In this document: positions 1 through 64,000 of the stretch, piece by piece
How positions within the stretch are numbered: position 1 is the first letter of the stretch
Layout of the letters: each line of letters begins with the position of its first letter
Source: Glaciihabitans sp. dw_435
GTDB lineage: Bacteria > Actinomycetota > Actinomycetes > Actinomycetales > Microbacteriaceae
NCBI RefSeq assembly: GCF_018449675.1
Contig: NZ_JAAVUZ010000007.1
Location: forward strand, 62,001-126,000
Direction: 5' to 3'
DNA: 64,000 bases
Made by a program: the position numbers and the translations under genes
Notes under the pieces: generated by a model
Told to the model about the DNA's origin: nothing
What the model saw: the letters and a program-made list of their open reading frames with translations, nothing else
Database searches by the model: none

Positions 1-99
1 AGCACGCTCCTGGGAGTCACCGTCCTCGGTTACCCGGACCAACTCGTCGAGGTCGAGGCCGTTGCAGCGATCTCCGTTGATTCGACCCTCGGGAGTTAA
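1..99 (+). CDS. RidA-like protein, C-terminal end only (partial)
   Basis: The window opens inside a gene whose last 32 codons are visible in frame 1 and end at TAA 97-99. The peptide has a run TLLGVTVLGYPDQLVEVEAV, which resembles the closing strand and helix of RidA/YjgF-family enamine/imine deaminases, where an LVEIEAVA-type motif is usual. RidA proteins hydrolyse reactive enamines formed by PLP enzymes in the cytoplasm. Too little is visible to judge the active site or the subfamily. A strong hairpin follows directly. Confidence 0.6.
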   Translation, partial: STLLGVTVLGYPDQLVEVEAVAAISVDSTLGS

Positions 100-101
100 G
101 A

Positions 102-134
102 AGAGCCGCCCCACCACGCTGGTGGGACGGCTCT
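102..134. terminator. Bidirectional hairpin between convergent genes
   Basis: Arms AGAGCCG..CCACCA (102-116) and TGGTGGGACGGCTCT (120-134) pair over 15 positions with one mismatch around a CGC loop. It starts three bases after the RidA-like stop and lies 3' of the UPF0114 gene on the other strand, so it probably serves both transcripts. Confidence 0.7.
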
Positions 135-152
135 GTGTCGGACTGTGGGCGA

Positions 153-959
153 TTAGCGCTCGTTGGCCAGCTGGAGCCGCTTGACCTCGCGGGCAGCGAG
201 TTCCTCGGGCGTCGCGGCCTCGTAGGGCAGTGCATAGGTCGGGGCGCCGCCGATCGCGGCAGACCCGGCCGGAGCAGACACCATGGGTGCGTGACCGTTG
301 GGTGCGTGGGGCGCCTCTTCGAGGGCCGGCTCGGCGTGACCGCCGGAACGGGACATCCGGTCGATCCATTGGAGGGCGATGGCGGAGAGGATGAAGACGA
401 TGTGAATGACGACCTGCCAGAGCACGCCGTCCCAGGTGTACGACTCTTCGGAGGTGTCGCCGGCGGTGGCCGCGGAGCCGCGGGGGCCGATGCTGCCGAC
501 CTCGATAAACGTCTTGAGAAGGTGGATCGAGGAGATGCCGACGATGGCCATCGCGAGCTTGACCTTGAGCACATTCGCGTTGACGTGGGACAACCACTCA
601 GGCTGGTCGGGATGTCCGTCGATCTTGATCTTCGAGACGAACGTCTCGTAGCCGCCGATGATGACCATGATCAGCAGATTTGCGATCATAACGACGTCAA
701 TCAGGCCGAGGACGGCCAGCATGATGACGGCCTCATCGATCTCGATTCCGTGGTCGCCGGGGTGCGCGAACGCCTCCCAGACGGTGCCGCCCAGGTGGTA
801 CAGCTCGACCATGAAGACGACGACGTAGATGACCTGCGCGATGATCAGACCGATGTACAGCGGGGCCTGAAGCCACCGACTGAAAAAGATCATGAATCCG
901 ACGCTCTGGACCCATCGGGATTGCTCTTTGAACTGGTGGGGTGCGGGGGATTGGCTCAC
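153..959 (-). CDS. UPF0114 / TIGR00645 family (YqhA-like) membrane protein
   Basis: 268-residue integral membrane protein. Four hydrophobic segments are visible, near residues 33-55, 75-103, 133-152 and 178-203. The sequence carries the family signatures FFSRWLQAPLY, LGLIDVVMIANLL, GGYETFVSK and ISSIHLLKTF. The family (E. coli YqhA) has no firmly known function. The C-terminal 65 residues are a polar Ala/Pro/Glu-rich cytoplasmic tail, longer than in YqhA. The GTG start is supported by a -10-like TAGTAT (966-971, minus strand) six bases upstream, which suggests a leaderless mRNA. Confidence 0.88.
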   Translation of the reverse strand: MSQSPAPHQFKEQSRWVQSVGFMIFFSRWLQAPLYIGLIIAQVIYVVVFMVELYHLGGTVWEAFAHPGDHGIEIDEAVIMLAVLGLIDVVMIANLLIMVIIGGYETFVSKIKIDGHPDQPEWLSHVNANVLKVKLAMAIVGISSIHLLKTFIEVGSIGPRGSAATAGDTSEESYTWDGVLWQVVIHIVFILSAIALQWIDRMSRSGGHAEPALEEAPHAPNGHAPMVSAPAGSAAIGGAPTYALPYEAATPEELAAREVKRLQLANER

Positions 960-1007
960 GCGCCCATACTAGGGAGGCCTCATCTGGGAACGTCCTGTAC
1001 GATCGTC

Positions 1008-1106
1008 AGAGTGAAGGGGAGTATCCCACTGAGCCGCGTTCGTCAGCACAGGTTCCAATGGTGAAGCCTCGGACGTGGCCACCGTTTTCGGTGAGGGAGA
1101 GACTTT
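1008..1106 (+). promoter_or_regulatory. yybP-ykoY (manganese) riboswitch upstream of terC
   Basis: The leader contains AAGGGGAGTA (1013-1023) and, about 75 bases later, GAGGGAGAGACTTTC (1093-1107). These are the two conserved loops of the yybP-ykoY motif, which senses Mn2+. The intervening CGTTCGTCAGCAC fits the conserved internal segment. A CGGGT/ACCCG hairpin (1107-1124) lies between the aptamer and the ribosome binding site and could be the expression platform. TerC/Alx-type proteins are classic targets of this riboswitch. Confidence 0.78.
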
Positions 1107-1145
1107 CGGGTTCTGCTGTACCCGTTTCCTGACCAAAGGACCTCC

Positions 1146-2162
1146 ATGGCGCTTGAATTACCGCTGGCCTTCGAGATCATCTCGTTCGTCGTACTCACCC
1201 TGATCATCGTTGCCGACCTCGTGTTGGCATACCGCAGGCCACACATCCCGTCGACCAGAGAGTCGGCCCTCTGGGTAGCGTTCTACGTCGTGCTGGCGTT
1301 GATCTTCGCCGTCATCATGTTCTTCGTTGGTGGCAGTGAGCACGCGGGGCAGTTTGTTGCGGGATGGCTCACCGAATACAGTCTCTCGATCGACAACCTG
1401 TTCGTGTTCGTGATCATCATGGCCAGGTTCTCGGTACCCCGGAAGTACCAGCAAGAGGTGCTCATGGTGGGCATCATCCTGGCGCTGATCTTCCGCGGAA
1501 TCTTCATCCTCCTCGGGGCGACGATCATCGAGAACTTCAGCGCGGTGTTCTACCTATTCGGTCTGTTCCTGCTCTATACGGCCTACAACCAGGCGTTCAC
1601 GAACCACGATGACGAGACCGAAACCGAAAACAAGCTCATCAAGTTCCTGCGCAAGCGCATCGCCATCACCGACGACTACGACGGCGCCAAGATCCGCACC
1701 GTGATCGACGGCAAGAAGATCTTCACGCCGATCCTGATCGTGTTCATCGCCATCGGCACCACGGACATCGTCTTTGCGCTGGACTCGATCCCCGCGATCT
1801 TCGGTATCACGCAGAGTCCGTTCATTGTCTTCGCCGCCAACGTGTTTGCTCTGATGGGGCTGCGCCAGCTGTACTTCCTGCTCGGCGATCTCATCGACAA
1901 GCTCGTGTACCTCCACTACGGAATCGCGTTCATCCTCGGTTTTATCGGCGTGAAGCTCTTCTTCCACGCCCTGCACGAGAACGAACTCCCGTTCATCAAC
2001 GGCGGCGAGCACGTCGACTGGGCGCCGGAGATTTCGACCCTCATGTCCCTCGCGGTGATCATTCTGTCCATGGCCGTCGCGGTAATCGCGAGCCTGATCA
2101 AGATCCGTATCGACAAGAATCGTGCGGCCCTCGAGCCGGCAGGGTCCGTCGACGACAAGTAG
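1146..2162 (+). CDS. TerC family membrane protein (Alx-like, probable Mn2+ export/homeostasis)
   Basis: 338 residues with about nine membrane helices. The family's acidic membrane motifs are present: LSIDNLFVFV near residue 83 and FALDSIPAIFGIT near residue 214. TerC/Alx proteins act in the membrane in metal-ion handling; E. coli Alx and related proteins are linked to Mn2+ efflux or metallation of exported proteins. The upstream manganese riboswitch supports a Mn2+ role here rather than tellurite resistance. The start is set by AAAGGA (1135-1140). The central polar loop (near residues 155-175, rich in D/E/K) and a short polar C-terminus are cytoplasmic by inference. Confidence 0.88.
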   Translation: MALELPLAFEIISFVVLTLIIVADLVLAYRRPHIPSTRESALWVAFYVVLALIFAVIMFFVGGSEHAGQFVAGWLTEYSLSIDNLFVFVIIMARFSVPRKYQQEVLMVGIILALIFRGIFILLGATIIENFSAVFYLFGLFLLYTAYNQAFTNHDDETETENKLIKFLRKRIAITDDYDGAKIRTVIDGKKIFTPILIVFIAIGTTDIVFALDSIPAIFGITQSPFIVFAANVFALMGLRQLYFLLGDLIDKLVYLHYGIAFILGFIGVKLFFHALHENELPFINGGEHVDWAPEISTLMSLAVIILSMAVAVIASLIKIRIDKNRAALEPAGSVDDK

Positions 2163-2183
2163 CGTCGCTGAGTAATAAGGAGT

Positions 2184-2214
2184 GCGTGCCGGGCGTGGAT
2201 CGCGTCCGGCACGC
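2184..2214 (+). terminator. Hairpin after terC
   Basis: A perfect nine-base inverted repeat, GCGTGCCGG (2184-2192) and CCGGCACGC (2206-2214), starts 22 bases after the terC stop. There is no strong T-run, so rho-independent action is likely but not certain. Confidence 0.6.
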
Positions 2215-2321
2215 CCTCTGCACCACAGACACGTTTCGCCTCGCGGCACAATCGTCGTAACTGAGAGGCGCTTGTGTTGGTACCGTAGAGCGTCATACGG
2301 GACTAGCCGGAGGGGGCATCC

Positions 2322-3182
2322 GTGCACAGCAGCGCCATTGTCGCCTTGACCGCGGGTGAAGCGCGCCTGTCGGTGAGCGCTGCCACTGACGTCGGATCCG
2401 TCCGCGCGATCAACGAAGACAGCTATATAGCGCAACCGCCCCTGTTTGTCGTCGCTGACGGAATGGGCGGCCACGCGCACGGCGACCGCGCGAGCCAGAC
2501 CGTCGTTTCGGTACTGCGCGACAGTTTCGCCGCCGGATCGATCCCCGCGCCCGAGCAGGTACTTGCCGCAATTCGTGACGCCAACGACGCGGTACTCGGC
2601 TTCTCCGACGAAGACGGTGCCCGCGTTCTGTCCGGCACAACTCTCGTGGGCATCGCCCTCGTCGAGGCTCGCGGCGCCGACTATGCGCACTGGATGATCT
2701 TCAACATCGGCGACTCCCGCGTCTACAGCTGGGATGGCCGCCACCTCATCCAGCTGAGCGTTGACCACTCTGCGGTGCAGGAACTGGTGGATGCCGGTGT
2801 GCTGACGTCAGCGGAAGCGCTCGTGCACCCCGACCGCAACATCATCACCCGCGCCATCGGTGCGTCGGAGGACGCCGACGCCGACGTCTGGCTGCTCCCC
2901 GCGATCGGCGCGCAGTCCTTCCTCATCTGCTCCGACGGGCTCACCAAGGAACTCGAAGACGACGCGATCGCGCAGATCATGACCCAGCACGCCGCGGACG
3001 GCGATCGCTCCTCCATCGCCGATGCCCTCGTCGCCGCGGCACTGCGGTCCGGGGGACGCGACAACGTGACGGTCGTTGTGGTCGAATCATCCATCGACCA
3101 GCCCCTCATCGACGAAGAAGAAACGTCCGACCGCGCGCTGCGCACCGTCGAATACCTCGAAGACACGCGCCCACGCGCCTAG
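2322..3182 (+). CDS. PP2C-family protein serine/threonine phosphatase
   Basis: 286 residues, soluble, with no membrane segment. The metal-binding motifs of the PPM/PP2C fold appear in order: DVGSVRAINEDS (about 23-34), VVADGMGGHAHGD (44-56), NIGDSRVYSW (about 128-137), CSDGLTKEL (about 204-212) and GGRDNVTVVVVE (about 243-254). It is expected to dephosphorylate targets of the kinase encoded two genes downstream. The GTG start has GGAGGGGG 6 to 13 bases upstream. It is the first gene of the long signalling operon. It lacks the C-terminal membrane anchor found in mycobacterial PstP. Confidence 0.92.
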   Translation: MHSSAIVALTAGEARLSVSAATDVGSVRAINEDSYIAQPPLFVVADGMGGHAHGDRASQTVVSVLRDSFAAGSIPAPEQVLAAIRDANDAVLGFSDEDGARVLSGTTLVGIALVEARGADYAHWMIFNIGDSRVYSWDGRHLIQLSVDHSAVQELVDAGVLTSAEALVHPDRNIITRAIGASEDADADVWLLPAIGAQSFLICSDGLTKELEDDAIAQIMTQHAADGDRSSIADALVAAALRSGGRDNVTVVVVESSIDQPLIDEEETSDRALRTVEYLEDTRPRA

Positions 3183-3192
3183 GACGGACCGC

Positions 3193-4572
3193 ATGATCTC
3201 CTACGTACCCGCCGCGGGCGGCGACTTCCTGCTTGTCGCGACGGAGAACCGCGTGCTGTTCTTCCGCGCACCGGCCACGACGACCACCGGATCGATCAGC
3301 GACGTCTGGGACGCATTGGGGGCGGATGACCCGGTGCAGTCGGTCCTCGGCCGCCTGACGAGTGCCGGGCTCGAGTCGACGCCCCACTTCGCCCTCGCCA
3401 TCTGGTCGCCGGTCGACTCGTCCGTGCAGGTTCTCGTGCGCGGGGATCTTCTCGTCGACGTCGAGTCCACCCGCGTCAGCAACCGCATCGACGCGCGTGG
3501 GGTGTCGACCTGGCGCGAAACCACGATCGAGGCCGCGACCGGGCTCGTGGTCACCACCTCCGAAACGGCTTCTGCCGCCGGAACGGCTCTGCCGTTGCGC
3601 GCTGGTGCAGTGTGGGCGTCGTCCGCCACGGCGAGCTTCGACGCGTCGCTTCCCGCGCCGGCCATCTCCGAGGTTCGCGCCGCTCCTGTCGCGCCGGCCT
3701 CGGCCGCGACCACCTCGGCCGCGCAGACCCCGGCCGCGCCTGCCGTCACGCCTCCGCCCGCGGCGGCCCCCGTGCCCGCGGCGACGTTCTCCGATGCGTC
3801 CGATGTCGTCGAAGAGACGTCGATGCGCATCACGTTGCCGCCGGTGGGTGAGCGTCCGACCGACCCGGCAGGCGCCGACGCCGCTGACGCTGACGACGCT
3901 GCTGGTGCAGACGCCGATGCCGCGGCTGCCCCGGATGACCAGCCAGGCGAGCCCGCCGATCCCGAGGGAACCGCGGAGCCCGACGACGACATTGAGCACC
4001 TGCTCGACGCGACGATCGTGCGGTCGACGGACAGCGTTCCGTCCCGTCCCGTCGCGGAGCCCGCCACCGACGTGCTGCCCGTCGTCGACGCCGAAACGGC
4101 GGAGCCCGAGGGCGACCACGACGGTTTCACCATCATGAGCGCCGACCTCGCAGCCCTGCGTTCCGCCAAAGGCGCCGGGTCAGGCACGGCGACGGGGGGA
4201 GGGGCGGATGACGCGCCCCGGGTGCCCGAACAGGCGACCCTGTACCTCGAATCTGCCTCAGGCACCCGCGAACCCCTGACTCAGCCGGTCCTGATCGGCC
4301 GGGCGCCGAGCGTCAGCAAGGTTTCCAGCGGTCAGGTTCCGCGGCTGCTCACAATCGCGGGCAACCAGGACATCTCCCGCAGCCACGCCCAGATCGCTCT
4401 CGAGGGAGACACCGTCGTCGTCACTGACCTGCACTCACGCAACGGCACGTCGATCGTGCTCCCGGGCAAGTCCCCGCAGCTGCTGCGGCAGGGCGAGCCC
4501 ACGGCGATCCTGGTGGGCACGGTCATTGACCTCGGCGGCGGAATTTCGTTCACCCTTCGGCACGACGCATGA
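3193..4572 (+). CDS. FHA domain protein with long acidic linker
   Basis: 459 residues. The N-terminal 170 residues have no family I recognise. The middle (about 170-350) is a low-complexity Ala/Pro/Asp/Glu linker. The C-terminal 110 residues are a forkhead-associated domain with the phosphothreonine-pocket motifs IGRAP, SRSHAQI and LHSRNGT. FHA domains bind phosphothreonine, so this is a likely partner or substrate of the downstream kinase. The start is ATG 3193, with AGGACGGA (3181-3188) overlapping the end of the phosphatase gene. The gene ends in an ATGA overlap with the kinase. A longer frame upstream would overlap the phosphatase and is not supported. Confidence 0.88.
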   Translation: MISYVPAAGGDFLLVATENRVLFFRAPATTTTGSISDVWDALGADDPVQSVLGRLTSAGLESTPHFALAIWSPVDSSVQVLVRGDLLVDVESTRVSNRIDARGVSTWRETTIEAATGLVVTTSETASAAGTALPLRAGAVWASSATASFDASLPAPAISEVRAAPVAPASAATTSAAQTPAAPAVTPPPAAAPVPAATFSDASDVVEETSMRITLPPVGERPTDPAGADAADADDAAGADADAAAAPDDQPGEPADPEGTAEPDDDIEHLLDATIVRSTDSVPSRPVAEPATDVLPVVDAETAEPEGDHDGFTIMSADLAALRSAKGAGSGTATGGGADDAPRVPEQATLYLESASGTREPLTQPVLIGRAPSVSKVSSGQVPRLLTIAGNQDISRSHAQIALEGDTVVVTDLHSRNGTSIVLPGKSPQLLRQGEPTAILVGTVIDLGGGISFTLRHDA

Positions 4573-6299
4573 GCCGCGCGCCATCCACTCCTCCCCAGAT
4601 TCCGGGTCTGGAATATGTGAAGCCGCTCGGCACCGGTGGGTTCTCCGACGTCTTCCTCTATGACCAGCTGCTGCCCCGACGCCAGGTCGCGGTCAAGGTC
4701 CTGCTGACCGACGGCCTCGACACCGAGGCGCGCAAGGCGTTCGTCGACGAGGCCAACCTGATGGCGCAGCTGTCGGCGCATCCGTATATCGTCACGATTT
4801 TCCACGCAGATGTGGCATCCGGCGATCGCCCCTATTTCGTCATGGAGTACTGCTCGGGCCCGAGTCTCGCCGATCGCTACAAGTCCGAGGTCTTCAGCGT
4901 TGCGGACGCCCTGCGCACGGGCGTTCGGCTGTCCAGTGCCATCGCGACCGCGCACTCCGCCGGCATCCTCCACCGCGATATCAAGCCCGCCAACGTGCTG
5001 TCGAACCAGTTCGGCTGGCCGGCGCTCACCGACTTCGGCATCAGCTCGTCCCTCGAGGACGAGCTGCCTGGCCATCAGCCGACGGTCGCCGAACTGCGCG
5101 AGAGCGACAGCTCGACCATGGGGCAGTCGGTGGGAATGAGCGTGCCGTGGTCGCCGCCGGAGATGTTCGAGACCCACCCGCAGCCCGACGTGCGCTCGGA
5201 TGTCTTCTCGCTCGCCGCCACCATCCATACGCTTCTCGCCGGTCGTACACCGTTCGAAATCCCGGGTCGGTCGAACGGCGCCCTGGATCTCATCGGGCGC
5301 ATCGAACGCGGCGTCATCACGCCCATCGGCCGCGATGACGTGCCCCGGTCGCTCGTTGCGGTGCTGCAGAAGGGCATGGCGACCCGTCGCGAGGAGCGTT
5401 ACGCGACCGCGGTCGACTTCGCCCGCGCGCTGCAGCGCATCGAGCTCGAGCTCGGGTACTCGGCCACTTCCATCGAGGTGCCGAACCTCGTTGTCGAGCA
5501 GCGCGGCGCCGATGACACGCAGGCCAGCGACGAGGAGACCCGCGTTCGCCCCGTCGCCACCATCGCGGCGCAGGCTCCCCGCTCCACCCCCAGCGTCGGC
5601 GACGACGAGACACTCGTGCGCGCGGTGCGCATCATCGCGCCGCCGGTCGCGCCGTCCTCCGCCGGCGGCACGCAATCGGGCCTCGAAGAAACCATCGTGC
5701 GGGGACCGCGGGTGGTGGATGCCACGGTGGTTCGCCCCCGGACCACCTCCGGTTCTCCGGCAACCGGCGCCGCCGACACCGGAAGTCTCGCAACGCCATC
5801 ATCGCTGGACGGGTCGTCGCCGACAGCAACGGAGACCCCGGCCGCCGACGCGGCGTCCACCGCGCCCTCGAAGACACGCCGGCGCTGGATCATCGGGGCG
5901 GTCGCAGCCCTCGTGGTCGTGGGTGGCGTGGTTGGGACATCCGTCGCCCTGTCCGGCCCCTCCACCACCCGCCAGCCGCCCGCCGCGACGGCTCCCGCCA
6001 ATGCACCCGGCCAGAGCGCCGTCGTGGACAGCCCGGTACCGACTCCCGACTACCTGTCGGTCATGCCAAGCGCCGATGGGCTGAGCGCCACGTTCGTCTG
6101 GAAGAACCCGTCACCGGTGGACGGCGATACCTACCGCTGGTCGTACTCGGAGCAGCCGGGCGTGCAGACTCCCGTGCAGGAGGCTCAGGTCACGGTGCAG
6201 CGGCCCAGTGCCGGGGCACGTGTCTGTGTGTCCGTCTCGATCTTGCGGTCGGGCAAGACCTCCGCCGTTCCGCTGGAGATGTGCGACCCGCAAAAGTAA
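4569..6299 (+). CDS. Membrane-anchored serine/threonine protein kinase (PknB-type)
   Basis: 576 residues. The kinase domain (about 13-295) has the glycine loop GTGGFSDVF (21-29), catalytic Lys43 in VAVKV, HRD at 135-137 and DFG at 155-157, so it looks active. A Pro/Ala/Thr-rich juxtamembrane linker leads to one membrane helix (about 440-462). The extracytoplasmic part is about 110 residues with a FN3-like beta domain and a C-terminal cysteine pair, not PASTA repeats. It probably senses something at the cell surface and signals to the FHA protein. It sits between its likely partner FHA gene (ATGA overlap) and the giant surface protein. Confidence 0.92.
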   Translation: MSRAPSTPPQIPGLEYVKPLGTGGFSDVFLYDQLLPRRQVAVKVLLTDGLDTEARKAFVDEANLMAQLSAHPYIVTIFHADVASGDRPYFVMEYCSGPSLADRYKSEVFSVADALRTGVRLSSAIATAHSAGILHRDIKPANVLSNQFGWPALTDFGISSSLEDELPGHQPTVAELRESDSSTMGQSVGMSVPWSPPEMFETHPQPDVRSDVFSLAATIHTLLAGRTPFEIPGRSNGALDLIGRIERGVITPIGRDDVPRSLVAVLQKGMATRREERYATAVDFARALQRIELELGYSATSIEVPNLVVEQRGADDTQASDEETRVRPVATIAAQAPRSTPSVGDDETLVRAVRIIAPPVAPSSAGGTQSGLEETIVRGPRVVDATVVRPRTTSGSPATGAADTGSLATPSSLDGSSPTATETPAADAASTAPSKTRRRWIIGAVAALVVVGGVVGTSVALSGPSTTRQPPAATAPANAPGQSAVVDSPVPTPDYLSVMPSADGLSATFVWKNPSPVDGDTYRWSYSEQPGVQTPVQEAQVTVQRPSAGARVCVSVSILRSGKTSAVPLEMCDPQK

Positions 6300-6416
6300 C
6301 GATCGGGTGTAGCCACCCATTCGCGGGCAGAAGCGGCTGTCTCGAATACGACACATCGTGTTACGGTGATCGAGAAAGAACTGTTAAGAACTCAATGCTG
6401 ACGCGGGCGGGGCTAA

Positions 6417-9400
6417 GTGAGCATCTTCAGCTCGTGGGGGCGTGGGCGGCGCGCGATTGCGTCCGCGGTAGTGATCGCGATCGCGGCCGGAATTCCGGTG
6501 ACCGTTGCGGTTCTGCACGAGGGTTTTCCGACCTCTGACGTCGAGCTGAACACCCGCGACGTGTGGGTAACGAACAACACACTGTCTCTCGCCGGTCGTC
6601 TGAACCGCCAGATCGAAGAACTCACCGCCGGTGTCACGACCGTCAGCCAGTCCATCGACGTTGTGCAGGACGGCAAAAACGTCTTTTTGCACGACCTGTC
6701 GCAGAACACGCTCGAGCGTATCGATCAGTCCCGGGTCACCCTCGTGCAAAAAGCACTCGTGCCTGCCGGTGCAGAGATCGCGTTGGGCGCCACGACCCTA
6801 ACCGTCCTCGACCCCGCCGACGGCAAGTTGTGGGTAGTGGATGTCGCGAACGAGCTGAACTTTGACCCCACCACGGCCAAACCGGCCCTCACCCTCGGCG
6901 TCGGGGCACACGCCACCGTCGGGCTTGATGGCGTTGTCTACGCCACCTCGCCCAAGAAGTCCAAGCTGTACGAGATCGAGGGCGCCGGATTCAAGTCGAC
7001 CTCCGTCTCGCTGAAGATCCCGGCCGTGCACCAGCTCGCCGTCGTCGGATCGAAGCCCGTCATTCTCGACGCCGAGAAGGACGTGCTCATCACCGAGGAC
7101 GGCACGAACATCGCCCTCGGTTCCGACGGCATCCGGCTCCAGCAGTCGAGCGCGAAGAACGACTTCGCCCTGGTCGCGGGCGCCGACTCGTTGCTGGAAG
7201 TACCGCTGGATGGCGGCGACGTCACCAAGATTTCGGCGGACATCGCGCCTGTCACCGCGGCCACGGATGTCTCCGCACCCGTCTGGCTCGATGGCTGTGC
7301 CCACGCCGCCTGGGCAGGCGGCCAGCGCTACCTCGAGGCGTGCACGGGCGCGAAGGCCCGCACCATCGACATCACAGAGCCGACCCGGGGCTACGCGCTC
7401 GAGTTCCGCGTCAACGGTCACGTTGTCGCCCTGAACAACCTGGTGAACGGCAACACCTGGGTGCTGCAGTCCTCCCTCCGCCTGATCAACAACTGGCAGG
7501 AGATCACCCCTCCTCAGGAGAACACCCCGGAGAAGGGCACCGAGAAGTCCTCGCAGCAGTCCTTCGAGGAGACCCTCGCCACCCGCACCGACGTCAACCG
7601 TCCGCCGATCGCGCGCAACGATGACTTTGGCGTGCGCCCGGGACGCACCACGATTCTGCCGGTGCTCGACAACGACACCGACCCCGACGGCGACGTGCTT
7701 GTCATCACCGACTTCACCGCCATCCCCGAGAACATTGGCCACATCGACGCGATCGACGGAGGCAGGGCTCTGCAGTTCACCCCGGGGCAGTCCGTCTCCG
7801 GCGGAACATCCTTCCGCTATACCGTCAGCGATGGCCGTTCCGGCGGTGTCACCGAGGCGTCGGTCAACCTCCGCATCGTTCCGCTCGAGCAGAACAACGC
7901 TCCCGTCTCCAACCGCGACGGCGCAACCAGCGTCGAGGCTGGCCACTCCATCGCGTACAACGTGCTGAGCGACTGGATCGACCCGGACGGCGACGACCTG
8001 CTCCTCAAGGCCGCCTCCGCGACCAGCGCCGACGACGTGCGCTACACCCCGGACGGCTTCATCACCTTCCAGGACAAGGCCGGAGTGCTCGGCAAGAAGA
8101 CCGTGTCCTTCATCGTCTCCGACGGAACGCTCAACGCCACCGGCGAGTTCACCGTCGACGTCAAGGCCGACGGCTCGATGACGCCGGTCGCCACCCCCGA
8201 CTTCATCTCGGTCTTCGCCGGTCAGACCGTCGTGGTCGAGCCGCTGGCAAACGACCTCTCTCCGTCGGGTGCGCCGCTGCGCCTGTTGGCAGTGGATGAC
8301 GCTCCGCCCACCGCGACCGTCACGCCAAACCTCGACGCGGGCACCGTTGCGGTCAGCTCGACCCTCGTGGGTCCGATGTACCTGAAGTACGCCGTGGCCG
8401 CCGGAACGCCGACCGGCAACGGACTCATCCGCGTGGACGTCCTGCCCGACCCCACAGAAGATCTCCCGCCCATCGCGGTGAAAGACGTCGGGTACCTCCG
8501 CAGCGACGAGGCCACCACTGTCAAGGTTCTCGACAACGACGTTTCACCGACCGGCAAGGTGCTCTCGGTGCAATCCGTTGACACCGAGAACACCAGCGAC
8601 GCCGTCACGGTCGAGCTTCTCAACAACACGGTCATCCGCGTCACCGCATCCTCGGCGTTGACCGAACAGACCCAGTTCACGTATACCGTCAGTGACGGGC
8701 ACAGCACAGCGACCGCTGGTGTCACCATCGTTCCGGTTCCGCCGCTGCTCAAGAGGCAGCCCCCGGTGGCGACGGATGACCGCCAGACCGTGCGCGCGGG
8801 AGATATCGCCAGCGTCTCCGTGCTGAAGAACGACTACCACCCGGACCAGGAACGCCTGATCCTCAACAACACGCTGTCTGATGTGTCGAACGCCGGCGGA
8901 GGGCTCGCCTTCGTGAACGGCGACACGGTGCGGTACCAGGCACCCGCAAAGGCGGGGGAGTACTCGGTCGTCTACCGCGTCGACGACCAGTTCGGTGAGT
9001 CGGCCACGGCGACTGTCACCTTCGTCGTGACGGCGCCCGACGCGGCAACCAACCGTCCGCCGACGGCGACAACGCAGACCGCCCGCACGTTCTCGGGCTC
9101 GACGGTGCGCATCGACATCCCGTTGGACGGCATTGACCCCGATGGTGACTCGGTCGCCCTCAATGGCATCACCGTGAACCCGCAGCAGGGCCGCATCTCT
9201 TCCAGGGGCGCGACCTGGTTCGTCTACGAGGCGTTCGAGGGTGTGGCAGGAACCGACACGTTCAGCTACGAGGTCCAGGACACCTATGGCGCGAAGGCCA
9301 CCGGAAGCATCGTGGTCGGCATCATTCCCCGCGGTGACCTGAACGCCCAGCCCAACGCCGTCAACGACGCGATCGAGATGCGCCCGGGCAAGACCGCCTC

Positions 9401-12020
9401 GGTGCAGGTGCTGCTCAATGACTCCGACCCGAACGGGTTCGGCATCTCACTCGAACCGAAGCTGCTCGACGTGGACTCCGTGCTCGACGCGTCCGTTGAC
9501 GGCGAGAAGGTCATCGTGACCGCGCCCGAGACCGAGGGCGGCTACGTGCTGCGCTACCAGATCTCCAACGGCCACGGCGGCTCGGCCACCGCGTTCGTTC
9601 AGGTCAAGGTCACCAAGAACGCGCGGATCGTTCCGCCCACGGCGACCGACTACTACGTGCTCGACACCGAGATCAAGGGCACGGACCCGGTCGTGGTCGA
9701 CGTGCAGAAGCTCATCAACAACCCGTCCGGTCTCGACTCAGACCTGCTCATCACGAGCGTCGGCCCCAACAAGGGAAACGCGACGGTCAGCCAGCAGGAT
9801 GGCACCGTCACGGTCACCCCAAAGTCCACCCGGTACGCGGTTGCGTATCAGGTGACGGATCCGGATGACCCGACGCTGAGTGGCACCGCATTCATCGTCG
9901 TCCCCCCGCTCGTGGCACCGCCCGTTCCCACCACGTCGACGACGACGAACACACCCAAGCCCGCGGCTCCGCCGTATATCAAGATCGGCTTGCCCAAGCA
10001 GATCGTGCCGATGAACGGTACGCGTGACTGGAACCTCAAGGACATCGTCACGGTGCCGTCGGGCAAGCCTCCGATCATCGTGAACAAGGGCAGTGTCGTC
10101 GCCACCAACGGCAACGGCACCCTCGCGTACGTCGACAAGGACACCATCCGTTTCACGCCGAAGAAGGACTTCCGCGGCCAGGGCAGCATCACCTTCGAGG
10201 CCACCGATGGCACGTCTGCGACCGACCCTCTGGGCGCCAAGGCAATCCTTCAGCTGCCCATCACCGTCGGCGACCCGAACTTCGAGGACGTTGCGCCCTC
10301 CTTCACCAAGCTCGACATCAAGGTGCAGTCCGGCGAAACCGCGGTGGCTACCGACCTGCGCGACTCGACGACCCACCCCAACAAGAAGCTCATCCCGACC
10401 TTCACCTACTCGGGCCTGACGGCAGCGACCGGTGGCATCGTCGCGACCCTCAACGGGTCGGTCCTCACCGCTTCCGCCCCCTTCGGCACGCAGCCCGGCG
10501 TCAAGACGACCGTGAGCTTTGTCATCAAGTACAAGGCATTCTCGGTTCCCGGCACGGTGACGATCACCACGGTGTCGTCGACCCGTCCGCTTCCCAACGC
10601 GGTGGACGATGCTGCGAAGGGACAGCGGAACGTGACATCCACCGTCAATGTCCTTGCGAACGACTTCGATCCGTTCCCCGACAAGCCGCTCGTCGTTCTC
10701 GACGCGGCACTGCAGGAGCCGTCGGCGACAATGTCGTGGACGCCGGACGGTCAGGTCACTATCTCTCCGACGGCTGTGGGTAACTTCCATGTGATCTACA
10801 CGATTGAAGACGCGACCAAGGATCCTGCGCGCCGGGTGAAGGCGATCTATACGCTGACCGTTCGGGATATCCCCGATCAGCCCGCGGCTCCCGCGATTGT
10901 CTCGGAGCAGGACACGGCAGTCAGCGTGAGCTGGCAACCACCGACAACCAACGGTGAACCGATCCTCGAGTACGTTCTGACCTGGAACGGCGGATCGAAG
11001 ACTTTCGGTCCCAACGAGTCGACGGCAACGATCGACGGCCTGACCAACGGAACGAACTACAACTTCCGCATCACGGCGAGCAACATGCTCGGGGTGAGTA
11101 CGGTGTCCGAAGCCAGTGCGGCGGCGCGTCCGTTTGGTGCTCCATCGGCACCGTCGTCCGTTTCCATTTCTTCTGCGACGAACGGCAGCGGAGTTGTCTC
11201 CATGAGTTGGGGAGCGGCCAGCGGAAATGGACGCGATGTCGACCATTACAAGTGGACGCTGAGTGACGGAACGACTGGTGAGACCACCTCGCTGTCCGCG
11301 TCATCCACCCGCACCGTCGGCTCGTCGTACACCGTCACGGTCGTTGCTGTCGGACCTACTGGGCTCGCTGGCGCAGGAAAGGCAAGCGGGTCATCCGTGA
11401 CGCCGACCCCAGGCCAGGTCGCCAGCGCCACCGCTACGGCAGGCGCCAAGGGCGACAAGACCGTCACGCTGAAGTGGGGGAACGCAGCGACCACCGGCGA
11501 CATCGATCGATACGAGATCAATGTGAACGGTGAGGGGTGGAAGTCGCAGGGCCTCGAACACAGCGCCTCGTACACCGGCAAGTTCGGTTCCGCGACGAGC
11601 TTCTCAGTGCGGGCCGTGGACAACGGCTCTACTGGCGCTGCGATCACGTCGAACTCGGTCACCCCGGAAGATGTTCCGCCACCAACTCCGCCGGGTGGAT
11701 CTATCACCGCGGTGTCAGCGGAAACCTACGTCTGTCAGGACGCATCTGCAAAGAAGGTATGCCGCCAGGCAATCTTCACCATTCACGATGCACCGTCGGG
11801 CACCAACCAGGCCTTCCTGCAGCTGCTCAACAGCAGCGGTGCGGTGACCTGGACGTCGCAGAGCACCGGGTCCGTCTCCGGTAACGACGGCCGCACCGGT
11901 GGCTTTGTAGCCGACCCGGGTGCCGGAAACTCTGTCCGCGTCAAGCTGGTGGGACCGAACGGGACCTTCTACACCGACCCGGTCGGGCGCGACACATGGC
12001 TCAACCTTCCACAGCGTTAA
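6417..12020 (+). CDS. Giant surface protein: beta-propeller-like head, Ig-like repeats, three FN3 domains
   Basis: 1867 residues with an N-terminal membrane anchor or signal (about 12-33). Residues 40-370 look like repeated short beta blades. From about 390 to 1480 come roughly eleven Ig/cadherin-like modules of about 95 residues. Several of these open with a PPxAxxD motif and carry VLxNDxDPDGD calcium-binding-type loops. Three FN3 domains follow at about 1485-1570, 1573-1660 and 1662-1753, then a small domain with two cysteines. There is no LPxTG-type motif, so retention is probably through the N-terminal helix. GTG 6417 starts the frame with a G-rich RBS. Its role is unknown; structural or adhesive function in the envelope is inference. 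Its FN3 domains echo the FN3-like domain outside the kinase. Confidence 0.8.
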   Translation: MSIFSSWGRGRRAIASAVVIAIAAGIPVTVAVLHEGFPTSDVELNTRDVWVTNNTLSLAGRLNRQIEELTAGVTTVSQSIDVVQDGKNVFLHDLSQNTLERIDQSRVTLVQKALVPAGAEIALGATTLTVLDPADGKLWVVDVANELNFDPTTAKPALTLGVGAHATVGLDGVVYATSPKKSKLYEIEGAGFKSTSVSLKIPAVHQLAVVGSKPVILDAEKDVLITEDGTNIALGSDGIRLQQSSAKNDFALVAGADSLLEVPLDGGDVTKISADIAPVTAATDVSAPVWLDGCAHAAWAGGQRYLEACTGAKARTIDITEPTRGYALEFRVNGHVVALNNLVNGNTWVLQSSLRLINNWQEITPPQENTPEKGTEKSSQQSFEETLATRTDVNRPPIARNDDFGVRPGRTTILPVLDNDTDPDGDVLVITDFTAIPENIGHIDAIDGGRALQFTPGQSVSGGTSFRYTVSDGRSGGVTEASVNLRIVPLEQNNAPVSNRDGATSVEAGHSIAYNVLSDWIDPDGDDLLLKAASATSADDVRYTPDGFITFQDKAGVLGKKTVSFIVSDGTLNATGEFTVDVKADGSMTPVATPDFISVFAGQTVVVEPLANDLSPSGAPLRLLAVDDAPPTATVTPNLDAGTVAVSSTLVGPMYLKYAVAAGTPTGNGLIRVDVLPDPTEDLPPIAVKDVGYLRSDEATTVKVLDNDVSPTGKVLSVQSVDTENTSDAVTVELLNNTVIRVTASSALTEQTQFTYTVSDGHSTATAGVTIVPVPPLLKRQPPVATDDRQTVRAGDIASVSVLKNDYHPDQERLILNNTLSDVSNAGGGLAFVNGDTVRYQAPAKAGEYSVVYRVDDQFGESATATVTFVVTAPDAATNRPPTATTQTARTFSGSTVRIDIPLDGIDPDGDSVALNGITVNPQQGRISSRGATWFVYEAFEGVAGTDTFSYEVQDTYGAKATGSIVVGIIPRGDLNAQPNAVNDAIEMRPGKTASVQVLLNDSDPNGFGISLEPKLLDVDSVLDASVDGEKVIVTAPETEGGYVLRYQISNGHGGSATAFVQVKVTKNARIVPPTATDYYVLDTEIKGTDPVVVDVQKLINNPSGLDSDLLITSVGPNKGNATVSQQDGTVTVTPKSTRYAVAYQVTDPDDPTLSGTAFIVVPPLVAPPVPTTSTTTNTPKPAAPPYIKIGLPKQIVPMNGTRDWNLKDIVTVPSGKPPIIVNKGSVVATNGNGTLAYVDKDTIRFTPKKDFRGQGSITFEATDGTSATDPLGAKAILQLPITVGDPNFEDVAPSFTKLDIKVQSGETAVATDLRDSTTHPNKKLIPTFTYSGLTAATGGIVATLNGSVLTASAPFGTQPGVKTTVSFVIKYKAFSVPGTVTITTVSSTRPLPNAVDDAAKGQRNVTSTVNVLANDFDPFPDKPLVVLDAALQEPSATMSWTPDGQVTISPTAVGNFHVIYTIEDATKDPARRVKAIYTLTVRDIPDQPAAPAIVSEQDTAVSVSWQPPTTNGEPILEYVLTWNGGSKTFGPNESTATIDGLTNGTNYNFRITASNMLGVSTVSEASAAARPFGAPSAPSSVSISSATNGSGVVSMSWGAASGNGRDVDHYKWTLSDGTTGETTSLSASSTRTVGSSYTVTVVAVGPTGLAGAGKASGSSVTPTPGQVASATATAGAKGDKTVTLKWGNAATTGDIDRYEINVNGEGWKSQGLEHSASYTGKFGSATSFSVRAVDNGSTGAAITSNSVTPEDVPPPTPPGGSITAVSAETYVCQDASAKKVCRQAIFTIHDAPSGTNQAFLQLLNSSGAVTWTSQSTGSVSGNDGRTGGFVADPGAGNSVRVKLVGPNGTFYTDPVGRDTWLNLPQR

Positions 12021-12057
12021 TGGCTCTCAGACTTCAACCCCAGAAAGAGGAAACGCA

Positions 12058-13026
12058 ATGCCCGTAACTCAAGAGCAGGCGACCTGGTTCGCGGACGCCT
12101 TCAACAAGCTTGTCGGCAACGTTGGACAGGCAATCCTCGGCAAGGACGAGGTCATCCGTCTCGTTGTGACGGCGCTGCTGTCTGACGGACACGTGCTGCT
12201 GGAGGATTTCCCGGGAACGGGAAAGACGGTTCTCGCAAAGGCGATCGCCAACACCCTCGACGGCACGAACTCCCGCATCCAGTTCACCCCCGACCTCCTC
12301 CCGTCGGACGTCACCGGTGTGACGATCTACGACCAGGGCAAGGGCATCTTCGAGTTCCACAAGGGCCCGATCTTCGCGTCGATCGTGCTCGCGGACGAGA
12401 TCAACCGCGCGAGCCCCAAGACCCAGAGCGCGCTGCTCGAGGTCATGGAAGAGGGCGTCGTCACGGTGGATGGCGTCGGCCACGCCGTTGGCTCGCCGTT
12501 CATGGTGATTGCCACGCAGAACCCGATTGAGCAGGCGGGTACCTACTCTCTGCCCGAAGCACAGCTCGACCGCTTCCTCATCAAGACATCGCTCGGATAC
12601 CCCGACCACGCGACCGCCGTCGCCCTGCTGCTGGACTCCGGCAACCGCGCTCGTGCCGCCAAGATCACGCCCATCGTCACGTCGGAAACCGTGACTACGA
12701 TGTCGCAGCTGGCCTCCGAGGTCTTCGTCGACCGCTCGATCATGGAGTACATCAGCACCCTTATCACCGCCACCCGCAACAACAAGGACGTCGTGCTCGG
12801 TGCCTCCATGCGTGGTGCCATGGCGCTCTCCCGTGCGGTGAAGACCTGGGCCATCGCCTCCGGTCGCACCTACGTCACCCCCGACGACGTGCGCGACCTC
12901 GCCGTGCCCGTACTTGCCCACCGCCTCATCATCGACCCGGAGTCGGACTTCGCCGGTGTCAAGGCGGAAGACATCGTCACCCGCATCCTCATCGATGCGG
13001 AGCCGCCCGCCTACCGGGCCGCGTGA
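12058..13026 (+). CDS. MoxR-type AAA+ ATPase
   Basis: 322 residues. Walker A DFPGTGKTVLAKA is near residue 49, the Walker B and sensor region ADEINRASPKTQSALLEVMEE follows, and the family motif ATQNPIEQAGTYSLPEAQ is present. MoxR ATPases act as chaperones or remodelers for partner proteins, usually those encoded beside them as DUF58/VWA and transglutaminase-like proteins, as here. The start ATG 12058 follows AGAAAGAGGA (12042-12051); upstream in-frame starts would overlap the giant gene. It is paralogous to the ATPase at 40616-41656. Confidence 0.93.
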   Translation: MPVTQEQATWFADAFNKLVGNVGQAILGKDEVIRLVVTALLSDGHVLLEDFPGTGKTVLAKAIANTLDGTNSRIQFTPDLLPSDVTGVTIYDQGKGIFEFHKGPIFASIVLADEINRASPKTQSALLEVMEEGVVTVDGVGHAVGSPFMVIATQNPIEQAGTYSLPEAQLDRFLIKTSLGYPDHATAVALLLDSGNRARAAKITPIVTSETVTTMSQLASEVFVDRSIMEYISTLITATRNNKDVVLGASMRGAMALSRAVKTWAIASGRTYVTPDDVRDLAVPVLAHRLIIDPESDFAGVKAEDIVTRILIDAEPPAYRAA

Positions 13027-13036
13027 TCGCCGCAGC

Positions 13037-14242
13037 ATGATTCGCAAACTTCTCTCGCTCGCATCCCGCCGGGTGGTGACCACCGTCGGGCCGGTTCTCT
13101 CCGTTATCAGCGGAGTTGGATGGCTCGTGCTGGGCGCTGCCGTCGTGACGTGTGTCATCGGCTGGAGCCTCGGGTGGCAGGAGTTTGTCTATCTGGGGGT
13201 GACCCTCGCCGCGGCGCTTCTCGTCGCGCTGGCGTTCATCTTCGGCCGGTCCACGTATTCGGTCGAGATCGAGCTGAACCCGCTGCGGGTGGTCGCGGGC
13301 GATCGTGCGCTGGGACGTCTTCTCGTTACCAATACGAGGGACCAGCGCTCCGGGGCATCCCGGGTCGAACTCCCGGTGGGAGCAGGCTCGGCCGAGTTCA
13401 TCGTGCCGCCGCTGGACTCCAAGGTCGTGCACGAGGAACTCTTCGCGGTGCCGACCAACCGTCGGGCTGTCATCGTCGCCGGACCCGCGATCTCCGTGCG
13501 GGGTGACCAGCTGGGGCTGCTTCGCCGCACGGTGACGCTCGCCGAGTCCGTCGAGCTGTTCGTGCACCCGATCACGACGCCGCTCGCGCCGTCGGCCGCG
13601 GGCCTCGTGCGGGACCTCGAGGGTCAGGTCACGAAGACCATCAGCAACAACGACATCGCCTTCCACGCTCTGCGTGCCTACGAGCCCGGCGACGACCGCC
13701 GGTACGTGCACTGGCGCACCTCCGCACGCACCGGTCAGCTGATGGTTCGCCAGTTCGAGGAGACCCGTCGCTCGCAGCTGGTTCTGCTGTTTTCTTCCGA
13801 GCGCAGCTACTACGCGTCCGACGACGAGTTCGAGCTTGCGGTATCCGTGCTCGCCTCGCTCGGCGTGCAGGTGATCCGCGACGGCACCACCATCAACGTC
13901 CTCACCGAGGACCGCGAGCTTCGCGCCCGCACCGTCAGCTCGCTGCTCGACGACAGCTGCCGCATCGAGGCGCTCACCACGCCATTCGCCTCCACGCGCG
14001 ACTTCGCCCGCTCGGCCACACGCCGCCTCCCCGCGCCCAGCGTCGTCATGGTAGTTGCCGGATCGCTGTTCCCCGTCAGCGACTTCCGCTCGGTCGAGGC
14101 GCTCTTCGGCCAGGACACCCAAACCGTCGGCTTCCGCGTCGAACAGGGCGGCACGCCGCGCCTGTCGTCCATCAACCGACTCCGCGTCGCCACCATCGGA
14201 TCGCTCGACGATCTTCCCCGCCTTGTCAGGAGAGCGACATGA
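13037..14242 (+). CDS. DUF58 domain membrane protein, partner of MoxR
   Basis: 401 residues. Two membrane helices near the N-terminus (about 15-60) are followed by a beta-rich periplasmic-type domain and the DUF58 core motif YEPGDDRRYVHWRTSARTG near residue 215. DUF58 proteins have a partial VWA-like fold and accompany MoxR ATPases. ATG 13037 lies 10 bases after the MoxR stop without a clear RBS, so translation may be coupled. It overlaps the next gene by ATGA. Paralogue of 41662-42951. Confidence 0.88.
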   Translation: MIRKLLSLASRRVVTTVGPVLSVISGVGWLVLGAAVVTCVIGWSLGWQEFVYLGVTLAAALLVALAFIFGRSTYSVEIELNPLRVVAGDRALGRLLVTNTRDQRSGASRVELPVGAGSAEFIVPPLDSKVVHEELFAVPTNRRAVIVAGPAISVRGDQLGLLRRTVTLAESVELFVHPITTPLAPSAAGLVRDLEGQVTKTISNNDIAFHALRAYEPGDDRRYVHWRTSARTGQLMVRQFEETRRSQLVLLFSSERSYYASDDEFELAVSVLASLGVQVIRDGTTINVLTEDRELRARTVSSLLDDSCRIEALTTPFASTRDFARSATRRLPAPSVVMVVAGSLFPVSDFRSVEALFGQDTQTVGFRVEQGGTPRLSSINRLRVATIGSLDDLPRLVRRAT

Positions 14243-16722
14243 CGACGGATGCCACGTCCGCCCGCACCCCGTCAGCGGCGGCCATCGCGGCCGAGATGCA
14301 CCCCATCGCGCGCCGAACCTGGATCGACACCGCGGTCATCCTCGGCCTCGGAATCATCGCGATGTTCGGTTTCGGCACGGCCTTCGACTCCCCGGTCTAC
14401 CTTCTCGCGGGCATCGGCGGTCTGCTCGTCGGCGCGTTCGCCGCACTGCTGTCCTACCGCCTCGGGTTCGGAGCCCTCCTCACCGTGGGCGTCGGCATCA
14501 TCGCGTACTACCTGTTTGGGTCGGCGTTCGCGCTGTCCAGCCAGGCACTGTTTGGGTTCCTGCCGAGCCTGAACTCCCTCTCCAGCCTCACAATCGGTGC
14601 CGCTTACGGGTGGGCCGACATCCTCACCCTCCGGGCACCGGTCGCGCTGCCCGACTACGTGACCGCGGTTCCGTACGTCACCGGCTGGCTCATCTCGCTC
14701 GTCGCCGTCACCCTGGCCGCGCGCTGGCTTCCCACGCGTCCGCGCACCGCCTGGCGTGCGGGCATCCTGCTCATCGGACCCGTCGTCATCTACCTGGCAG
14801 GCATCCTGCTCGGAACCGAGCAGCCCTACTTTGCCGCCCTGCGTGGCATCGCCTTCGCCGCGATCGCTCTTGTCTGGCTGGGCTGGCGCCGACGCGACGC
14901 CGCCGGTCTCGCCGTCGGCGGAACCGGCACCGTCCTGCGTCGCAAGATCATCGGTGCGGGGATCGTCATTGCCGCGGCCGTCGTCGTCGGCGCGATCGTC
15001 GGATCCACGGTCGCACCCCCGGCCGCCGACCGGTTTGTGCTGCGCGACCAGGTGCAGCCCCCGTTCGAGCCGCTCAAGTACCCGGCACCGCTCGCCGGCT
15101 ACCGCAAGTACACCAAGGACCTCGTCGACACGACCCTGTTCACGGTCAATGGCATGCAGGAGGGGGAGCGCATTCGCCTGGCAACCATGGACACCTACGA
15201 CGGAGAGATCTGGGGTGTCGCCGGGTCGGAGGAGTCGTCGGATGCCTCGGGCAGCTTCCGTCTCGTAGGCCAGCACATTCCCGCGCCCGACCTGCTCACC
15301 AGCGTGGCGAAGGCATCCGTCGACGTAAAGGTTGACGGCTACTCCGACGTGTGGGTTCCATCCGAGGGATATCCCTCGTCGATCACCGTGGGCGCGAGCA
15401 CCAACGGGTCGGAAGACGAGGATTTGCGCTACAACGATGCCACCGGCACCGCGGTCCTCACCAGCGGTCTCGCCAAGGGCAGCGAGTACTCGCTGAAGGC
15501 AGAGCTGCAGTCGGTTCCGACGGACGAGAGCCTCAAGGGCACATCCATCGCGTCATTCGCTCCGTCCTCCGTCACGGGAACCCCGGACGCCGTTGTCGCC
15601 AAGGCCATCGAAGTGACGAGCTCGGCGACCACCCCGGTCGAGAAGCTGCGGGCGCTCGAGCAGTACCTCGTGACCACCGGCTACCTCAGCCATGGTTCCG
15701 CGTCCGACCAGGCACCGTCCCTCGCCGGCGAAGGTGCCGACCGCATGTACTCGATGGTGACCGGCCCGCAGATGGTCGGTGACGAGGAACAGTACACGTC
15801 GCTGTTCGCGCTGATGGCCCGCAGTCTCGACTACCCCGTGCGCATCGTCATGGGCTTCGCGCCCACCGTTCCGGCCGAGGGCACGGCCCCCGTCGCGGTC
15901 ACCGGCCGTGACGTCACCGCCTGGGTGGAGGTCGCGTTCGAGGGCGTCGGCTGGGTGCCGTTCTACCCGACGCCGAAGCAGACCGACGTCCCGCAGGCAC
16001 AGGTGCCGAAGCCGCAGTCGGAGCCGCAGCCGCAAGTGCGCCAGCCGCCGCGCTCCGAGGTTACGCAGGACGATCTCGTCACTCCGGTGCAGATCGACAA
16101 GAGCGATGACAAGAAAAAGAAGAAGAACGCGCTCATTCCGGGCTGGGCCTACGGCGTAGCCGGGGGCATCCTGATTCCGCTCATTCTCATCTTTGGCCCG
16201 ATGATCGTCGTCGGAGCGCTCAAGGTGCGGCGCATGCGTCGACGCCGGGCGGATGCCTCGGGCGACATGTCCGTCGCGGGAGCGTGGGACGAGCTCGTGG
16301 ATCGCTACTCGGAGCTCGGATACACGGCACCCCAGCGCACCACGCGCATCCACGTCGCCGCCGATCTCGAGAAGCAGGTGGAGGGAGCGCCGCTGCGCGG
16401 CATCGCCCAGTCCGCCGACGCCGCCGTGTTCTCCGGCCGGGAGATCGACAAGGAGGAGACGGACCGCGTGTGGACCGAGGTTCTCGCCGCCGTCGACATC
16501 GCCGGGGGGAGCGTCAGCCGCTGGCGCAGCATCCTCAGTCGCTACCGCGTCAGCGCCGCACGGTCCTGGGCGGCGCGGGTCGCGGCCCGGGTCGAGTCGG
16601 CCGACGCACGGAAGGAACGCTCGAGCATCCGTCGTTCCCGCGCGGCGACCGCCCGTTACCTCAGGGCGCGCGACCGTGCCGATCGTGCCGCGGCCGCCAA
16701 CGAGACGGAGATCACACCGTGA
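14239..16722 (+). CDS. TgpA-like transglutaminase-fold membrane protein, probably catalytically dead
   Basis: 827 residues. About seven membrane helices occupy residues 30-260. An extracytoplasmic region contains a transglutaminase-like core (about 450-580), then come one helix (about 632-655) and a basic cytoplasmic tail. In the paralogue at 42948-45302 the core reads TGYCVHFAS and DLHAWPE. Here the matching stretches read VGDEEQYTS and DVTAWVE, so the catalytic Cys is Glu516 and the His is Thr560. The third triad position is Tyr in FYPTP. The fold is kept but protease or transglutaminase chemistry is unlikely. A binding or regulatory role in the MoxR-DUF58 complex is inference. ATGA overlap before it and GTGA overlap after it. 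Confidence 0.85.
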   Translation: MTTDATSARTPSAAAIAAEMHPIARRTWIDTAVILGLGIIAMFGFGTAFDSPVYLLAGIGGLLVGAFAALLSYRLGFGALLTVGVGIIAYYLFGSAFALSSQALFGFLPSLNSLSSLTIGAAYGWADILTLRAPVALPDYVTAVPYVTGWLISLVAVTLAARWLPTRPRTAWRAGILLIGPVVIYLAGILLGTEQPYFAALRGIAFAAIALVWLGWRRRDAAGLAVGGTGTVLRRKIIGAGIVIAAAVVVGAIVGSTVAPPAADRFVLRDQVQPPFEPLKYPAPLAGYRKYTKDLVDTTLFTVNGMQEGERIRLATMDTYDGEIWGVAGSEESSDASGSFRLVGQHIPAPDLLTSVAKASVDVKVDGYSDVWVPSEGYPSSITVGASTNGSEDEDLRYNDATGTAVLTSGLAKGSEYSLKAELQSVPTDESLKGTSIASFAPSSVTGTPDAVVAKAIEVTSSATTPVEKLRALEQYLVTTGYLSHGSASDQAPSLAGEGADRMYSMVTGPQMVGDEEQYTSLFALMARSLDYPVRIVMGFAPTVPAEGTAPVAVTGRDVTAWVEVAFEGVGWVPFYPTPKQTDVPQAQVPKPQSEPQPQVRQPPRSEVTQDDLVTPVQIDKSDDKKKKKNALIPGWAYGVAGGILIPLILIFGPMIVVGALKVRRMRRRRADASGDMSVAGAWDELVDRYSELGYTAPQRTTRIHVAADLEKQVEGAPLRGIAQSADAAVFSGREIDKEETDRVWTEVLAAVDIAGGSVSRWRSILSRYRVSAARSWAARVAARVESADARKERSSIRRSRAATARYLRARDRADRAAAANETEITP

Positions 16723-17369
16723 CGACACCGTCCATCGCAGTCCCGCCGCTGAGCCTTCCCGAAGAGCTGCAGCTCGCGCTGCCGGCGCCCCGCCGCGGCC
16801 CGTCGGACTCCATTGCCTGGGGATTCTGGGAGATCGGCGCGGCAGCGGTCATCGACCTGGCGCTCGCGGGCCGGCTGGGTCCCGTCGACCCGCCGTCGAC
16901 GTCGACCAATGCGTGGGATCGCAAGATTCGTGTGACCGACCCGACTCCCACGGGCATCGCTCCGCTCGACGTCCTGCTGGAGGCCTTCGTCGCCCGCGAC
17001 AAGCCGTGGAAGGCGGTGGCCTGCATTACCAGGACCGCGGCCTCGGTCTCCTCGGCCACGGCAGTCTCGCTTGCGGGGCGGGGCTTGGTTGTCGCCCACG
17101 GGCGCTCTGGCCAGCCCACCGCCTATCTGGAAGTGGTCGACGCTGACGCCCGCCGCGCGGCGGAAGAGCACCTCCGGTCGCGCCCGGCGGACCTTCTCGC
17201 GACCGATGACCGGGCGGCGATCCTCCTCGACATCTGGCGCCAGACCGTTAGTGCTCCGCCACAGCCAGCAGTCTCCGCTCCCCGAACGAGCGAGCGATAC
17301 CCGGACGCCGTCCGCTACGTCATCGAAGCAGCGCTCGAGTCGACCCGCGCGCTCACCGCGGGCGAATGA
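16719..17369 (+). CDS. GPP34 (GOLPH3/VPS74-like) domain protein 1
   Basis: 216 residues, soluble. The opening LSLPEELQLALPAP, then a helix AAAVIDLALAGRLGPVD, then DPTPTGIAPLDVLLEAF match the start of the GPP34 domain (Pfam PF05719): a leading LLAEEL-type motif, an AxLxELxLAGRL helix and a DPxPxGxxxLD segment. Eukaryotic members bind PI4P and retain Golgi glycosyltransferases. Bacterial members are common in actinobacteria without settled function. GTG 16719 overlaps the previous stop (GTGA) and GAGACGGAG precedes it. The C-terminal third is weakly conserved. The family call comes from pattern reading and would need a profile search. Confidence 0.65.
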   Translation: MTTPSIAVPPLSLPEELQLALPAPRRGPSDSIAWGFWEIGAAAVIDLALAGRLGPVDPPSTSTNAWDRKIRVTDPTPTGIAPLDVLLEAFVARDKPWKAVACITRTAASVSSATAVSLAGRGLVVAHGRSGQPTAYLEVVDADARRAAEEHLRSRPADLLATDDRAAILLDIWRQTVSAPPQPAVSAPRTSERYPDAVRYVIEAALESTRALTAGE

Positions 17370-17389
17370 CGCATCCGACAAGGAAACCC

Positions 17390-18127
17390 GTGGAACTGAC
17401 CCTCGCCGACGAGGTATACCTCGCACGATTCGACCTGACGACAGGGCTCACGGCACATCGCCCGAGGTGGGACGCCACAGCACCGTCGCCCGTGCGGGCA
17501 CCGCAGGCGGCGGCACTCGTCGAGCTGATCGCGGCCGGGCACGCGACCGCGGTCGCCACGCACACAACAGATCCCCGCAAAGCTCTCATGGGAATGGATG
17601 ACTCGCGTCCGGAGATCTCGGTCACCGCACTCACACCCACCGACCCGCTCCTGATCTCGGTCTGGGAGCAGCTCAGCGATGCGGGCGCTCCGCGTACCGT
17701 GCGGAAGACGCTGCTCGCCATCCGGATCGACATGGAGGAGCGGCTGATGGGCTTGGGCGTTCTCGACCGGCAGGTGGCGCGTCCCGGGGCACTGTTCCTC
17801 ACCGTGGACGGCATGACCGCGGCCCGCGCGAGTCGCGCCGAACTCAACGCATGGGTGGCGCGAAACGACGTGGCGATACCGGCCGCCGACCGGGTCATGA
17901 TCGCGCGGGCAACCGAGCCGTCGTCACCGCTGAGCCCACGCTCGCGTCTGCTTGCGGCTCTTGTGACGGCCGGAGACCTCTGGGCACAGATGTGGCCCGA
18001 TCGTGAAATAAGCTCGAAGGCTCAGGGGATGCTGAGTATCGCGCGGGATGAGGCGCTGTACGAGGGGATCGCTGCATTGCCGGCAATCCTGCAGGAACTC
18101 CGGCTTCTCAACGCTCCATCAGCCTGA
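17390..18127 (+). CDS. GPP34 (GOLPH3/VPS74-like) domain protein 2
   Basis: 245 residues from GTG 17390, which has AAGGA (17380-17384) at good spacing. ATG 17366, which overlaps the previous stop as ATGA, is the alternative and would add eight residues. The order of motifs is the same as in its neighbours: LADEVYLARFD at the N-terminus, AAALVELIAAGHATAV, TDPLLISVWEQL and a C-terminal LLAALVTAGDLWAQMWPD. It is closer to the third copy (shared ADxVxL start and GDxWAxxWP end) than to the first. Cytoplasmic; function unknown. Confidence 0.6.
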   Translation: MELTLADEVYLARFDLTTGLTAHRPRWDATAPSPVRAPQAAALVELIAAGHATAVATHTTDPRKALMGMDDSRPEISVTALTPTDPLLISVWEQLSDAGAPRTVRKTLLAIRIDMEERLMGLGVLDRQVARPGALFLTVDGMTAARASRAELNAWVARNDVAIPAADRVMIARATEPSSPLSPRSRLLAALVTAGDLWAQMWPDREISSKAQGMLSIARDEALYEGIAALPAILQELRLLNAPSA

Positions 18128-18159
18128 TCAACGTCAACCTTTCCCGAAAGAGGCACACG

Positions 18160-18894
18160 ATGACCACCGGATCACACGCGGGCAGCGAGATCCTTCTCGC
18201 CGACGTCGTCTTTCTGACCCAATGGAATCCCGCGACCCGGTTGGCGGCTCCCTGGCCCAGGGGCCAGGGCAAGCAGGGATCGTTCGACGCCGTAATTCAG
18301 GCGGCGGTGCTCGCGGATCTCGTCGGGGGTGGGCACGCGGCCCTGCAGTCGAAGTCGCTGTCGGACTCGACGGAGATCACCGCCGTGGCGACCGCGGTCG
18401 AGCCCGCGCACCCGCTGCTGCACACGGCGTGGGTGAGCCTCGCCAATCAGAAGTCCCACGCGCTGCGACGCCAGCTCATCTGGCTGGAAACAAGGATGTC
18501 GGGGCGCGCGGTGGAACTTGGCCTGATCGACCGGCGCCGCGAGGCACCCTTCGATGACTTTCTGACGGAGTCCGGCAAGGCCACTGCCGCGAAGACGCGA
18601 GCGGAATTGGTGGCGTGGGCGAAGCGCGACGACGTGGACGCGAGTGCCGCGGCCCGGGGCCGGGAATCCATCCCCGCTACCTCGGATCTCAGCGCCGACT
18701 CCCGTGCGCTCGCTGCGCTGCTGCTCGAGGGCGATGTGTGGGCACGGGTGTGGCCCGGGCTGTCGGCGGACGAGTACGATCGCGTGAATTCGCGCCTGCA
18801 CCTCGCGCGAAATGAGTCACTCTCGGAGGCACGCGCCCACTGGGATGTCATTCTTCGCCAGCTTGCAGAGCTCACCACTCCAACTATGGGCTGA
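18160..18894 (+). CDS. GPP34 (GOLPH3/VPS74-like) domain protein 3
   Basis: 244 residues. LLADVVFLTQWN, AAVLADLVGGGHAAL, HPLLHTAWVSL and a C-terminal ALAALLLEGDVWARVWPG line up with copy 2, showing tandem duplication followed by strong divergence. The start ATG has a CGAAAGAGG ribosome site about eight bases upstream. It is the last gene of the operon that begins with the PP2C phosphatase; a hairpin follows. Soluble, no signal peptide. Confidence 0.6.
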   Translation: MTTGSHAGSEILLADVVFLTQWNPATRLAAPWPRGQGKQGSFDAVIQAAVLADLVGGGHAALQSKSLSDSTEITAVATAVEPAHPLLHTAWVSLANQKSHALRRQLIWLETRMSGRAVELGLIDRRREAPFDDFLTESGKATAAKTRAELVAWAKRDDVDASAAARGRESIPATSDLSADSRALAALLLEGDVWARVWPGLSADEYDRVNSRLHLARNESLSEARAHWDVILRQLAELTTPTMG

Positions 18895-18907
18895 GCGGTC
18901 AGTCCGC

Positions 18908-18925
18908 CGCCCCAGTCGTGGGGCG
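18908..18925 (+). terminator. Hairpin closing the signalling/GPP34 operon
   Basis: CGCCCCA (18908-18914) and TGGGGCG (18919-18925) form a perfect seven-pair stem with a GTCG loop, 14 bases after the last GPP34 stop. No T-run follows. Confidence 0.5.
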
Positions 18926-19006
18926 AATGTAGCGGTTGCGGGCGCTAATCCACGCTGCCTGATCGTGTCGTGCGCGCCGCTCAGGGTGCCGGCAGCCGTC
19001 GGGTGC

Positions 19007-19012
19007 TACCCT
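19007..19012 (+). promoter_or_regulatory. Probable -10 element for the leuCD leader
   Basis: TACCCT fits the actinobacterial TANNNT -10 pattern and sits five bases before an ATG (19018), the spacing expected for a leaderless transcript. No clear -35 is seen. Confidence 0.4.
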
Positions 19013-19017
19013 GAAAA

Positions 19018-19137
19018 ATGTGCAGTTCGAGCGGCTCCTCCTTCTTCGTTGCCGCGACGAGACCTAATTCCCCAGGCCTTCCTCGTCGCGGAGTTTGCCG
19101 TTGGCTGACCACCTTCTTAGAAAGACCGCAATCATGA
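19018..19137 (+). CDS. Possible 39-residue leader peptide overlapping leuC start
   Basis: An open frame starts at ATG 19018, at the predicted transcription start, runs through the whole leuC leader and stops at TGA 19135-19137, overlapping the leuC ATG (19134) as ATGA. The peptide begins [10 protein letters not shown] and has three Leu codons but no Leu run. The internal hairpin 19052-19091 would lie under translating ribosomes. This could be a leader peptide that couples translation to leuC. Coding status is inference from position only. Confidence 0.35.
19052..19091 (+). promoter_or_regulatory. Hairpin in leuC leader, possible attenuator
   Basis: CCGCGACGAG (19052-19061) and CTCGTCGCGG (19082-19091) are perfect ten-base arms with a 20-base loop. 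They are followed by AGTTT and end 42 bases before leuC. This is consistent with attenuation of leuCD, but no anti-terminator was worked out. Confidence 0.45.
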
Positions 19138-20711
19138 ACGCTCCGCACGAAGAACCGGAAACGCACGACGTCCCCGCCCGTACCCTGGCCGAAAAGGTGT
19201 GGGACGACCACGTCGTGGTCAAGGGCGAGAACGGCAGCCCCGACCTCATCTACATCGACCTTCACCTGGTGCACGAGGTAACGAGCCCGCAGGCATTCGA
19301 CGGCCTTCGCCAGGCCGGGCGCCCCGTACGCCGCCTCGATCTGACCATCGCCACCGAGGATCACAACACTCCGACGCTGGCAATCGACAAGCCCATCGCC
19401 GACCTCACCAGCCGCACGCAGATCCAGACCCTGCGCAACAACGCCGCCGAGTTCGGGGTCCGCCTGCACTCGCTCGGAGACATCGAGCAGGGCATCGTTC
19501 ACGTCGTGGGCCCGCAGCTCGGACTGACCATGCCGGGAATCACCGTCGTCTGCGGAGACTCCCACACGTCAACGCACGGCGCCTTCGGCGCAATGGCATT
19601 CGGCATCGGCACCAGCGAGGTGGAGCACGTGCTCGCCACACAGACGTTGCCGCTGAAGCCCTTCAAGACCATGGCGATCACCGTCGAGGGCACCCTGCGC
19701 CCGGGCGTCACGGCAAAGGACATCATCCTGGCTGTGATCGCGAAGATCGGCACCGGTGGGGGACAGGGCTACGTCCTGGAATACCGCGGCAGTGCCATCC
19801 GCTCGCTGTCTATGGACGGCCGCATGACCATCTGCAACATGTCGATCGAAGCCGGTGCACGCGCTGGCATGGTCGCTCCCGACCAGACCACCTACGACTA
19901 CCTCAAGGGGCGCCCGCACGCTCCCGTGGGAACGGACTGGGACGACGCGGTCGCGTACTGGGACACCCTGGCGACCGACGATGACGCCGTGTTTGACGCC
20001 GAGGTCTTCCTCGACGCCAACGAACTCGAACCGTTCGTCACCTGGGGCACCAACCCGGGCCAGGGCGTATCGCTGAGCGAGCCCGTTCCGAACCCCGCCG
20101 ACATCGCCGATCCGAACGAGCGGGCCTCCGCCGAGCGTGCCCTCGAATACATGGACATCACGGCCGGCACCCCGATGAAGGACATCCACGTCGACGCCGT
20201 CTTCATGGGGTCGTGCACCAACAGCCGCATCGAAGACCTGCGTGCCTTCGCCTCGATCATCAAGGGCAAGAAGAAGGCCGATGGCGTTCGCGTCATGGTC
20301 GTCCCCGGTTCCGCCCGGGTTCGCATCGAAGCCGAGGCCGAAGGCATCGACAAGATCGTCGAGGAGTTCGGCGCCGAGTGGCGTTTTGCCGGTTGTTCCA
20401 TGTGTCTCGGCATGAACCCCGACCAGCTCGCACCGGGGGAGCGCTGTGCGTCAACCTCCAACCGCAACTTCGAGGGACGCCAGGGCAAGGGTGGTCGCAC
20501 CCACCTCGTTTCCCCGCTCGTTGCCGCGGCGACCGCCATCCGCGGAACGCTGAGCAGCCCGTGGGACCTCGCGACGGCCGGAGAACCGGTTCTCGCCGGC
20601 GACTTCGCGTCTGCCGAGGCATCCGGCACTCCCGCGAACCGCGGAGCGCGCACGCTGGACATCGATCCCGACTATGTCGCGGGTCCCGACGGAAGCCAGG
20701 AGAACAACTGA
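19134..20711 (+). CDS. leuC: 3-isopropylmalate dehydratase large subunit
   Basis: 525 residues. With LeuD it isomerises 2-isopropylmalate to 3-isopropylmalate in leucine synthesis, using a [4Fe-4S] cluster. The cluster ligands are visible as Cys361 (GSCTNSR), Cys421 and Cys424 (CSMC), the usual aconitase-family spacing. The N-terminal [13 protein letters not shown] is typical. ATG 19134 is chosen over the TTG 13 codons upstream because homologous starts lie just before RTLAEKVW and AGAAAGA precedes it. The stop overlaps leuD by one base, so the subunits are translationally coupled. Confidence 0.97.
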
Positions 20712-21307
20712 TGGAGAAAGTCACGGTCGTCACCGGCGCCGCGGTTCCGCTGCCACGTGGCAACGTCGATACCGACCAGATCATCCCGGCCGTCTTCCTC
20801 AAGCGCGTCACCAAGACCGGCTTCGAGGATGCGCTGTTCTACGGCTGGCGCCAGGATCCCGACTTCGTGATCAACAACCCGCTGTATGCACACGGCGGTG
20901 TTCTGATCGCCGGCCCGGACTTCGGAACGGGGTCCAGCCGCGAGCACGCGGTATGGGCACTTCGAGACTTCGGCTTCAACGCCGTGCTGAGCCCTCGGTT
21001 CGGCGACATTTTCCGGGGAAACTCGGGAAAGCAGGGCCTTCTGGCCGGGCAGATCAGCGAGGCAGACGCAGAGAAAATCTGGGCTCTGACCGCTGCGACG
21101 CCGGGAATCCAGATCTCCGTTGACCTGCTCGAGAGAACCGCCGTGATCGGCGACCTGAGCGTTCCATTCGAGATCGACGATTACACTAGATGGCGTTTGC
21201 TCGAAGGCCTGGACGATATTGGCCTGACCCTGCGTGACGAAGCGCACATTACAGAATTCGAAAACAGCCGTGCTTCATGGCGGCCCAAAACATTGCCGGT
21301 GAAATAG
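20711..21307 (+). CDS. leuD: 3-isopropylmalate dehydratase small subunit
   Basis: 198 residues, the usual length. It contains [15 protein letters not shown] near the N-terminus, [14 protein letters not shown] (substrate loop) and a C-terminal [15 protein letters not shown]. It forms the swivelling domain partner of LeuC. The ATG overlaps the leuC TGA as TGATG. The murA ATG begins immediately after its TAG, so leuC, leuD and murA probably share a transcript. Confidence 0.97.
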
Positions 21308-22672
21308 ATGTCGCTCCTCACAGACGCCCAGAAGGCCGGAGAACGAGTCGGACTGAAGTCAGACAAAATTGTTATCAACGGCGGAAAACCACTTCGCGGG
21401 CGTATCGAGGTTCGGGGTGCAAAGAACCTCGCGACCAAGGCCATGGTGGCGGCACTGCTCGGTGACTCGCCCAGCGTTCTGAAGAACGTTCCGGACATCA
21501 GCGACATCAATGTCGTGACCGGAATGCTCAACGCGTACGGCGTCTCGGTCACCAGCACCGCCGAGGGCGAGCTGACGCTCGACCCGAGCAACGTGCTCAA
21601 GGCTCACTTCGCCGAGATCGACGCGCTTGCCGGCTCCAGCCGCATCCCGATCCTGTTCTGTGGCCCGCTCCTGCACCGTCTGGGCGAGGCGCTGATCCCC
21701 GACCTCGGCGGCTGCCGCATCGGCGACCGCCCGATCGACTTCCACATGGACGCGCTGCGCGCGTTCGGTGCCGTCGTTGACAAGAGCTACGAGGGCATCC
21801 GCCTGACGGCCCCGAACGGCCTCAAGGGTGCAGAGATCGAGCTGCCCTACCCGAGCGTCGGCGCGACCGAGCAGGTGCTGCTCACCGCCGTGCGGGCGAA
21901 GGGCGTCACCGAACTCAAGAACGCGGCCATCGAGCCCGAGATCATGGACCTCATCGCGATCCTGCAGAAGATGGGCGCGATCATCAACGTCGAGCCCAAC
22001 CGCGTGATCTTCATCGAGGGTGTCGACAAGCTCGAGGGATACGAGCACACGGCACTCTTCGACCGCAACGAGGCAGCCAGCTGGGCATCCGCCGCGCTCG
22101 CTACCGAGGGCGACATCTTCGTCGGTGGTGCACGCCAGCAGGAACTCATGAACTTCCTCAACATCTTCCGCAAGGTCGGTGGAGCGTTCGACATCAAGGA
22201 TGACGGAATTCGTTTCTGGCACCCGGGTGGCGACCTCAAGCCCGTCGTCGTCGAGACCGACGTGCACCCCGGCTTCATGACCGACTGGCAGCAGCCGCTC
22301 ATCGTCGCACTGACGAAGGCCCACGGCATCTCGGTCGTGCACGAGACCGTCTACGAGAACCGCTTCGGTTTCACCGACGCGCTCATCGAGATGGGCGCCA
22401 ACATCGTCGTGCACAAGGACGGTCTTGCCGGCCTCACGCGTCGTGTGCCCCAGCGTCCGCTGGAGCAGGCGGCCGTCATCACCGGTCCGACGAAGCTTCA
22501 CGGCGCCGACATCCGCGTTCCCGACCTGCGCGGCGGTTTCAGCCACCTGATCGCTGCGCTCACGGCCGAAGGTCAGTCGACCATCAGCAACGTGGGAATC
22601 ATCAGCCGCGGCTATGAGCACTTCATCGACAAGCTGGAGCTGCTCGGCGCCGACTTCGTCTACGAGGGATAG
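21308..22672 (+). CDS. murA: UDP-N-acetylglucosamine 1-carboxyvinyltransferase
   Basis: 454 residues. It transfers enolpyruvate from PEP to UDP-GlcNAc, the first committed step of peptidoglycan synthesis, in the cytoplasm. The active-site loop is DLGGCRIGDRPIDFH with Cys136, the residue attacked by fosfomycin. RGAKNLATKA near the N-terminus holds the substrate-binding Lys-Asn. The roughly 20-residue N-terminal extension before the EPSP-synthase fold is common in actinobacteria. It directly abuts leuD, an arrangement joining amino-acid and cell-wall genes. Confidence 0.95.
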   Translation: MSLLTDAQKAGERVGLKSDKIVINGGKPLRGRIEVRGAKNLATKAMVAALLGDSPSVLKNVPDISDINVVTGMLNAYGVSVTSTAEGELTLDPSNVLKAHFAEIDALAGSSRIPILFCGPLLHRLGEALIPDLGGCRIGDRPIDFHMDALRAFGAVVDKSYEGIRLTAPNGLKGAEIELPYPSVGATEQVLLTAVRAKGVTELKNAAIEPEIMDLIAILQKMGAIINVEPNRVIFIEGVDKLEGYEHTALFDRNEAASWASAALATEGDIFVGGARQQELMNFLNIFRKVGGAFDIKDDGIRFWHPGGDLKPVVVETDVHPGFMTDWQQPLIVALTKAHGISVVHETVYENRFGFTDALIEMGANIVVHKDGLAGLTRRVPQRPLEQAAVITGPTKLHGADIRVPDLRGGFSHLIAALTAEGQSTISNVGIISRGYEHFIDKLELLGADFVYEG

Positions 22673-22679
22673 CCAGAAG

Positions 22680-23453
22680 GTGCCATCGACGTCACCCGCA
22701 GTGCAGAAGAAGCACACCAAATCCGAAAAGACGCCGACGTTTCGGCTGATGGCGTTCATCGCCATTCCGCCGATGCAGGCCATCGCGAAGCTGGTGCTTC
22801 ACAACGGCGACAAGGTGCCGAAGACTGGTGCCTTCGTGCTCGCTCCCAACCACTACAGCGAGATCGACCCGATCATCATGGGCATGGCGCTGTGGAAACT
22901 GGGGCGTGCCCCCCGGTTCCTCGCGAAGGCATCGCTCTTCAAGATTCCCGTGGTGGGAGCGCTGCTGCGTCGCTCGGGCCAGGTGCCCGTCGAGCGCGCA
23001 GGGCAGACCCGGGGAAGCGATCCGATTGCCGGCGCCCGCCGGATCTCGCAGGACGGCCTCGCTGTCATCATCTACCCGGAGGGCTCGCTGACCCGCGATC
23101 CCGACCTGTGGCCCATGCGCGGCAAGACCGGCGCCGTGCGCACTGCCCTGCAGCAGGACATCCCGGTGATCCCCGCCGCCCACTGGGGCACGCAGAAGGT
23201 CATGCCGCGATACGGCAAGAAGATCAGCCTTTTTCCCCGCAAGACCATCCACATCGTCTTCGGAGACCCCGTTGACCTGTCCGCCTTCCGCGGCCGCGGT
23301 CTTGACTCCAAGACCCTGTCCGAGGCCACCGACGTCGTGATGCAGTCCATCACGAAGCTGCTCGAGGGCCTTCGTGACGAGACGGCTCCTCCCACCCGCT
23401 GGGACCCGAGCAAAAACAACCAAGCCGAAACGGGACGTTTTGACCAATCGTAA
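22680..23453 (+). CDS. 1-acyl-sn-glycerol-3-phosphate acyltransferase (PlsC-like)
   Basis: 257 residues from GTG 22680 (GAGGGA 11 bases upstream); GTG 22701 is an alternative without a well-placed RBS. It has the acyltransferase motifs NHYSEIDP (HX4D), PVERAG and YPEGSLTRDP. A hydrophobic N-terminal patch suggests membrane association. It would make phosphatidic acid from lysophosphatidate. It overlaps gpsA, which supplies glycerol-3-phosphate, so the pair fits phospholipid synthesis. Confidence 0.88.
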   Translation: MPSTSPAVQKKHTKSEKTPTFRLMAFIAIPPMQAIAKLVLHNGDKVPKTGAFVLAPNHYSEIDPIIMGMALWKLGRAPRFLAKASLFKIPVVGALLRRSGQVPVERAGQTRGSDPIAGARRISQDGLAVIIYPEGSLTRDPDLWPMRGKTGAVRTALQQDIPVIPAAHWGTQKVMPRYGKKISLFPRKTIHIVFGDPVDLSAFRGRGLDSKTLSEATDVVMQSITKLLEGLRDETAPPTRWDPSKNNQAETGRFDQS

Positions 23454-24444
23454 GGTCGCCGTTCTCGGCGCAGGATCGTGGGGAACCACGTTCGCAAAGA
23501 TCCTCGCCGACGGCGGTTCCGACGTCACGATCTGGGCACGTCGCCCGGAGCTGGCGCGGGAAATCTCCGAGTCCAAGCGCAACAGTGATTACCTGCCGGG
23601 CATCAATCTGCCGCGCAGCATGAAGGCAAGCTCCAAGCTGGCCGAGGTTCTGGATGGCGCGGAGCAGGTGTACCTCTCCATCCCGAGCCAGACCCTCCGC
23701 GAGAATCTCATCGCCGTGCGCGGCATGATTCCCGCCGACGCCGTTGTCGTCTCCCTCATGAAGGGTGTCGAGAAGGGCAGCGGATATCGCATGAGCGAGG
23801 TCATCGAGCAGGAACTCGCACTCGGCGAGGATCGCGTTGCCGTGGCATCCGGACCCAACCTGGCTCTGGAAATCGCCAAGCAGCAGCCGACCGCGGCCGT
23901 CATCTCTTCCGCGAGCCTGGAGACGGCCACGGCCGTTGCCATGGCTGCGACCAACCCGTACTTCCGGTCGTTCGTCAACACCGACGTCATCGGCACCGAG
24001 TTCGGCGGCGTGCTCAAGAACCTCATCGCGGTGGCCATCGGCATCGTCGACGGTGTGGGCTACGGCGAGAACACGAAGGCCTCGATCATCACGCGCGGCC
24101 TCTCGGAAATGACAGACTTCGCCGTCGCGTATGGCGCCCGTGCAGAGACCCTCTCGGGACTCGCGGGACTCGGCGACCTCATCGCCACCTGCCAGTCACC
24201 GCTGTCGCGCAACAACACCGCCGGTCGCCTGCTCGGCCAGGGATACAACTTTGCCGAGGTCGTCGCGCAGATGAACCAGACCGCCGAGGGTCTCGCGTCC
24301 GTCGCGCCCATCCTCGAGCTGGCCCGGGCCAAGGGCGTCGACATGCCCATCGTCAGCCAGGTCGCCGAGGTGCTCGCCGGTACGCTGAATCCGCGGGACA
24401 TCGCGCCCCACCTCACCACCGACCCGATGCCCCAGGGAGAATAA
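23440..24444 (+). CDS. gpsA: NAD(P)H-dependent glycerol-3-phosphate dehydrogenase
   Basis: 334 residues. It reduces dihydroxyacetone phosphate to sn-glycerol-3-phosphate. The Rossmann motif GAGSWGTTFA is at residues 9-18, GVLKNLIAVAIG holds the catalytic Lys, and the C-terminal NRNLAGRLL-type region is present as LSRNNTAGRLLGQGY. No ATG or GTG is available at the right place. TTG 23440 gives the standard N-terminus and overlaps the upstream acyltransferase by 14 bases. Three bases separate it from ddl. Confidence 0.95.
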   Translation: MTNRKVAVLGAGSWGTTFAKILADGGSDVTIWARRPELAREISESKRNSDYLPGINLPRSMKASSKLAEVLDGAEQVYLSIPSQTLRENLIAVRGMIPADAVVVSLMKGVEKGSGYRMSEVIEQELALGEDRVAVASGPNLALEIAKQQPTAAVISSASLETATAVAMAATNPYFRSFVNTDVIGTEFGGVLKNLIAVAIGIVDGVGYGENTKASIITRGLSEMTDFAVAYGARAETLSGLAGLGDLIATCQSPLSRNNTAGRLLGQGYNFAEVVAQMNQTAEGLASVAPILELARAKGVDMPIVSQVAEVLAGTLNPRDIAPHLTTDPMPQGE

Positions 24445-24447
24445 CCC

Positions 24448-25539
24448 GTGCCGAAACAGACCGTCGTTCTACTCTTCGGCGGCCGATCCTCCGAGCACAC
24501 GATCAGCTGCGCCACCGCCGGCGGTGTTCTCGACGCCATCGATCGCGATCGGTACACGGTCATCCCCGTCGGCATCACCCGCGAGGGTGCCTTCACCCTC
24601 GAAGAGGACCGCGCCGCCAAGTTCACCCTCAACCCGGACGCCATGCCCGAGGTCGTCGACAACGGTTCCCGCATCCTCTGGCCGCAATCGACCGCGAGCA
24701 AGGAACTGCGGGTAGTGGATGCCTCGGGCGAGGCTCACTCGCTCGGCGACGTCGACGTCGTCTTCCCGATCCTGCATGGGCCATGGGGCGAGGACGGCAC
24801 GCTTCAGGGCATGCTCGAGCTTCTCGGCCTCCCCTACGTCGGTGACGGGGTGCTGGCGTCAGCCCTCGCCATGGACAAGCACTTCGCGAAGATCGCGTTC
24901 GCGGCCGCGGGTATCCCGGTCGCTCCCGGTGTGACCGTCAGCGCCCGCCAGTGGGCAACTTCGCCCTCGTCTGTCGTCGAGTCTGCCGCCGCCCTCGGGT
25001 GGCCCGTGTTTGTGAAGCCTGCCCGCGCAGGCTCCAGCGTCGGTGTGACACGCGTGGAGTCCGCGCTCGACCTGGCTGCTGCCATGGCGATCGGACTCGC
25101 GGAGGACAGCAAGGTGCTCATCGAGGCCGCGATCGTCGGCCGCGAGATCGAGTGCGGTGTGCTCAGCGGGCGGGGAGACGCCGCCCCGCGGGTATCCGTC
25201 GCCGGAGAGATCGTGGTGAGTGGTCGCGCGTTCTATGACTTCGACGCGAAGTACCTTGATGCGCCCGGCATCGATCTGGTGTGCCCGGCCGAGATCTCGG
25301 ACGCCGAGGCATCCACTCTCCGTCAGCTCGCAGCGCGTGCCTTCGACGCCATCGGCGGATCGGGGCTGGCGCGTGCAGACTTCTTCCTCACCGAGTCGGG
25401 CTGGGTGATCAACGAGATCAACACGATGCCGGGGTTCACACCGATCTCGATGTTCCCGAAGTGCTGGCTCGCGAGCGGCATGAGCTACCCCGAGCTGATC
25501 GACGAGCTCATCACGCTGGGCCTCGAGACCGTCCGCTAA
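24448..25539 (+). CDS. ddl: D-alanine--D-alanine ligase
   Basis: 363 residues with a GTG start. It has an N-terminal Ddl domain (LLFGGRSSEHTISC), an ATP-grasp domain with VKPARAGSSVGV, and the C-terminal catalytic NEINTMPGFTPISMFPK. It makes the D-Ala-D-Ala dipeptide for peptidoglycan. The KCW after MFP suggests the ordinary D-Ala-D-Ala specificity, though this was not tested against vancomycin-type ligases. It is in one run with murA, the acyltransferase and gpsA. Confidence 0.95.
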   Translation: MPKQTVVLLFGGRSSEHTISCATAGGVLDAIDRDRYTVIPVGITREGAFTLEEDRAAKFTLNPDAMPEVVDNGSRILWPQSTASKELRVVDASGEAHSLGDVDVVFPILHGPWGEDGTLQGMLELLGLPYVGDGVLASALAMDKHFAKIAFAAAGIPVAPGVTVSARQWATSPSSVVESAAALGWPVFVKPARAGSSVGVTRVESALDLAAAMAIGLAEDSKVLIEAAIVGREIECGVLSGRGDAAPRVSVAGEIVVSGRAFYDFDAKYLDAPGIDLVCPAEISDAEASTLRQLAARAFDAIGGSGLARADFFLTESGWVINEINTMPGFTPISMFPKCWLASGMSYPELIDELITLGLETVR

Positions 25540-25567
25540 CCCTCGCGGTGGGCAGGCGAGCGAACAG

Positions 25568-26215
25568 CTAGTTGCTCGGCGCGTCCGTCGCGAACTGCGT
25601 GGGCGGGACGGCGCGCTCGGGCGTCGTGGTTGGCACCGGGATAACGGATGGCGCGGGCGTCGCTGTCGGTAGGGGCGTCGCAGTCGGTACCGGAGTTGCG
25701 GACGACGTCGGGGTATCGACGGGGAGGCCACCCTCGATGGATTCGTCCGGGGTGACGCACTGACGCTCGGCGGGGATGGCGCTGACCGCGAGGGAGAGAT
25801 CGGTCAGCACGGTGTTGCCGCTGAGGCCCTTCGAGCTGTCGATGACGACCTCCACCGCGGGGTCACGGCCGTAGGTGATGAACGCGAAGACCGGGTCCTT
25901 GGCGGGATCGCGCAGCCAGTCGATGCCGTCCACCGTCACACAGACCAGGGTGGACGTCGGGTCGGGCACTGCGACGCCGCAGTGCAGCAGCACGGTCGCG
26001 GGGGAGCCCCAGGCACCGGTCGCCTGCGCGTTCGTCTCGCGGGAGGGGAGACCGGCGACGGTCTCGGGGAAGTGGGTGACCACCGACGCGCACTTCGGAT
26101 TAATGGCATCCGCTGCCGGCTGCAGTGCAACCGCCTGGGTGCATCCGGTCAACACCGTGGCCAGTAATCCCAGTGCCAGCACCGCGCCTGCGGTCTGCCG
26201 AAGCGTCGCTTTCAT
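25568..26215 (-). CDS. DUF3515 family lipoprotein with Thr/Pro-rich tail
   Basis: 215 residues. A lipoprotein signal ends in LLATVLTGC (lipobox LTGC, Cys25). The middle matches the actinobacterial DUF3515 family, commonly found next to ddl and thiL: CASVVTHFPETVAGL, TGAWGSPATVLLHCG and CVTVDGIDWL. The last 55 residues are a Thr-Pro-Val-Ala low-complexity tail built on repeated TPxP units, which I do not expect in the family. The start is next to a -10-like TAGCCT (26223-26228, minus strand), so a leaderless mRNA is likely. Function unknown. Confidence 0.85.
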   Translation of the reverse strand: MKATLRQTAGAVLALGLLATVLTGCTQAVALQPAADAINPKCASVVTHFPETVAGLPSRETNAQATGAWGSPATVLLHCGVAVPDPTSTLVCVTVDGIDWLRDPAKDPVFAFITYGRDPAVEVVIDSSKGLSGNTVLTDLSLAVSAIPAERQCVTPDESIEGGLPVDTPTSSATPVPTATPLPTATPAPSVIPVPTTTPERAVPPTQFATDAPSN

Positions 26216-26222
26216 CGCATTC

Positions 26223-26232
26223 AGGCTACCGT
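26223..26232. promoter_or_regulatory. Overlapping divergent -10 elements (DUF3515 / thiL)
   Basis: The sequence AGGCTACCGT carries TACCGT on the plus strand, seven bases before the thiL ATG, and TAGCCT on the minus strand, seven bases before the DUF3515 ATG. The two boxes share their central TA. Both transcripts would be leaderless and the two promoters could not be open at the same time. Confidence 0.5.
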
Positions 26233-26239
26233 GTGAACC

Positions 26240-27214
26240 ATGACGGCAGCCGACACCCTTGGCGGCATCGGGGAGTCCGCATCTCTTTCACGGATCTTCC
26301 CCCGCCTCCCCACAGCCCGCGCCCAGCTCCTCGGACCCGGGGATGACTCGGCGGTACTCGCGGCCCCCGATGGACGGTTCGTCGTCACGACAGACATGAT
26401 GATCCACGGGCCCGATTTCCGCCTCGCGTGGTCGAGCCCCTTCGACCTCGGATGGAAGGCCGCCGCCTCCAACCTCGCCGACGTCGCGGCCATGGGCGCG
26501 GTTCCGACCGGACTCGTGGTCGCGATCGCCGCCCCCGCGGACTCGCCCGTCTCCCTTCTCGAGGGAATCGCGGACGGCCTGCGCGAGGCGTGTGCCGCGC
26601 TCGCGCCGGGATGCGGTGTCGTCGGTGGCGATCTGTCCGTTTCCCACACGCTCACCCTCGCCGTCACGGCGTTCGGCGACCTGGAGGGGCGCGACCCCGT
26701 GCTGCGCTCCGGAGCTCGGCCCGGGAATGTCGTGGCCGTCGCCGGGGTGCTCGGCGCCGCGGCATCCGGTCTCCGTCTGCTCTTCACCGAGGCCGTGAAG
26801 GACGGTGTGCCGGATGCCTCGGCCGCCACAGCCCTTCGTGCGCAGTATCCCGACCTGATCGGTGCGCAGCTCGCGCCGACGCCTCCCATCGGGCAGGGCC
26901 CCGTCGCGGCCACCGCGGGGGCGACGGCCATGCTCGACCTCAGCGACGGGCTCGCCATCGACGCGCGGCGCATCGCGGCCGCGAGCGGTGTGGCAGTGGA
27001 CCTGTCGTCCGCCCTGGTGGGCTCGCGCGAAGCTCTCGACGGAGGGGAAGACCATTCCCTGCTGGCGGCGTTCCCGCCCGACGCGGTGCTGCCGCCGTCC
27101 TTCCGCGCGATCGGTCGCGTGGTTGCCGGAGAGGGCCTGCTCGTCGATGGCCAGCCGTACAGTGAACTCGGTGGATGGGACCCGTACGCGGGGTGGAACG
27201 GAGCAGCGGGATGA
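26240..27214 (+). CDS. thiL: Thiamine-monophosphate kinase
   Basis: 324 residues. It phosphorylates thiamine monophosphate to the active cofactor TPP. It has the AIR-synthase-like fold motifs GPGDDSAVLA, VTTDMMIHGPDF, AASNLADVAAMGA, VGGDLS and AMLDLSDGLAIDARRI. It is likely leaderless (see the divergent -10 pair). It ends in an ATGA overlap with a small ArsR-type regulator, which is unusual company for thiL. Confidence 0.95.
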   Translation: MTAADTLGGIGESASLSRIFPRLPTARAQLLGPGDDSAVLAAPDGRFVVTTDMMIHGPDFRLAWSSPFDLGWKAAASNLADVAAMGAVPTGLVVAIAAPADSPVSLLEGIADGLREACAALAPGCGVVGGDLSVSHTLTLAVTAFGDLEGRDPVLRSGARPGNVVAVAGVLGAAASGLRLLFTEAVKDGVPDASAATALRAQYPDLIGAQLAPTPPIGQGPVAATAGATAMLDLSDGLAIDARRIAAASGVAVDLSSALVGSREALDGGEDHSLLAAFPPDAVLPPSFRAIGRVVAGEGLLVDGQPYSELGGWDPYAGWNGAAG

Positions 27215-27480
27215 GTGCACGACCGGCAGTGCAGAAAGACATCTTTTTCGCGGTGGGGGATTCGAACCGGCGCCGCATCCTCGAGCTGCTCTCCGCGGGC
27301 GAGCGCTCGGTCGGTGAACTCGCGGAGGCCCTGCAGATCACGCAGGCGTCGACCTCGCAGCACCTCACCGTGCTGCGCGACGTGGGCGTCGTCGACGTCA
27401 CCAAGCGCGGCACAAGCTCGATCTACCGCCTGCAGCGCGACCCGTTGGCCGCAGTCATCGGCTGGATCGCCGGCCTGTAG
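27211..27480 (+). CDS. Small ArsR-type HTH transcription regulator
   Basis: 89 residues, essentially only a winged helix. The family pattern is visible in DSNRRRILELLSAGERSVGE, LQITQASTSQHLTVLRDVGV and the wing RGTSSIYRLQ. There are no cysteine pairs for a metal site, so it is unlikely to be a metal sensor. It belongs to the metal-independent group resembling SdpR. ATGA overlap with thiL implies coupled translation. Its target is unknown. Confidence 0.88.
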   Translation: MSARPAVQKDIFFAVGDSNRRRILELLSAGERSVGELAEALQITQASTSQHLTVLRDVGVVDVTKRGTSSIYRLQRDPLAAVIGWIAGL

Positions 27481-27534
27481 CCGCGCCGCCGCCGGGTGCG
27501 GCCCTCTGGCGCCCTCCTGCCCGCCATTACCCTT

Positions 27535-27619
27535 CGGCGGGAGTTATCGCAGGGTTTGGCGGGAGAACCTGGCGAGAGGAGGGAGCTACGACTCCCGCCG
27601 GCTGCTTTTTTCTCCCGCC
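27535..27619. repeat. Interleaved GC-rich inverted repeats with T-run
   Basis: Arm A CGGCGGGAGT (27535-27544) is the exact complement of A' ACTCCCGCCG (27591-27600). Arm B GGCGGGAGAA (27558-27567) is the exact complement of B' TTCTCCCGCC (27610-27619). The order A-B-A'-B' would form a pseudoknot or alternative hairpins. A run of six T (27606-27611) follows A', so A/A' could act as a terminator for the thiL-arsR pair. Confidence 0.6.
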
Positions 27620-27690
27620 GGGTCCCTTCGATCGGTGGGCGCGTCACGGTAGCCTCGGTGCACGGCGAATAATGCTCACGATGGGGGCGC

Positions 27691-28191
27691 ATGGTGAAGA
27701 AGCTGGTGGTGGGGCGGATGACCCGGGTCGCCGCAACCCTTGCCGGCCTCGTGTTTCTGGCCGCCCTCACCGGCTGCACGGCACCGGCGCCGACGCCCGT
27801 TCCCACTCAGCAGCCGACCCGCGCCGCCACGGCCCACCCCGTCGTCACGTCTGTGGCGGTGACGCCGCCCGCGCCGGATGCAAACGAACTCGCCCGCCTG
27901 AGGTACTCGTCCGGCTCGTCCACCATCACCAGCTCCGTGACGATCGTCTCGCCCGGAGTCAGCTCCTACGCGGTGACCTTCGCCTGCAACTCTCGCGCCA
28001 GCGGGATCAGCTTCTCGTACGCGATCACGCTCGACGGTGCGGACTTCGAGAGCGCGTCGATAACGTGCGATTCCGAGCTGCACAAGGACGTCGCAGCGGT
28101 CGCGCTGCCGAAGGGCAGCTCAATTCAGCTCACCATGGACGGGGACTTCGACAACCTCGACGATGCCTTCGTTGTAGTGAGTCGGGAGTAA
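27691..28191 (+). CDS. Lipoprotein of unknown function
   Basis: 166 residues. The signal peptide ends with LAALTGC (lipobox, Cys29), followed by a Pro/Thr-rich linker (about 30-65) and a compact beta-rich domain with two cysteines (CNSR and ITCDSE), likely disulphide-bonded outside the membrane. I recognise no family. ATG 27691 has GATGGGGG upstream; ATG 27718 would also give a signal peptide. It stands alone, converging on rsmD. Confidence 0.75.
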   Translation: MVKKLVVGRMTRVAATLAGLVFLAALTGCTAPAPTPVPTQQPTRAATAHPVVTSVAVTPPAPDANELARLRYSSGSSTITSSVTIVSPGVSSYAVTFACNSRASGISFSYAITLDGADFESASITCDSELHKDVAAVALPKGSSIQLTMDGDFDNLDDAFVVVSRE

Positions 28192-28210
28192 GCCGGCCGA
28201 CCGAACACCG

Positions 28211-28807
28211 TTATTCGGCGGTCACCACCGCGTCGTCGTGCTCCGTCGGACTCAGCCAGTACAGCGCCGTGTCCCCGTAGTCCTTGCGCTTGTCGAGGGT
28301 GAGGTCCGCGGGCCACTCCGGCTCCGGATCCCGCGAGCTGCGCTCCAGCAGCACCACGGCGTCCTCCGAAAGGCGATGCACGAGCGACTCGAGGTTCGCC
28401 AGCAGCTCCGCCTCGGTCAGCTGGTACGGGGGATCGAGAAATACCAGATCAAACGGCTGTTTGGGGGAGTCGAGGTAGGACTGTACGGATGCCCCGGAGA
28501 CCTCGATCTCGACCTTGGTGCCGCGCGGCGCCGCTTTCTTCACCACGGCTGCGTTCTTGCGGCAGGCAGCAGCGGCCGAGGATCCCTTGTCCACCAGGGT
28601 GACGTGTGATGCGCCCCGGGACGCGGCCTCGAGGCCGAGGGCGCCGGTGCCTGCGTAGAGGTCGAGCACCCGGGCTCCGGCGATCACGTCGCGGGCCTGC
28701 AGCGCGGAGAAGATCGCTTCGCGCACGCGGTCGCTGGTGGGACGCGTGCCGGACGGCGGCACTACGAGGGAGAGGGAGCCGGCGAAACCGGAGATGATGC
28801 GCGTCAT
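28211..28807 (-). CDS. rsmD: 16S rRNA (guanine(966)-N2)-methyltransferase
   Basis: 198 residues. It methylates G966 in the small-subunit rRNA. SAM-binding VLDLYAGTGALGLEAASRGA and catalytic LVFLDPPY are present, and the N-terminus MTRIISG is typical. The start is taken at 28807 because homologues begin with (M)TRIISG; the frame can extend 14 codons further upstream. In many actinobacteria rsmD lies between recG and coaD, but here it lies about 3 kb from recG on the opposite strand. Confidence 0.93.
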   Translation of the reverse strand: MTRIISGFAGSLSLVVPPSGTRPTSDRVREAIFSALQARDVIAGARVLDLYAGTGALGLEAASRGASHVTLVDKGSSAAAACRKNAAVVKKAAPRGTKVEIEVSGASVQSYLDSPKQPFDLVFLDPPYQLTEAELLANLESLVHRLSEDAVVLLERSSRDPEPEWPADLTLDKRKDYGDTALYWLSPTEHDDAVVTAE

Positions 28808-28933
28808 GACGGTGCCAACGCTACCGTCCCGGAGGGAGAAACCGGACAATCCCGCAACGCCGCACCCGCGCCGCGGTAGTAGGCATCACACAACATATTC
28901 GGCACGAGACCGTCTCACGTTCACAATCGGGGA

Positions 28934-30646
28934 ATGGCCACCGTCGACCGCACCGTCAAGCCCAGTTTCACGAAATCCCTCTTCCTGGGATCCGTCGCCA
29001 GCGAGCTGGTGATGCCGTACCCGACCTTCGCGGAGAACGAGAAGAATCGGGTGGCGGCGGCCGTGGCATCCGCCCGCCAATTCCTGACCGAGGAGTACGA
29101 CCCGTGGAAGGCGGAGCGGGAGGGATGGGTCGGCGACGACGTCATCCGCGAACTGGGCGACCGCAAACTGACCGGACTGTTCATCCCCGAGGAGTACGGC
29201 GGGCTGGGCCTCAGCCAGAGCGGGTACTGCCGGGTGATGGAGGAATTCGGGCGGGTCGACGGAACTCTCAGCGTGGTGATGGGCGTGCACCAGTCCATCG
29301 GCACGAAGCCGCTGTTCCTCTATGGCACCGATGACCAGAAGGCGCGCTGGCTGCCCGACCTCGCCGCGGGCCGCAAACTTGCCGCGTTTGTGCTTACCGA
29401 GCCGAACGTCGGCAGCGACGCGTACAACCTCGAGACCTGGGCCGAGCGGCAGAGCGACGGCTCATGGATTCTCAACGGCGAGAAGCGCTGGATCGGCAAC
29501 GGGGACAAGGACGTGCTCACCGTCTTCGCGCGCAGCGACCTGGGCCACGTCGCCCTAATCGTCGAGAAGGGAACCGAGGGACTGAGCACCGGCCCGCGCT
29601 TCGAGACCCTCGGACTCAAGGCCAATCACCTCCAGCGAGTGCACTTCAATAACGTTCGCGTGCCCGCCGAGAACCTGCTCGGGGAGCCGGGCGACGGGTT
29701 CCGCATCGCCATGAACACCCTCAACAACGGGCGCATGTCGATGGGTACGGCGATCTCCGGCGGCATGAAGCGGTTCATGGAACTGAGCATCGAACACACA
29801 ACGAAGCGGCAGCAGTTCGGCCGCCCGCTCATCGACTTCGAGCTCGTCGAGGACAAGATCGCCTGGATGAACACGCAGATCTACGGACTCGAGTCCACCA
29901 GTTACCTCACCACCGGGCTGGTCGACCGCGGCAACGCCGACTTCTCGCTGGAGTCCGCCATGACCAAGGTCTCCTCGAGCGACACCGGGTGGTATGCCCT
30001 CAACCGCGCGTTTCAGGTGCACGGAGGGGAGGCGTACATGGCGGATCATCCGCTCTCCAAGGCCATGCGCGACTTCCGCATCTTCCCCATATTCGAGGGC
30101 TCAAACGATGTGATGCGCGCGTTCGTCGCGTTGAACGGGTTGAAGGCGTTGAGCGAGGCGCTACCGGATGTCGCGAGTCTGCGCATCTCGGACCCGACCA
30201 AGGCGCTCGGGGTGATCGGTCCGTACATCGCCGGACGCATTTCCCGTCGGCTGCGTCCGGAGAAGCTCGTGGGCGCCCACGCCGCGCTCGCCAAACAGAC
30301 CACTGCGGTGGCGGAACAGACCGTGCAGTTGCGCGACCACGCCGAGGCGGCGCTGCGCAAGTACGGCAAGAAGGTGCAGGAGAAGCAGCTCGTTCAGAAG
30401 CGACTCGCGGAGGCGGCCTCGGGCATCTACGCGCAGGTCGCGGTGATCAGCCGCGCATCGTCGGCAATCGCGCGCGACGGGCTCGCCGAGTCGCGCGACG
30501 AGAAGATCGTCGCGATCAACTTTTGCAAGCGTGCTGAACGCGAGGTCGCCCGACAGTTGCGCGGACTCGAGATCAACGACGACGTTCACACGAAGCAGAT
30601 CGGTACTGCCGTGCGTGCGGCCGGCGGGTACCAGTACTCGTTCTGA
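28934..30646 (+). CDS. Acyl-CoA dehydrogenase, VLCAD/ACAD9-like with C-terminal extension
   Basis: 570 residues, longer than the usual 380 of simple acyl-CoA dehydrogenases. The dehydrogenase core (about 35-420) has FVLTEPNVGSDA and the catalytic base in IFEGSNDVMRAF (Glu388). Residues 430-570 are helical with a coiled-coil-like Lys/Gln/Ala-rich stretch, as in membrane-associated VLCAD/ACAD9 enzymes. It probably oxidises fatty acyl-CoA with FAD. No etfAB or other beta-oxidation gene is adjacent. It is divergent from rsmD. Confidence 0.9.
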   Translation: MATVDRTVKPSFTKSLFLGSVASELVMPYPTFAENEKNRVAAAVASARQFLTEEYDPWKAEREGWVGDDVIRELGDRKLTGLFIPEEYGGLGLSQSGYCRVMEEFGRVDGTLSVVMGVHQSIGTKPLFLYGTDDQKARWLPDLAAGRKLAAFVLTEPNVGSDAYNLETWAERQSDGSWILNGEKRWIGNGDKDVLTVFARSDLGHVALIVEKGTEGLSTGPRFETLGLKANHLQRVHFNNVRVPAENLLGEPGDGFRIAMNTLNNGRMSMGTAISGGMKRFMELSIEHTTKRQQFGRPLIDFELVEDKIAWMNTQIYGLESTSYLTTGLVDRGNADFSLESAMTKVSSSDTGWYALNRAFQVHGGEAYMADHPLSKAMRDFRIFPIFEGSNDVMRAFVALNGLKALSEALPDVASLRISDPTKALGVIGPYIAGRISRRLRPEKLVGAHAALAKQTTAVAEQTVQLRDHAEAALRKYGKKVQEKQLVQKRLAEAASGIYAQVAVISRASSAIARDGLAESRDEKIVAINFCKRAEREVARQLRGLEINDDVHTKQIGTAVRAAGGYQYSF

Positions 30647-30749
30647 GACGGGTCATCCCCTCCGGGCGAGGCCAACCAGCGCCACCGGCGACACTCTGCT
30701 CGGTGGGGACGGGTGACGGCGCGCGTTCTCGCGGAGGAGGATGGCGCCC

Positions 30750-31865
30750 ATGAACAGCCAGAGCGGCACACCCGGGAAGTCCGGCGGAGGTGCCACCGAG
30801 ACGGAGAAGATGCACCGTCGCAGGGTCATCGGGGCGTCGCTTGTGGTGGCATTGCTCGTCATCAGCGGACTTGGAACCTGGCTGGCCTTCTCGCTGAGCG
30901 CGCCCTCCAACACCGCCGCCCCCACGTCGTCCCCGGCCCCGGCGCCCGCTCCCAGCTTCTCCAACACCCCGACCGCACCCGAATTGCGCGGGCTGATCGT
31001 CGTCGGAGCGTCGACGGACACGGGCGAGGAGATCGTGTCGATGCGCCCGCCCGGCACGCAGCGCCAGGTGCTGACGACCGGCTCGCTCGACAGCCAGCCG
31101 GAGCTGTCGCCCGACGGGCGCACCATCGCCTTCCTGCGCTGCACGACCGCCGCCGATTGCGATGCGCCCGGGGCGAGCAACGTCTGGATGATGGGATTCG
31201 ACGGCAGTGATCCGCGCGCGGTGACCACCTGCACCGGGACCCCCTGCACCGGTGCGGGTGCCCCGTCCTTCTCTCCCGACGGGCAGTGGCTTGCGTTTGC
31301 CTATGGTCAGGTCGAGTCCGACGGGCTGCACCAGGGGATCTTCCTCGCGCGTCCCGATGGCTCCGGGCTCCGTCGCCTCACCGACGTGGGCGAAGGCAAG
31401 CCGCCCGACGGGAGCCCTCATTTCTCGCCCGATGGCTCCACGATCGTCTTCGACCGGGAGGCGGACAACGGCACTCACCGCTTCATGACGGTGCGGGCGG
31501 ATGGCACGGGGCTGGCCGAGCTCGGGATCAGCGCCAACGCGTCCGATGCCGTCTGGTCACCGACGGGCAACCGCATCGCGTTCTCGCTCGCGGTGAAGGA
31601 GGGGGACGCCACAATCTATGACGTCGCAACGGCGCCGGCGGCCGGGGGAACCCTCACGATCCTGTCCCAGAACACCGCCGACTACCAGGCGTCGTACCCG
31701 TCGTACTCGCCCGATGGCCGGTGGGTCGTCTTCTCGCAACGTGGAGTCGAGGGCGGGTGCGACCTGAAGATCGTGCCGTCCACCGGGGGAGCGGAGACCG
31801 TCGTCAGCGGCGAGGGCTCGTGTCTGAACGGTGCGGACTGGGGTCGCTTCTACAGCGCGGGCTGA
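30750..31865 (+). CDS. Membrane-anchored WD40-like (PD40/TolB-type) beta-propeller protein
   Basis: 371 residues from ATG 30750, placed nine bases after GGAGGAGG (30733-30740); ATG 30741 touches that RBS. One N-terminal helix (about 24-46) is followed by a Ser/Pro/Ala linker and then five or six PD40 blades marked by repeats such as LSPDGRTIAFL, FSPDGQWLAFAY, FSPDGSTIVFDR and YSPDGRWVVFSQ. Two cysteine pairs suggest an oxidised, extracytoplasmic location. TolB-like propellers are usually binding scaffolds. The specific role is unknown, and the adjacent recG gives no clue. Confidence 0.82.
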   Translation: MNSQSGTPGKSGGGATETEKMHRRRVIGASLVVALLVISGLGTWLAFSLSAPSNTAAPTSSPAPAPAPSFSNTPTAPELRGLIVVGASTDTGEEIVSMRPPGTQRQVLTTGSLDSQPELSPDGRTIAFLRCTTAADCDAPGASNVWMMGFDGSDPRAVTTCTGTPCTGAGAPSFSPDGQWLAFAYGQVESDGLHQGIFLARPDGSGLRRLTDVGEGKPPDGSPHFSPDGSTIVFDREADNGTHRFMTVRADGTGLAELGISANASDAVWSPTGNRIAFSLAVKEGDATIYDVATAPAAGGTLTILSQNTADYQASYPSYSPDGRWVVFSQRGVEGGCDLKIVPSTGGAETVVSGEGSCLNGADWGRFYSAG

Positions 31866-31938
31866 TCGCCCCGGGTCATCCACAGTCCGCACTTGTCCCC
31901 AGATCGGCGACCGCGCGCGCGAGGTCGGACCCTGCGGA

Positions 31939-31944
31939 TACCCT
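31939..31944 (+). promoter_or_regulatory. -10 element for recG
   Basis: TACCCT lies six bases before the GTG start of recG, a spacing typical of leaderless actinobacterial genes. Confidence 0.4.
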
Positions 31945-31950
31945 CATAAG

Positions 31951-34185
31951 GTGACCTCGCCCCTCGATATCAAGCTCAGCTCCGCACTGGGTGGGCGCAC
32001 CGCGACCGTGCTGCAGAAGGGCCTCGGCCTCGTCACGGTGGGCGATCTGCTGACGCACTATCCCCGCCGGTACGCGCGGCGGGGTGAACTGACCGCGCTC
32101 GCCGAACTCGAGCTCGACACCTCGGTGACGATCGTCGCGAAGGTGCTCGAGGTCAACGAGCGCACCATGAAGGCCCGCCGGGGCAGCATCGTCGAGGCGA
32201 AGATCACCGATGGCAACGGCATCCTCACCCTCACGTTCTTCAACCAGGCGTTCCGCGCCCGTGAACTCCGACCGGGAGTGACGGGCATCTTCGCCGGCAA
32301 GGTCGGCGCCTACAAGGGACTGCGGCAGCTCGCGCACCCGGACTACAAGCTCTTCGATGAGTTGGCGGATGACAAGCCCGGCGACATCGCGCAGGACTTC
32401 GCGATGCACCCCATCCCGATCTATCCGGCCACCTCGACCATGGCCAGCTGGCAGATCGAGAAGGCCGTGGCAACGGTGCTCGACACCCTGCCGCCGCTGG
32501 ATGACCCGGTGCCGGCGTCCGTGCGCACCGAGCGCGGGCTGATGAGCTATTCCCGCGCGATCGAGCTGATCCACCGCCCGAAGAAGGACGCCGACTTCGG
32601 TGCTGCCCGTGCGGCCCTGCGTTTTCAGGAGGCCTTCGTTCTGCAGACGGCACTGCTACAGCAGCGCGCGGTGTTGCGGGCGACCGCCGCCACCCCGCGC
32701 GTGCCGGGTGCCATCGCGGCGGGTTTTGACGCTGCCATGCCCTTCACCCTCACCGGTGACCAGATGCTCGTGGGTGAAGAGATAGCCCGGGACATGGCGG
32801 GTACCGCCCCGATGAACCGCCTGCTCCAGGGTGAGGTGGGCTCCGGCAAGACGCTCGTCGCGCTGCGGGCGATGCTCGCGGTCGCTGATACCGGCGGCCA
32901 GTCTGCCCTTCTCGCCCCGACCGAGGTGCTCGCTGCCCAGCACCTGCGATCGATCGCGGCGACCCTCGGCCCCGACCTGTCCGCGCGCCTGCGCCCCACC
33001 CTCCTCACCGGCCAGATGCCCCTTGCCGACCGCAAGAAGGCACTGCTGGCCATCGTCTCGGGCAGCGCGCGCATCGTTATCGGAACGCACGCACTCCTCA
33101 GCGACATGGTGTCGTTCTTCGACCTCGGACTCGTGGTGGTGGACGAGCAGCATCGCTTCGGCGTCGAGCAGCGCGAGGCTCTGCGGCTCAAGGGAGCGGA
33201 GCCACCCCACGTTCTCGTGCTTACGGCGACCCCGATTCCGCGCACCGTCGCGATGACGGTCTTCGGCGACCTCGACATCTCGGTCATCACCGAGTTACCC
33301 GCGGGCCGTGTGCCGATCAAGAGCTTCGTGGTGCGCCGGGGAGATCAGCGGCTCTACAACCGGGTATGGCAGCGGGTCTCCGAAGAGCTCGCGCAGGGCC
33401 GCCAGGCTTTCGTGGTGTGCCCCGCGATCGACGCGACTGTCGCCGAACCCGCGGACGCGCTCGAGGGCGACGTGATGGCGGGCGACCCGGTGGCCGAGCC
33501 CGAGATTCCCGTCAAGAAGTCCAAGATTCCGCCGAAGGCCGCGCCGCCCGAACCCGTTCCCGTGGGACCGAAGCCCGCCAACGTCACGGAGGTGACGGCC
33601 GCGCTGCGCACAAACCCCTTCCTCGCGAACGCCCGCATCGCCTCGCTGCACGGACGCATGACGAGCGAGCAGAAGGACGCCGTCATGCGGGCGTTCGTCC
33701 GCCGCGAGATCGACGTGCTGGTGGCTACGACCGTCATCGAGGTCGGCGTCGACGTGCCCAACGCGTCGGCCATGGTCGTGCTCGACGCCGACCGCTTCGG
33801 CGTCTCCCAGCTGCACCAACTGCGCGGGCGGGTCGGCCGCGGCGGAGTGCCGAGCCTGTGCCTGTTTGTGACCGGGGCGGAGGACGGCTCGATCTCCCTG
33901 GAGCGCGTCGAGGCCGTGGCATCCACCCTTGATGGCTTCGAACTCGCGCAGAAGGACCTCGAGTTGCGTCGCGAGGGTGACGTGCTCGGCAGCATGCAGG
34001 CGGGCGGCCGCTCGAGCCTGCGTCTGCTGCGGGTCGTCAAGGACGGCGCGATCATCGCCGATGCGCGGGAGATGGCCTCGGAGGTCGTCGACTCCGACCC
34101 GATGCTCGTGGAACACGAGGCGCTGCGCGAGGCGCTGCTGCGCCGACTGGATGACTCGGAGGCGGCGTTCCTCGCCAAGAACTAG
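31951..34185 (+). CDS. recG: ATP-dependent DNA helicase RecG
   Basis: 744 residues. RecG drives reversal of stalled forks and Holliday junction branch migration. The N-terminal wedge/OB domain is followed by Walker A GEVGSGKTLVALRA (about 293), DEQH at 398-401 and the C-terminal helicase domain with TTVIEVGVDVPNASAM and QLHQLRGRVGRG. Residues about 490-555, just after VVCPAI, form a Pro/Lys/Ala-rich insertion longer than in E. coli RecG. GTG 31951 is the start, because the longer frame covers intergenic sequence. Confidence 0.95.
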   Translation: MTSPLDIKLSSALGGRTATVLQKGLGLVTVGDLLTHYPRRYARRGELTALAELELDTSVTIVAKVLEVNERTMKARRGSIVEAKITDGNGILTLTFFNQAFRARELRPGVTGIFAGKVGAYKGLRQLAHPDYKLFDELADDKPGDIAQDFAMHPIPIYPATSTMASWQIEKAVATVLDTLPPLDDPVPASVRTERGLMSYSRAIELIHRPKKDADFGAARAALRFQEAFVLQTALLQQRAVLRATAATPRVPGAIAAGFDAAMPFTLTGDQMLVGEEIARDMAGTAPMNRLLQGEVGSGKTLVALRAMLAVADTGGQSALLAPTEVLAAQHLRSIAATLGPDLSARLRPTLLTGQMPLADRKKALLAIVSGSARIVIGTHALLSDMVSFFDLGLVVVDEQHRFGVEQREALRLKGAEPPHVLVLTATPIPRTVAMTVFGDLDISVITELPAGRVPIKSFVVRRGDQRLYNRVWQRVSEELAQGRQAFVVCPAIDATVAEPADALEGDVMAGDPVAEPEIPVKKSKIPPKAAPPEPVPVGPKPANVTEVTAALRTNPFLANARIASLHGRMTSEQKDAVMRAFVRREIDVLVATTVIEVGVDVPNASAMVVLDADRFGVSQLHQLRGRVGRGGVPSLCLFVTGAEDGSISLERVEAVASTLDGFELAQKDLELRREGDVLGSMQAGGRSSLRLLRVVKDGAIIADAREMASEVVDSDPMLVEHEALREALLRRLDDSEAAFLAKN

Positions 34186-34270
34186 CCTCACCCGCGCCCG
34201 AGCCTGAGCATTCGTCGGGCGGGAGTCCTTCGTCACGAAACGGTAACGTGCAGCCGGTAGGGTGAAGCCC

Positions 34271-34753
34271 ATGAGTCGGATCGCTGTCGTTCCGGGGTCC
34301 TTTGATCCCGTCACTCTTGGTCACCTCGATGTGATTGGCCGTGCGGCCGGGATCTTCGACGAACTGCACGTGCTGGTGGTGCACAACCCCGGCAAGACCG
34401 CGCTGCTGCCGATCGCCCAGCGGGTCGCGCTGCTCGAGCAGTCGATCGCCGAGGCGGGTCTGCCGGGCAACATCACGGTCACCAGCTGGAGCGTTGGTCT
34501 TCTCGTCGACTACTGCACGGAGGTCGGTGCGAGCGTGCTCGTGAAGGGCATCCGCTCGCAGGTCGATGTCGCCTACGAAACCCCGATGGCCATCGTCAAC
34601 CGCAACCTCGCCGGAGTCGAGACGGTCTTCCTACTGCCGAACCCCGCGAACGCGTACGTGTCCAGTTCCCTGGTGCGCCAGGTGTCGGCGCTGGGCGGGG
34701 ATGTCTCGCCGTATGTTCCCTCGGCGGTGTCCGCCTACCTCGCCACCAAGTAG
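34271..34753 (+). CDS. coaD: Pantetheine-phosphate adenylyltransferase
   Basis: 160 residues, the standard size. It adenylates 4'-phosphopantetheine to dephospho-CoA. The nucleotidyltransferase motif is [20 protein letters not shown] binds phosphate, and the C-terminal SSSLVRQ is the ISSTxVR-type motif. TAGGGT (34258-34263) is seven bases before the ATG and can be read either as an RBS or as a -10 for a leaderless mRNA. Confidence 0.96.
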
Positions 34754-34759
34754 CCCGGT

Positions 34760-35341
34760 CTAGGCAGGAAGAGCGGCCGTTGCCCGGGCCGCGGTCATGA
34801 AGGTGTCGCGGATGGTGTCGACGCCGTCCAGGTAGCCGCCGACGAGCGCAGCGTCACGCAGAAGCACGAGCGTGCGGGCGCGGCCAGCCGCGTCATCCCG
34901 TCCGGCCGCCTCAAGGGCTGACTGCAACGACTGGCGGAACCATTCGCGATGGCGCGTCACTGTCTTACGAACCTCGCTCGTGGCATCCGGATATTCCGCT
35001 GCCGCGTTGATGAACGGGCAGCCGCGGGTGTGGTTGTAGGTGATGTCGTTCGCGATGCCCTCGATGATCCCCTCGAGGATCTGCTCGGGTGTGGCTCCCT
35101 CGGGGATGTTCGCGAAGAAGCCGCGGATGGTGGCGTCTTCCAGATTGAGGTAGGCGTTGACGAGGTCTTCCTTGCCGGGGAAATGGCGGTAGAAGGTCGC
35201 GCGCGTCACGTTGGCGGCCGCCACGATGCGGTCGACGCCGACGGAGTGGATGCCGTCGCGGTAGAACAGATCGGCGGCGGTGGCGAGCAGGCGCTCGCGC
35301 GGCTCGGAGACTTTCGTGGGGGTGACATCATTCATGGTCAT
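34760..35341 (-). CDS. TetR/AcrR family transcriptional regulator
   Basis: 193 residues. The N-terminal HTH (about 15-60) contains VDRIVAAANVTRATFYRHFPGKEDL. The C-terminal ligand domain has NHTRGCPFINAAAEYPD, which resembles the NemR-like/TetR_C subgroup with a conserved Cys (GCPF). It is divergent from fgd with an inverted repeat at 35349-35362 between them, so it probably represses itself and possibly fgd. ATG 35341 or ATG 35335 could be used. Confidence 0.9.
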   Translation of the reverse strand: MTMNDVTPTKVSEPRERLLATAADLFYRDGIHSVGVDRIVAAANVTRATFYRHFPGKEDLVNAYLNLEDATIRGFFANIPEGATPEQILEGIIEGIANDITYNHTRGCPFINAAAEYPDATSEVRKTVTRHREWFRQSLQSALEAAGRDDAAGRARTLVLLRDAALVGGYLDGVDTIRDTFMTAARATAALPA

Positions 35342-35348
35342 ATCTTAG

Positions 35349-35362
35349 AGAACGTTCGTTCT
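35349..35362. promoter_or_regulatory. Probable TetR operator
   Basis: AGAACG-TT-CGTTCT is a perfect six-base inverted repeat with a two-base centre. It begins eight bases upstream of the TetR start codon and lies 54 bases before fgd. Its form matches usual TetR operators. Confidence 0.6.
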
Positions 35363-35416
35363 ATTTATGGTATTCCCGCCGTGATGTGGGGAACCTTCAG
35401 CGCTTAGAGTTGGGAC

Positions 35417-36439
35417 ATGCTTCCCCTCAAACTTGGCTACAAGGCGTCCGCCGAACAGTTCGACCCGCGTGAACTCGTCGAAATCGCGGTCGCCGCGGAG
35501 CAGCACGGGTTCGAGTCGGTGGCCGTGAGCGACCACTTCCAGCCGTGGCGGCACACCGGCGGACACGCGCCGTTCTCCCTTGCCTGGATGGCCGCGGTGG
35601 GGGAGCGGACCTCCGCCGTGCAGATCGGCACCTCGGTGATGACGCCGACGTTCCGGTACAACCCCGCGGTCATCGCGCAGGCGTTCGCCACCCTCGGATG
35701 CCTGTACCCGGGACGCATCATGCTGGGCGTCGGCACGGGGGAGGCCCTCAACGAGATCGCGACCGGCTTCAGGGGCGCGGGCGAGCAGGACTGGCCCGAG
35801 TTCAAGGAGCGCTACGCGCGGCTGCGTGAGGCCATCGCACTCATGCGTGCCCTGTGGTCGGAAGACAAGGTGAACTTTCAGGGCGAGTACTACTCGACCC
35901 ACGACGCGAGCATTTACGATCGCCCCGAGGGCGGCATTCCGGTGTACATCGCCGCGGGCGGTCCGCTCGTTGCCGGGTACGCCGGCCGCGCGGGCGACGG
36001 ATTCATCTGCACCTCCGGCAAGGGCATGGACCTCTACACCGACAAGTTGCTGCCCGCGGTGGCAGCGGGCGCCGAGAAGGCGGGCCGGGACGTGGCATCC
36101 ATCGATCACATGATCGAAATCAAGTTGTCGTACGACACCGACCCCGCGGCCGCGCTGGAGAACACCCGGTTCTGGGCTCCGCTGTCGCTGTCGAAGGAGC
36201 AGAAGCACGACATCACGGACCCGTCCGAGATGGAGGCCGCCGCGGACGCCCTGCCGATCGAGCAGGTCGCCGAGCGTTGGATCGTGGGCTCCGACCCCGA
36301 CGAGACGGTCGAGAAGATCAAGGTCTACATGGACGCCGGGTTCAACCACCTGGTCTTCCACGCGCCCGGCCACGACCAGCGTCGCTTCCTTTCCAGCTTC
36401 GAGCGGGACCTCGCCCCGCGGTTGCGCGCCCTTGCCTGA
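35417..36439 (+). CDS. fgd: F420-dependent glucose-6-phosphate dehydrogenase
   Basis: 340 residues. It oxidises glucose-6-phosphate to 6-phosphogluconolactone and reduces F420, the main source of F420H2 in actinobacteria. The N-terminal [12 protein letters not shown] and the core [18 protein letters not shown] match mycobacterial FGD1. The residues His40, Trp44 and Glu109 fall at the same numbers as in the M. tuberculosis enzyme. The C-terminal [16 protein letters not shown] is also characteristic. TAGAGT six bases before the ATG suggests a leaderless mRNA. It heads a run with the next luciferase-like gene, cofE and cofC. Confidence 0.95.
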
Positions 36440-37433
36440 GCTGTCCGTCGGCTATGCCGCGATGCTCGAGCAGTTCCACCCGACCGAGGCCATAGCTCTC
36501 GCTGCCTACGCGGAGGGCAAGGGGTTCTCGGGTGTGATGGCCGCCGACCATTTTCAGCCGTGGGTTCCCCAGCAGGGGCAGAGCTCGTTCGTCTGGAACG
36601 TTCTCTCGGCACTCGGCGAACGCACGCGCGGCGACATCGGCCCGGGTGTGACGACTCCCACCTTCCGGTGGCATCCCGCCATGGTGGCCCAGGCCAGCGC
36701 CACGCTGGCGGCGATGTACCCGGGACGCCACTGGCTCGGCATCGGGTCGGGCGAGGCGCTCAACGAGCACATCGTGGGGCAGTACTGGCCGGAACCTGCC
36801 GAGCGCATCAACCGCATGTTCGAGGCGATCGAGATCATCAAGAAGCTTTTTTCGGCCTCACTCGCGGGGAAGGACACCAAGCACTCCGGTCAGTTCTTCA
36901 AGCTCGAGTCGACCCGGCTGTGGACCATGCCCGCTGTCGCGCCTCCCATCCTCGTCGCGACGGCCGGCCCCGTGACGGCCAAGCGTGCGGGGAAGAACGC
37001 CGACGGACTCATCACCGTCGGCGCACCGCTGGAGAAGATCGGCGCGCTATTCAGCCGATTCGATGATGGTGCCCGCGAAGCAGGCCGCGACCCGTCGGGC
37101 ATGTCGAAGGTGCTCCAGCTGCATCTCAGCTGGGCGCCCACCACCGAGGAAGCCATGCGCAACGCGCTGGTCGAGTGGCCCAGCGGGGGAATGAGATTCC
37201 CCAAAAGCGACATCCGCTCTCCCTATGAACTCGAACAGATGGCGAAGCTCGTGCGTCCGGAAGACTTCGAGGGCCGCATGGTCATCGACGCGGACCCCGA
37301 CGCGCACCGCGCTTTCATCCAGCGCTACGTCGACCTCGGGTTCGACCGCATTTACCTCCACAACGTTGGGCGCAACCAGCGCGAATGGATCGACGTTTTC
37401 TCCCGCGATGTACTGCCGAATCTGAGGCGCTGA
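36432..37433 (+). CDS. LLM-class F420-dependent oxidoreductase (TIGR03557-like)
   Basis: 333 residues with a luciferase-like TIM barrel. [34 protein letters not shown] and [14 protein letters not shown] place it close to Fgd and in the group I recall as TIGR03557. The position of Fgd's catalytic region is kept but the sugar-phosphate site differs. It should use or reduce F420; the substrate is unknown. TTG 36432 overlaps the fgd stop by eight bases. The cofE ATG overlaps its TGA, so it is co-expressed with cofactor synthesis. Confidence 0.85.
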
Positions 37434-38284
37434 TGCTCACCGTTTTTGCCATTCCCTCCATCCCCGAGATCGTCAGCGGGGACGACCTCGTCGCCATCAT
37501 TGGCGATGCCCTGGATGGCACGGAGCCGGCGACCCCGCTGGCGGACGGTGACATCCTGGCGGTGACGTCCAAAATCATCAGCAAGGCCGAGGGACGCAGC
37601 ATTCGCGCCGCCGACCGCGAGCAGGCCATCACCGACGAGACCGTGCGGGTTGTCGCTACGCGCGCCCACCCGGGAGGCGTCACGCGCATCGTCGAGAATC
37701 GCCTGGGGATCGTGGCCGCCGCCGCCGGGGTCGACGCGTCGAATACTCCCGAGGGAACGGTGCTGCTTCTGCCCGTGGATCCGGATGCCTCGGCCGCGCG
37801 CCTGCGTGCGGGGCTGCAAGCCCGCTACGGCGTCACGCTCGGCATCGTCATCACGGACACGCTCGGCCGCCCGTGGCGCGAGGGCCAGAGTGACGCGGCC
37901 ATCGGCGGCAGCGGGGTGCGGCTCATCGACGACCTGCGGGGCACCCTGGACACGCAGGGGCGCTCGCTCGATGTGACGGCGCCCGCCGTCGGAGACGAGA
38001 TTGCCGCGGCCGCCGACCTTGTCAAGCGCAAGAGCGATGGGCTGCCCGTCGCGGTGGTGCGGGGACTCGCGCACCTGCTGCTCGAGGACGCCCCGGGAGC
38101 CCGCTCCCTCAACCGCACCGGGGAGAAAGACATGTTCCGTCTCGGGTCGGACGAGGCCTGGCGCCAGGGGTTCGATGCCGGTCGCGCCGATGCGCTCGCT
38201 TCGTCGCAGCCGACGGAGGCCGTACTGCCCGAGCTCGACGGCGAGGCGGCGCCCACCGCGCACCCCGGCGACCTGCACCGATGA
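37433..38284 (+). CDS. cofE: Coenzyme F420-0:L-glutamate ligase
   Basis: 283 residues. It adds glutamate residues to F420-0 using GTP. ILAVTSKIISKAEGR, THPGGVTRIVENRLGI (here AHPGG) and GIVITDTLGRPWREGQSDAAIG are family signatures. It is the stand-alone archaeal-like form, without the C-terminal nitroreductase (FMN) domain fused in mycobacterial FbiB, so the dehydro-F420-0 reduction step must be carried out elsewhere. It overlaps the gene before (TGATG) and cofC after (ATGA). Confidence 0.93.
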   Translation: MLTVFAIPSIPEIVSGDDLVAIIGDALDGTEPATPLADGDILAVTSKIISKAEGRSIRAADREQAITDETVRVVATRAHPGGVTRIVENRLGIVAAAAGVDASNTPEGTVLLLPVDPDASAARLRAGLQARYGVTLGIVITDTLGRPWREGQSDAAIGGSGVRLIDDLRGTLDTQGRSLDVTAPAVGDEIAAAADLVKRKSDGLPVAVVRGLAHLLLEDAPGARSLNRTGEKDMFRLGSDEAWRQGFDAGRADALASSQPTEAVLPELDGEAAPTAHPGDLHR

Positions 38285-38877
38285 CGCTGCAGTGGACAGT
38301 CGTCGTTCCCATCAAGGGCACGGACGACGCGAAATCCCGTCTGGGCGGTGACTCGGTGCTGCGCGGTGCCCTCGCGCGCGCGATCGCGCTGGATACGGTC
38401 GAAGCCGTCGTCGCCGCAAAGGACGTCGCGCGGGTAATCGTGGTGACGACGGAAGCGGATGCCTCGGGGTTCCGTGAACTCGGCGCCGAGGTGATCCTCG
38501 ACGGCAAGGACGGACTGAACCCCGCCGTTGTCCTCGGCGCGCGGTCCGCCGTGGCCGGCACCGGCGTGGCACTGCTGCTCGGGGATCTGCCGGCGCTCGC
38601 CCCGGAGGAACTCACCCGGATGCTGGTCATCGGCTCGGGGCATCCGCGTGCCATGCTCGCAGACGCCGAGGATGTCGGCACGGTCCTGCTCACTGCGCTG
38701 CCCGGTGTTGCCCACGAGCCGGCGTTTGGTGGTGCCTCACGGGCCGCGCACCTCGCCCGGGGTTACGTCGAGATGCAGGCGCCCGACTGGTACGGGATCC
38801 GCCGTGACGTCGACACCGTCGAGCAGCTCGCCGCCGTCGCTGACCGCGTCGGTCCGCGCACCCGCGCGCTGCTCTGA
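38281..38877 (+). CDS. cofC: 2-phospho-L-lactate (or PEP) guanylyltransferase
   Basis: 198 residues. The nucleotidyltransferase start WTVVVPIKGTDDAKSRL, then LLGDLPALAPEEL and FGGASRAAHLARG, are typical of CofC/FbiD. It activates phospholactate or, in actinobacteria, phosphoenolpyruvate with GTP for transfer to FO by CofD. ATGA overlap with cofE. cofD lies about 660 bases further on, on the opposite strand. Confidence 0.92.
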   Translation: MTLQWTVVVPIKGTDDAKSRLGGDSVLRGALARAIALDTVEAVVAAKDVARVIVVTTEADASGFRELGAEVILDGKDGLNPAVVLGARSAVAGTGVALLLGDLPALAPEELTRMLVIGSGHPRAMLADAEDVGTVLLTALPGVAHEPAFGGASRAAHLARGYVEMQAPDWYGIRRDVDTVEQLAAVADRVGPRTRALL

Positions 38878-38929
38878 CCGGGCACACAAGGGCACTTGCA
38901 ATTTACACAGCGCCACTATGGTGTGCGGC

Positions 38930-39382
38930 ATGGTGATCACGAGCCGCGCGTCCCTTGTCGTCTTCGGTCAGGATGATTCCCACACTGCCGCCCGCGTCAC
39001 CGAGTTGATGGGCCTGATTCCGCACGACGGTGGAGAGCTGGGCGAGTTCAAACGTCCTCCGCGGATCCAGCCGGATGGCACGGTGGCTCGCCGCTTCGTT
39101 TACAAGCAAGCGACGTGGATCCTCGATGCGCCAGAGGACGTTGATCACGACGACGAATCGGGCTTCGCAAGTGTGCGGCGACTCCTTGACCTCGTGCGTC
39201 CCGCGAAACACGCGTTTGCACAACTCGTCGCCGAAAACTATGACGTGCGGTTGTTGTGGTCGGGTGACTCTGACAGCTCGCAGGGCGGGTTTGTCATCCC
39301 CGCGGACCTCATCGCAGATCTCGCCCGGATGAAGTGCGATCTCTTCGGGACCGTGTACATCAGCGAGTCCGACGACGACTAG
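38930..39382 (+). CDS. DUF4279-like small protein
   Basis: 150 residues, soluble and acidic. The layout fits DUF4279: an opening beta strand ASLVVFGQDD, a segment ending TWILDAPED, a helix LLDLVRPAKHAFAQLV and a closing GGFVIPADLIADLARMKCDLFGTVYI. Function unknown. ATG 38930 is seven bases after TATGGT and so may be leaderless; ATG 38918 is the alternative. It interrupts the cof genes but shows no evident link to F420. Confidence 0.65.
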   Translation: MVITSRASLVVFGQDDSHTAARVTELMGLIPHDGGELGEFKRPPRIQPDGTVARRFVYKQATWILDAPEDVDHDDESGFASVRRLLDLVRPAKHAFAQLVAENYDVRLLWSGDSDSSQGGFVIPADLIADLARMKCDLFGTVYISESDDD

Positions 39383-39386
39383 CCCG

Positions 39387-39524
39387 CCAGTTGCGGCAAA
39401 CGCACCGTTCCGGGCACTCTGACGGTGCATTTGCCGCAAGTGGGAGGGATTTCCGTGCCTCCGGGCCGCCCAGTTGCGGCAAACGTACCGTTCTGGGCTC
39501 TCAGACGGTGCATTTGCCGCAAGT
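39387..39524. repeat. Two 55-bp tandemly arranged palindromic elements
   Basis: Copies at 39387-39441 and 39470-39524 are nearly identical (few differences) and 83 bases apart. Each is itself a hairpin: TTGCGGCAAACGCACCGT pairs with ACGGTGCATTTGCCGCAA with one mismatch around a 13-base loop. They fill the gap between convergent genes (DUF4279-like and cofD), so they may terminate both, or be a dispersed palindromic element. Confidence 0.75.
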
Positions 39525-39541
39525 CAGACGTCGCTGCGGGG

Positions 39542-40519
39542 CTACGCGGCAGCCAGGGCGTCGGCGGCGAGCTGCGCGCTCGTCGGTATGTCCCGCATCC
39601 AGAGCGGCACTACGACCGCGCGGATACCCGCCGCCTCGATCGTGGCGGCCTCCGAGGCATCCGCTTCATCAATGAGCCACGCGTCGAGCAGTCCGCCGCC
39701 CGCACGCGAGCCGTAGTGCGCCGCAACCGCGGACGCCGACGTCTCGACACCGATCGCCGCGAGGCAAGCGTCGGCCATGCCGCGCACGACGGAGCCGGCG
39801 ATGATCGGCGAGACGCCAATGATGGGGGCGGATGCCTCGGCCAGCGCTTCCCGGATGCCCGGGATCCCCAGCACGGTGCCGATGGACACCACCGGGTTCG
39901 ATGGCGCGACGAGGATTACATCCGCCTCCGCGATCGCCGCGAGCACGCCGGGAGCCGGCCGCGCCGTGGACACGTTCTGCTGCACGAAGCCGAGCGCGGT
40001 GACGGCGGCACGGTGGCGGGTCCACCATTCCTGAAAGTGCATCGTCGTGCCCGCGTCCTCCACGACCACGTGGGTCTCCACCTCGTCGTTGGTGACGGGC
40101 AGCAGGGTCACGCCGAGGTCCCAGCGAGCGGTGATGCGCTCGGTCGCCTCGGTGAGGGTCAGCCCGTCCCGCAGCATCGACGTGCGGGCGAGGTGAGTCC
40201 CGATGTCCAGGTCGCCGAGGGTGAACCACGGCCAGCCCACGTTGTAGGCGCGCAGCTCGTCGCTGACCCGCTCGGATTCGCCGACCCGTCCCCAGCCGCG
40301 CACCTCGTCATTGGCGCCCGCGAGCGTGTACATGATCGAGTCGAGGTCGGGCGCAATCCGCAGCCCGGTGAGCCACATGTCGTCGCCGGTGTTGACGATC
40401 GCCGTGATCTCGGCCGTGGTGCCTCCGGACCCGTCCGGGTGGGACTCGCGCAACGAGGCACGAAGCCCGCGCAGAAAACGGGCGCCGCCAACGCCACCGG
40501 ACAGCACGGTGATTCTCAT
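39542..40519 (-). CDS. cofD: 2-phospho-L-lactate (or enolpyruvyl) transferase
   Basis: 325 residues (FbiA in mycobacteria). It transfers the phospholactyl or enolpyruvyl moiety from the GDP-activated donor to FO, making F420-0 or its dehydro form. ITVLSGGVGGARFLRGL at the N-terminus, IVNTGDDMWLTGLRI and LVAPSNPVVSIGTVLGIPG are family motifs. It is on the opposite strand to cofE/cofC, so it has its own promoter in the 96-bp gap shared with the divergent moxR-type gene. Confidence 0.95.
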   Translation of the reverse strand: MRITVLSGGVGGARFLRGLRASLRESHPDGSGGTTAEITAIVNTGDDMWLTGLRIAPDLDSIMYTLAGANDEVRGWGRVGESERVSDELRAYNVGWPWFTLGDLDIGTHLARTSMLRDGLTLTEATERITARWDLGVTLLPVTNDEVETHVVVEDAGTTMHFQEWWTRHRAAVTALGFVQQNVSTARPAPGVLAAIAEADVILVAPSNPVVSIGTVLGIPGIREALAEASAPIIGVSPIIAGSVVRGMADACLAAIGVETSASAVAAHYGSRAGGGLLDAWLIDEADASEAATIEAAGIRAVVVPLWMRDIPTSAQLAADALAAA

Positions 40520-40541
40520 GCCCCCACGCTAACGCCCCTGA

Positions 40542-40569
40542 TTGGGGTATCCATACTGACGCATACAGT
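40542..40569 (+). promoter_or_regulatory. Possible promoter for the second MoxR operon
   Basis: TTGGGG (40542-40547) and TACAGT (40564-40569) are 16 bases apart, with the ATG at 40616. The boxes are weak matches and the call is tentative. Confidence 0.3.
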
Positions 40570-40615
40570 ACATTCGCAGGTCGCTATCGGGCCCCTGCAT
40601 GGCAGAGTGTTAAAG

Positions 40616-41656
40616 ATGAACTCTTACCCGGCGAAGTTCGAAGCGGGCCACGCAGAAGTGTCCCTCCCCACGGCAGTTGCAATGCCCGACGAAGAGTTCT
40701 TCGCCGCCAGTCGCGACATCATCTCGACGATCGAAACCGTCATCGACGGCAAGCGCGCGGCGGTCGAAATTGCCCTCACGGTGCTGCTCGCCGAGGGACA
40801 TTTATTGATTGAGGATGTCCCGGGCGTCGGTAAGACCATGCTGGCGCGTGCACTCGCCCGCACGGTCGACTGCTCGGTCTCGCGCATCCAGTTCACTCCC
40901 GACCTCCTGCCGGCCGACATCACCGGTGTCTCCGTGTTCAACCAGTCCGACAGGGAATTCGAGTTCAAGCCGGGCCCCGTCTTCGCGAACATCGTGATCG
41001 GCGACGAGATCAACCGCGCGAGCCCCAAGACGCAGTCGGCACTGCTGGAGAGCATGGAGGAGCGCCAGGTCACCGTCGACGGCAAGACCTACACGCTCGC
41101 CACCCCGTTCACCGTCGTCGCCACGCAGAACCCGATCGAGATGGAGGGAACCTACGCCCTCCCCGAGGCCCAGCGAGACCGCTTCATGGCGCGCATCTCG
41201 ATGGGGTACCCGGACGCCGCGTCCGAGCTGGCAATGTTGCGCACGCGCGCGACATCCAGTCCTCTCGATGCCATCGCTCCCGTCGTCAACAGCGCCCAAC
41301 TCGCGTCGATGATCGCCACCGCCCGCGGCGTGTACGCCAGCGCACCGGTCGAGCAGTACGTCGTGAACATTGCGCAGGCGACCCGCCGCGACCCCGACCT
41401 GCGCCTCGGTGCCAGCCCCCGCGCGACCCTGCAGCTGCTGCGCGCGGCCAAGGCCCGTGCCGCGCTCGACGGTCGCACCTTCGTTCTACCGGACGACATC
41501 AACGCGCTCGCGGTGCCGGTGCTCGGCCACCGGCTGATCCCCGCCGGGCGGGCCGGCGTCACTGTCGGAGGCTACTCGGGTGCAACTGTCGCCGACATCG
41601 TGACCCGGATCGTGGCCGAGACTCCCGTTCCCCTGGGCACCGGCGACCGCGCGTAG
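40616..41656 (+). CDS. MoxR-type AAA+ ATPase (second copy)
   Basis: 346 residues. Walker A DVPGVGKTMLARA, GDEINRASPKTQSALLESMEE and ATQNPIEMEGTYALPEAQ define the family. It is closely related to the ATPase at 12058-13026 and heads an identically ordered ATPase-DUF58-transglutaminase set. ATG 40616 is chosen because the in-frame extension upstream is antisense to cofD and has no protein-like character. Confidence 0.93.
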   Translation: MNSYPAKFEAGHAEVSLPTAVAMPDEEFFAASRDIISTIETVIDGKRAAVEIALTVLLAEGHLLIEDVPGVGKTMLARALARTVDCSVSRIQFTPDLLPADITGVSVFNQSDREFEFKPGPVFANIVIGDEINRASPKTQSALLESMEERQVTVDGKTYTLATPFTVVATQNPIEMEGTYALPEAQRDRFMARISMGYPDAASELAMLRTRATSSPLDAIAPVVNSAQLASMIATARGVYASAPVEQYVVNIAQATRRDPDLRLGASPRATLQLLRAAKARAALDGRTFVLPDDINALAVPVLGHRLIPAGRAGVTVGGYSGATVADIVTRIVAETPVPLGTGDRA

Positions 41657-41661
41657 TTGCC

Positions 41662-42951
41662 GTGCCCCGTACCTCACCCCGTCGCAGCACCACGCGGCTG
41701 ACCCGTCGCGGCTGGTACTTCGTCGCGCTCGCGGCAGTCTTCTTCGTCGTGGCCTACAGCAGCGGAAGCACGACTTTGCTCTACGCAGCGAGCTTCCTCG
41801 GCGTGCTGATCGTGGCCGCCGCGCTGCTCGTGCGGCTTCGCCGCCTGCGGTTGTCGGTTGTGCGAACGTTCTCGCCCGTGGTGGTGCCGGCCGGATCGCC
41901 CGTGGACGTGGAACTGTCGGTGACCAACGTCTCCCTCGCCGCCAGCGGGCCGGCCACCTGGGCAGACCGCATCCCGTGGAATCCCGGCACCGCTGGCCCC
42001 GGGCAGCTTCCGGCGCTGGCGGCTGCCCTCCCCGGACGCGTTACCTCCGCCACGACCGCGCGGCTGTCGTACACGCTGCGCCCGCCGACCCGCGGTATCT
42101 ACACGATCGGTCCGCTCGAGGTCGAGTACGCCGATCCGTTCGGGCTGTCCACCGGCCGGGCATCCCTAGCCGGGGTGCAGTCGCTCGTCGTGGTGCCCGC
42201 CACCGTCTCGTTCGGCGAGGGAGGACCGTCGATCGTCTCCGGGGACGGCTCCGCCCGGCTCATCCAGCGCCGCACCACCGGCAGCGACGACGACCTCATG
42301 ACCCGCGAGTATCGCAGCGGCGACGCCCTGCGCCGCGTGCACTGGCGGGCGTCGGCGCGGCACGGCGAACTCATGGTGCGTCAGGAAGAGCAGCGCACCT
42401 TCCCCGAGGCGCGCGTGCTTCTCGATACCCGCTCCGACGGCTACGCGGACGTGTGGGCCGAGCTCGGCGGCGAAGAGGGCGGCAAGTCCGCCTTCGAGTG
42501 GGCGGTGCGCATGATCGCGTCGCTCGGCGTGCACCTGCACCGCTCGGGTTTCCGCGTGCAGTTGCTCGAGACGGGCCATCCGCAAATCGCAGCCCTCGGC
42601 GATATCAACCAGGGTTCCGGCCAGGACCTCGAGTTCCTCGTGAGCCTCGCCGCTCTGGAGCTCAGTCCCGCGCCTCCGCCCTCGGTTGGTACCGATGGGA
42701 TGAACCGCGCCGATGGTGCGCCCGGCCCCATCTTCGCCGTGCTCTCGATCTCCGACCCGGACACCCTGCGCTGGATCATGGCGCAGCGCCGCCCGCGCGA
42801 ACTCGGCGTCGCCTTCATCGTCGGACGAGGCACCGACCACGTGCTGGAGACGCTCGGCAACGCCGGGTGGATCTGCGTGCCTGTCGGGACGGCGGATGAC
42901 CCGGCTCTCGCCTGGTCGAGCATCGCCCGATTCTCGGCGGCAGTCTCGTGA
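41662..42951 (+). CDS. DUF58 domain membrane protein (second copy)
   Basis: 429 residues. Two N-terminal helices (about 15-55), a beta domain, and the DUF58 motif YRSGDALRRVHWRASARHGELMV (given here only as its landmark YRSGD...HWRAS) near residue 214. GTG 41662 is five bases after the MoxR stop, and the stop overlaps the next gene as GTGA. It is longer than its paralogue at 13037, mainly in the C-terminal half. Confidence 0.88.
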   Translation: MPRTSPRRSTTRLTRRGWYFVALAAVFFVVAYSSGSTTLLYAASFLGVLIVAAALLVRLRRLRLSVVRTFSPVVVPAGSPVDVELSVTNVSLAASGPATWADRIPWNPGTAGPGQLPALAAALPGRVTSATTARLSYTLRPPTRGIYTIGPLEVEYADPFGLSTGRASLAGVQSLVVVPATVSFGEGGPSIVSGDGSARLIQRRTTGSDDDLMTREYRSGDALRRVHWRASARHGELMVRQEEQRTFPEARVLLDTRSDGYADVWAELGGEEGGKSAFEWAVRMIASLGVHLHRSGFRVQLLETGHPQIAALGDINQGSGQDLEFLVSLAALELSPAPPPSVGTDGMNRADGAPGPIFAVLSISDPDTLRWIMAQRRPRELGVAFIVGRGTDHVLETLGNAGWICVPVGTADDPALAWSSIARFSAAVS

Positions 42952-45302
42952 CCGCGCACCAGACGGTCCCGTTGACCGCGACCACCCCGGCGCGGCCGGG
43001 AGTTCCCCGTCAGGAGCCCAGCAACACGGCCGGACGCGGAACGGCCGGGCGCGGTGGCTTCCGCCTCGGCGGTCCCCGCAGGGGCAGCGCGCCCCGGGAT
43101 CGAGGGGGTGAGCTGCGCTCGAGCGTCCTGTTGTTCATCGCTCTCGCGGTCGCCCTCGGCGGGTTGCACAGCGTGCTTGCCGGTATCGGCTGGTGGCTGA
43201 TGATCGTGGCCGTGGCGCTCGTGGTGCTCGGGGGAGCCGCCGCCGTGCGGTACTTCTCGAACTCCCGCGTGTGGGGAACTGTCGTGGCCCTCCTGCTCGC
43301 GTTCGGAACCGTCACAGTGCTGTTCGCCGCGGACACAGCGATCCTCGGGGTAATCCCCACCTTCGACAGCTGGGCGCAGTTCGGCAACCTCGCCCTCGCG
43401 GGGCAGACCTCCATCACCGAGCAGGGTGTGCCGGCCGACGCGGTGCCCGGCATCCAGTTCCTGCTGTGCGTCGCCGTTGCCGGTATCGCGGTGGTGCTCG
43501 ACGGTCTCGTGGTGTGGTGGAAGTCACCCGCGCTGGCCGGGGTGCCGCTGTTGCTCGTGGCATCCGTTCCCGGAATCATCCAGGACGACTTCACCGAGCC
43601 GTTCGTGCTTGCCCTTGTCGCCGTCATCTACCTGCTGCTGCTGCGTCCCCGCACCCGCCGAGTGCAGCCGAGCACCGCCATCGGGCTCGGCGCCGTCGCG
43701 ATCGCCGGAGCCCTCGTGGTGCCGCTGCTGTTGCCGCCGGTCAGCGTGCCCACCGACGGCAATGGTTTTTCGTCAGTCACCGCCGGCATCAATCCGATCA
43801 TCGATCTCGGCCGCGACCTGCGACAGTCAAACCCGACGACCGCCCTGCGCTACACGACCAGCTCCGACAACGGCCAGTACCTGCGGCTGACGACGCTCGA
43901 GACCTTTGACGGGCGGGAGTGGAGCCCCGTCTCGACCCGCCGCCAGCCGGGCAACTCGGTGGACGCGATCGCGGCTCCTCCCGGTCTTGGCCCCACCGTC
44001 ACGACCACCGAGGTGCAAACTCAGGTCAACGTCGACAACACCGTCAGCCAGTGGCTGCCCGTTCCGTACCCGGCCAAGAGCATCGACGGCCTCCAGGGCA
44101 GCTGGTTCTGGGAGCCGGACGGTCTGTCGGTGCGCACCTCCACCTCCAACATGCGCGATCAGACGTACACGGTGACGAGCCTCGAGGTCACGCCGACCTC
44201 GACACAGCTGCAGGGCGCCGCCGACTCGTCCGATTCCCCGCTGGCGCAGGTACCCGCCGGGCTCGACCCGATCGTCGCGCAGACGGCCGCCGACATCACC
44301 AGGGACGGCGCAACGAAGTACGACAAGGCCGAACTGCTGCAGAGCTGGTTCCGCGGCGGTGCGTTCACCTATTCGGAGGAGGCACCCGTGCGGGAGGGCT
44401 TCGACGGATCGGGGCTCGACGTGATCGTTCCGTTCCTCGAGGCGAAGACCGGCTACTGCGTGCACTTCGCGTCGACCATGGCGATCATGGCCCGCACGCT
44501 GGGCATCCCGTCGCGTGTCGCCGTCGGATTCCTTCCCGGCACCGGTGCACTCGTCGCCGGAAGCGACAAAGAGGAGTACACGGTGTCCTCCAAGGACCTG
44601 CACGCCTGGCCCGAGCTGTACTTCGAGGGCGCTGGCTGGGTGCGTTTCGAGCCGACTCCCGGCCTCGGAATCGTTCCCGTCTTCCAGTCGGCGCCGGTGG
44701 ATGACCCGGCGACACCCAACGTTGATGAGTCGCAGGCCACCGCGACCCCCACCCCGACGGCAGCGCCCACGACGGGAGCCACCCAAGCACCCGAAGACGT
44801 CACCGCCGACACCGGAATCACCCCCGCCGCCACCCCGGCGTCCGCCCTGCGTTCGGCGCTGATCCTCGTGGGCATCCTCATCGTGCTGCTGATCCCCGCG
44901 ATCTTCCGCGTGGTGCTGAGAGCCCGCCGCATGGCGGTCGTGCGCCGCGGACCCGGTTCGGCGGCCGCCGCGTGGCTCGAGATCGGCGACACCGCGCGGG
45001 ACCTCTGGTATCCCGACACGCTCGGTGCGACCCCGCGGGAGCTGTCGATCATGCTGCGGGATGCCTCGGGCATGTCGCCCCCGCAGGCGGAAGCCCTCGA
45101 CGCCGTACGCATGGCGGTCGAGCGCGAGGTCTACTCGGCGGACTCCGCCGCGGTCTCCGCGCAGACGGCCCGACAGACCCGCGTGGTCCTTCACGCCCTG
45201 CGCAGGGCCGGCACGACGAACGAGCGTGTCCGCGCGACGCTGTTGCCGCGCACCCTTTTCGACCGCGCGCTCACCCTCGGAGCCCGCCTGCCCCGCGCCT
45301 AA
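42948..45302 (+). CDS. TgpA-like transglutaminase/protease membrane protein (intact active site)
   Basis: 784 residues. A basic Pro/Gly-rich N-terminus leads into six or seven helices (about 60-270), an extracytoplasmic transglutaminase-like core (about 440-590), one helix (about 640-662) and a cytoplasmic DUF4129-like tail. Catalytic Cys504 lies in TGYCVHFAST and His552 in DLHAWPELYF, with an acidic residue in FEPTPG, so unlike the copy at 14239 it looks active. Such proteins cleave or cross-link envelope substrates. It ends the second MoxR operon, facing the iron/F420-type transporter. Confidence 0.9.
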   Translation: MTAHQTVPLTATTPARPGVPRQEPSNTAGRGTAGRGGFRLGGPRRGSAPRDRGGELRSSVLLFIALAVALGGLHSVLAGIGWWLMIVAVALVVLGGAAAVRYFSNSRVWGTVVALLLAFGTVTVLFAADTAILGVIPTFDSWAQFGNLALAGQTSITEQGVPADAVPGIQFLLCVAVAGIAVVLDGLVVWWKSPALAGVPLLLVASVPGIIQDDFTEPFVLALVAVIYLLLLRPRTRRVQPSTAIGLGAVAIAGALVVPLLLPPVSVPTDGNGFSSVTAGINPIIDLGRDLRQSNPTTALRYTTSSDNGQYLRLTTLETFDGREWSPVSTRRQPGNSVDAIAAPPGLGPTVTTTEVQTQVNVDNTVSQWLPVPYPAKSIDGLQGSWFWEPDGLSVRTSTSNMRDQTYTVTSLEVTPTSTQLQGAADSSDSPLAQVPAGLDPIVAQTAADITRDGATKYDKAELLQSWFRGGAFTYSEEAPVREGFDGSGLDVIVPFLEAKTGYCVHFASTMAIMARTLGIPSRVAVGFLPGTGALVAGSDKEEYTVSSKDLHAWPELYFEGAGWVRFEPTPGLGIVPVFQSAPVDDPATPNVDESQATATPTPTAAPTTGATQAPEDVTADTGITPAATPASALRSALILVGILIVLLIPAIFRVVLRARRMAVVRRGPGSAAAAWLEIGDTARDLWYPDTLGATPRELSIMLRDASGMSPPQAEALDAVRMAVEREVYSADSAAVSAQTARQTRVVLHALRRAGTTNERVRATLLPRTLFDRALTLGARLPRA

Positions 45303-45312
45303 CCCAGCGCCT

Positions 45313-45373
45313 CGCGACTTGCACAAAAATGCTGTATTTTGGCCGGTTTTGCAGCACTTTTGTGCAAGTCGCG
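45313..45373. terminator. Long inverted repeat between convergent genes
   Basis: Arms 45313-45334 and 45352-45373 (starting CGCGACTTGCACAAAA) are complementary at 21 of 22 positions, with a 17-base T/G-rich loop. It sits exactly between the transglutaminase stop (45302) and the ABC ATPase stop (45381). The A/T-rich inner arms give T-runs on both strands, which suits bidirectional termination. Confidence 0.7.
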
Positions 45374-45380
45374 GGGGTGT

Positions 45381-46150
<770 letters not shown>

Positions 46151-46154
<4 letters not shown>

Positions 46155-47194
46155 GGGCGACCGCTTCCCGCGGGGCGGCGCACGAGCAGCATGACGAACA
46201 GGGGAGCGCCGATCACCGCGGTAATGATGCCGACGGGCAGCTCCCGCGGATCGAACATCGTGCGCGCGATGGTGTCGCACCAGATGAGGAAGATGGCGCC
46301 CACGAGCGCGGACAGCGGCAGCAGCACGCGGTGGCGCGATCCGACCACGAGCCGCACGGCGTGCGGGAGTACGAGACCGACGAATCCGATGGAACCACTC
46401 ACCGACACCATGGCTCCGGTGAGGAGGGCCGTGCTCACCAGGAGGAGCCAGCGCGTGCGGCCGACGGACACCCCGAGGGCTGCGGCCGCCGTGTCCCCGA
46501 AGCTGAACGCGTCGAGGGAGCGGCCGGCCATGATGATCGGCACCCCGACGATGACGAGGGCAACGGCACCGATGGCGACGGCCGACCAGTCCGCCCCCGC
46601 GAGCGACCCGAGGAGCCAGTTGAGAATCTCGCGGTACGAGTCGCCCTTCGCCGTCCAGAAAATGATGAAGCTCGTGAGGGCAGCGCCGAGGCTCGAGACC
46701 GCGACGCCCGCGAGAACCGTGCGGGAGGGAGTCATCCCCCCACCCGAACTCGCAATGAGCAACGTCAGCAGAAGGGCGAGCAGCGCCCCCGCGAACGCCG
46801 CCACCGGCAGGAGAATGCTGACCCCGAGGAGTAGGACGGACACGGCGCCGAGGGATGCCCCGGACGACAGGCCCAACAGGTAGGGGTCGGCGAGAGAGTT
46901 GCGGGTCAGTGCCTGCATCACGGCTCCGGCGATCGCCAGCCCCGCCCCGACCGCGGCGGCGGTCAGCACGCGCGGCAGGCGCAGCTGCCAGACGATGCCG
47001 TCCCGCAACGGGGTGAGGGGGCTGGCACCGAGGCCGAGGTGCGAGAGCACGCTCGACCAAACGTCACCCGCGGTGATGCTGGCGGGTCCGAAGGTAATCG
47101 CGAAGGTGACCGACAGCACCACCCCAATCACCAGGAGGATTGCCCACGCGCTCGGGGGAACCCGACGGTTCTCCCGCCGCGTGATCGTCGTCAT
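46151..47194 (-). CDS. Proposed F420-0 ABC transporter, permease
   Basis: 347 residues of the FecCD/BtuC family with nine or ten membrane helices. Family landmarks are LRLPRVLTAAAVGAGLAIAG, QALTRNSLADPYLLGLSSGA (given to its first 20 residues), GSIGFVGLVLPHAVRLVVG and the C-terminal ELPVGIITAVIGAPLFV. It would pair as a homodimer with the ATPase encoded downstream. It corresponds to the group I know as TIGR03869. Three bases separate it from the substrate-binding protein gene. Confidence 0.85.
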
Positions 47195-47197
47195 GGC

Positions 47198-48187
47198 CTA
47201 CAGCGCCAGCTTCGTCAGTTGCTGTGCGAGGTCGGCGGTGGCGGCGACGTTGCGCACGCCCGCCTCGCTCGCGGCGAACGGGATGGTGAGGTACCGCGCG
47301 TTTTTGACGGCATCCAGAGCTGCGGTGGCGGGGTTGGCCTTAAGCGCCGCGATCTTGCTGGCCGCCGTGTTCCAGCTCGCATCGACCAGCACGATGACGT
47401 CCGGGTTGGCGTCGACGATGGCTTCCCAGCTCAGGGATGTCCAGGTGTCCGCGACGTTCGCGGCGATATTCGTCAGCCCCAGCTGGTCGAGCATCATCTC
47501 GGGTGCGCCGATGCCCGCGCCGACGTAGGGCGTGTCCGTTCCGGACGAGTACCAGAGCGCGCTGAGGCCACGCGAGTCGGGGGCGATGGCCGCCAGCTGC
47601 GTCTTCTGGGAGGAGACGAGGGCGGCAGCGGCATCCGGTGCTCCAAACACACGGCCGGCTTCACCGATCTCCTCGAAGACCGTGCCAAAGGTGAGCATCG
47701 CGGGCATGTAGTCCGGCTCCTTGCACGCGGCGGGGGAGACGTAGCTGCCGATGCCCAGCTTCGTGAGCGTTGCCCGCTCGCCGGCGGCATCGGCTGCGAA
47801 GTTGGACTCCCATCCGCCGTAGACGAAGTCGGGGGTCAAGGCCAGCACGGCCTCGGAACTGGGTGCGAAGTCGGAGATCACGGGAATCTTCGCGGCCGCG
47901 GCTGCCCACTCGGCCGGAACCGGTCCGTCGGGGAACGCCTGCCCGATCACGCGGTCGCCCAGACCGAGCGCCAGCAGCATTTCCGTCGAGGTGGACTTGA
48001 TCGTGACGATGCGCTGTGGCGGCGTGGTCACGGTGACGGGGACGCCACAGTTGTCGACGCTCACGGGAGAGGCGGTGGGGGCGGATGTCCCGGACGCGGC
48101 CGGTCCCGTCGCCGAGACGGGCGCGCACGCGGCGAGCCCCAGCACGGCGAGGGTCACGACGGGCAGGATGATGGATCGAGAAAACAG
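47198..48187 (-). CDS. Proposed F420-0 ABC transporter, substrate-binding lipoprotein
   Basis: 329 residues if started at CTG 48187, which has GGAGG (48194-48198) six bases upstream and gives a full lipoprotein signal ending in LGLAAC. The first conventional start, GTG 48157, would cut the signal to ten residues. The body is a FecB/BtuF-type binding protein with RIVTIKSTSTEMLLALGLGDR, TPDFVYGGWESNF and SPAACKEPDYMPAMLTF; these features fit the proposed F420-0 binding family (TIGR03868 as I recall it). Ligand identity is inference from family and from the nearby cofE, cofC and cofD. Confidence 0.8.
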   Translation of the reverse strand: MFSRSIILPVVTLAVLGLAACAPVSATGPAASGTSAPTASPVSVDNCGVPVTVTTPPQRIVTIKSTSTEMLLALGLGDRVIGQAFPDGPVPAEWAAAAAKIPVISDFAPSSEAVLALTPDFVYGGWESNFAADAAGERATLTKLGIGSYVSPAACKEPDYMPAMLTFGTVFEEIGEAGRVFGAPDAAAALVSSQKTQLAAIAPDSRGLSALWYSSGTDTPYVGAGIGAPEMMLDQLGLTNIAANVADTWTSLSWEAIVDANPDVIVLVDASWNTAASKIAALKANPATAALDAVKNARYLTIPFAASEAGVRNVAATADLAQQLTKLAL

Positions 48188-48313
48188 GGGGTGCCTCCGG
48201 GAGCGAGCAGGGAAAAGGGCTCCGCTCAGGGGATCGAGCGGGAGACCTGCCGCCTCAGATCAGAGGTCGACGCACCACGCCACAACCGGCGCGGGGGTCT
48301 GCCGTTAACTCTA

Positions 48314-48331
48314 GCCGTGGGTCGCCACGGC
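48314..48331 (-). terminator. Terminator of the HxlR-BTAD gene
   Basis: GCCGTGG (48314-48320) and CCACGGC (48325-48331) form a perfect seven-pair stem with a four-base loop, five bases beyond the stop of the regulator gene on the minus strand. Confidence 0.55.
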
Positions 48332-48335
48332 GTGC

Positions 48336-49448
48336 CTACATCGAGGCCTGGCGGTTGTTAATGCGGGTGATGAGGTCGGTGAGCAACTCGGTCGGCTCCA
48401 GTCCGAGCGCGAGGGAGAGCAGTTCGCGGTAGCGGTCGTACACGCGCAGCGCCTCCGACTGATTGCCCTCGGCCAAATGCACGCGGATGAGGGCGGTGTT
48501 GGCGCTCTCGCGCAGCGGCTCGACCTTCATCGCGGCGCGCGCTGCGCCGGCAGCATCGGCGAGGCGGCCGGCGTCGGTCAGCAGCGCGGCCAGCGCCTCG
48601 AGGGCGTTAAGCCGCAGCTGCCGCCAGTCTTCGGCCTCACCCACGACCCAGTCGTCGTACCAGTCGGGAAGAAGTTCAGACGAAAGAGCGGCCAGGGCGT
48701 GCGGGCCCAGATCCTCGGGGGTCAGCTCGCTGTCGGCCTGCAGCAGCCGGCGGGCGAGGGCCTGGGCTCCCCGGAGGTCGACGATCACGGTCTCGGCGAG
48801 ACGCAGTCCTGCCGATGCCACGAGAATCGCGTCACGGGTGGCCGCGTCGAGGCGGGACAGCGCGGAGCGCAAGCTGATGCCGGCCTTCTCGTCCGTGGCA
48901 TCCGGCCACATGCGACCGGCCATCGCGGCTCGTCCGACCGACCTGTCGTTGAGCGCGAGAAACACGAGCAGCCGCTGCGACCCGACGGACAGCGGTCCGA
49001 CCTCCTGGCCGCCGACGCGCAGCGCAAAGGTTCCGAGCACCGAGATCTCGATGACGATGGGGAGCGTCGTGACGATGGCGTCCGGCAGCTCGGGCGCGAG
49101 CGCGAGGGCGAGCGTGCGGCGCGGGGCCACGGGAGTGGGGAACAGCGAGGGGGTATCGGGCGCAGAGATCGCCTCGGCCCAGCGCGCGCTCCAGGCCTGG
49201 AACTCGTCAATCGCGGAGCGGAGGTCGCGGCCCTTGGCCGTCAGGAGATATTCGGATGCCTCGGGGTGGGCCGGATTCGTATCGACGGTCATCACTCCGA
49301 AGCTGATGAGGTCATCGAGTCGCGAGGCCAGCAGATTGGGATCGACGTTCAGTCGTGACTGGAACTCCGGAAACCGGCTCGCACCAGCGAGGGCCTCACG
49401 CACGATGAGGAGACTCCACCGCTCGACGAGCACCATCATGACGACCAC
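48336..49448 (-). CDS. HxlR winged-helix and BTAD fusion regulator
   Basis: 370 residues. Residues about 5-95 are an HxlR-type winged helix: VERWSLLIVREALAG, SRFPEFQSRL, LLASRLDDLISFGV and YLLTAKGRDL. From about 130 a SARP-like stretch starts with ISVLGTFALRVGGQEV, followed by a bacterial transcriptional activation domain of TPR-like helices (about 235-370, ending near LEPTELLTDL). Typical SARPs have an OmpR-like DNA-binding domain. Here residues 130-225 look like a reduced version of it. The N-terminus is short for HxlR, lacking the usual leading Cys. It is upstream of the transporter genes in the same orientation. Confidence 0.75.
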   Translation of the reverse strand: MVVMMVLVERWSLLIVREALAGASRFPEFQSRLNVDPNLLASRLDDLISFGVMTVDTNPAHPEASEYLLTAKGRDLRSAIDEFQAWSARWAEAISAPDTPSLFPTPVAPRRTLALALAPELPDAIVTTLPIVIEISVLGTFALRVGGQEVGPLSVGSQRLLVFLALNDRSVGRAAMAGRMWPDATDEKAGISLRSALSRLDAATRDAILVASAGLRLAETVIVDLRGAQALARRLLQADSELTPEDLGPHALAALSSELLPDWYDDWVVGEAEDWRQLRLNALEALAALLTDAGRLADAAGAARAAMKVEPLRESANTALIRVHLAEGNQSEALRVYDRYRELLSLALGLEPTELLTDLITRINNRQASM

Positions 49449-49470
49449 CCCCAGAACCGTGGTGCCACTT

Positions 49471-49488
49471 TATCGCCCAATTGCGATA
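49471..49488. promoter_or_regulatory. Possible operator upstream of the HxlR-BTAD gene
   Basis: TATCGC (49471-49476) and GCGATA (49483-49488) are perfect inverted repeats with a six-base spacer, 23 bases before the GTG. It overlaps a TAAAGT -10-like box on the minus strand, so it may be an autoregulatory site. Confidence 0.45.
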
Positions 49489-49523
49489 TTTCTGACAATC
49501 CTTGTTCTAGATGGCCGTGCATG

Positions 49524-49561
49524 CGGGAAGTTCGAAGGGACCCGACCCTCCGAACATCCCG
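49524..49561. other. Stepped hairpin of unknown role
   Basis: Three nested stems, CGGGA/TCCCG, GTTCG/CGAAC and AGGG/CCCT, are separated by single unpaired bases around a six-base loop. The stems are perfect. It stands alone between the regulator and the surface protein gene, in a 190-bp gap, with no T-run on either strand. Confidence 0.5.
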
Positions 49562-49595
49562 CAAGATCCGAGGAACCCACCCCATCGGACCCTAT

Positions 49596-49626
49596 CCACG
49601 GGGACTAACCCCTCACATTCCCGTGG
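49596..49626 (-). terminator. Terminator of the LAETG surface protein gene
   Basis: CCACGGG (49596-49602) and CCCGTGG (49620-49626) form a perfect seven-pair stem, 12 bases beyond the stop of the minus-strand gene. Confidence 0.5.
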
Positions 49627-49638
49627 ACGTGTATGGGG

Positions 49639-50679
49639 TTACTTCTGGCTGTTGCCGGCCCGAAGCTTAGGTACTGCCCGCGTGAGAACGAGGATTCCAC
49701 CGACGAGCAGGAGCGACAGTCCGCCGATGAGGAGGCCCGGGTTGTCCCAGCCGGTCTCGGCGAGCGTGTCAGTGGTGATGCCGGGCGTTGCCTCGCCGGT
49801 GCCGTTACCCGTGTCGGTACCGGGAGTCGGGGCGGTGGGGCTGGCGGAGCTGGTCGGCGGAGTCGGAGCGGCAGTCGCCGAGGGCGTGGCGCTCGGCGTG
49901 GTACTGGGCGTTGCCGACGGAGTGGCGGTGGGCGTGTTCGACGGAACCGGCGTCACGACAGCGGCGAGAACGCGCGTGGTGATCGTCGTCGCGCAGTCGG
50001 CGGTCGAGCCGCCGCCGTTGACCGAGCCGTTGCACTGGTTGACGGTGATGGGGAGGCCGGGGCTGACGGTGGATGCCCCGACGGTGCAGTGAACCTGGCC
50101 GTCGGCGCCGCCGCCGTTGACCGAGCCGTTGCACTGGGTGACTGTCGCGCCGGTGGTGCTCTGCAACGGGTTGCAGTCCAGCGGAGTTGCGGGTCCGCCG
50201 GCGCCGGAACCTACGCACTGGTTGACCGTGGCGTTACCCACGGTGGTGACGCCCGTGATGGTGTTCGTGATGTTCACGTTGCAGACGAGCGTCGAGCCAT
50301 CCGCGCCCGTGCCGTTGCACTGGGTGACGGAGGTAACGACCTGGGGGTACGTGGTTGTGGTGGTCGGACATGCCGGAGCGAAGTTGGCCGCGCCGTGGCA
50401 GTCGACGACGGTGACGACGGAGCTGCCGACGCCCGTCGCGAGGTCGAGAGTGTTGAGGACGGTGACGTCACAGCGAGTGCCCGTTCCGCCTCCGGCATCC
50501 GCAGCGTTGCACTGGTTGATGGCAGGAGCTGTCACGGCAAATGCGGTTCCTGTTCCACCGCCGCCCACGACGAGGAAGAGACCGAGGAGGATCGCCCCGA
50601 AGAAGTAGAGAAAACGTCGAAGCGGGGGAGTGCCGGACGTTGCTGTGCTGTCTGCGTGCGAGGCGAAGGTACGTGACAT
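49639..50679 (-). CDS. Secreted cysteine-repeat protein with LAETG sorting signal
   Basis: 346 residues. A signal peptide (helix about 22-47) is followed by six degenerate repeats of about 24 to 36 residues, each with a QCNG-like first cysteine and a second cysteine 12-16 residues on; the two best copies share VNQCNGSVNGGG. A Thr/Pro/Ser/Ala linker (about 225-295) spans the wall. The C-terminus is LAETG (306-310), a hydrophobic helix and a basic tail, a sorting signal of the LAxTG type used by class E sortases. It should be covalently attached to the cell wall. No sortase gene is nearby. Function unknown. Confidence 0.82.
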   Translation of the reverse strand: MSRTFASHADSTATSGTPPLRRFLYFFGAILLGLFLVVGGGGTGTAFAVTAPAINQCNAADAGGGTGTRCDVTVLNTLDLATGVGSSVVTVVDCHGAANFAPACPTTTTTYPQVVTSVTQCNGTGADGSTLVCNVNITNTITGVTTVGNATVNQCVGSGAGGPATPLDCNPLQSTTGATVTQCNGSVNGGGADGQVHCTVGASTVSPGLPITVNQCNGSVNGGGSTADCATTITTRVLAAVVTPVPSNTPTATPSATPSTTPSATPSATAAPTPPTSSASPTAPTPGTDTGNGTGEATPGITTDTLAETGWDNPGLLIGGLSLLLVGGILVLTRAVPKLRAGNSQK

Positions 50680-50713
50680 GGATGCTCCTAGGTTCGTTCG
50701 AGAGCCATTTTCT

Positions 50714-50738
50714 TGACGCCCCCGTTACGTGGGCGTCA
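50714..50738. other. Hairpin in the gap between surface protein and MocR regulator genes
   Basis: TGACGCCC (50714-50721) and GGGCGTCA (50731-50738) form a perfect eight-pair stem with a nine-base loop. The flanking sequence to 50826 becomes unusually A/T-rich (AATCAATAAAGAAATATATTG), which may hold the promoter of the surface protein gene. Confidence 0.45.
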
Positions 50739-50826
50739 CGCCAGCGTTACAGCGCCGAATGACCGTTCCACCCCAGGGCGAAAATCCGCGGAAATCCGGG
50801 GCAAAATCAATAAAGAAATATATTGC

Positions 50827-52218
50827 TCATGCGCGGGTCGAGGCCGCAAGAAGGGCCCCGACCGACGCAAAATCGTCCCGGACGAGCCCCGCCGTCACCC
50901 GGATGAACTGCCCTCCGCGGGTCAGTTCGCTGACCGCCGCGCCTCCGTCATCGGCCGCGGCCGGTCGTCTGCCCCCGGCCGGCGCCTGCGCGGCGAGAAA
51001 CGCGGTGCCGGCGGCCACCCGGATGCCTGCCGCCGCCAACTGCACAACTGCCGCGCGTTCGTCGTCGACGGGAAGCCACAGGTTGACGCCGTCCGGCACC
51101 CGCGTGCACACCCCGGCGGCCGCGAGTGCCGCGGACAACGCGTGCTGCCTCTGGCCGTAGGTGACGCGCGCCACGTCGATGGCCGCCACCGTCGAGGCAT
51201 CCGTCATCAAGTCGTACAGAATCGTCTGCAGCATGCGCGACGTCCAGCCGGGGCCGAGCAGTCGCCGGGCCACGATGCGATCGACCAACTCCGTGGGTCC
51301 GCCCAGCGCTCCGATCCGCAGGTCGGGGCCGTGAGACTTCGAGAAACTCCGCACGTGCAGCACCCTCTCCGGCAGGTACGTGCCGAGGCTGACCTGTGGT
51401 TTGGTGCTGATCTCCCCGGAGTGATCGTCCTCGATCACGATCGTCTTCTGTGCGGTTCTGCTCGAGCGGATGACCCGGGCGAGCTCCTTCGCGCGCTCCT
51501 CCGTCATCGAGACCCCCGCTGGGTTCTGGCTGCGGGGTTGCAGCACGATGACGGCGGGCGATCGCGTGAGCGCCGCGGACAGCTCCCGCGGGAGCATCCC
51601 CTCTTCGTCGATTCCCACCGCGATCTTCTCGATCCCATAGTGCTCAAGAAGGTCGAAGATCGGCGGGAATCCGGGGTTCTCGACCACGACACGATCGCCG
51701 TAGCGCAGCAGCAGGTCGAGCGCGCGGGATATCGCGTCCAGCGCGCCATCCACCACGGTGATTGCGTCAACCGGATACGGCCACGACTCGCGCAGCATCG
51801 CCTCGAGCTCGGGCAGGACGGGGGAGTCGAGGTAGCTCGAGGTTCCCGCGCGGCTCGACACCCGTGACAGGGCCGGCCCCAGGTTCGGCAGCAGCGCGGG
51901 GTCCGGCGTTCCGGTCGACAGGTCGAGGCGTGCGCCCGGCTGGCCCGCGAGATTTCGCGAACGGGGCGGCAGCCAGGTCGACGGTGCCGCGCGAACGAAC
52001 GACCCGCTGCGGCCACGGGACACGATCAGTCCCACGCTCGCGAGCGCCTGCCACGCGTGGCTGACGGTGGCCGGACTCACGCCGAGATCGGCCGCGAGTT
52101 CCCGCACCGTGGGCAGCCTGTCACCCGGCGCGAGATCGCCCGAAGTGATCAGCCGGGCGATGGCCCCGGCGATGCCGCTGGGTGACGCGTCCTCGACTTC
52201 GAGGGCTATCGACTTCAC
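50827..52218 (-). CDS. MocR/PdxR-type GntR regulator with aminotransferase domain
   Basis: 463 residues. The N-terminal GntR winged helix (about 8-75) has GDRLPTVRELAADLGVSPAT. The rest is a class I aminotransferase-like domain with the PLP lysine Lys294 in SFSKSHGPDLR, so it should bind PLP and perhaps sense an amino compound as external aldimine. It is divergent from the pyrimidine degradation genes and shares their 102-bp control region, making it the likely regulator of the cluster. Beta-alanine or a related amine as effector is inference. GTG start with GGGGG upstream. Confidence 0.92.
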   Translation of the reverse strand: MKSIALEVEDASPSGIAGAIARLITSGDLAPGDRLPTVRELAADLGVSPATVSHAWQALASVGLIVSRGRSGSFVRAAPSTWLPPRSRNLAGQPGARLDLSTGTPDPALLPNLGPALSRVSSRAGTSSYLDSPVLPELEAMLRESWPYPVDAITVVDGALDAISRALDLLLRYGDRVVVENPGFPPIFDLLEHYGIEKIAVGIDEEGMLPRELSAALTRSPAVIVLQPRSQNPAGVSMTEERAKELARVIRSSRTAQKTIVIEDDHSGEISTKPQVSLGTYLPERVLHVRSFSKSHGPDLRIGALGGPTELVDRIVARRLLGPGWTSRMLQTILYDLMTDASTVAAIDVARVTYGQRQHALSAALAAAGVCTRVPDGVNLWLPVDDERAAVVQLAAAGIRVAAGTAFLAAQAPAGGRRPAAADDGGAAVSELTRGGQFIRVTAGLVRDDFASVGALLAASTRA

Positions 52219-52234
52219 GTGAACCCCCGTTAGG

Positions 52235-52300
52235 TTTTACGAACGCGTCATAAACGTAAAACGTAAGAGAAATGTTTACGGCGAATAATAACAAAACGTA
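52235..52300. promoter_or_regulatory. Operator array for the MocR-type regulator
   Basis: A short motif around CGTAAA occurs five times: TTTTACG (52235-52241), CGTAAAA (52255-52261), ACGTAA (52261-52266), TTTACG (52275-52280) and AAACGTA (52294-52300). The first two form a perfect seven-base inverted repeat. The array lies in the divergent gap between the regulator and the amidohydrolase gene. TAATAA (52285-52290) could be the -10 for the plus-strand operon. Confidence 0.6.
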
Positions 52301-52320
52301 GTCCCTTCGGAGGTAATCCC

Positions 52321-53169
52321 ATGGCCGTAGTTCGAGCAGCGATAACCCAGACAACCTGGACGGGCGATAAAGAATCGATGGTCGCCAAGCACGAGCAGTT
52401 CGCGCGTGATGCTGCGGCCGATGGCGCCCAGATCATTTGTTTCCAGGAGCTGTTCTATGGCCCCTATTTCGGGATCACCGAGGACAAGAAGTATTACGCC
52501 TACGCGGAGCCCGCGGACGGTCCCATCGTTCAGCGCTTCGCTGCCCTGGCCAAAGAATTGAACCTTGTGATGGTGCTTCCCATCTACGAGGAGGACATGC
52601 CGGGCGTGTATTACAACACCGCCGTCGTCGTCGACTCCGACGGCACGATCCTCGGCAAGTACCGCAAGCACCACATCCCGCACCTCGACAAGTTCTGGGA
52701 GAAGTTCTACTTCCGCCCCGGCAACCTGGGCTACCCGGTCTTCAACACCGCTGTCGGTCCCATCGGCGTGTACATCTGTTACGACCGTCATTTTCCCGAG
52801 GGATGGCGCGAGCTTGGCCTTAACGGTGCGCAGATCGTTTTCAACCCCAACGCCACGAAGCCAGGCCTGTCCAACCGTCTCTGGGAGATCGAGCAGCCCG
52901 CTGCCGCCGGCGCCAATGGATACTTCGTGGCGGCGCCGAACCGCGTCGGCCGGGAGGACAACGAATACGGCGATGACGCCGTCACCTTCTACGGCAACAG
53001 CCAGTTCGTCGATCCGCAGGGCAACGTCATCGGTGGTTACGGCAGCGGCGAGGTGGAAGAAATCCTGATCCGCGACCTCAACCTCGACATGATCCGCCAG
53101 GTGCGTGACGACTGGCAGTTCTACCGCGACCGTCGTCCGGAGTCCTACACGTCCATCCCGAAGCCGTAA
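52321..53169 (+). CDS. N-carbamoyl-beta-alanine amidohydrolase (beta-ureidopropionase, nitrilase fold)
   Basis: 282 residues. The nitrilase-superfamily triad is Glu43 (FQELFYG), Lys116 (YRKHHIPH) and Cys153 (ICYDRHFPEG). FQELFYGPYF and the HIPH segment are typical of beta-ureidopropionase and N-carbamoylputrescine-type amidases. It would hydrolyse N-carbamoyl-beta-alanine (or the 2-methyl form from thymine) to beta-alanine, CO2 and ammonia. CGGAGG ten bases upstream sets the ATG. It is the first gene of the plus-strand cluster. D-carbamoylase activity on hydantoin products is the alternative. Confidence 0.9.
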   Translation: MAVVRAAITQTTWTGDKESMVAKHEQFARDAAADGAQIICFQELFYGPYFGITEDKKYYAYAEPADGPIVQRFAALAKELNLVMVLPIYEEDMPGVYYNTAVVVDSDGTILGKYRKHHIPHLDKFWEKFYFRPGNLGYPVFNTAVGPIGVYICYDRHFPEGWRELGLNGAQIVFNPNATKPGLSNRLWEIEQPAAAGANGYFVAAPNRVGREDNEYGDDAVTFYGNSQFVDPQGNVIGGYGSGEVEEILIRDLNLDMIRQVRDDWQFYRDRRPESYTSIPKP

Positions 53170-53193
53170 CACGAGACCAAGGAGCCCAGGTCG

Positions 53194-54627
53194 ATGAAGA
53201 CTCTGATCAAGAACGGTCTCGTTGTTAACTCAACGGGCACGGGGTACGCGGACGTGCTGATCGACGGCGAGACAATCGCCGCGGTGCTTGCTCCCGGGTC
53301 GACCCTGCTCGGGTTCGACCTCGAATCGAGCGTCGACACGGTGATCGATGCCCAGGGAAAGTACGTCATCCCGGGCGGGATCGACGCGCACACCCACATG
53401 GAGATGCCGTTCGGTGGCACCTTCGCCAGCGACACCTTCGAGACGGGCACCCGGGCGGCCGCGTGGGGCGGGACGACGAGCATCGTTGACTTCGTCGTGC
53501 AGTACCCGGGCGAGAATCCCGTCGAGCGCTACAACGCGTGGCAGGCGAAGGCCGCCGGCAATTGTGCCATCGACTACGGATTCCACCAGATCCTGTCGGA
53601 CGTGCAGGACTCCTCGCTCACCGCAATGGACGAACTGATCGACGAGGGAGTGACGAGCTTCAAGCTTTTCATGGCCTACAAGGGTGTCTTCCTGTCCGAT
53701 GATGGCCAGATCGTGAAGGCGATGCAGAAGGGGGCAAGCAACGGCGCACTGATGATGATGCACGCAGAGAACGGCAGCGTCATTGACCTCCTCGTGCAGC
53801 AGGCCATCGAGGCCGGCAACACCTCTCCCTACAACCACGGTCTCACCCGGCCATGGCAGGCGGAAGAGGAAGCGACCCACCGCGCGATCATGCTGGCCGA
53901 CCTCACCGGGGCGCCGCTGTATGTGGTGCACGTCTCCGCCAAGCAGGCCGTCGACCAGATCATGACCGCCCGCGACAACGGCAAGAACGTGTTTGGCGAG
54001 ACCTGCCCGCAGTACCTCTACCTGTCGCTCGAGGAACAGCTCGGGGCGAAGGGAGAGGAGTGGGGTGACTTCGAGGGAGCCAAGTGGGTCTGTTCGACGC
54101 CGCTGCGGTCCCGGGCGGAGGGTCACCAGCACCACATGTGGCAGGCGCTGCGCACCAACGATATCCAGATGGTCTCCACCGACCACTGCCCGTTCTGCAT
54201 GAAGGGCCAGAAGGACATGGGGCTCACGGACTTCTCCAAGATCCCCAACGGAATCGGCTCCGTCGAGCACCGAATGGACCTCATGTACCAGGGTGTCGTG
54301 GACGGCCAGATCAGCCTTCCCCGCTGGGTCGAACTGACATCGACCACTCCCGCCCGCATGTTTGGCATGTACGGCAAGAAGGGCGTCATCCAGCCCGGTG
54401 CCGATGGCGATGTGGTGGTCTACGACCCCAACGGTCACACGTCGATCGGTGTCGGCAAGACCCACCACATGAACATGGACTACTCCGCCTACGAGGGCTT
54501 CGAGATCGACGGCCACGTCGACACGGTGATCTCCCGCGGCAAGGTCGTCGTCGATAACAACGAGTACGTCGGCACCAAGGGCGACGGCAAGTACTTCCGG
54601 CGCGGCCTCAGCCAGTACCTGATCTAG
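53194..54627 (+). CDS. hydA: Dihydropyrimidinase / hydantoinase
   Basis: 477 residues, an amidohydrolase-superfamily enzyme with a binuclear metal site. Metal ligands are visible in GGIDAHTHMEMP (HxH), KLFMAYKG (the carboxylated Lys), MHAENG, YVVHVSA and STDHCPF (Asp). SRGKVVVDNNEYVG closes the beta domain. It opens dihydrouracil, dihydrothymine or hydantoins to N-carbamoyl amino acids, feeding the enzyme encoded just upstream. AAGGAG precedes ATG 53194, 24 bases after the previous stop. Confidence 0.94.
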   Translation: MKTLIKNGLVVNSTGTGYADVLIDGETIAAVLAPGSTLLGFDLESSVDTVIDAQGKYVIPGGIDAHTHMEMPFGGTFASDTFETGTRAAAWGGTTSIVDFVVQYPGENPVERYNAWQAKAAGNCAIDYGFHQILSDVQDSSLTAMDELIDEGVTSFKLFMAYKGVFLSDDGQIVKAMQKGASNGALMMMHAENGSVIDLLVQQAIEAGNTSPYNHGLTRPWQAEEEATHRAIMLADLTGAPLYVVHVSAKQAVDQIMTARDNGKNVFGETCPQYLYLSLEEQLGAKGEEWGDFEGAKWVCSTPLRSRAEGHQHHMWQALRTNDIQMVSTDHCPFCMKGQKDMGLTDFSKIPNGIGSVEHRMDLMYQGVVDGQISLPRWVELTSTTPARMFGMYGKKGVIQPGADGDVVVYDPNGHTSIGVGKTHHMNMDYSAYEGFEIDGHVDTVISRGKVVVDNNEYVGTKGDGKYFRRGLSQYLI

Positions 54628-54637
54628 AGAGAGACAC

Positions 54638-55654
54638 ATGGACTTCGGAGCAGTACTCCAGACCAACCCGCCCGCCTCCCGCACCATCGCGTTGGCGAAG
54701 CTCGCCGAGCAGCACGGCTTCAGCCACGTGTGGACATTCGACTCCCACCTCCTCTGGCAGGAGCCGTACGTCATCTACAGCCAGATCCTCAGCCAGACCC
54801 AACGCGTGATCGTTGGACCCATGGTCACCAACCCCGCCACGCGCGATTGGACCGTCACCGCATCCACCTACGCGACGCTCAACGAAATGTTCGGCAATCG
54901 CACCATCATGGGCATCGGGCGGGGAGACTCCGCCGTGCGGGTGACCAACGGTGCCCCGACAACGCTGAAGACGCTGCGCGAGTCGATCCACGTCATCCGC
55001 GAGCTCGCCAACAGCCGGGCAGTCGAGTACAACGGCGCGACACTGCAGTTTCCCTGGAGCACCGGGTCCACGCTCGACGTGTGGGTGGCAGCGTACGGCC
55101 CACTGGCGCTCAAACTCACGGGTGAGGTCGGCGACGGGTTCATCCTGCAGATGGCGGACCTCGATGTCGCAGAGTGGATGATCAAGACGGTGCGGGATGC
55201 GGCGGAAAAGGTGGGCCGTGATCCGATGGCCATCAAGTTCTGCGTGGCGGCGCCGATGTACATCGGTTCGGACTGGGAGCACATGCGCGACCAGAACCGC
55301 TGGTTCGGCGGAATGGTCGGCAACCACGTCGCCGATATCGTCGCCAAGTACGGCGAGGGTTCGGCCGTACCCACCGCGTTGACCGACTACATCAAGGGAC
55401 GCGAGGGCTACGACTACAACGAGCATGGCCGGGCGGGTAATACGCACACGAACTTCGTTCCCGACGAAATCGTCGACCGTTTCTGCATCCTCGGTACCGC
55501 AGACCAGCACATCGAGAAGCTCAAGGCTCTCAAGGAGCTCGGCGTCGACCAGTTCGCCGGGTATCTCCAGCACGACAACAAAGAAGAGACACTGCGCGTG
55601 TATGGCGAGACGGTCATCCCCGCGATGCGCGAGCACATTACGGCGAAAGCATGA
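54638..55654 (+). CDS. LLM-class flavin/F420-dependent oxidoreductase (TIGR03842-like)
   Basis: 338 residues, luciferase-like barrel. Landmarks are FSHVWTFDSHLLWQEPYVIY, VGPMVTNPATRDWTVTAS, MGIGRGDSAVRV and VWVAAYGPLALKLTGEVGDG (each given in part). This is the group I know as TIGR03842 (CPS_4043 family), repeatedly seen beside dihydropyrimidinase. The cluster has no PreA/PreT-type dihydropyrimidine dehydrogenase, so this enzyme may carry out the pyrimidine oxidoreduction or a ring-opening step. Cofactor F420 versus FMN is unproven. It overlaps the next permease by ATGA. Confidence 0.85.
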   Translation: MDFGAVLQTNPPASRTIALAKLAEQHGFSHVWTFDSHLLWQEPYVIYSQILSQTQRVIVGPMVTNPATRDWTVTASTYATLNEMFGNRTIMGIGRGDSAVRVTNGAPTTLKTLRESIHVIRELANSRAVEYNGATLQFPWSTGSTLDVWVAAYGPLALKLTGEVGDGFILQMADLDVAEWMIKTVRDAAEKVGRDPMAIKFCVAAPMYIGSDWEHMRDQNRWFGGMVGNHVADIVAKYGEGSAVPTALTDYIKGREGYDYNEHGRAGNTHTNFVPDEIVDRFCILGTADQHIEKLKALKELGVDQFAGYLQHDNKEETLRVYGETVIPAMREHITAKA

Positions 55655-56520
55655 CCCGAGCCCGTCCGATCCTGCTCGGCGTCGCTGGCGTCGTACTCCT
55701 CGGCGTGGCCTGGGAAGGCTACAAGGCGCTCGGACCCGCGGACGGAGTCGTGGTCAACGGCCTCACCGTCCTTCCCCGTACGAGCGACCTCGCGATGCCG
55801 CATCTCGTCACGATGTGGACGCGCCTCGGCGAGCCGGTCACCTCGGCCGCCGGCTCCCCGGCGCTATGGGAAGCGGTCGTGAAGGCGGCGGGATTCACCC
55901 TCGGAATCGCCGCCGTCGGATGGATCATTGGTGTCGTCGTCGGCATGCTGCTCGCTATCCTCATGCAACGGTTCCGCACGGCGGAGTCGGCGCTGCTGCC
56001 GTGGATCGTGCTCAGCCAGACCGTGCCACTGATCGCCATCGCGCCGCTCGTGAGCGGGTGGGGATCGCAGATCAGATTCGGCGAATCCCGCTGGCAGGAC
56101 TGGATGTCTGTCGCCGTCATCGCCTCGTACCTTGCGTTCTTCCCCGTCTCGATCGGCGCGCTGCGGGGACTCGAGTCACCCGAGAAGGCGCACATGGAAC
56201 TGATGCGCACGTACGCGGTCGGCTGGTGGAAGACGCTGCTGCGCCTGCGACTGCCGGCGAGCGTTCCCTACCTGATTCCCGCCCTTCGACTCGCGGCGGC
56301 CAACGCGGTGATCGGAACAGTGGTCGCCGAAGTATCCATCGGGCTCAGCGGTGGTGTTGGCCGAATGATGGTGGAGTACGCGAGCACCGCAAGCGGTGAC
56401 CCGGGAAAACCGTGGGCTCCGATCTTCGGGGCTGTCGCCATCGGGCTGATCGCCGCCGGCGTTGTCGCCCTTCTCGGGCTCGTATTGAAGCGTTACCGCA
56501 GAGGAGAAGTGACCGCGTGA
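55651..56520 (+). CDS. ABC transporter permease 1 of the pyrimidine cluster
   Basis: 289 residues, BPD_transp_1 (SsuC/TauC-like) fold with about six helices. The cytoplasmic EAA-like loop is ELMRTYAVGWWKTLLRLRLPAS. It has a longer extracytoplasmic N-terminal region than permease 2. It overlaps the oxidoreductase (ATGA) and the ATPase gene (GTGA). It probably forms a heterodimer with the permease at 57377. Confidence 0.9.
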   Translation: MTRARPILLGVAGVVLLGVAWEGYKALGPADGVVVNGLTVLPRTSDLAMPHLVTMWTRLGEPVTSAAGSPALWEAVVKAAGFTLGIAAVGWIIGVVVGMLLAILMQRFRTAESALLPWIVLSQTVPLIAIAPLVSGWGSQIRFGESRWQDWMSVAVIASYLAFFPVSIGALRGLESPEKAHMELMRTYAVGWWKTLLRLRLPASVPYLIPALRLAAANAVIGTVVAEVSIGLSGGVGRMMVEYASTASGDPGKPWAPIFGAVAIGLIAAGVVALLGLVLKRYRRGEVTA

Positions 56521-57380
56521 GAAGTTCTGATGTTGCGGTAATGGCCGCCGGTTCGACCGCGACCGCCGTGGACGTGGTTGGCGCCACGAAGATCTTCACC
56601 GTCGCCAAGGGCGCCCAGGTCATAGCGCTGGACACCATCGACCTGAGCGTGGCACCCGGGGAGTTCGTCTCCCTCATCGGCCCCAGCGGCTGCGGCAAGA
56701 GCACCCTGCTTCGGCTGATCGCCGACCTTGACCAGCCCACCACCGGCAGCGTCACCGTCTTCGGCAAGTCGGCACGGCAAGCCCGCGTCGATCAGGACTA
56801 CGGCATCGCCTTCCAGCAGGCGGGCCTGCTTCCCTGGCGCACTGTCGCCGGCAACATCGAGCTGCCTCTCGAGCTTCACGGCACCGGCAAGACGGCCCGC
56901 AAGGCCCGCGCTGCCGAGCTTCTCGAACTGGTGGGGCTCACCGACTTCGCGGACCGCTACCCCGAGCAACTCTCCGGCGGAATGCAGCAGCGGGTGGCGA
57001 TCGCCCGGTCGCTCGCCGAGAGCCCCAAGCTGCTGCTGATGGATGAACCGTTCGGAGCCCTCGACGAGATGACGCGTGAGCGCATGCAGAACGAGCTCGT
57101 TCGCATCTGCGCGGAGACCGGAGCGGCCGTGGTCTTCGTCACCCACTCGATTCCGGAAGCGGTCTTCCTCTCCGACCGCGTCGTCGTGATGTCGCCGCGG
57201 CCGGGACGCATCGTAGATGTCATCCCCGTTGCCCTCGGCGCCGCGGAAGATCGTGACGACGACCTGCGCGAGGCCGTGGGATTCTTCGCGGCCGTCAGCG
57301 CAGTGCGCGAAGCACTGCACGGCACACCTGCCGGAGGGGCAGCGGGTGCGTCTGCTGCTCGCGGTGTGGAGACCCGATGA
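56517..57380 (+). CDS. ABC transporter ATP-binding protein of the pyrimidine cluster
   Basis: 287 residues, of the nitrate/sulfonate/taurine type. Walker A LIGPSGCGKSTLLRLI, Q-loop AFQQAGLLPWRT, signature LSGGMQQRVAIARSL and Walker B LLLMDEPFGALD are present. GTG 56517 is supported by GAGGAGA nine bases upstream and overlaps the permease stop. A roughly 40-residue C-terminal extension after VDVIPVALG is Ala/Gly-rich. Confidence 0.92.
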   Translation: MRSSDVAVMAAGSTATAVDVVGATKIFTVAKGAQVIALDTIDLSVAPGEFVSLIGPSGCGKSTLLRLIADLDQPTTGSVTVFGKSARQARVDQDYGIAFQQAGLLPWRTVAGNIELPLELHGTGKTARKARAAELLELVGLTDFADRYPEQLSGGMQQRVAIARSLAESPKLLLMDEPFGALDEMTRERMQNELVRICAETGAAVVFVTHSIPEAVFLSDRVVVMSPRPGRIVDVIPVALGAAEDRDDDLREAVGFFAAVSAVREALHGTPAGGAAGASAARGVETR

Positions 57381-58150
57381 GGACATCGACCTCGCGCACG
57401 CGCGCCATTCTCGCGCCGGTGATTTTCGGTCTCGCCGTGCTCGTGATCTGGCAGGTCGCTGTCGTGGTCCTGGGGATCAAGCCCTACGTTCTGCCCAGCC
57501 CGATCAACATCGGAGGCCAGTTCACGAAAGCGTTCGACACGGTGTGGGCGGGAACCCGCGTCACCGGATTCAACGCGCTGATCGGACTCATCCTCGGCGC
57601 CGTGACGGGAATCATCGCGGCCATCATCTCCGCGCTCGCCCGCGTCTTCGACGAGATCGGCCTTCCGGTCATCACCGCGGCATCCGTCGTCCCCATCGTC
57701 GCCCTCGCGCCGGTGCTCTACACAATGTTTGGTGCCGGGGCGGAGACCGCGCGTCAGTTGATCGCGGCGCTCGCCGTCTTTATCCCCGTCTACGTCAACT
57801 CGCTGCGGGGGCTGCGTCAGGTAAAACCCGTGCACCGGGATCTCATGCGCGCGTACGCGGTGTCGTCGTGGCAGGTCACCCGCACCGTCACACTGCCGGG
57901 AGCCGTGCCCTTCATCTTCACGGGACTGCGGATCGCGTCATCCCTCGCCGTTATCTCCGCCCTGATCGCCGAATACTTCGGAGGTCCGATCGACGGCCTC
58001 GCGAAGTCGATCACGTCGGCAGCCTCCTACAGCAACTACACGCTGGCCTACGCATTCGTGCTCGGAGCGATTCTGCTCGGGCTCGTCTTCTACATGGTCA
58101 CCCTCGCCCTGGAGAAGCTGGCAACGAGGCACAGGCCTTCTCTGTCCTGA
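57377..58150 (+). CDS. ABC transporter permease 2 of the pyrimidine cluster
   Basis: 257 residues, six helices, SsuC/TauC-like. The EAA-like loop is DLMRAYAVSSWQVTRTVTLPG (landmark YAVSSWQ), closely matching that of permease 1 but in an otherwise diverged sequence. It overlaps the ATPase gene as ATGA. Two unlike permeases around one ATPase suggest a heterodimeric channel. Confidence 0.9.
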   Translation: MRTSTSRTRAILAPVIFGLAVLVIWQVAVVVLGIKPYVLPSPINIGGQFTKAFDTVWAGTRVTGFNALIGLILGAVTGIIAAIISALARVFDEIGLPVITAASVVPIVALAPVLYTMFGAGAETARQLIAALAVFIPVYVNSLRGLRQVKPVHRDLMRAYAVSSWQVTRTVTLPGAVPFIFTGLRIASSLAVISALIAEYFGGPIDGLAKSITSAASYSNYTLAYAFVLGAILLGLVFYMVTLALEKLATRHRPSLS

Positions 58151-58216
58151 CGTCCGACGGCCGTGAGGCGGTTCGGCGAATCACCCCCCCGAAGAGAGCA
58201 CCAAGGAGGAAGCACA

Positions 58217-59359
58217 ATGAAGCACAGCACACGTTTCGTTCTCGGCATCAGTGCGATGGCAGTAGCCACCGGACTGGTTCTGAGTGGTTGCAGCAGTTCC
58301 AGCCCCACCACCACGAGCTCTGACGGCGGACTGACGCCGGTGACCCTGCAGCTGCAGTGGCTGGCCCAAGCGCAGTTCGCCGGCTACTACGCCGCCGTGT
58401 CGCAGGGGTACTACAAGGACGAGGGCCTCGACGTCACCATTAAAGAGGCGGGAGCCGACACCGTTCCGATTAAGTCGGTCGCCAGCGGCGATGCTGACTA
58501 CGCCATCTCCTGGGTGCCGAAGGTGCTCGGATCGATCGAGCAGGGCGTCAATGTCACCGACGTCGCGCAGATCTTCGAGCGCAGCGGCACGACCCAGATC
58601 TCGTTCAAGGACAAGAACATCACCACTGCCGCCGACCTCAAGGGCAAGAAGGTCGGCAGCTGGGGCTTCGGCAATGAGTGGGAACTCTTCGCCGGCATGC
58701 AGAAGGCGGGAATCGACACCACGAGCGGCATCAAGCTCGTGCAGCAGGCCTTTGACATGAAGGGCTTTCTCGCCGGGGACATCGACGCCGCCCAGGCGAT
58801 GACGTACAACGAGTACGCGCAGGTTCTCGAGACGGTGAACCCCGACACCGGCAAGCTCTACACGCCGGACGACCTCAACGTCATCAACTGGAACGACGAG
58901 GGCACGGCCATGCTCCAGGACGCCATCTGGGCCGACACCGAGAAGCTCAAGGACGACGCCTATGACGCGCAGACCGTCAAGTTCATCAAGGCGTCCATCA
59001 AGGGCTGGGTCTACGTGCGGGATAACCCCACGGAGGCCGCGAGCATCGTCACGGCCGCCGGGTCAACGCTCGGCACGAGCCACCAGCTGTGGATGACCAA
59101 CGAGGTCAACAAGCTGATCTGGCCATCCACCGCGGGCATCGGCGAGATCATCCCCAGCGCGTGGGACCAGACGGTCGACATCGCGAAGGCGACGAAGAAT
59201 GACACCGGCCAGACCATCGTCACCGCCACCCCGCCGGACACCGCGTACTCGAACGAGTACGTCGACAAGGCGCTGAAGGAACTGAAGGACGAGAACGTCG
59301 ACGTCATGGGCGCCAGCTGGACTCCCACAACCGTCGAACTGAAAGAGGGCGGCAAGTAA
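58217..59359 (+). CDS. ABC transporter substrate-binding lipoprotein (NMT1/THI5-like)
   Basis: 380 residues from ATG 58217, with AAGGAGGA upstream. The lipobox is LVLSGC (Cys24 region). The domain starts LQLQWLAQAQFAGYYAAV and continues GYYKDEGLDVTIKEAG, a hallmark of NMT1/THI5-like proteins. Relatives bind pyrimidines such as thiamine precursors (ThiY), riboflavin or sulfonates. In this cluster a pyrimidine base, dihydropyrimidine, hydantoin or carbamoyl amino acid is the likely ligand (inference from neighbours). Confidence 0.9.
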   Translation: MKHSTRFVLGISAMAVATGLVLSGCSSSSPTTTSSDGGLTPVTLQLQWLAQAQFAGYYAAVSQGYYKDEGLDVTIKEAGADTVPIKSVASGDADYAISWVPKVLGSIEQGVNVTDVAQIFERSGTTQISFKDKNITTAADLKGKKVGSWGFGNEWELFAGMQKAGIDTTSGIKLVQQAFDMKGFLAGDIDAAQAMTYNEYAQVLETVNPDTGKLYTPDDLNVINWNDEGTAMLQDAIWADTEKLKDDAYDAQTVKFIKASIKGWVYVRDNPTEAASIVTAAGSTLGTSHQLWMTNEVNKLIWPSTAGIGEIIPSAWDQTVDIAKATKNDTGQTIVTATPPDTAYSNEYVDKALKELKDENVDVMGASWTPTTVELKEGGK

Positions 59360-59451
59360 CAACTGCCGCGCGTAATGTGAGCGGAGGCTGCCTCGTGCGG
59401 CCTCCGCTCCACCCCCAACTGCACCTCAGCTATCGCACCAAAGGATCCCCG

Positions 59452-60813
59452 ATGACCACTGTGAATCCCGCCTTCCTCGGCGGTACGACTCCCGCCGACG
59501 GGGCCCACGCGCTCGCGATGGACCGTGCTCACGTCTTTCACTCCTGGAGTGCACAGGGAAACCTCACCCCGTTCGCCATCGCAGGCGGGTCCGGAAGCAC
59601 GGTCTGGGACTTTGATGGCAAGCACTACCTCGACTTCTCGAGCCAGCTGGTCAACACGAACATCGGCCACCAGCACCCCGCGGTCGTCAACGCCATCAAG
59701 GCGCAGGCCGACCTGCTGACGACCGTGGCCCCCGCACACGCGAACCTCGCCCGCGGTGAGGCGGCCAGCCGCATCCTGGCGCGCGCCGGTGGTCACTTCG
59801 GCAAGGTCTTCTTCACCAACGGTGGTGCGGATGCCAACGAGAACGCGATCCGCATGGCCCGCCTCACTACCGGCCGCGACACGGTGCTCTCCACCTACCG
59901 CAGCTACCACGGCAACACCGGCGCCGCGGTGGTCGCGACCGGCGACTGGCGCCGCGTGCCCAATCAGTACGCGCGGGGCCATGTGCACTTCTTCGGTCCG
60001 TTCGCCTATCGCTCCGAGTTCTGGTCGACGACGCCGGAGGAGGAGAGCGCTCGCGCACTGCACCACCTGGAGCGGGTCATCCAGTCAGAAGGGTCCTCGT
60101 CGATCGCCGCCATCCTCATCGAGACCATTCCCGGCACCGCCGGCGTTCTCGTGCCGCCGCCCGGCTACCTGCGCGGAGTGCGCGAGCTGGCGGACAAGTA
60201 CGGCATCGTCCTCATCTTCGACGAGGTCATGTGTGGCTTCGGCCGCACGGGGGAGTGGTTCGCCTGGCAGGGCTTCGCGGACGAGGACGGCCCGGTCGTG
60301 CCCGACCTCATCACCTTCGCCAAGGGAGTCAACTCCGGCTACGTTCCCACCGGTGGTGTCGTCATCTCCGAGTCGATCGCCAATGCGTTCGAGACCGAGG
60401 TCTTCCCCGGCGGGCTCACCTACTCCGGCCACCCGCTCGCGATGGCCTCGATCGTTGGGGCGCTCGACGCCATGGAGTCCGAGGGAATCGTCGACAACGC
60501 CCGCATGATCGGCCGCGACTACCTCGCCCCGGGTCTCGCGGCGCTGAAGGCCAAGCACCCGATCATCGGCGAGGTGCGCGGCGTCGGCGTCTTCTGGGCG
60601 TTGGACCTGGTGGATGACCCGCAGACCCGTCAGCCCGTTTCCGGCGGTGTCATCCTCGAGCTGAAGAAGCAGCTGATGGCCCGCGGACTCCTCCCGTTCA
60701 CCGCGGATAACCGACTGCACGTCGTGCCGCCGTGTGTCGTGACGCCGGACGAGACCACCTCGGCCCTCGCCATCTACGACGAGGCCTTCACGGCCCTGGA
60801 GGCCACCCTCTAG
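59452..60813 (+). CDS. Class III aminotransferase (probable beta-alanine or beta-aminoisobutyrate:pyruvate/2-oxoglutarate)
   Basis: 453 residues, PLP-dependent. FFTNGGADANENAIRMAR, LIFDEVMCGFGRTGEWFAWQ (in part), and the PLP lysine Lys291 in TFAKGVNSGY are typical of omega-aminotransferases. It would convert beta-alanine or 3-aminoisobutyrate, the products of the amidohydrolase, to malonate semialdehydes, completing nitrogen release. ATG 59452 follows AAAGGA. It is the last gene of the cluster. Confidence 0.88.
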   Translation: MTTVNPAFLGGTTPADGAHALAMDRAHVFHSWSAQGNLTPFAIAGGSGSTVWDFDGKHYLDFSSQLVNTNIGHQHPAVVNAIKAQADLLTTVAPAHANLARGEAASRILARAGGHFGKVFFTNGGADANENAIRMARLTTGRDTVLSTYRSYHGNTGAAVVATGDWRRVPNQYARGHVHFFGPFAYRSEFWSTTPEEESARALHHLERVIQSEGSSSIAAILIETIPGTAGVLVPPPGYLRGVRELADKYGIVLIFDEVMCGFGRTGEWFAWQGFADEDGPVVPDLITFAKGVNSGYVPTGGVVISESIANAFETEVFPGGLTYSGHPLAMASIVGALDAMESEGIVDNARMIGRDYLAPGLAALKAKHPIIGEVRGVGVFWALDLVDDPQTRQPVSGGVILELKKQLMARGLLPFTADNRLHVVPPCVVTPDETTSALAIYDEAFTALEATL

Positions 60814-61149
60814 CCACCGGACCGCCGTCCCGGGCCGGGCCTCCCGCCGCGCGGCGCGTCCCGCCCGGGGCGGCATCCGCCTGCCCGGGCCGCCCGTCCC
60901 GACCGGTCCTGCCCCGGGTGATCCGCCGTGTGCGTCCGCCCGGGCCATCCGCCGTGTGCGTCCGCCGGGGCATCCGCCCGTACCGTATTTCGCTACATTC
61001 GGACGTTTCGCTGTTTTCGTCCCAGATGAGGAGGATCTGGGCCCGCAACGGCGGGAGTTCCTTATCTGGCGAACCGGAGAAGGGCCGGCGAGGGGCAATT
61101 CGGGCCGTGTCCTGCGGGGAACCCCCATCACCGCATAAGATAGACGGTT
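60814..61149. other. 336-bp gap: GC palindromes, short tandem repeat, two hairpins
   Basis: No gene is seen. The 5' part is extremely G/C-rich, with a 12-base palindrome at 60846-60857 that may terminate the aminotransferase transcript. A 26-base unit containing ATCCGCCGTGTGCGTCCGCC is repeated at 60921 and 60947, with a decayed third start at 60972. Two hairpins follow: GGACG/CGTCC (61001-61022) and a perfect CCCAGAT/ATCTGGG stem (61021-61041) with a GAGGAGG loop. The 3' end carries TAAGAT (61136-61141), the likely -10 of the next gene. Confidence 0.5.
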
Positions 61150-61728
61150 GTGTCACACTTCACCCCCACCCCATATACCACCCCGGTGTTCGATCTGATC
61201 CACCGTCCGGGTGAGATGCGCGAGCGTACCCTCGATATCACCGTGCCCGAGGGATTCGGCAATGCCGTCATCGGGATCAAAAAGGGTGCGGAGATGCGCG
61301 TAGACGTGCGTCTCGAGTCGCTCCACGACGGAATTCTCGTCACCGGAAGGGTCGACGCGGACGCCGAAGGTGAGTGCGTTCGTTGCCTCATTGACGTGAG
61401 TGTGCCTGTCGAGGTCGAATTTGCGGAGCTTTTCGCGTATTCTGTCGACGAAGCTTTTGATTACACGGTTTCTGATGATCACGTGGATCTCGAACCGTTG
61501 GTCAGGGATGCGGTTGTGTTGTCACTTCCGTTTCAACCGGTCTGTCAGGAAGATTGCCTTGGCTTGTGCCCGCAGTGTGGGGCACGCCTTCTCGACAACC
61601 CGGGTCACGAGCACGAAGCGCCCATCGATCCTCGATGGGCCGGACTTGCCGGACTCGGAGCCCTGACCGAGGCCACCACCGAAGACATTGATGGCACTGC
61701 GAGCAGTGCCACGGAAGAAAAGAGATAA
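61150..61728 (+). CDS. DUF177 (YceD-like) protein
   Basis: 192 residues. It carries the family cysteine motifs CVRCL in the first half and [13 protein letters not shown] in the second, likely a zinc site. It lies directly before rpmF, the conserved arrangement of this family, which is linked to rRNA/ribosome metabolism. GTG 61150 is eight bases after TAAGAT, suggesting a leaderless mRNA. Two bases separate it from rpmF. Confidence 0.92.
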
Positions 61729-61730
61729 CC

Positions 61731-61934
61731 ATGGCCGTACCGAAGCGCAAGATGTCCCGTGCAAGCACCCGCATGCGCCGCGCGCAGTGGAAGGCCACCG
61801 CGCCGACCCTGGTGAAGACCGTTGAGAACGGCAAGACGACGTACAGCCTCCCGCACCGCGCGAAGGTCGTCGAGGACTCCACCGGAACGCCCCTGTACAT
61901 GGAGTACAAGGGTCGTAAGGTCGCGGACGTATAG
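61731..61934 (+). CDS. rpmF: 50S ribosomal protein L32
   Basis: 67 residues. [20 protein letters not shown] is the standard L32 start. It has no zinc-binding cysteines, so it is the cysteine-free form (C-). GAAAAGAGA lies just upstream, within the end of the DUF177 gene. Confidence 0.98.
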
Positions 61935-61963
61935 TCCCCGCACATTCTTCTCCGAGTCGGCCC

Positions 61964-62686
61964 GTGTCTGGAACTGAAGCCAGCCGGGCCGATTTGGCGC
62001 GCGCGCTCGGCGTCGAAGTCAGCCCCGCTCTGCTGGAGCAGGCGCTGACCCACCGGTCGTTCGCGTACGAAAACGGCGGCATCGGGCACAACGAGCGACT
62101 CGAGTTTCTCGGAGACTCGATCCTCGGGCAGGCCGTCACGGTCATGCTGTACCGCGAGAACCCCGACCTCGACGAGGGCGAGCTGGCCAAGCGCCGCGCC
62201 AGCCTCGTCTCGAGCGTCGCCCTCGCGGAAGTTGCCCGCTCCATCGGCCTCGGCGAGCACATCCGTCTCGGACGCGGTGAGATCCTCACCGGCGGCAACG
62301 ACAAGTCGTCCATCCTCGCGGACACGGTCGAGGCAGTCATTGGTGCCGTGTACCTGGATGCGGGAGCGGATGAAGCGACCGCCTTCGTTCTCCGTTTGAT
62401 CAGGCCACTTCTCACCAACCCAGAACGCTTCGGCGCTGCGATGGATCCCAAGACGAGCCTGCAGGAGCTCGTGGCCCGACTCGGACGCGGCGCCCCGGCG
62501 TACGCGGTCACCGACACCGGCCCCGATCACTCCAAGCGCTTCCACGCCACGATCACCGTGGGCGACGAGGTCGTCTCCTCCGGCTCCGGCACGAGCAAGA
62601 AGCAGGCAGAAATGGTCGCGGCCCTCGAGGCCTGGACCATCCTGCACGCGGCGTCGACGCCCTCCGAGGCGCCCGCGCAGCACTGA
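61964..62686 (+). CDS. rnc: Ribonuclease III
   Basis: 240 residues. It cleaves double-stranded RNA in rRNA processing and decay. The catalytic signature NERLEFLGDS lies near residue 43 and DTVEAVIGAVYLDAG holds the second acidic cluster. A double-stranded RNA-binding domain (about 160-232) ends GTSKKQAEMVAALEA. GTG start 29 bases after rpmF; mutM begins four bases after its stop. Confidence 0.97.
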   Translation: MSGTEASRADLARALGVEVSPALLEQALTHRSFAYENGGIGHNERLEFLGDSILGQAVTVMLYRENPDLDEGELAKRRASLVSSVALAEVARSIGLGEHIRLGRGEILTGGNDKSSILADTVEAVIGAVYLDAGADEATAFVLRLIRPLLTNPERFGAAMDPKTSLQELVARLGRGAPAYAVTDTGPDHSKRFHATITVGDEVVSSGSGTSKKQAEMVAALEAWTILHAASTPSEAPAQH

Positions 62687-62690
62687 CGCC

Positions 62691-63578
62691 GTGCCCGAAC
62701 TTCCCGAGGTCGAAGTTGTGCGAGCGGGGCTCGAGCCCGCGGTCAGCGGCGCCTCCGTGGCATCCGTCACCGTCTTCGACGAGCGATCCCTGCGCCGTCA
62801 CGTCGGCCCAAGCGAGGACTTCACCGACCGGCTGACTGGCGCGCGTTTTCTCGGCGCCGAACGTCGGGGCAAGTTCCTGTGGCTTCCCATCGCCCCCGGG
62901 GGCGACGCCACCGCACCGACCGAGGCGCTCGTGGTGCACCTCGGCATGAGCGGCCAGGTGCTGCTGCGCGACCGCGCGACCGACGACCGGCTCACCCGCA
63001 TCCGCCTCGACATCGACCACCCGGGCCACGGCCCGTTGCGCCTCAACTTCGTCGACCAGCGCATCTTCGGCTCCATGGCGATCGACCGGATGGTCGCGAC
63101 TCCCGATCTCGCCGGCGGTCTCGTGCCCAGCCAGGTCGCCCACATCGCGCGGGACCCGCTCGACCCCGCCTTCAGTGATTCCCTCTTCTTCGCCTCTCTA
63201 GCCCGGCGCAAGACGGGCATCAAGCGCGCAATGCTCGACCAGACGCTCATCAGCGGCATCGGCAACATATACGCCGACGAATCGCTCTGGGCCTCACGCA
63301 TCCACTACGACCAGCCGACGCAGACGCTCAGTCGCCCCCGCGCCAAGGTGCTGCTCGCCGAGGTGCGGTCGGTGCTCGCCAAGGCCCTCGCCGAGGGCGG
63401 CACGAGTTTCGACGCCCAGTACGTGAACGTCAACGGAGCGTCCGGCTACTTCTCCCACTCGCTCAACGCCTACGGCCAGCACGGCAAGGAGTGCCCCCGC
63501 TGCGGCCTCCCGATCGTGCGCGAGAGCTTCATGAACCGCGGATCGCACTTCTGCCCCCGCTGCCAGCGTCTGCGCTGA
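62691..63578 (+). CDS. mutM: Formamidopyrimidine-DNA glycosylase
   Basis: 295 residues. It excises 8-oxoguanine and Fapy lesions. MPELPEVE gives the catalytic Pro2-Glu3, VHLGMSGQVLL contains the conserved helix segment, QTLISGIGNIYADE is the H2TH region, and the C-terminal zinc finger has four cysteines (CPRCG and CPRCQ). GTG start. Confidence 0.97.
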   Translation: MPELPEVEVVRAGLEPAVSGASVASVTVFDERSLRRHVGPSEDFTDRLTGARFLGAERRGKFLWLPIAPGGDATAPTEALVVHLGMSGQVLLRDRATDDRLTRIRLDIDHPGHGPLRLNFVDQRIFGSMAIDRMVATPDLAGGLVPSQVAHIARDPLDPAFSDSLFFASLARRKTGIKRAMLDQTLISGIGNIYADESLWASRIHYDQPTQTLSRPRAKVLLAEVRSVLAKALAEGGTSFDAQYVNVNGASGYFSHSLNAYGQHGKECPRCGLPIVRESFMNRGSHFCPRCQRLR

Positions 63579-63582
63579 CGAA

Positions 63583-64000
63583 CTACAACTCTTTGCGCCA
63601 GGCTGCCTCGTAGGCCATCGCCACGAAGCCGACGGCCTCGTTCACCGAGAGCATGTGACGGTTCTCCTCGGCGTTGAAGGTCGTGATGGCCGGATGACCC
63701 GGGTGCGTGTCATCCAGTTGTCGGATGTTGGCCAGCTTCACCAGCATCCCCAGACGGTGCCCGCGGTGCTCGCGCAGCACGAGCGTGTCCTCCTGGCTCA
63801 CGGCCCGCTCGAGTTCACGAGGCACGGATAGCTCGGTGTACGCCACGAGTCGTCCGCTCGGCACGTGCTCGGCTGCCGCGACGAGGTTCGTGATCGGGCT
63901 CGACTCCTCCCGCTCCTCCTTCGCGCGAATGCGGGCGGCATCCCAGATGTCCTCGGTGACCTCGAGACCTGCATTGGGAGCGTCCGTGCTCATCCGGGTG
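63583..64000 (-). CDS. GNAT-family acetyltransferase, C-terminal part (partial)
   Basis: At least 139 residues of a gene that runs off the end of the window. The visible part is the second GNAT module of a longer protein: LVAYTELSVP, TLVLREHRGHRLGMLVKLAN (acetyl-CoA loop RGHRLG) and TFNAEENRHMLSVNEAVGF. An ATG at 63993 could be mistaken for the start. The sequence before it stays open to the window edge, and homologues of this type continue N-terminally before the MSTDAP segment. Converges on mutM with a four-base gap. Confidence 0.82.
   Translation of the reverse strand, partial: TRMSTDAPNAGLEVTEDIWDAARIRAKEEREESSPITNLVAAAEHVPSGRLVAYTELSVPRELERAVSQEDTLVLREHRGHRLGMLVKLANIRQLDDTHPGHPAITTFNAEENRHMLSVNEAVGFVAMAYEAAWRKEL

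Follow-up and report, generated by a model that had tools for sequence, protein, structure and literature searches.

The window, that is, the whole 64,000-nucleotide stretch of DNA analysed, contains between positions 2322 and 16722 a run of closely spaced genes on one strand. These are predicted to form an operon, in the order PP2C, FHA, kinase, fn3, MoxR, DUF58 and tgm, which is that of the PFNA operon. The genes, the features of the tgm gene and a second transglutaminase-like gene used for comparison are as follows.

2322–3182, + strand: PP2C phosphatase (PF13672)
3193–4572, + strand: FHA-domain protein (PF00498), putative start
4569–6299, + strand: Ser/Thr protein kinase (PF00069), pkb2-like by position
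6417–12020, + strand: FN3 protein, with N-terminal helix, beta-propeller (~45–363), Big_9/cadherin repeats and fn3 (domain searches)
12058–13026, + strand: MoxR AAA+ ATPase (PF07726), Walker-type motifs apparently intact by eye
13037–14242, + strand: DUF58 protein (PF01882), putative start, four-base overlap with the tgm start
14239–16722, + strand: Cys-less TgpA-like protein (PFNA-type tgm), 827 aa (open reading frame, PF01841, zero Cys)
14311–15012, + strand: N-terminal helical block, residues 25–258, putative transmembrane helices (AlphaFold model; membrane nature suggested by the hydrophobic sequence)
15079–15984, + strand: TgpA-like fold, residues 281–582 (aligned to 6g49/6g4h), probably extracytoplasmic by analogy with TgpA
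15688–15696, + strand: codons of S484-H485-G486, conserved in the family and not in Cys-bearing relatives
15781–15792, + strand: codons of D515-E516-E517-Q518, within the G-D-x-E-Q motif (alignment of 158 homologues)
15784–15786, + strand: codon of Glu516, replacing the catalytic Cys (alignment)
15916–15918, + strand: codon of Thr560, replacing the catalytic His (alignment)
15964–15966, + strand: codon of Tyr576, replacing the catalytic acid (alignment)
16141–16704, + strand: helix 635–670, likely the last transmembrane helix, and helical C-terminal domain up to residue 822 (model), putatively cytoplasmic
42948–45302, + strand: canonical TgpA paralogue with C504/H552/E568, the comparator, in a separate MoxR-DUF58-TgpA set (Pfam, alignment)

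The PFNA operon of bifidobacteria runs kinase, FN3 protein, MoxR, DUF58, tgm; published accounts describe it as restricted to Bifidobacterium and tgm as a transglutaminase, "presumably a cysteine protease" (PMC8430577, PMC6803598, PMC10688814). The window shares this gene order, with PP2C and FHA genes nearby. Its FN3 protein has 1,867 aa, against the 1,994 aa given for B. longum GT15, and the fn3 domain lies near residue 1,490 in both. In B. longum, the kinase of the operon is reported to use MoxR as a substrate (PMC8430577). The window MoxR matched bpMoxR at 42.3 bits (cut-off 27), far below the 204.5 bits for AAA_3, and a bpMoxR filing was dropped because the propeller of those systems, as described in PMC7159879, sits on the vWA protein. 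The present operon does include a propeller, but on the FN3 protein. Anti-phage defence was rejected as well: PADLOC gave generic kinase matches and weak ATPase/phosphatase matches, with none for tgm, DUF58, FN3 or FHA.

The tgm reading frame begins with ATG and encodes 827 aa with no internal stops. Residues 456–577 match PF01841 (Transglut_core) at 58.5 bits, against a curated cut-off of 23. TgpA_N (PF11992) gave no match at E 0.001, while a Cys-less paralogue elsewhere in the genome (L036) scored 54.2 bits; the NCBIfam search assigned no family, and the protein on its own retrieved nothing when its sequence was searched against the PDB. The family profile aligned to Pseudomonas aeruginosa TgpA (6g49) along the stretch after the nucleophile. 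The AlphaFold model (pLDDT 85) superposed on TgpA structures 6g4h and 6g49 with Z scores of 23.3 and 23.1, and rmsd of 3.3 and 3.1 over 252 and 251 residues, respectively. It combines an N-terminal helical block, predicted to be transmembrane, with a TgpA-type domain, as in TgpA-like proteins. The first-pass annotation had held that fold and helices were kept, and the model bears this out. TgpA, too, sits in the membrane, with its transglutaminase-like domain in the periplasm (PMC3507681); its triad is conserved, and that domain was active as a transglutaminase when assayed.

The triad is where the two differ. The Cys-His-Asp/Glu triad of active Transglut_core members is absent from the window tgm protein. 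When the translated sequences were aligned with the 784-aa TgpA paralogue of the window, C504, H552 and E568 fell opposite E516, T560 and Y576, with numbering checked on the translations, and the substitutions proposed from the first reading were thereby confirmed. The paralogue is a distant comparator, with 26% identity across 317 columns; L036 is nearer, at 33% identity, and is also Cys-less (GDAEQF). A misaligned or substitute cysteine was ruled out, as the protein has zero Cys. With its only His residues at 21, 346, 485 and 705, a replacement Cys/His pair is impossible.

Loss of the cysteine was not confined to the window. Among 158 distinct PFNA-type homologues, taken as those scoring >200 bits with a family profile built from Cys-less sequences, Cys never occupied the nucleophile position (E 47, D 42, Q 28, S 20, A 19, G 2). 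Six rows without the motif columns were omitted from this count, three Cys-bearing by pattern and three partial ORFs. Homologue matches numbered 169, or 147 after filtering on identity or containment, and one sample of relatives took the best 80 of 549 among the matches listed. Lower-scoring homologues retained Cys and His in 56 of 60 cases; score and Cys loss were imperfectly matched, with the divergent Cys-less members L282, L284 and L285 below 200 bits. A definition independent of profile score gave the same result: the Cys motif was found in 0/112 loci bearing the FN3 gene. Since 0/158 homologues and 0/112 FN3 loci carry Cys, its loss is not due to chance or sequencing error. Cys loss is thus common to the whole operon-defined family, in all examined relatives of PFNA type, and no triad-keeping orthologue was found among them; 27/158 keep His and an acid, all with Asp in place of Cys. 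Judged from the sequences, transglutaminase or cysteine-protease catalysis is almost certainly absent from the tgm protein.

Whether Glu and Thr were fixed in the clade had been raised at the outset, and the answer was divided. Thr560 was present in 62 of 64 close orthologues, and was near-fixed only among these, whereas position 516 varied (E 39, Q 21, A 4), which excludes a newly fixed catalytic Glu. Tyr576 was not fixed among orthologues either. In probable Bifidobacteriaceae genomes, recognised by 16S primer sites, Ser stood at the nucleophile position (GDSEQYA) in 20/20 with a match >300 bits, so that Cys-less tgm is seen there also. XFP phosphoketolase was non-discriminating as a bifidobacterial marker, being carried by the window genome too.

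The G-D-x-E-Q motif around position 516 is near-invariant (D 156/158, E 158/158, Q 157/158), and G[DN]xE[QH][YF] occurs in 112/112 FN3-bearing loci. S484-H485-G486 is conserved at 0.96, 0.77 and 0.96. D515, S484, G486, S494 and R502, conserved in the family and rare in Cys-bearing relatives, adjoin the old site in sequence, which speaks for a scaffold role. GHGxxR is conserved in the family as well, and reads GEGADR in the window protein. Others among the newly conserved residues, such as 265, 274, 305, 377, 399 and 603, are distant from the former active site, an observation that runs counter to a scaffold role.

Such residues could instead belong to an enzyme of another chemistry, in which the nucleophile-position residue or the new polar residues (D515, H485, GHG, R502) form an active or metal site. 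The adjacency of the polar residues to the old site, the Ser of the Bifidobacteriaceae and the members with Asp, His and acid would suit this. However, the position varies among E, D, Q, S, A and G, with 13 letter changes along a tree of 72 rows. His was retained only alongside Asp (34/42 Asp rows, 0/116 others), so the 20 Ser rows are without His, and the window protein has Glu/Thr/Tyr. A single mechanism therefore cannot account for the family, and we regard tgm as an enzyme of this kind as decidedly improbable. One clade of the tree, made up of 15 rows that carry Asp at the nucleophile position, keeps His in 14 and His plus Asp in 12, which also counts against a scaffold reading; from their sequences, members of this clade with His and acid may carry out some chemistry.

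The same tree, of hand-picked rows and with the catalytic columns excluded, placed the presence or absence of Cys as one change; branching order was not settled at several basal forks of the Cys-less clade. Core omega (dN/dS) was 0.015–0.367, with a median of 0.082, in 17 non-overlapping pairs out of 26, the pairs being of relatives only, without the window gene, whose nearest relatives lie too far off. The tgm gene type is under strong purifying selection in these relatives. Although drift of the triad residues within the family might recall a decaying paralogue under relaxed constraint, the full-length frame, the near-invariant GDxEQ, the conserved operon and the low omega are against it; the last two refute decay for the family, and for the window gene we give it next to no credence. 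The view that this is a retained pseudoenzyme and not a decaying gene was thus upheld by kept fold, purifying selection in relatives and kept operon. A homologue without catalytic residues, of a type under purifying selection in its relatives, is a pseudoenzyme, and the gene at 14239–16722 is the tgm of a PFNA-type operon encoding such a transglutaminase-fold protein.

Operon context, also proposed to be kept, was preserved widely. The FN3 gene was found in 112 of 121 PFNA-type loci, which include the duplicates L041/L113, L043/L111 and L048/L072, as well as L059/L067 with identical cores; 8 of the remaining 9 end at a contig edge. Loci with FN3, MoxR, DUF58 and TG occur, among the matches listed, in Schumannella, Cryobacterium, Agromyces, Leifsonia, Microbacterium, Herbiconiux, Arthrobacter, Actinotalea and others. 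The operon thus reaches beyond Bifidobacterium into further genera and families of its order, in contrast to the Bifidobacterium-only range in published accounts. Across the 59 genomes compared within the order, the FN3 N-terminal domain (propeller) and a TG match >200 bits were both present in the same 28 and both absent from the other 31, with presence of the pair mixed inside 8 families. As exceptions that speak against a scaffold for FN3, L095 (Microcella alkalica) has the kinase to MoxR genes without FN3, its TG reading frame being broken as well, and L255/L218 is Cys-less with the FN3 gene absent from the contig.

Canonical sets, such as that at 39425–45302 of the window, have MoxR, DUF58 and TgpA-like genes in identical order, but differ otherwise. 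The FN3 gene occurs in 0/20 non-PFNA-type loci (one of the 20 present twice), a kinase, FHA or PP2C gene is nearby only in L255, and the triad is intact in all except L255. The Asp of the vWA-like strand of DUF58, replaced in the operon's DUF58 protein (13037–14242), is retained in 15/120 PFNA-type loci against 19/19 canonical rows, the window locus being counted twice.

Pseudoenzymes frequently regulate active relatives. The tgm protein could accordingly be a decoy or inactive partner of the active TgpA paralogue at 42948–45302, encoded in the same genome and window; a separate pair of MoxR and DUF58 genes accompanies each of the two. Yet the Cys-less TG tracks the FN3 protein exactly in the 59 genomes, and Cys-bearing TgpA also occurs in genomes without the Cys-less form; a second match was not seen in three genomes with that form (G078, G089, G096), by a search not designed for canonical TgpA. 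Such regulation seems unlikely. Another candidate role is that of an envelope sensor whose ligand is a component of the cell wall (peptidoglycan stem peptide or envelope sugar) and not the FN3 protein. This would fit a TgpA-fold domain taken to face the envelope and the kinase, phosphatase and FHA partners, which suggest sensing; strict co-occurrence with the FN3 protein argues otherwise, and we regard this role as unlikely.

As every examined PFNA-type relative lacks the catalytic Cys but is selected, tgm is probably a scaffold or receptor for the large surface protein and not an enzyme; a retained, non-catalytic transmembrane protein of this sort is the role we favour, with some confidence. 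Co-occurrence and gene order make the FN3 protein about an even prospect as its direct partner. Under control of the kinase, the scaffold would connect the surface-located FN3 protein with MoxR-DUF58. Its former active-site region (GDxEQ, SHG, GHGxxR) would bind an outer-face partner without turnover, the likeliest being the operon's own membrane-anchored propeller/Ig/FN3 protein, while the helical C-terminal domain might engage DUF58 and the MoxR ATPase on the inside, and the kinase, PP2C and FHA proteins could set the state of the complex through phosphorylation.

Because tgm and, in most lineages, DUF58 have lost their presumed active residues while the ATPase is apparently intact, we tentatively raise the possibility that the PFNA operon encodes a largely non-catalytic MoxR machine. 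This would be an ATP-driven, phosphorylation-controlled apparatus that installs or displays the propeller/Ig/FN3 protein at the surface. In many families of one order, gut bifidobacteria included, a system that once modified proteins would thus have been turned to surface-protein assembly and sensing.

Published accounts treat tgm as an enzyme, whereas the window tgm is without catalytic residues, and no statement that PFNA tgm lacks the catalytic Cys was found in the open-access papers searched. Should tgm prove to be a pseudoenzyme in all lineages, and the operon to be common among other actinobacteria that are mostly free-living, host-dialogue models of bifidobacteria would need revising: the operon would be more general than host interaction, and cross-linking assays would aim at the wrong thing. 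A clean bacterial pseudoenzyme clade, with an active relative often in the same genome, would also make MoxR-DUF58-TgpA function testable.

A parallel exists among eukaryotic proteins. Protein 4.2 acts as a membrane scaffold, and its structure was among the weak matches to the tgm model (Z 5.3). Protein 4.2 (EPB42) and FBXO21 are described as inactive transglutaminase relatives (PMC10318531). They share with tgm a non-catalytic transglutaminase-like fold but belong to an unrelated lineage without MoxR or DUF58 partners, so that the parallel is one of kind, with kinship limited to the fold.

The gene under study has an intact reading frame, and four features of the window are needed to follow its analysis:
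14239-16722 (+): TgpA-like protein of 827 residues
42948-45302: Cys-bearing TgpA paralogue, used as comparator
13037-14242: DUF58 gene
6417-7616: N-terminal propeller of the FN3 protein

Alignment of the 14239-16722 protein with the Cys-bearing paralogue placed E516, T560 and Y576 opposite C504, H552 and E568, as the first-pass annotation had proposed for the catalytic triad. The protein has four histidines and no cysteine in its whole sequence, so that a substitute Cys/His pair, which was looked for, is impossible. Pfam still recognises Transglut_core (58.5 bits). The predicted structure (pLDDT 85, mostly >90 in the TgpA-like part) comprises helices at 25-258, followed by the TgpA-like domain, a further helix (635-670) and a C-terminal domain that is also helical. 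It superposes on TgpA 6g4h and 6g49 with Z of 23.3 and 23.1 over 252 and 251 residues, indicating that the fold is kept, as had also been suggested. E516, at the nucleophile position, is the first residue of a helix in the model. It is nearly certain that catalysis has been lost.

Homologues were sampled from 60 genomes of the same family (match in 53), and more widely from the order (59 genomes, match in 49), phylum (60, 46), class (30, 26) and the family of genome G096 (61, 24). When 39 Cys-less homologues were aligned with the canonical paralogue, the Cys position held E, Q, D, A or G, the following residue (E517) was invariant and His persisted in five of the 39. Cys was absent from the nucleophile position in all 158 distinct homologues scoring >200 bits against the family profile, a sample that also drew on 80 named loci, the best of 549 relatives; orthologues keeping the triad were thus sought and not found in this set. 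Glu is not fixed there: it occurred in 47, the remainder having D (42), Q (28), S (20), A (19) or G (2). The surroundings were nearly constant, with a preceding D in 156/158, a following E in 158/158 and Q in 157/158. His was retained in 34 of the 158, invariably with Asp at the nucleophile position. No match exceeded 151.4 bits outside the order in the phylum and class samples.

Below 200 bits, Cys and His were each present in 56/60 homologues; the four Cys-less exceptions were L282, L284 and L285 (divergent loci of family f4) and L218, the gene of locus L255. The usual reading in relatives that have Cys is G[YF]C[EQV][QH]F; over 18 rows, E has a frequency of 0.67 and Q of 0.72. GDxEQ[YF] therefore keeps the common E-Q, with the nucleophile and preceding residue changed. 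G-[YF]-C was present in 54/58 ORFs of one comparison set; the others were the window gene, its nearer paralogue (L217), L218 and L215, the last with neither motif.

A tree was computed from 72 rows chosen by hand, with the catalytic columns left out. On it, Cys presence required one change, the preceding Asp one, His four, the acid eight and the nucleophile letter 13. The Cys-less operon clade was supported at 100/100. L255, of the same class and outside the order, grouped as sister to this clade (100/99), separated from it by a long branch. The tree does not resolve the basal forks of the Cys-less clade and therefore gives no order for the loss of the three triad residues. The direction is taken as loss because a Cys triad is general in the superfamily; the tree itself does not give it. 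In one clade of 15 rows (98/98) Asp occupied the nucleophile position, with His in 14 and His plus Asp in 12, unlike the window protein, where all three triad residues are gone. The 17 pairs of relatives compared shared 80-97% identity; their omega ranged from 0.051 to 0.459 for the gene as a whole and from 0.015 to 0.367 for the core. The earlier view of a retained rather than decaying gene is supported by this purifying selection (core median 0.082), measured in relatives, none being close enough to the window gene to pair with it.

In the window, genes for PP2C, FHA, kinase, a 1,867-residue Ig/FN3 protein, MoxR, DUF58 and the 14239-16722 protein lie on one strand. The core order is that described for the bifidobacterial PFNA operon (PMC8430577). 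PP2C and FHA are downstream in the published operon but upstream here, and related loci show either. An FN3 gene was seen at 112 of 121 loci with a Cys-less TG (the tgm product), and at eight of the other nine the sequence ends too early. The ninth, L095 (Microcella alkalica, 9614-12356), is the sole PFNA-type locus with room for FN3 yet without it; its tgm is split over two frames, which may reflect genuine decay or an error in sequencing. All 112 FN3-bearing loci had G[DN]xE[QH][YF] in TG, and none the Cys motif. FN3 was found at 0/20 other MoxR-DUF58-TG loci (19 distinct: 18 with Cys, plus L255). The 59 genomes sampled from the order split cleanly: 28 had both the N-terminal domain of the FN3 protein and a TG >200 bits, and the other 31 had neither. 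Eight families included genomes of both kinds (Fisher p = 1.8e-17, relatedness ignored).

The N-terminal 400 residues of the FN3 protein were modelled as a helix and beta-propeller (pLDDT 87; top Z 21.2, with many propellers tied), and a Pfam search of the propeller matched no family. This domain occurs across the order in step with TG. Near the old active site, D515, S484, G486, S494 and R502 are conserved in PFNA-type TG and rare in Cys-bearing relatives, and others with this pattern are distant from the site along the chain. A role in binding is favoured for PFNA-type TG by its strict association with the FN3 protein, by retention of the fold and by these newly conserved residues; the FN3 protein is the proposed direct partner. 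In DUF58, the Asp heading the vWA-like strand, which may be important to that protein, was present in L255 and in 19/19 canonical rows, two of which are the window locus. It was kept in only 15/120 PFNA-type loci, its place being taken mostly by Ser (73) or Thr (15), and is replaced in the window's PFNA-type DUF58 (13037-14242); it is largely gone in parallel with the TG loss. MoxR of the window seems intact, judged by eye.

Family f4 is probably Bifidobacteriaceae. A Bifidobacterium 16S primer site was found in 3/4 f4 genomes tested and 0/6 others; together with the second primer site, it delimits a stretch of 549-561 bases end to end. GDSEQYA was present in 20/20 f4 genomes with a match >300 bits. 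In PMC8430577, tgm is called a transglutaminase, presumably a cysteine protease; provided f4 is what the 16S sites suggest, the sequences would contradict this label. The operon distribution observed here contradicts the statement, in PMC10688814, that the PFNA operon occurs only in Bifidobacterium.

Several further loci were observed. A second PFNA-type operon in the window genome (L036, G000:C1:477623-488322) encodes a Cys-less TG (GDAEQF) and an FN3 protein of its own. L255 (G190:C144, TG at 9473-11791) is a Cys-less TgpA beyond the order, with motifs GTSEQFA, VLVWPE and FYPTP; MoxR, DUF58 and a kinase ORF adjoin it, and an FN3 gene was not found on its contig. At L044 (genome G009) the PFNA genes are split among several short ORFs and occur in repeated sets, a pattern suggestive of duplication and breakage. 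Directly after the 14239-16722 gene, 16719-18894 holds two genes with a GPP34 domain and one more ORF that looks similar but has no Pfam match.
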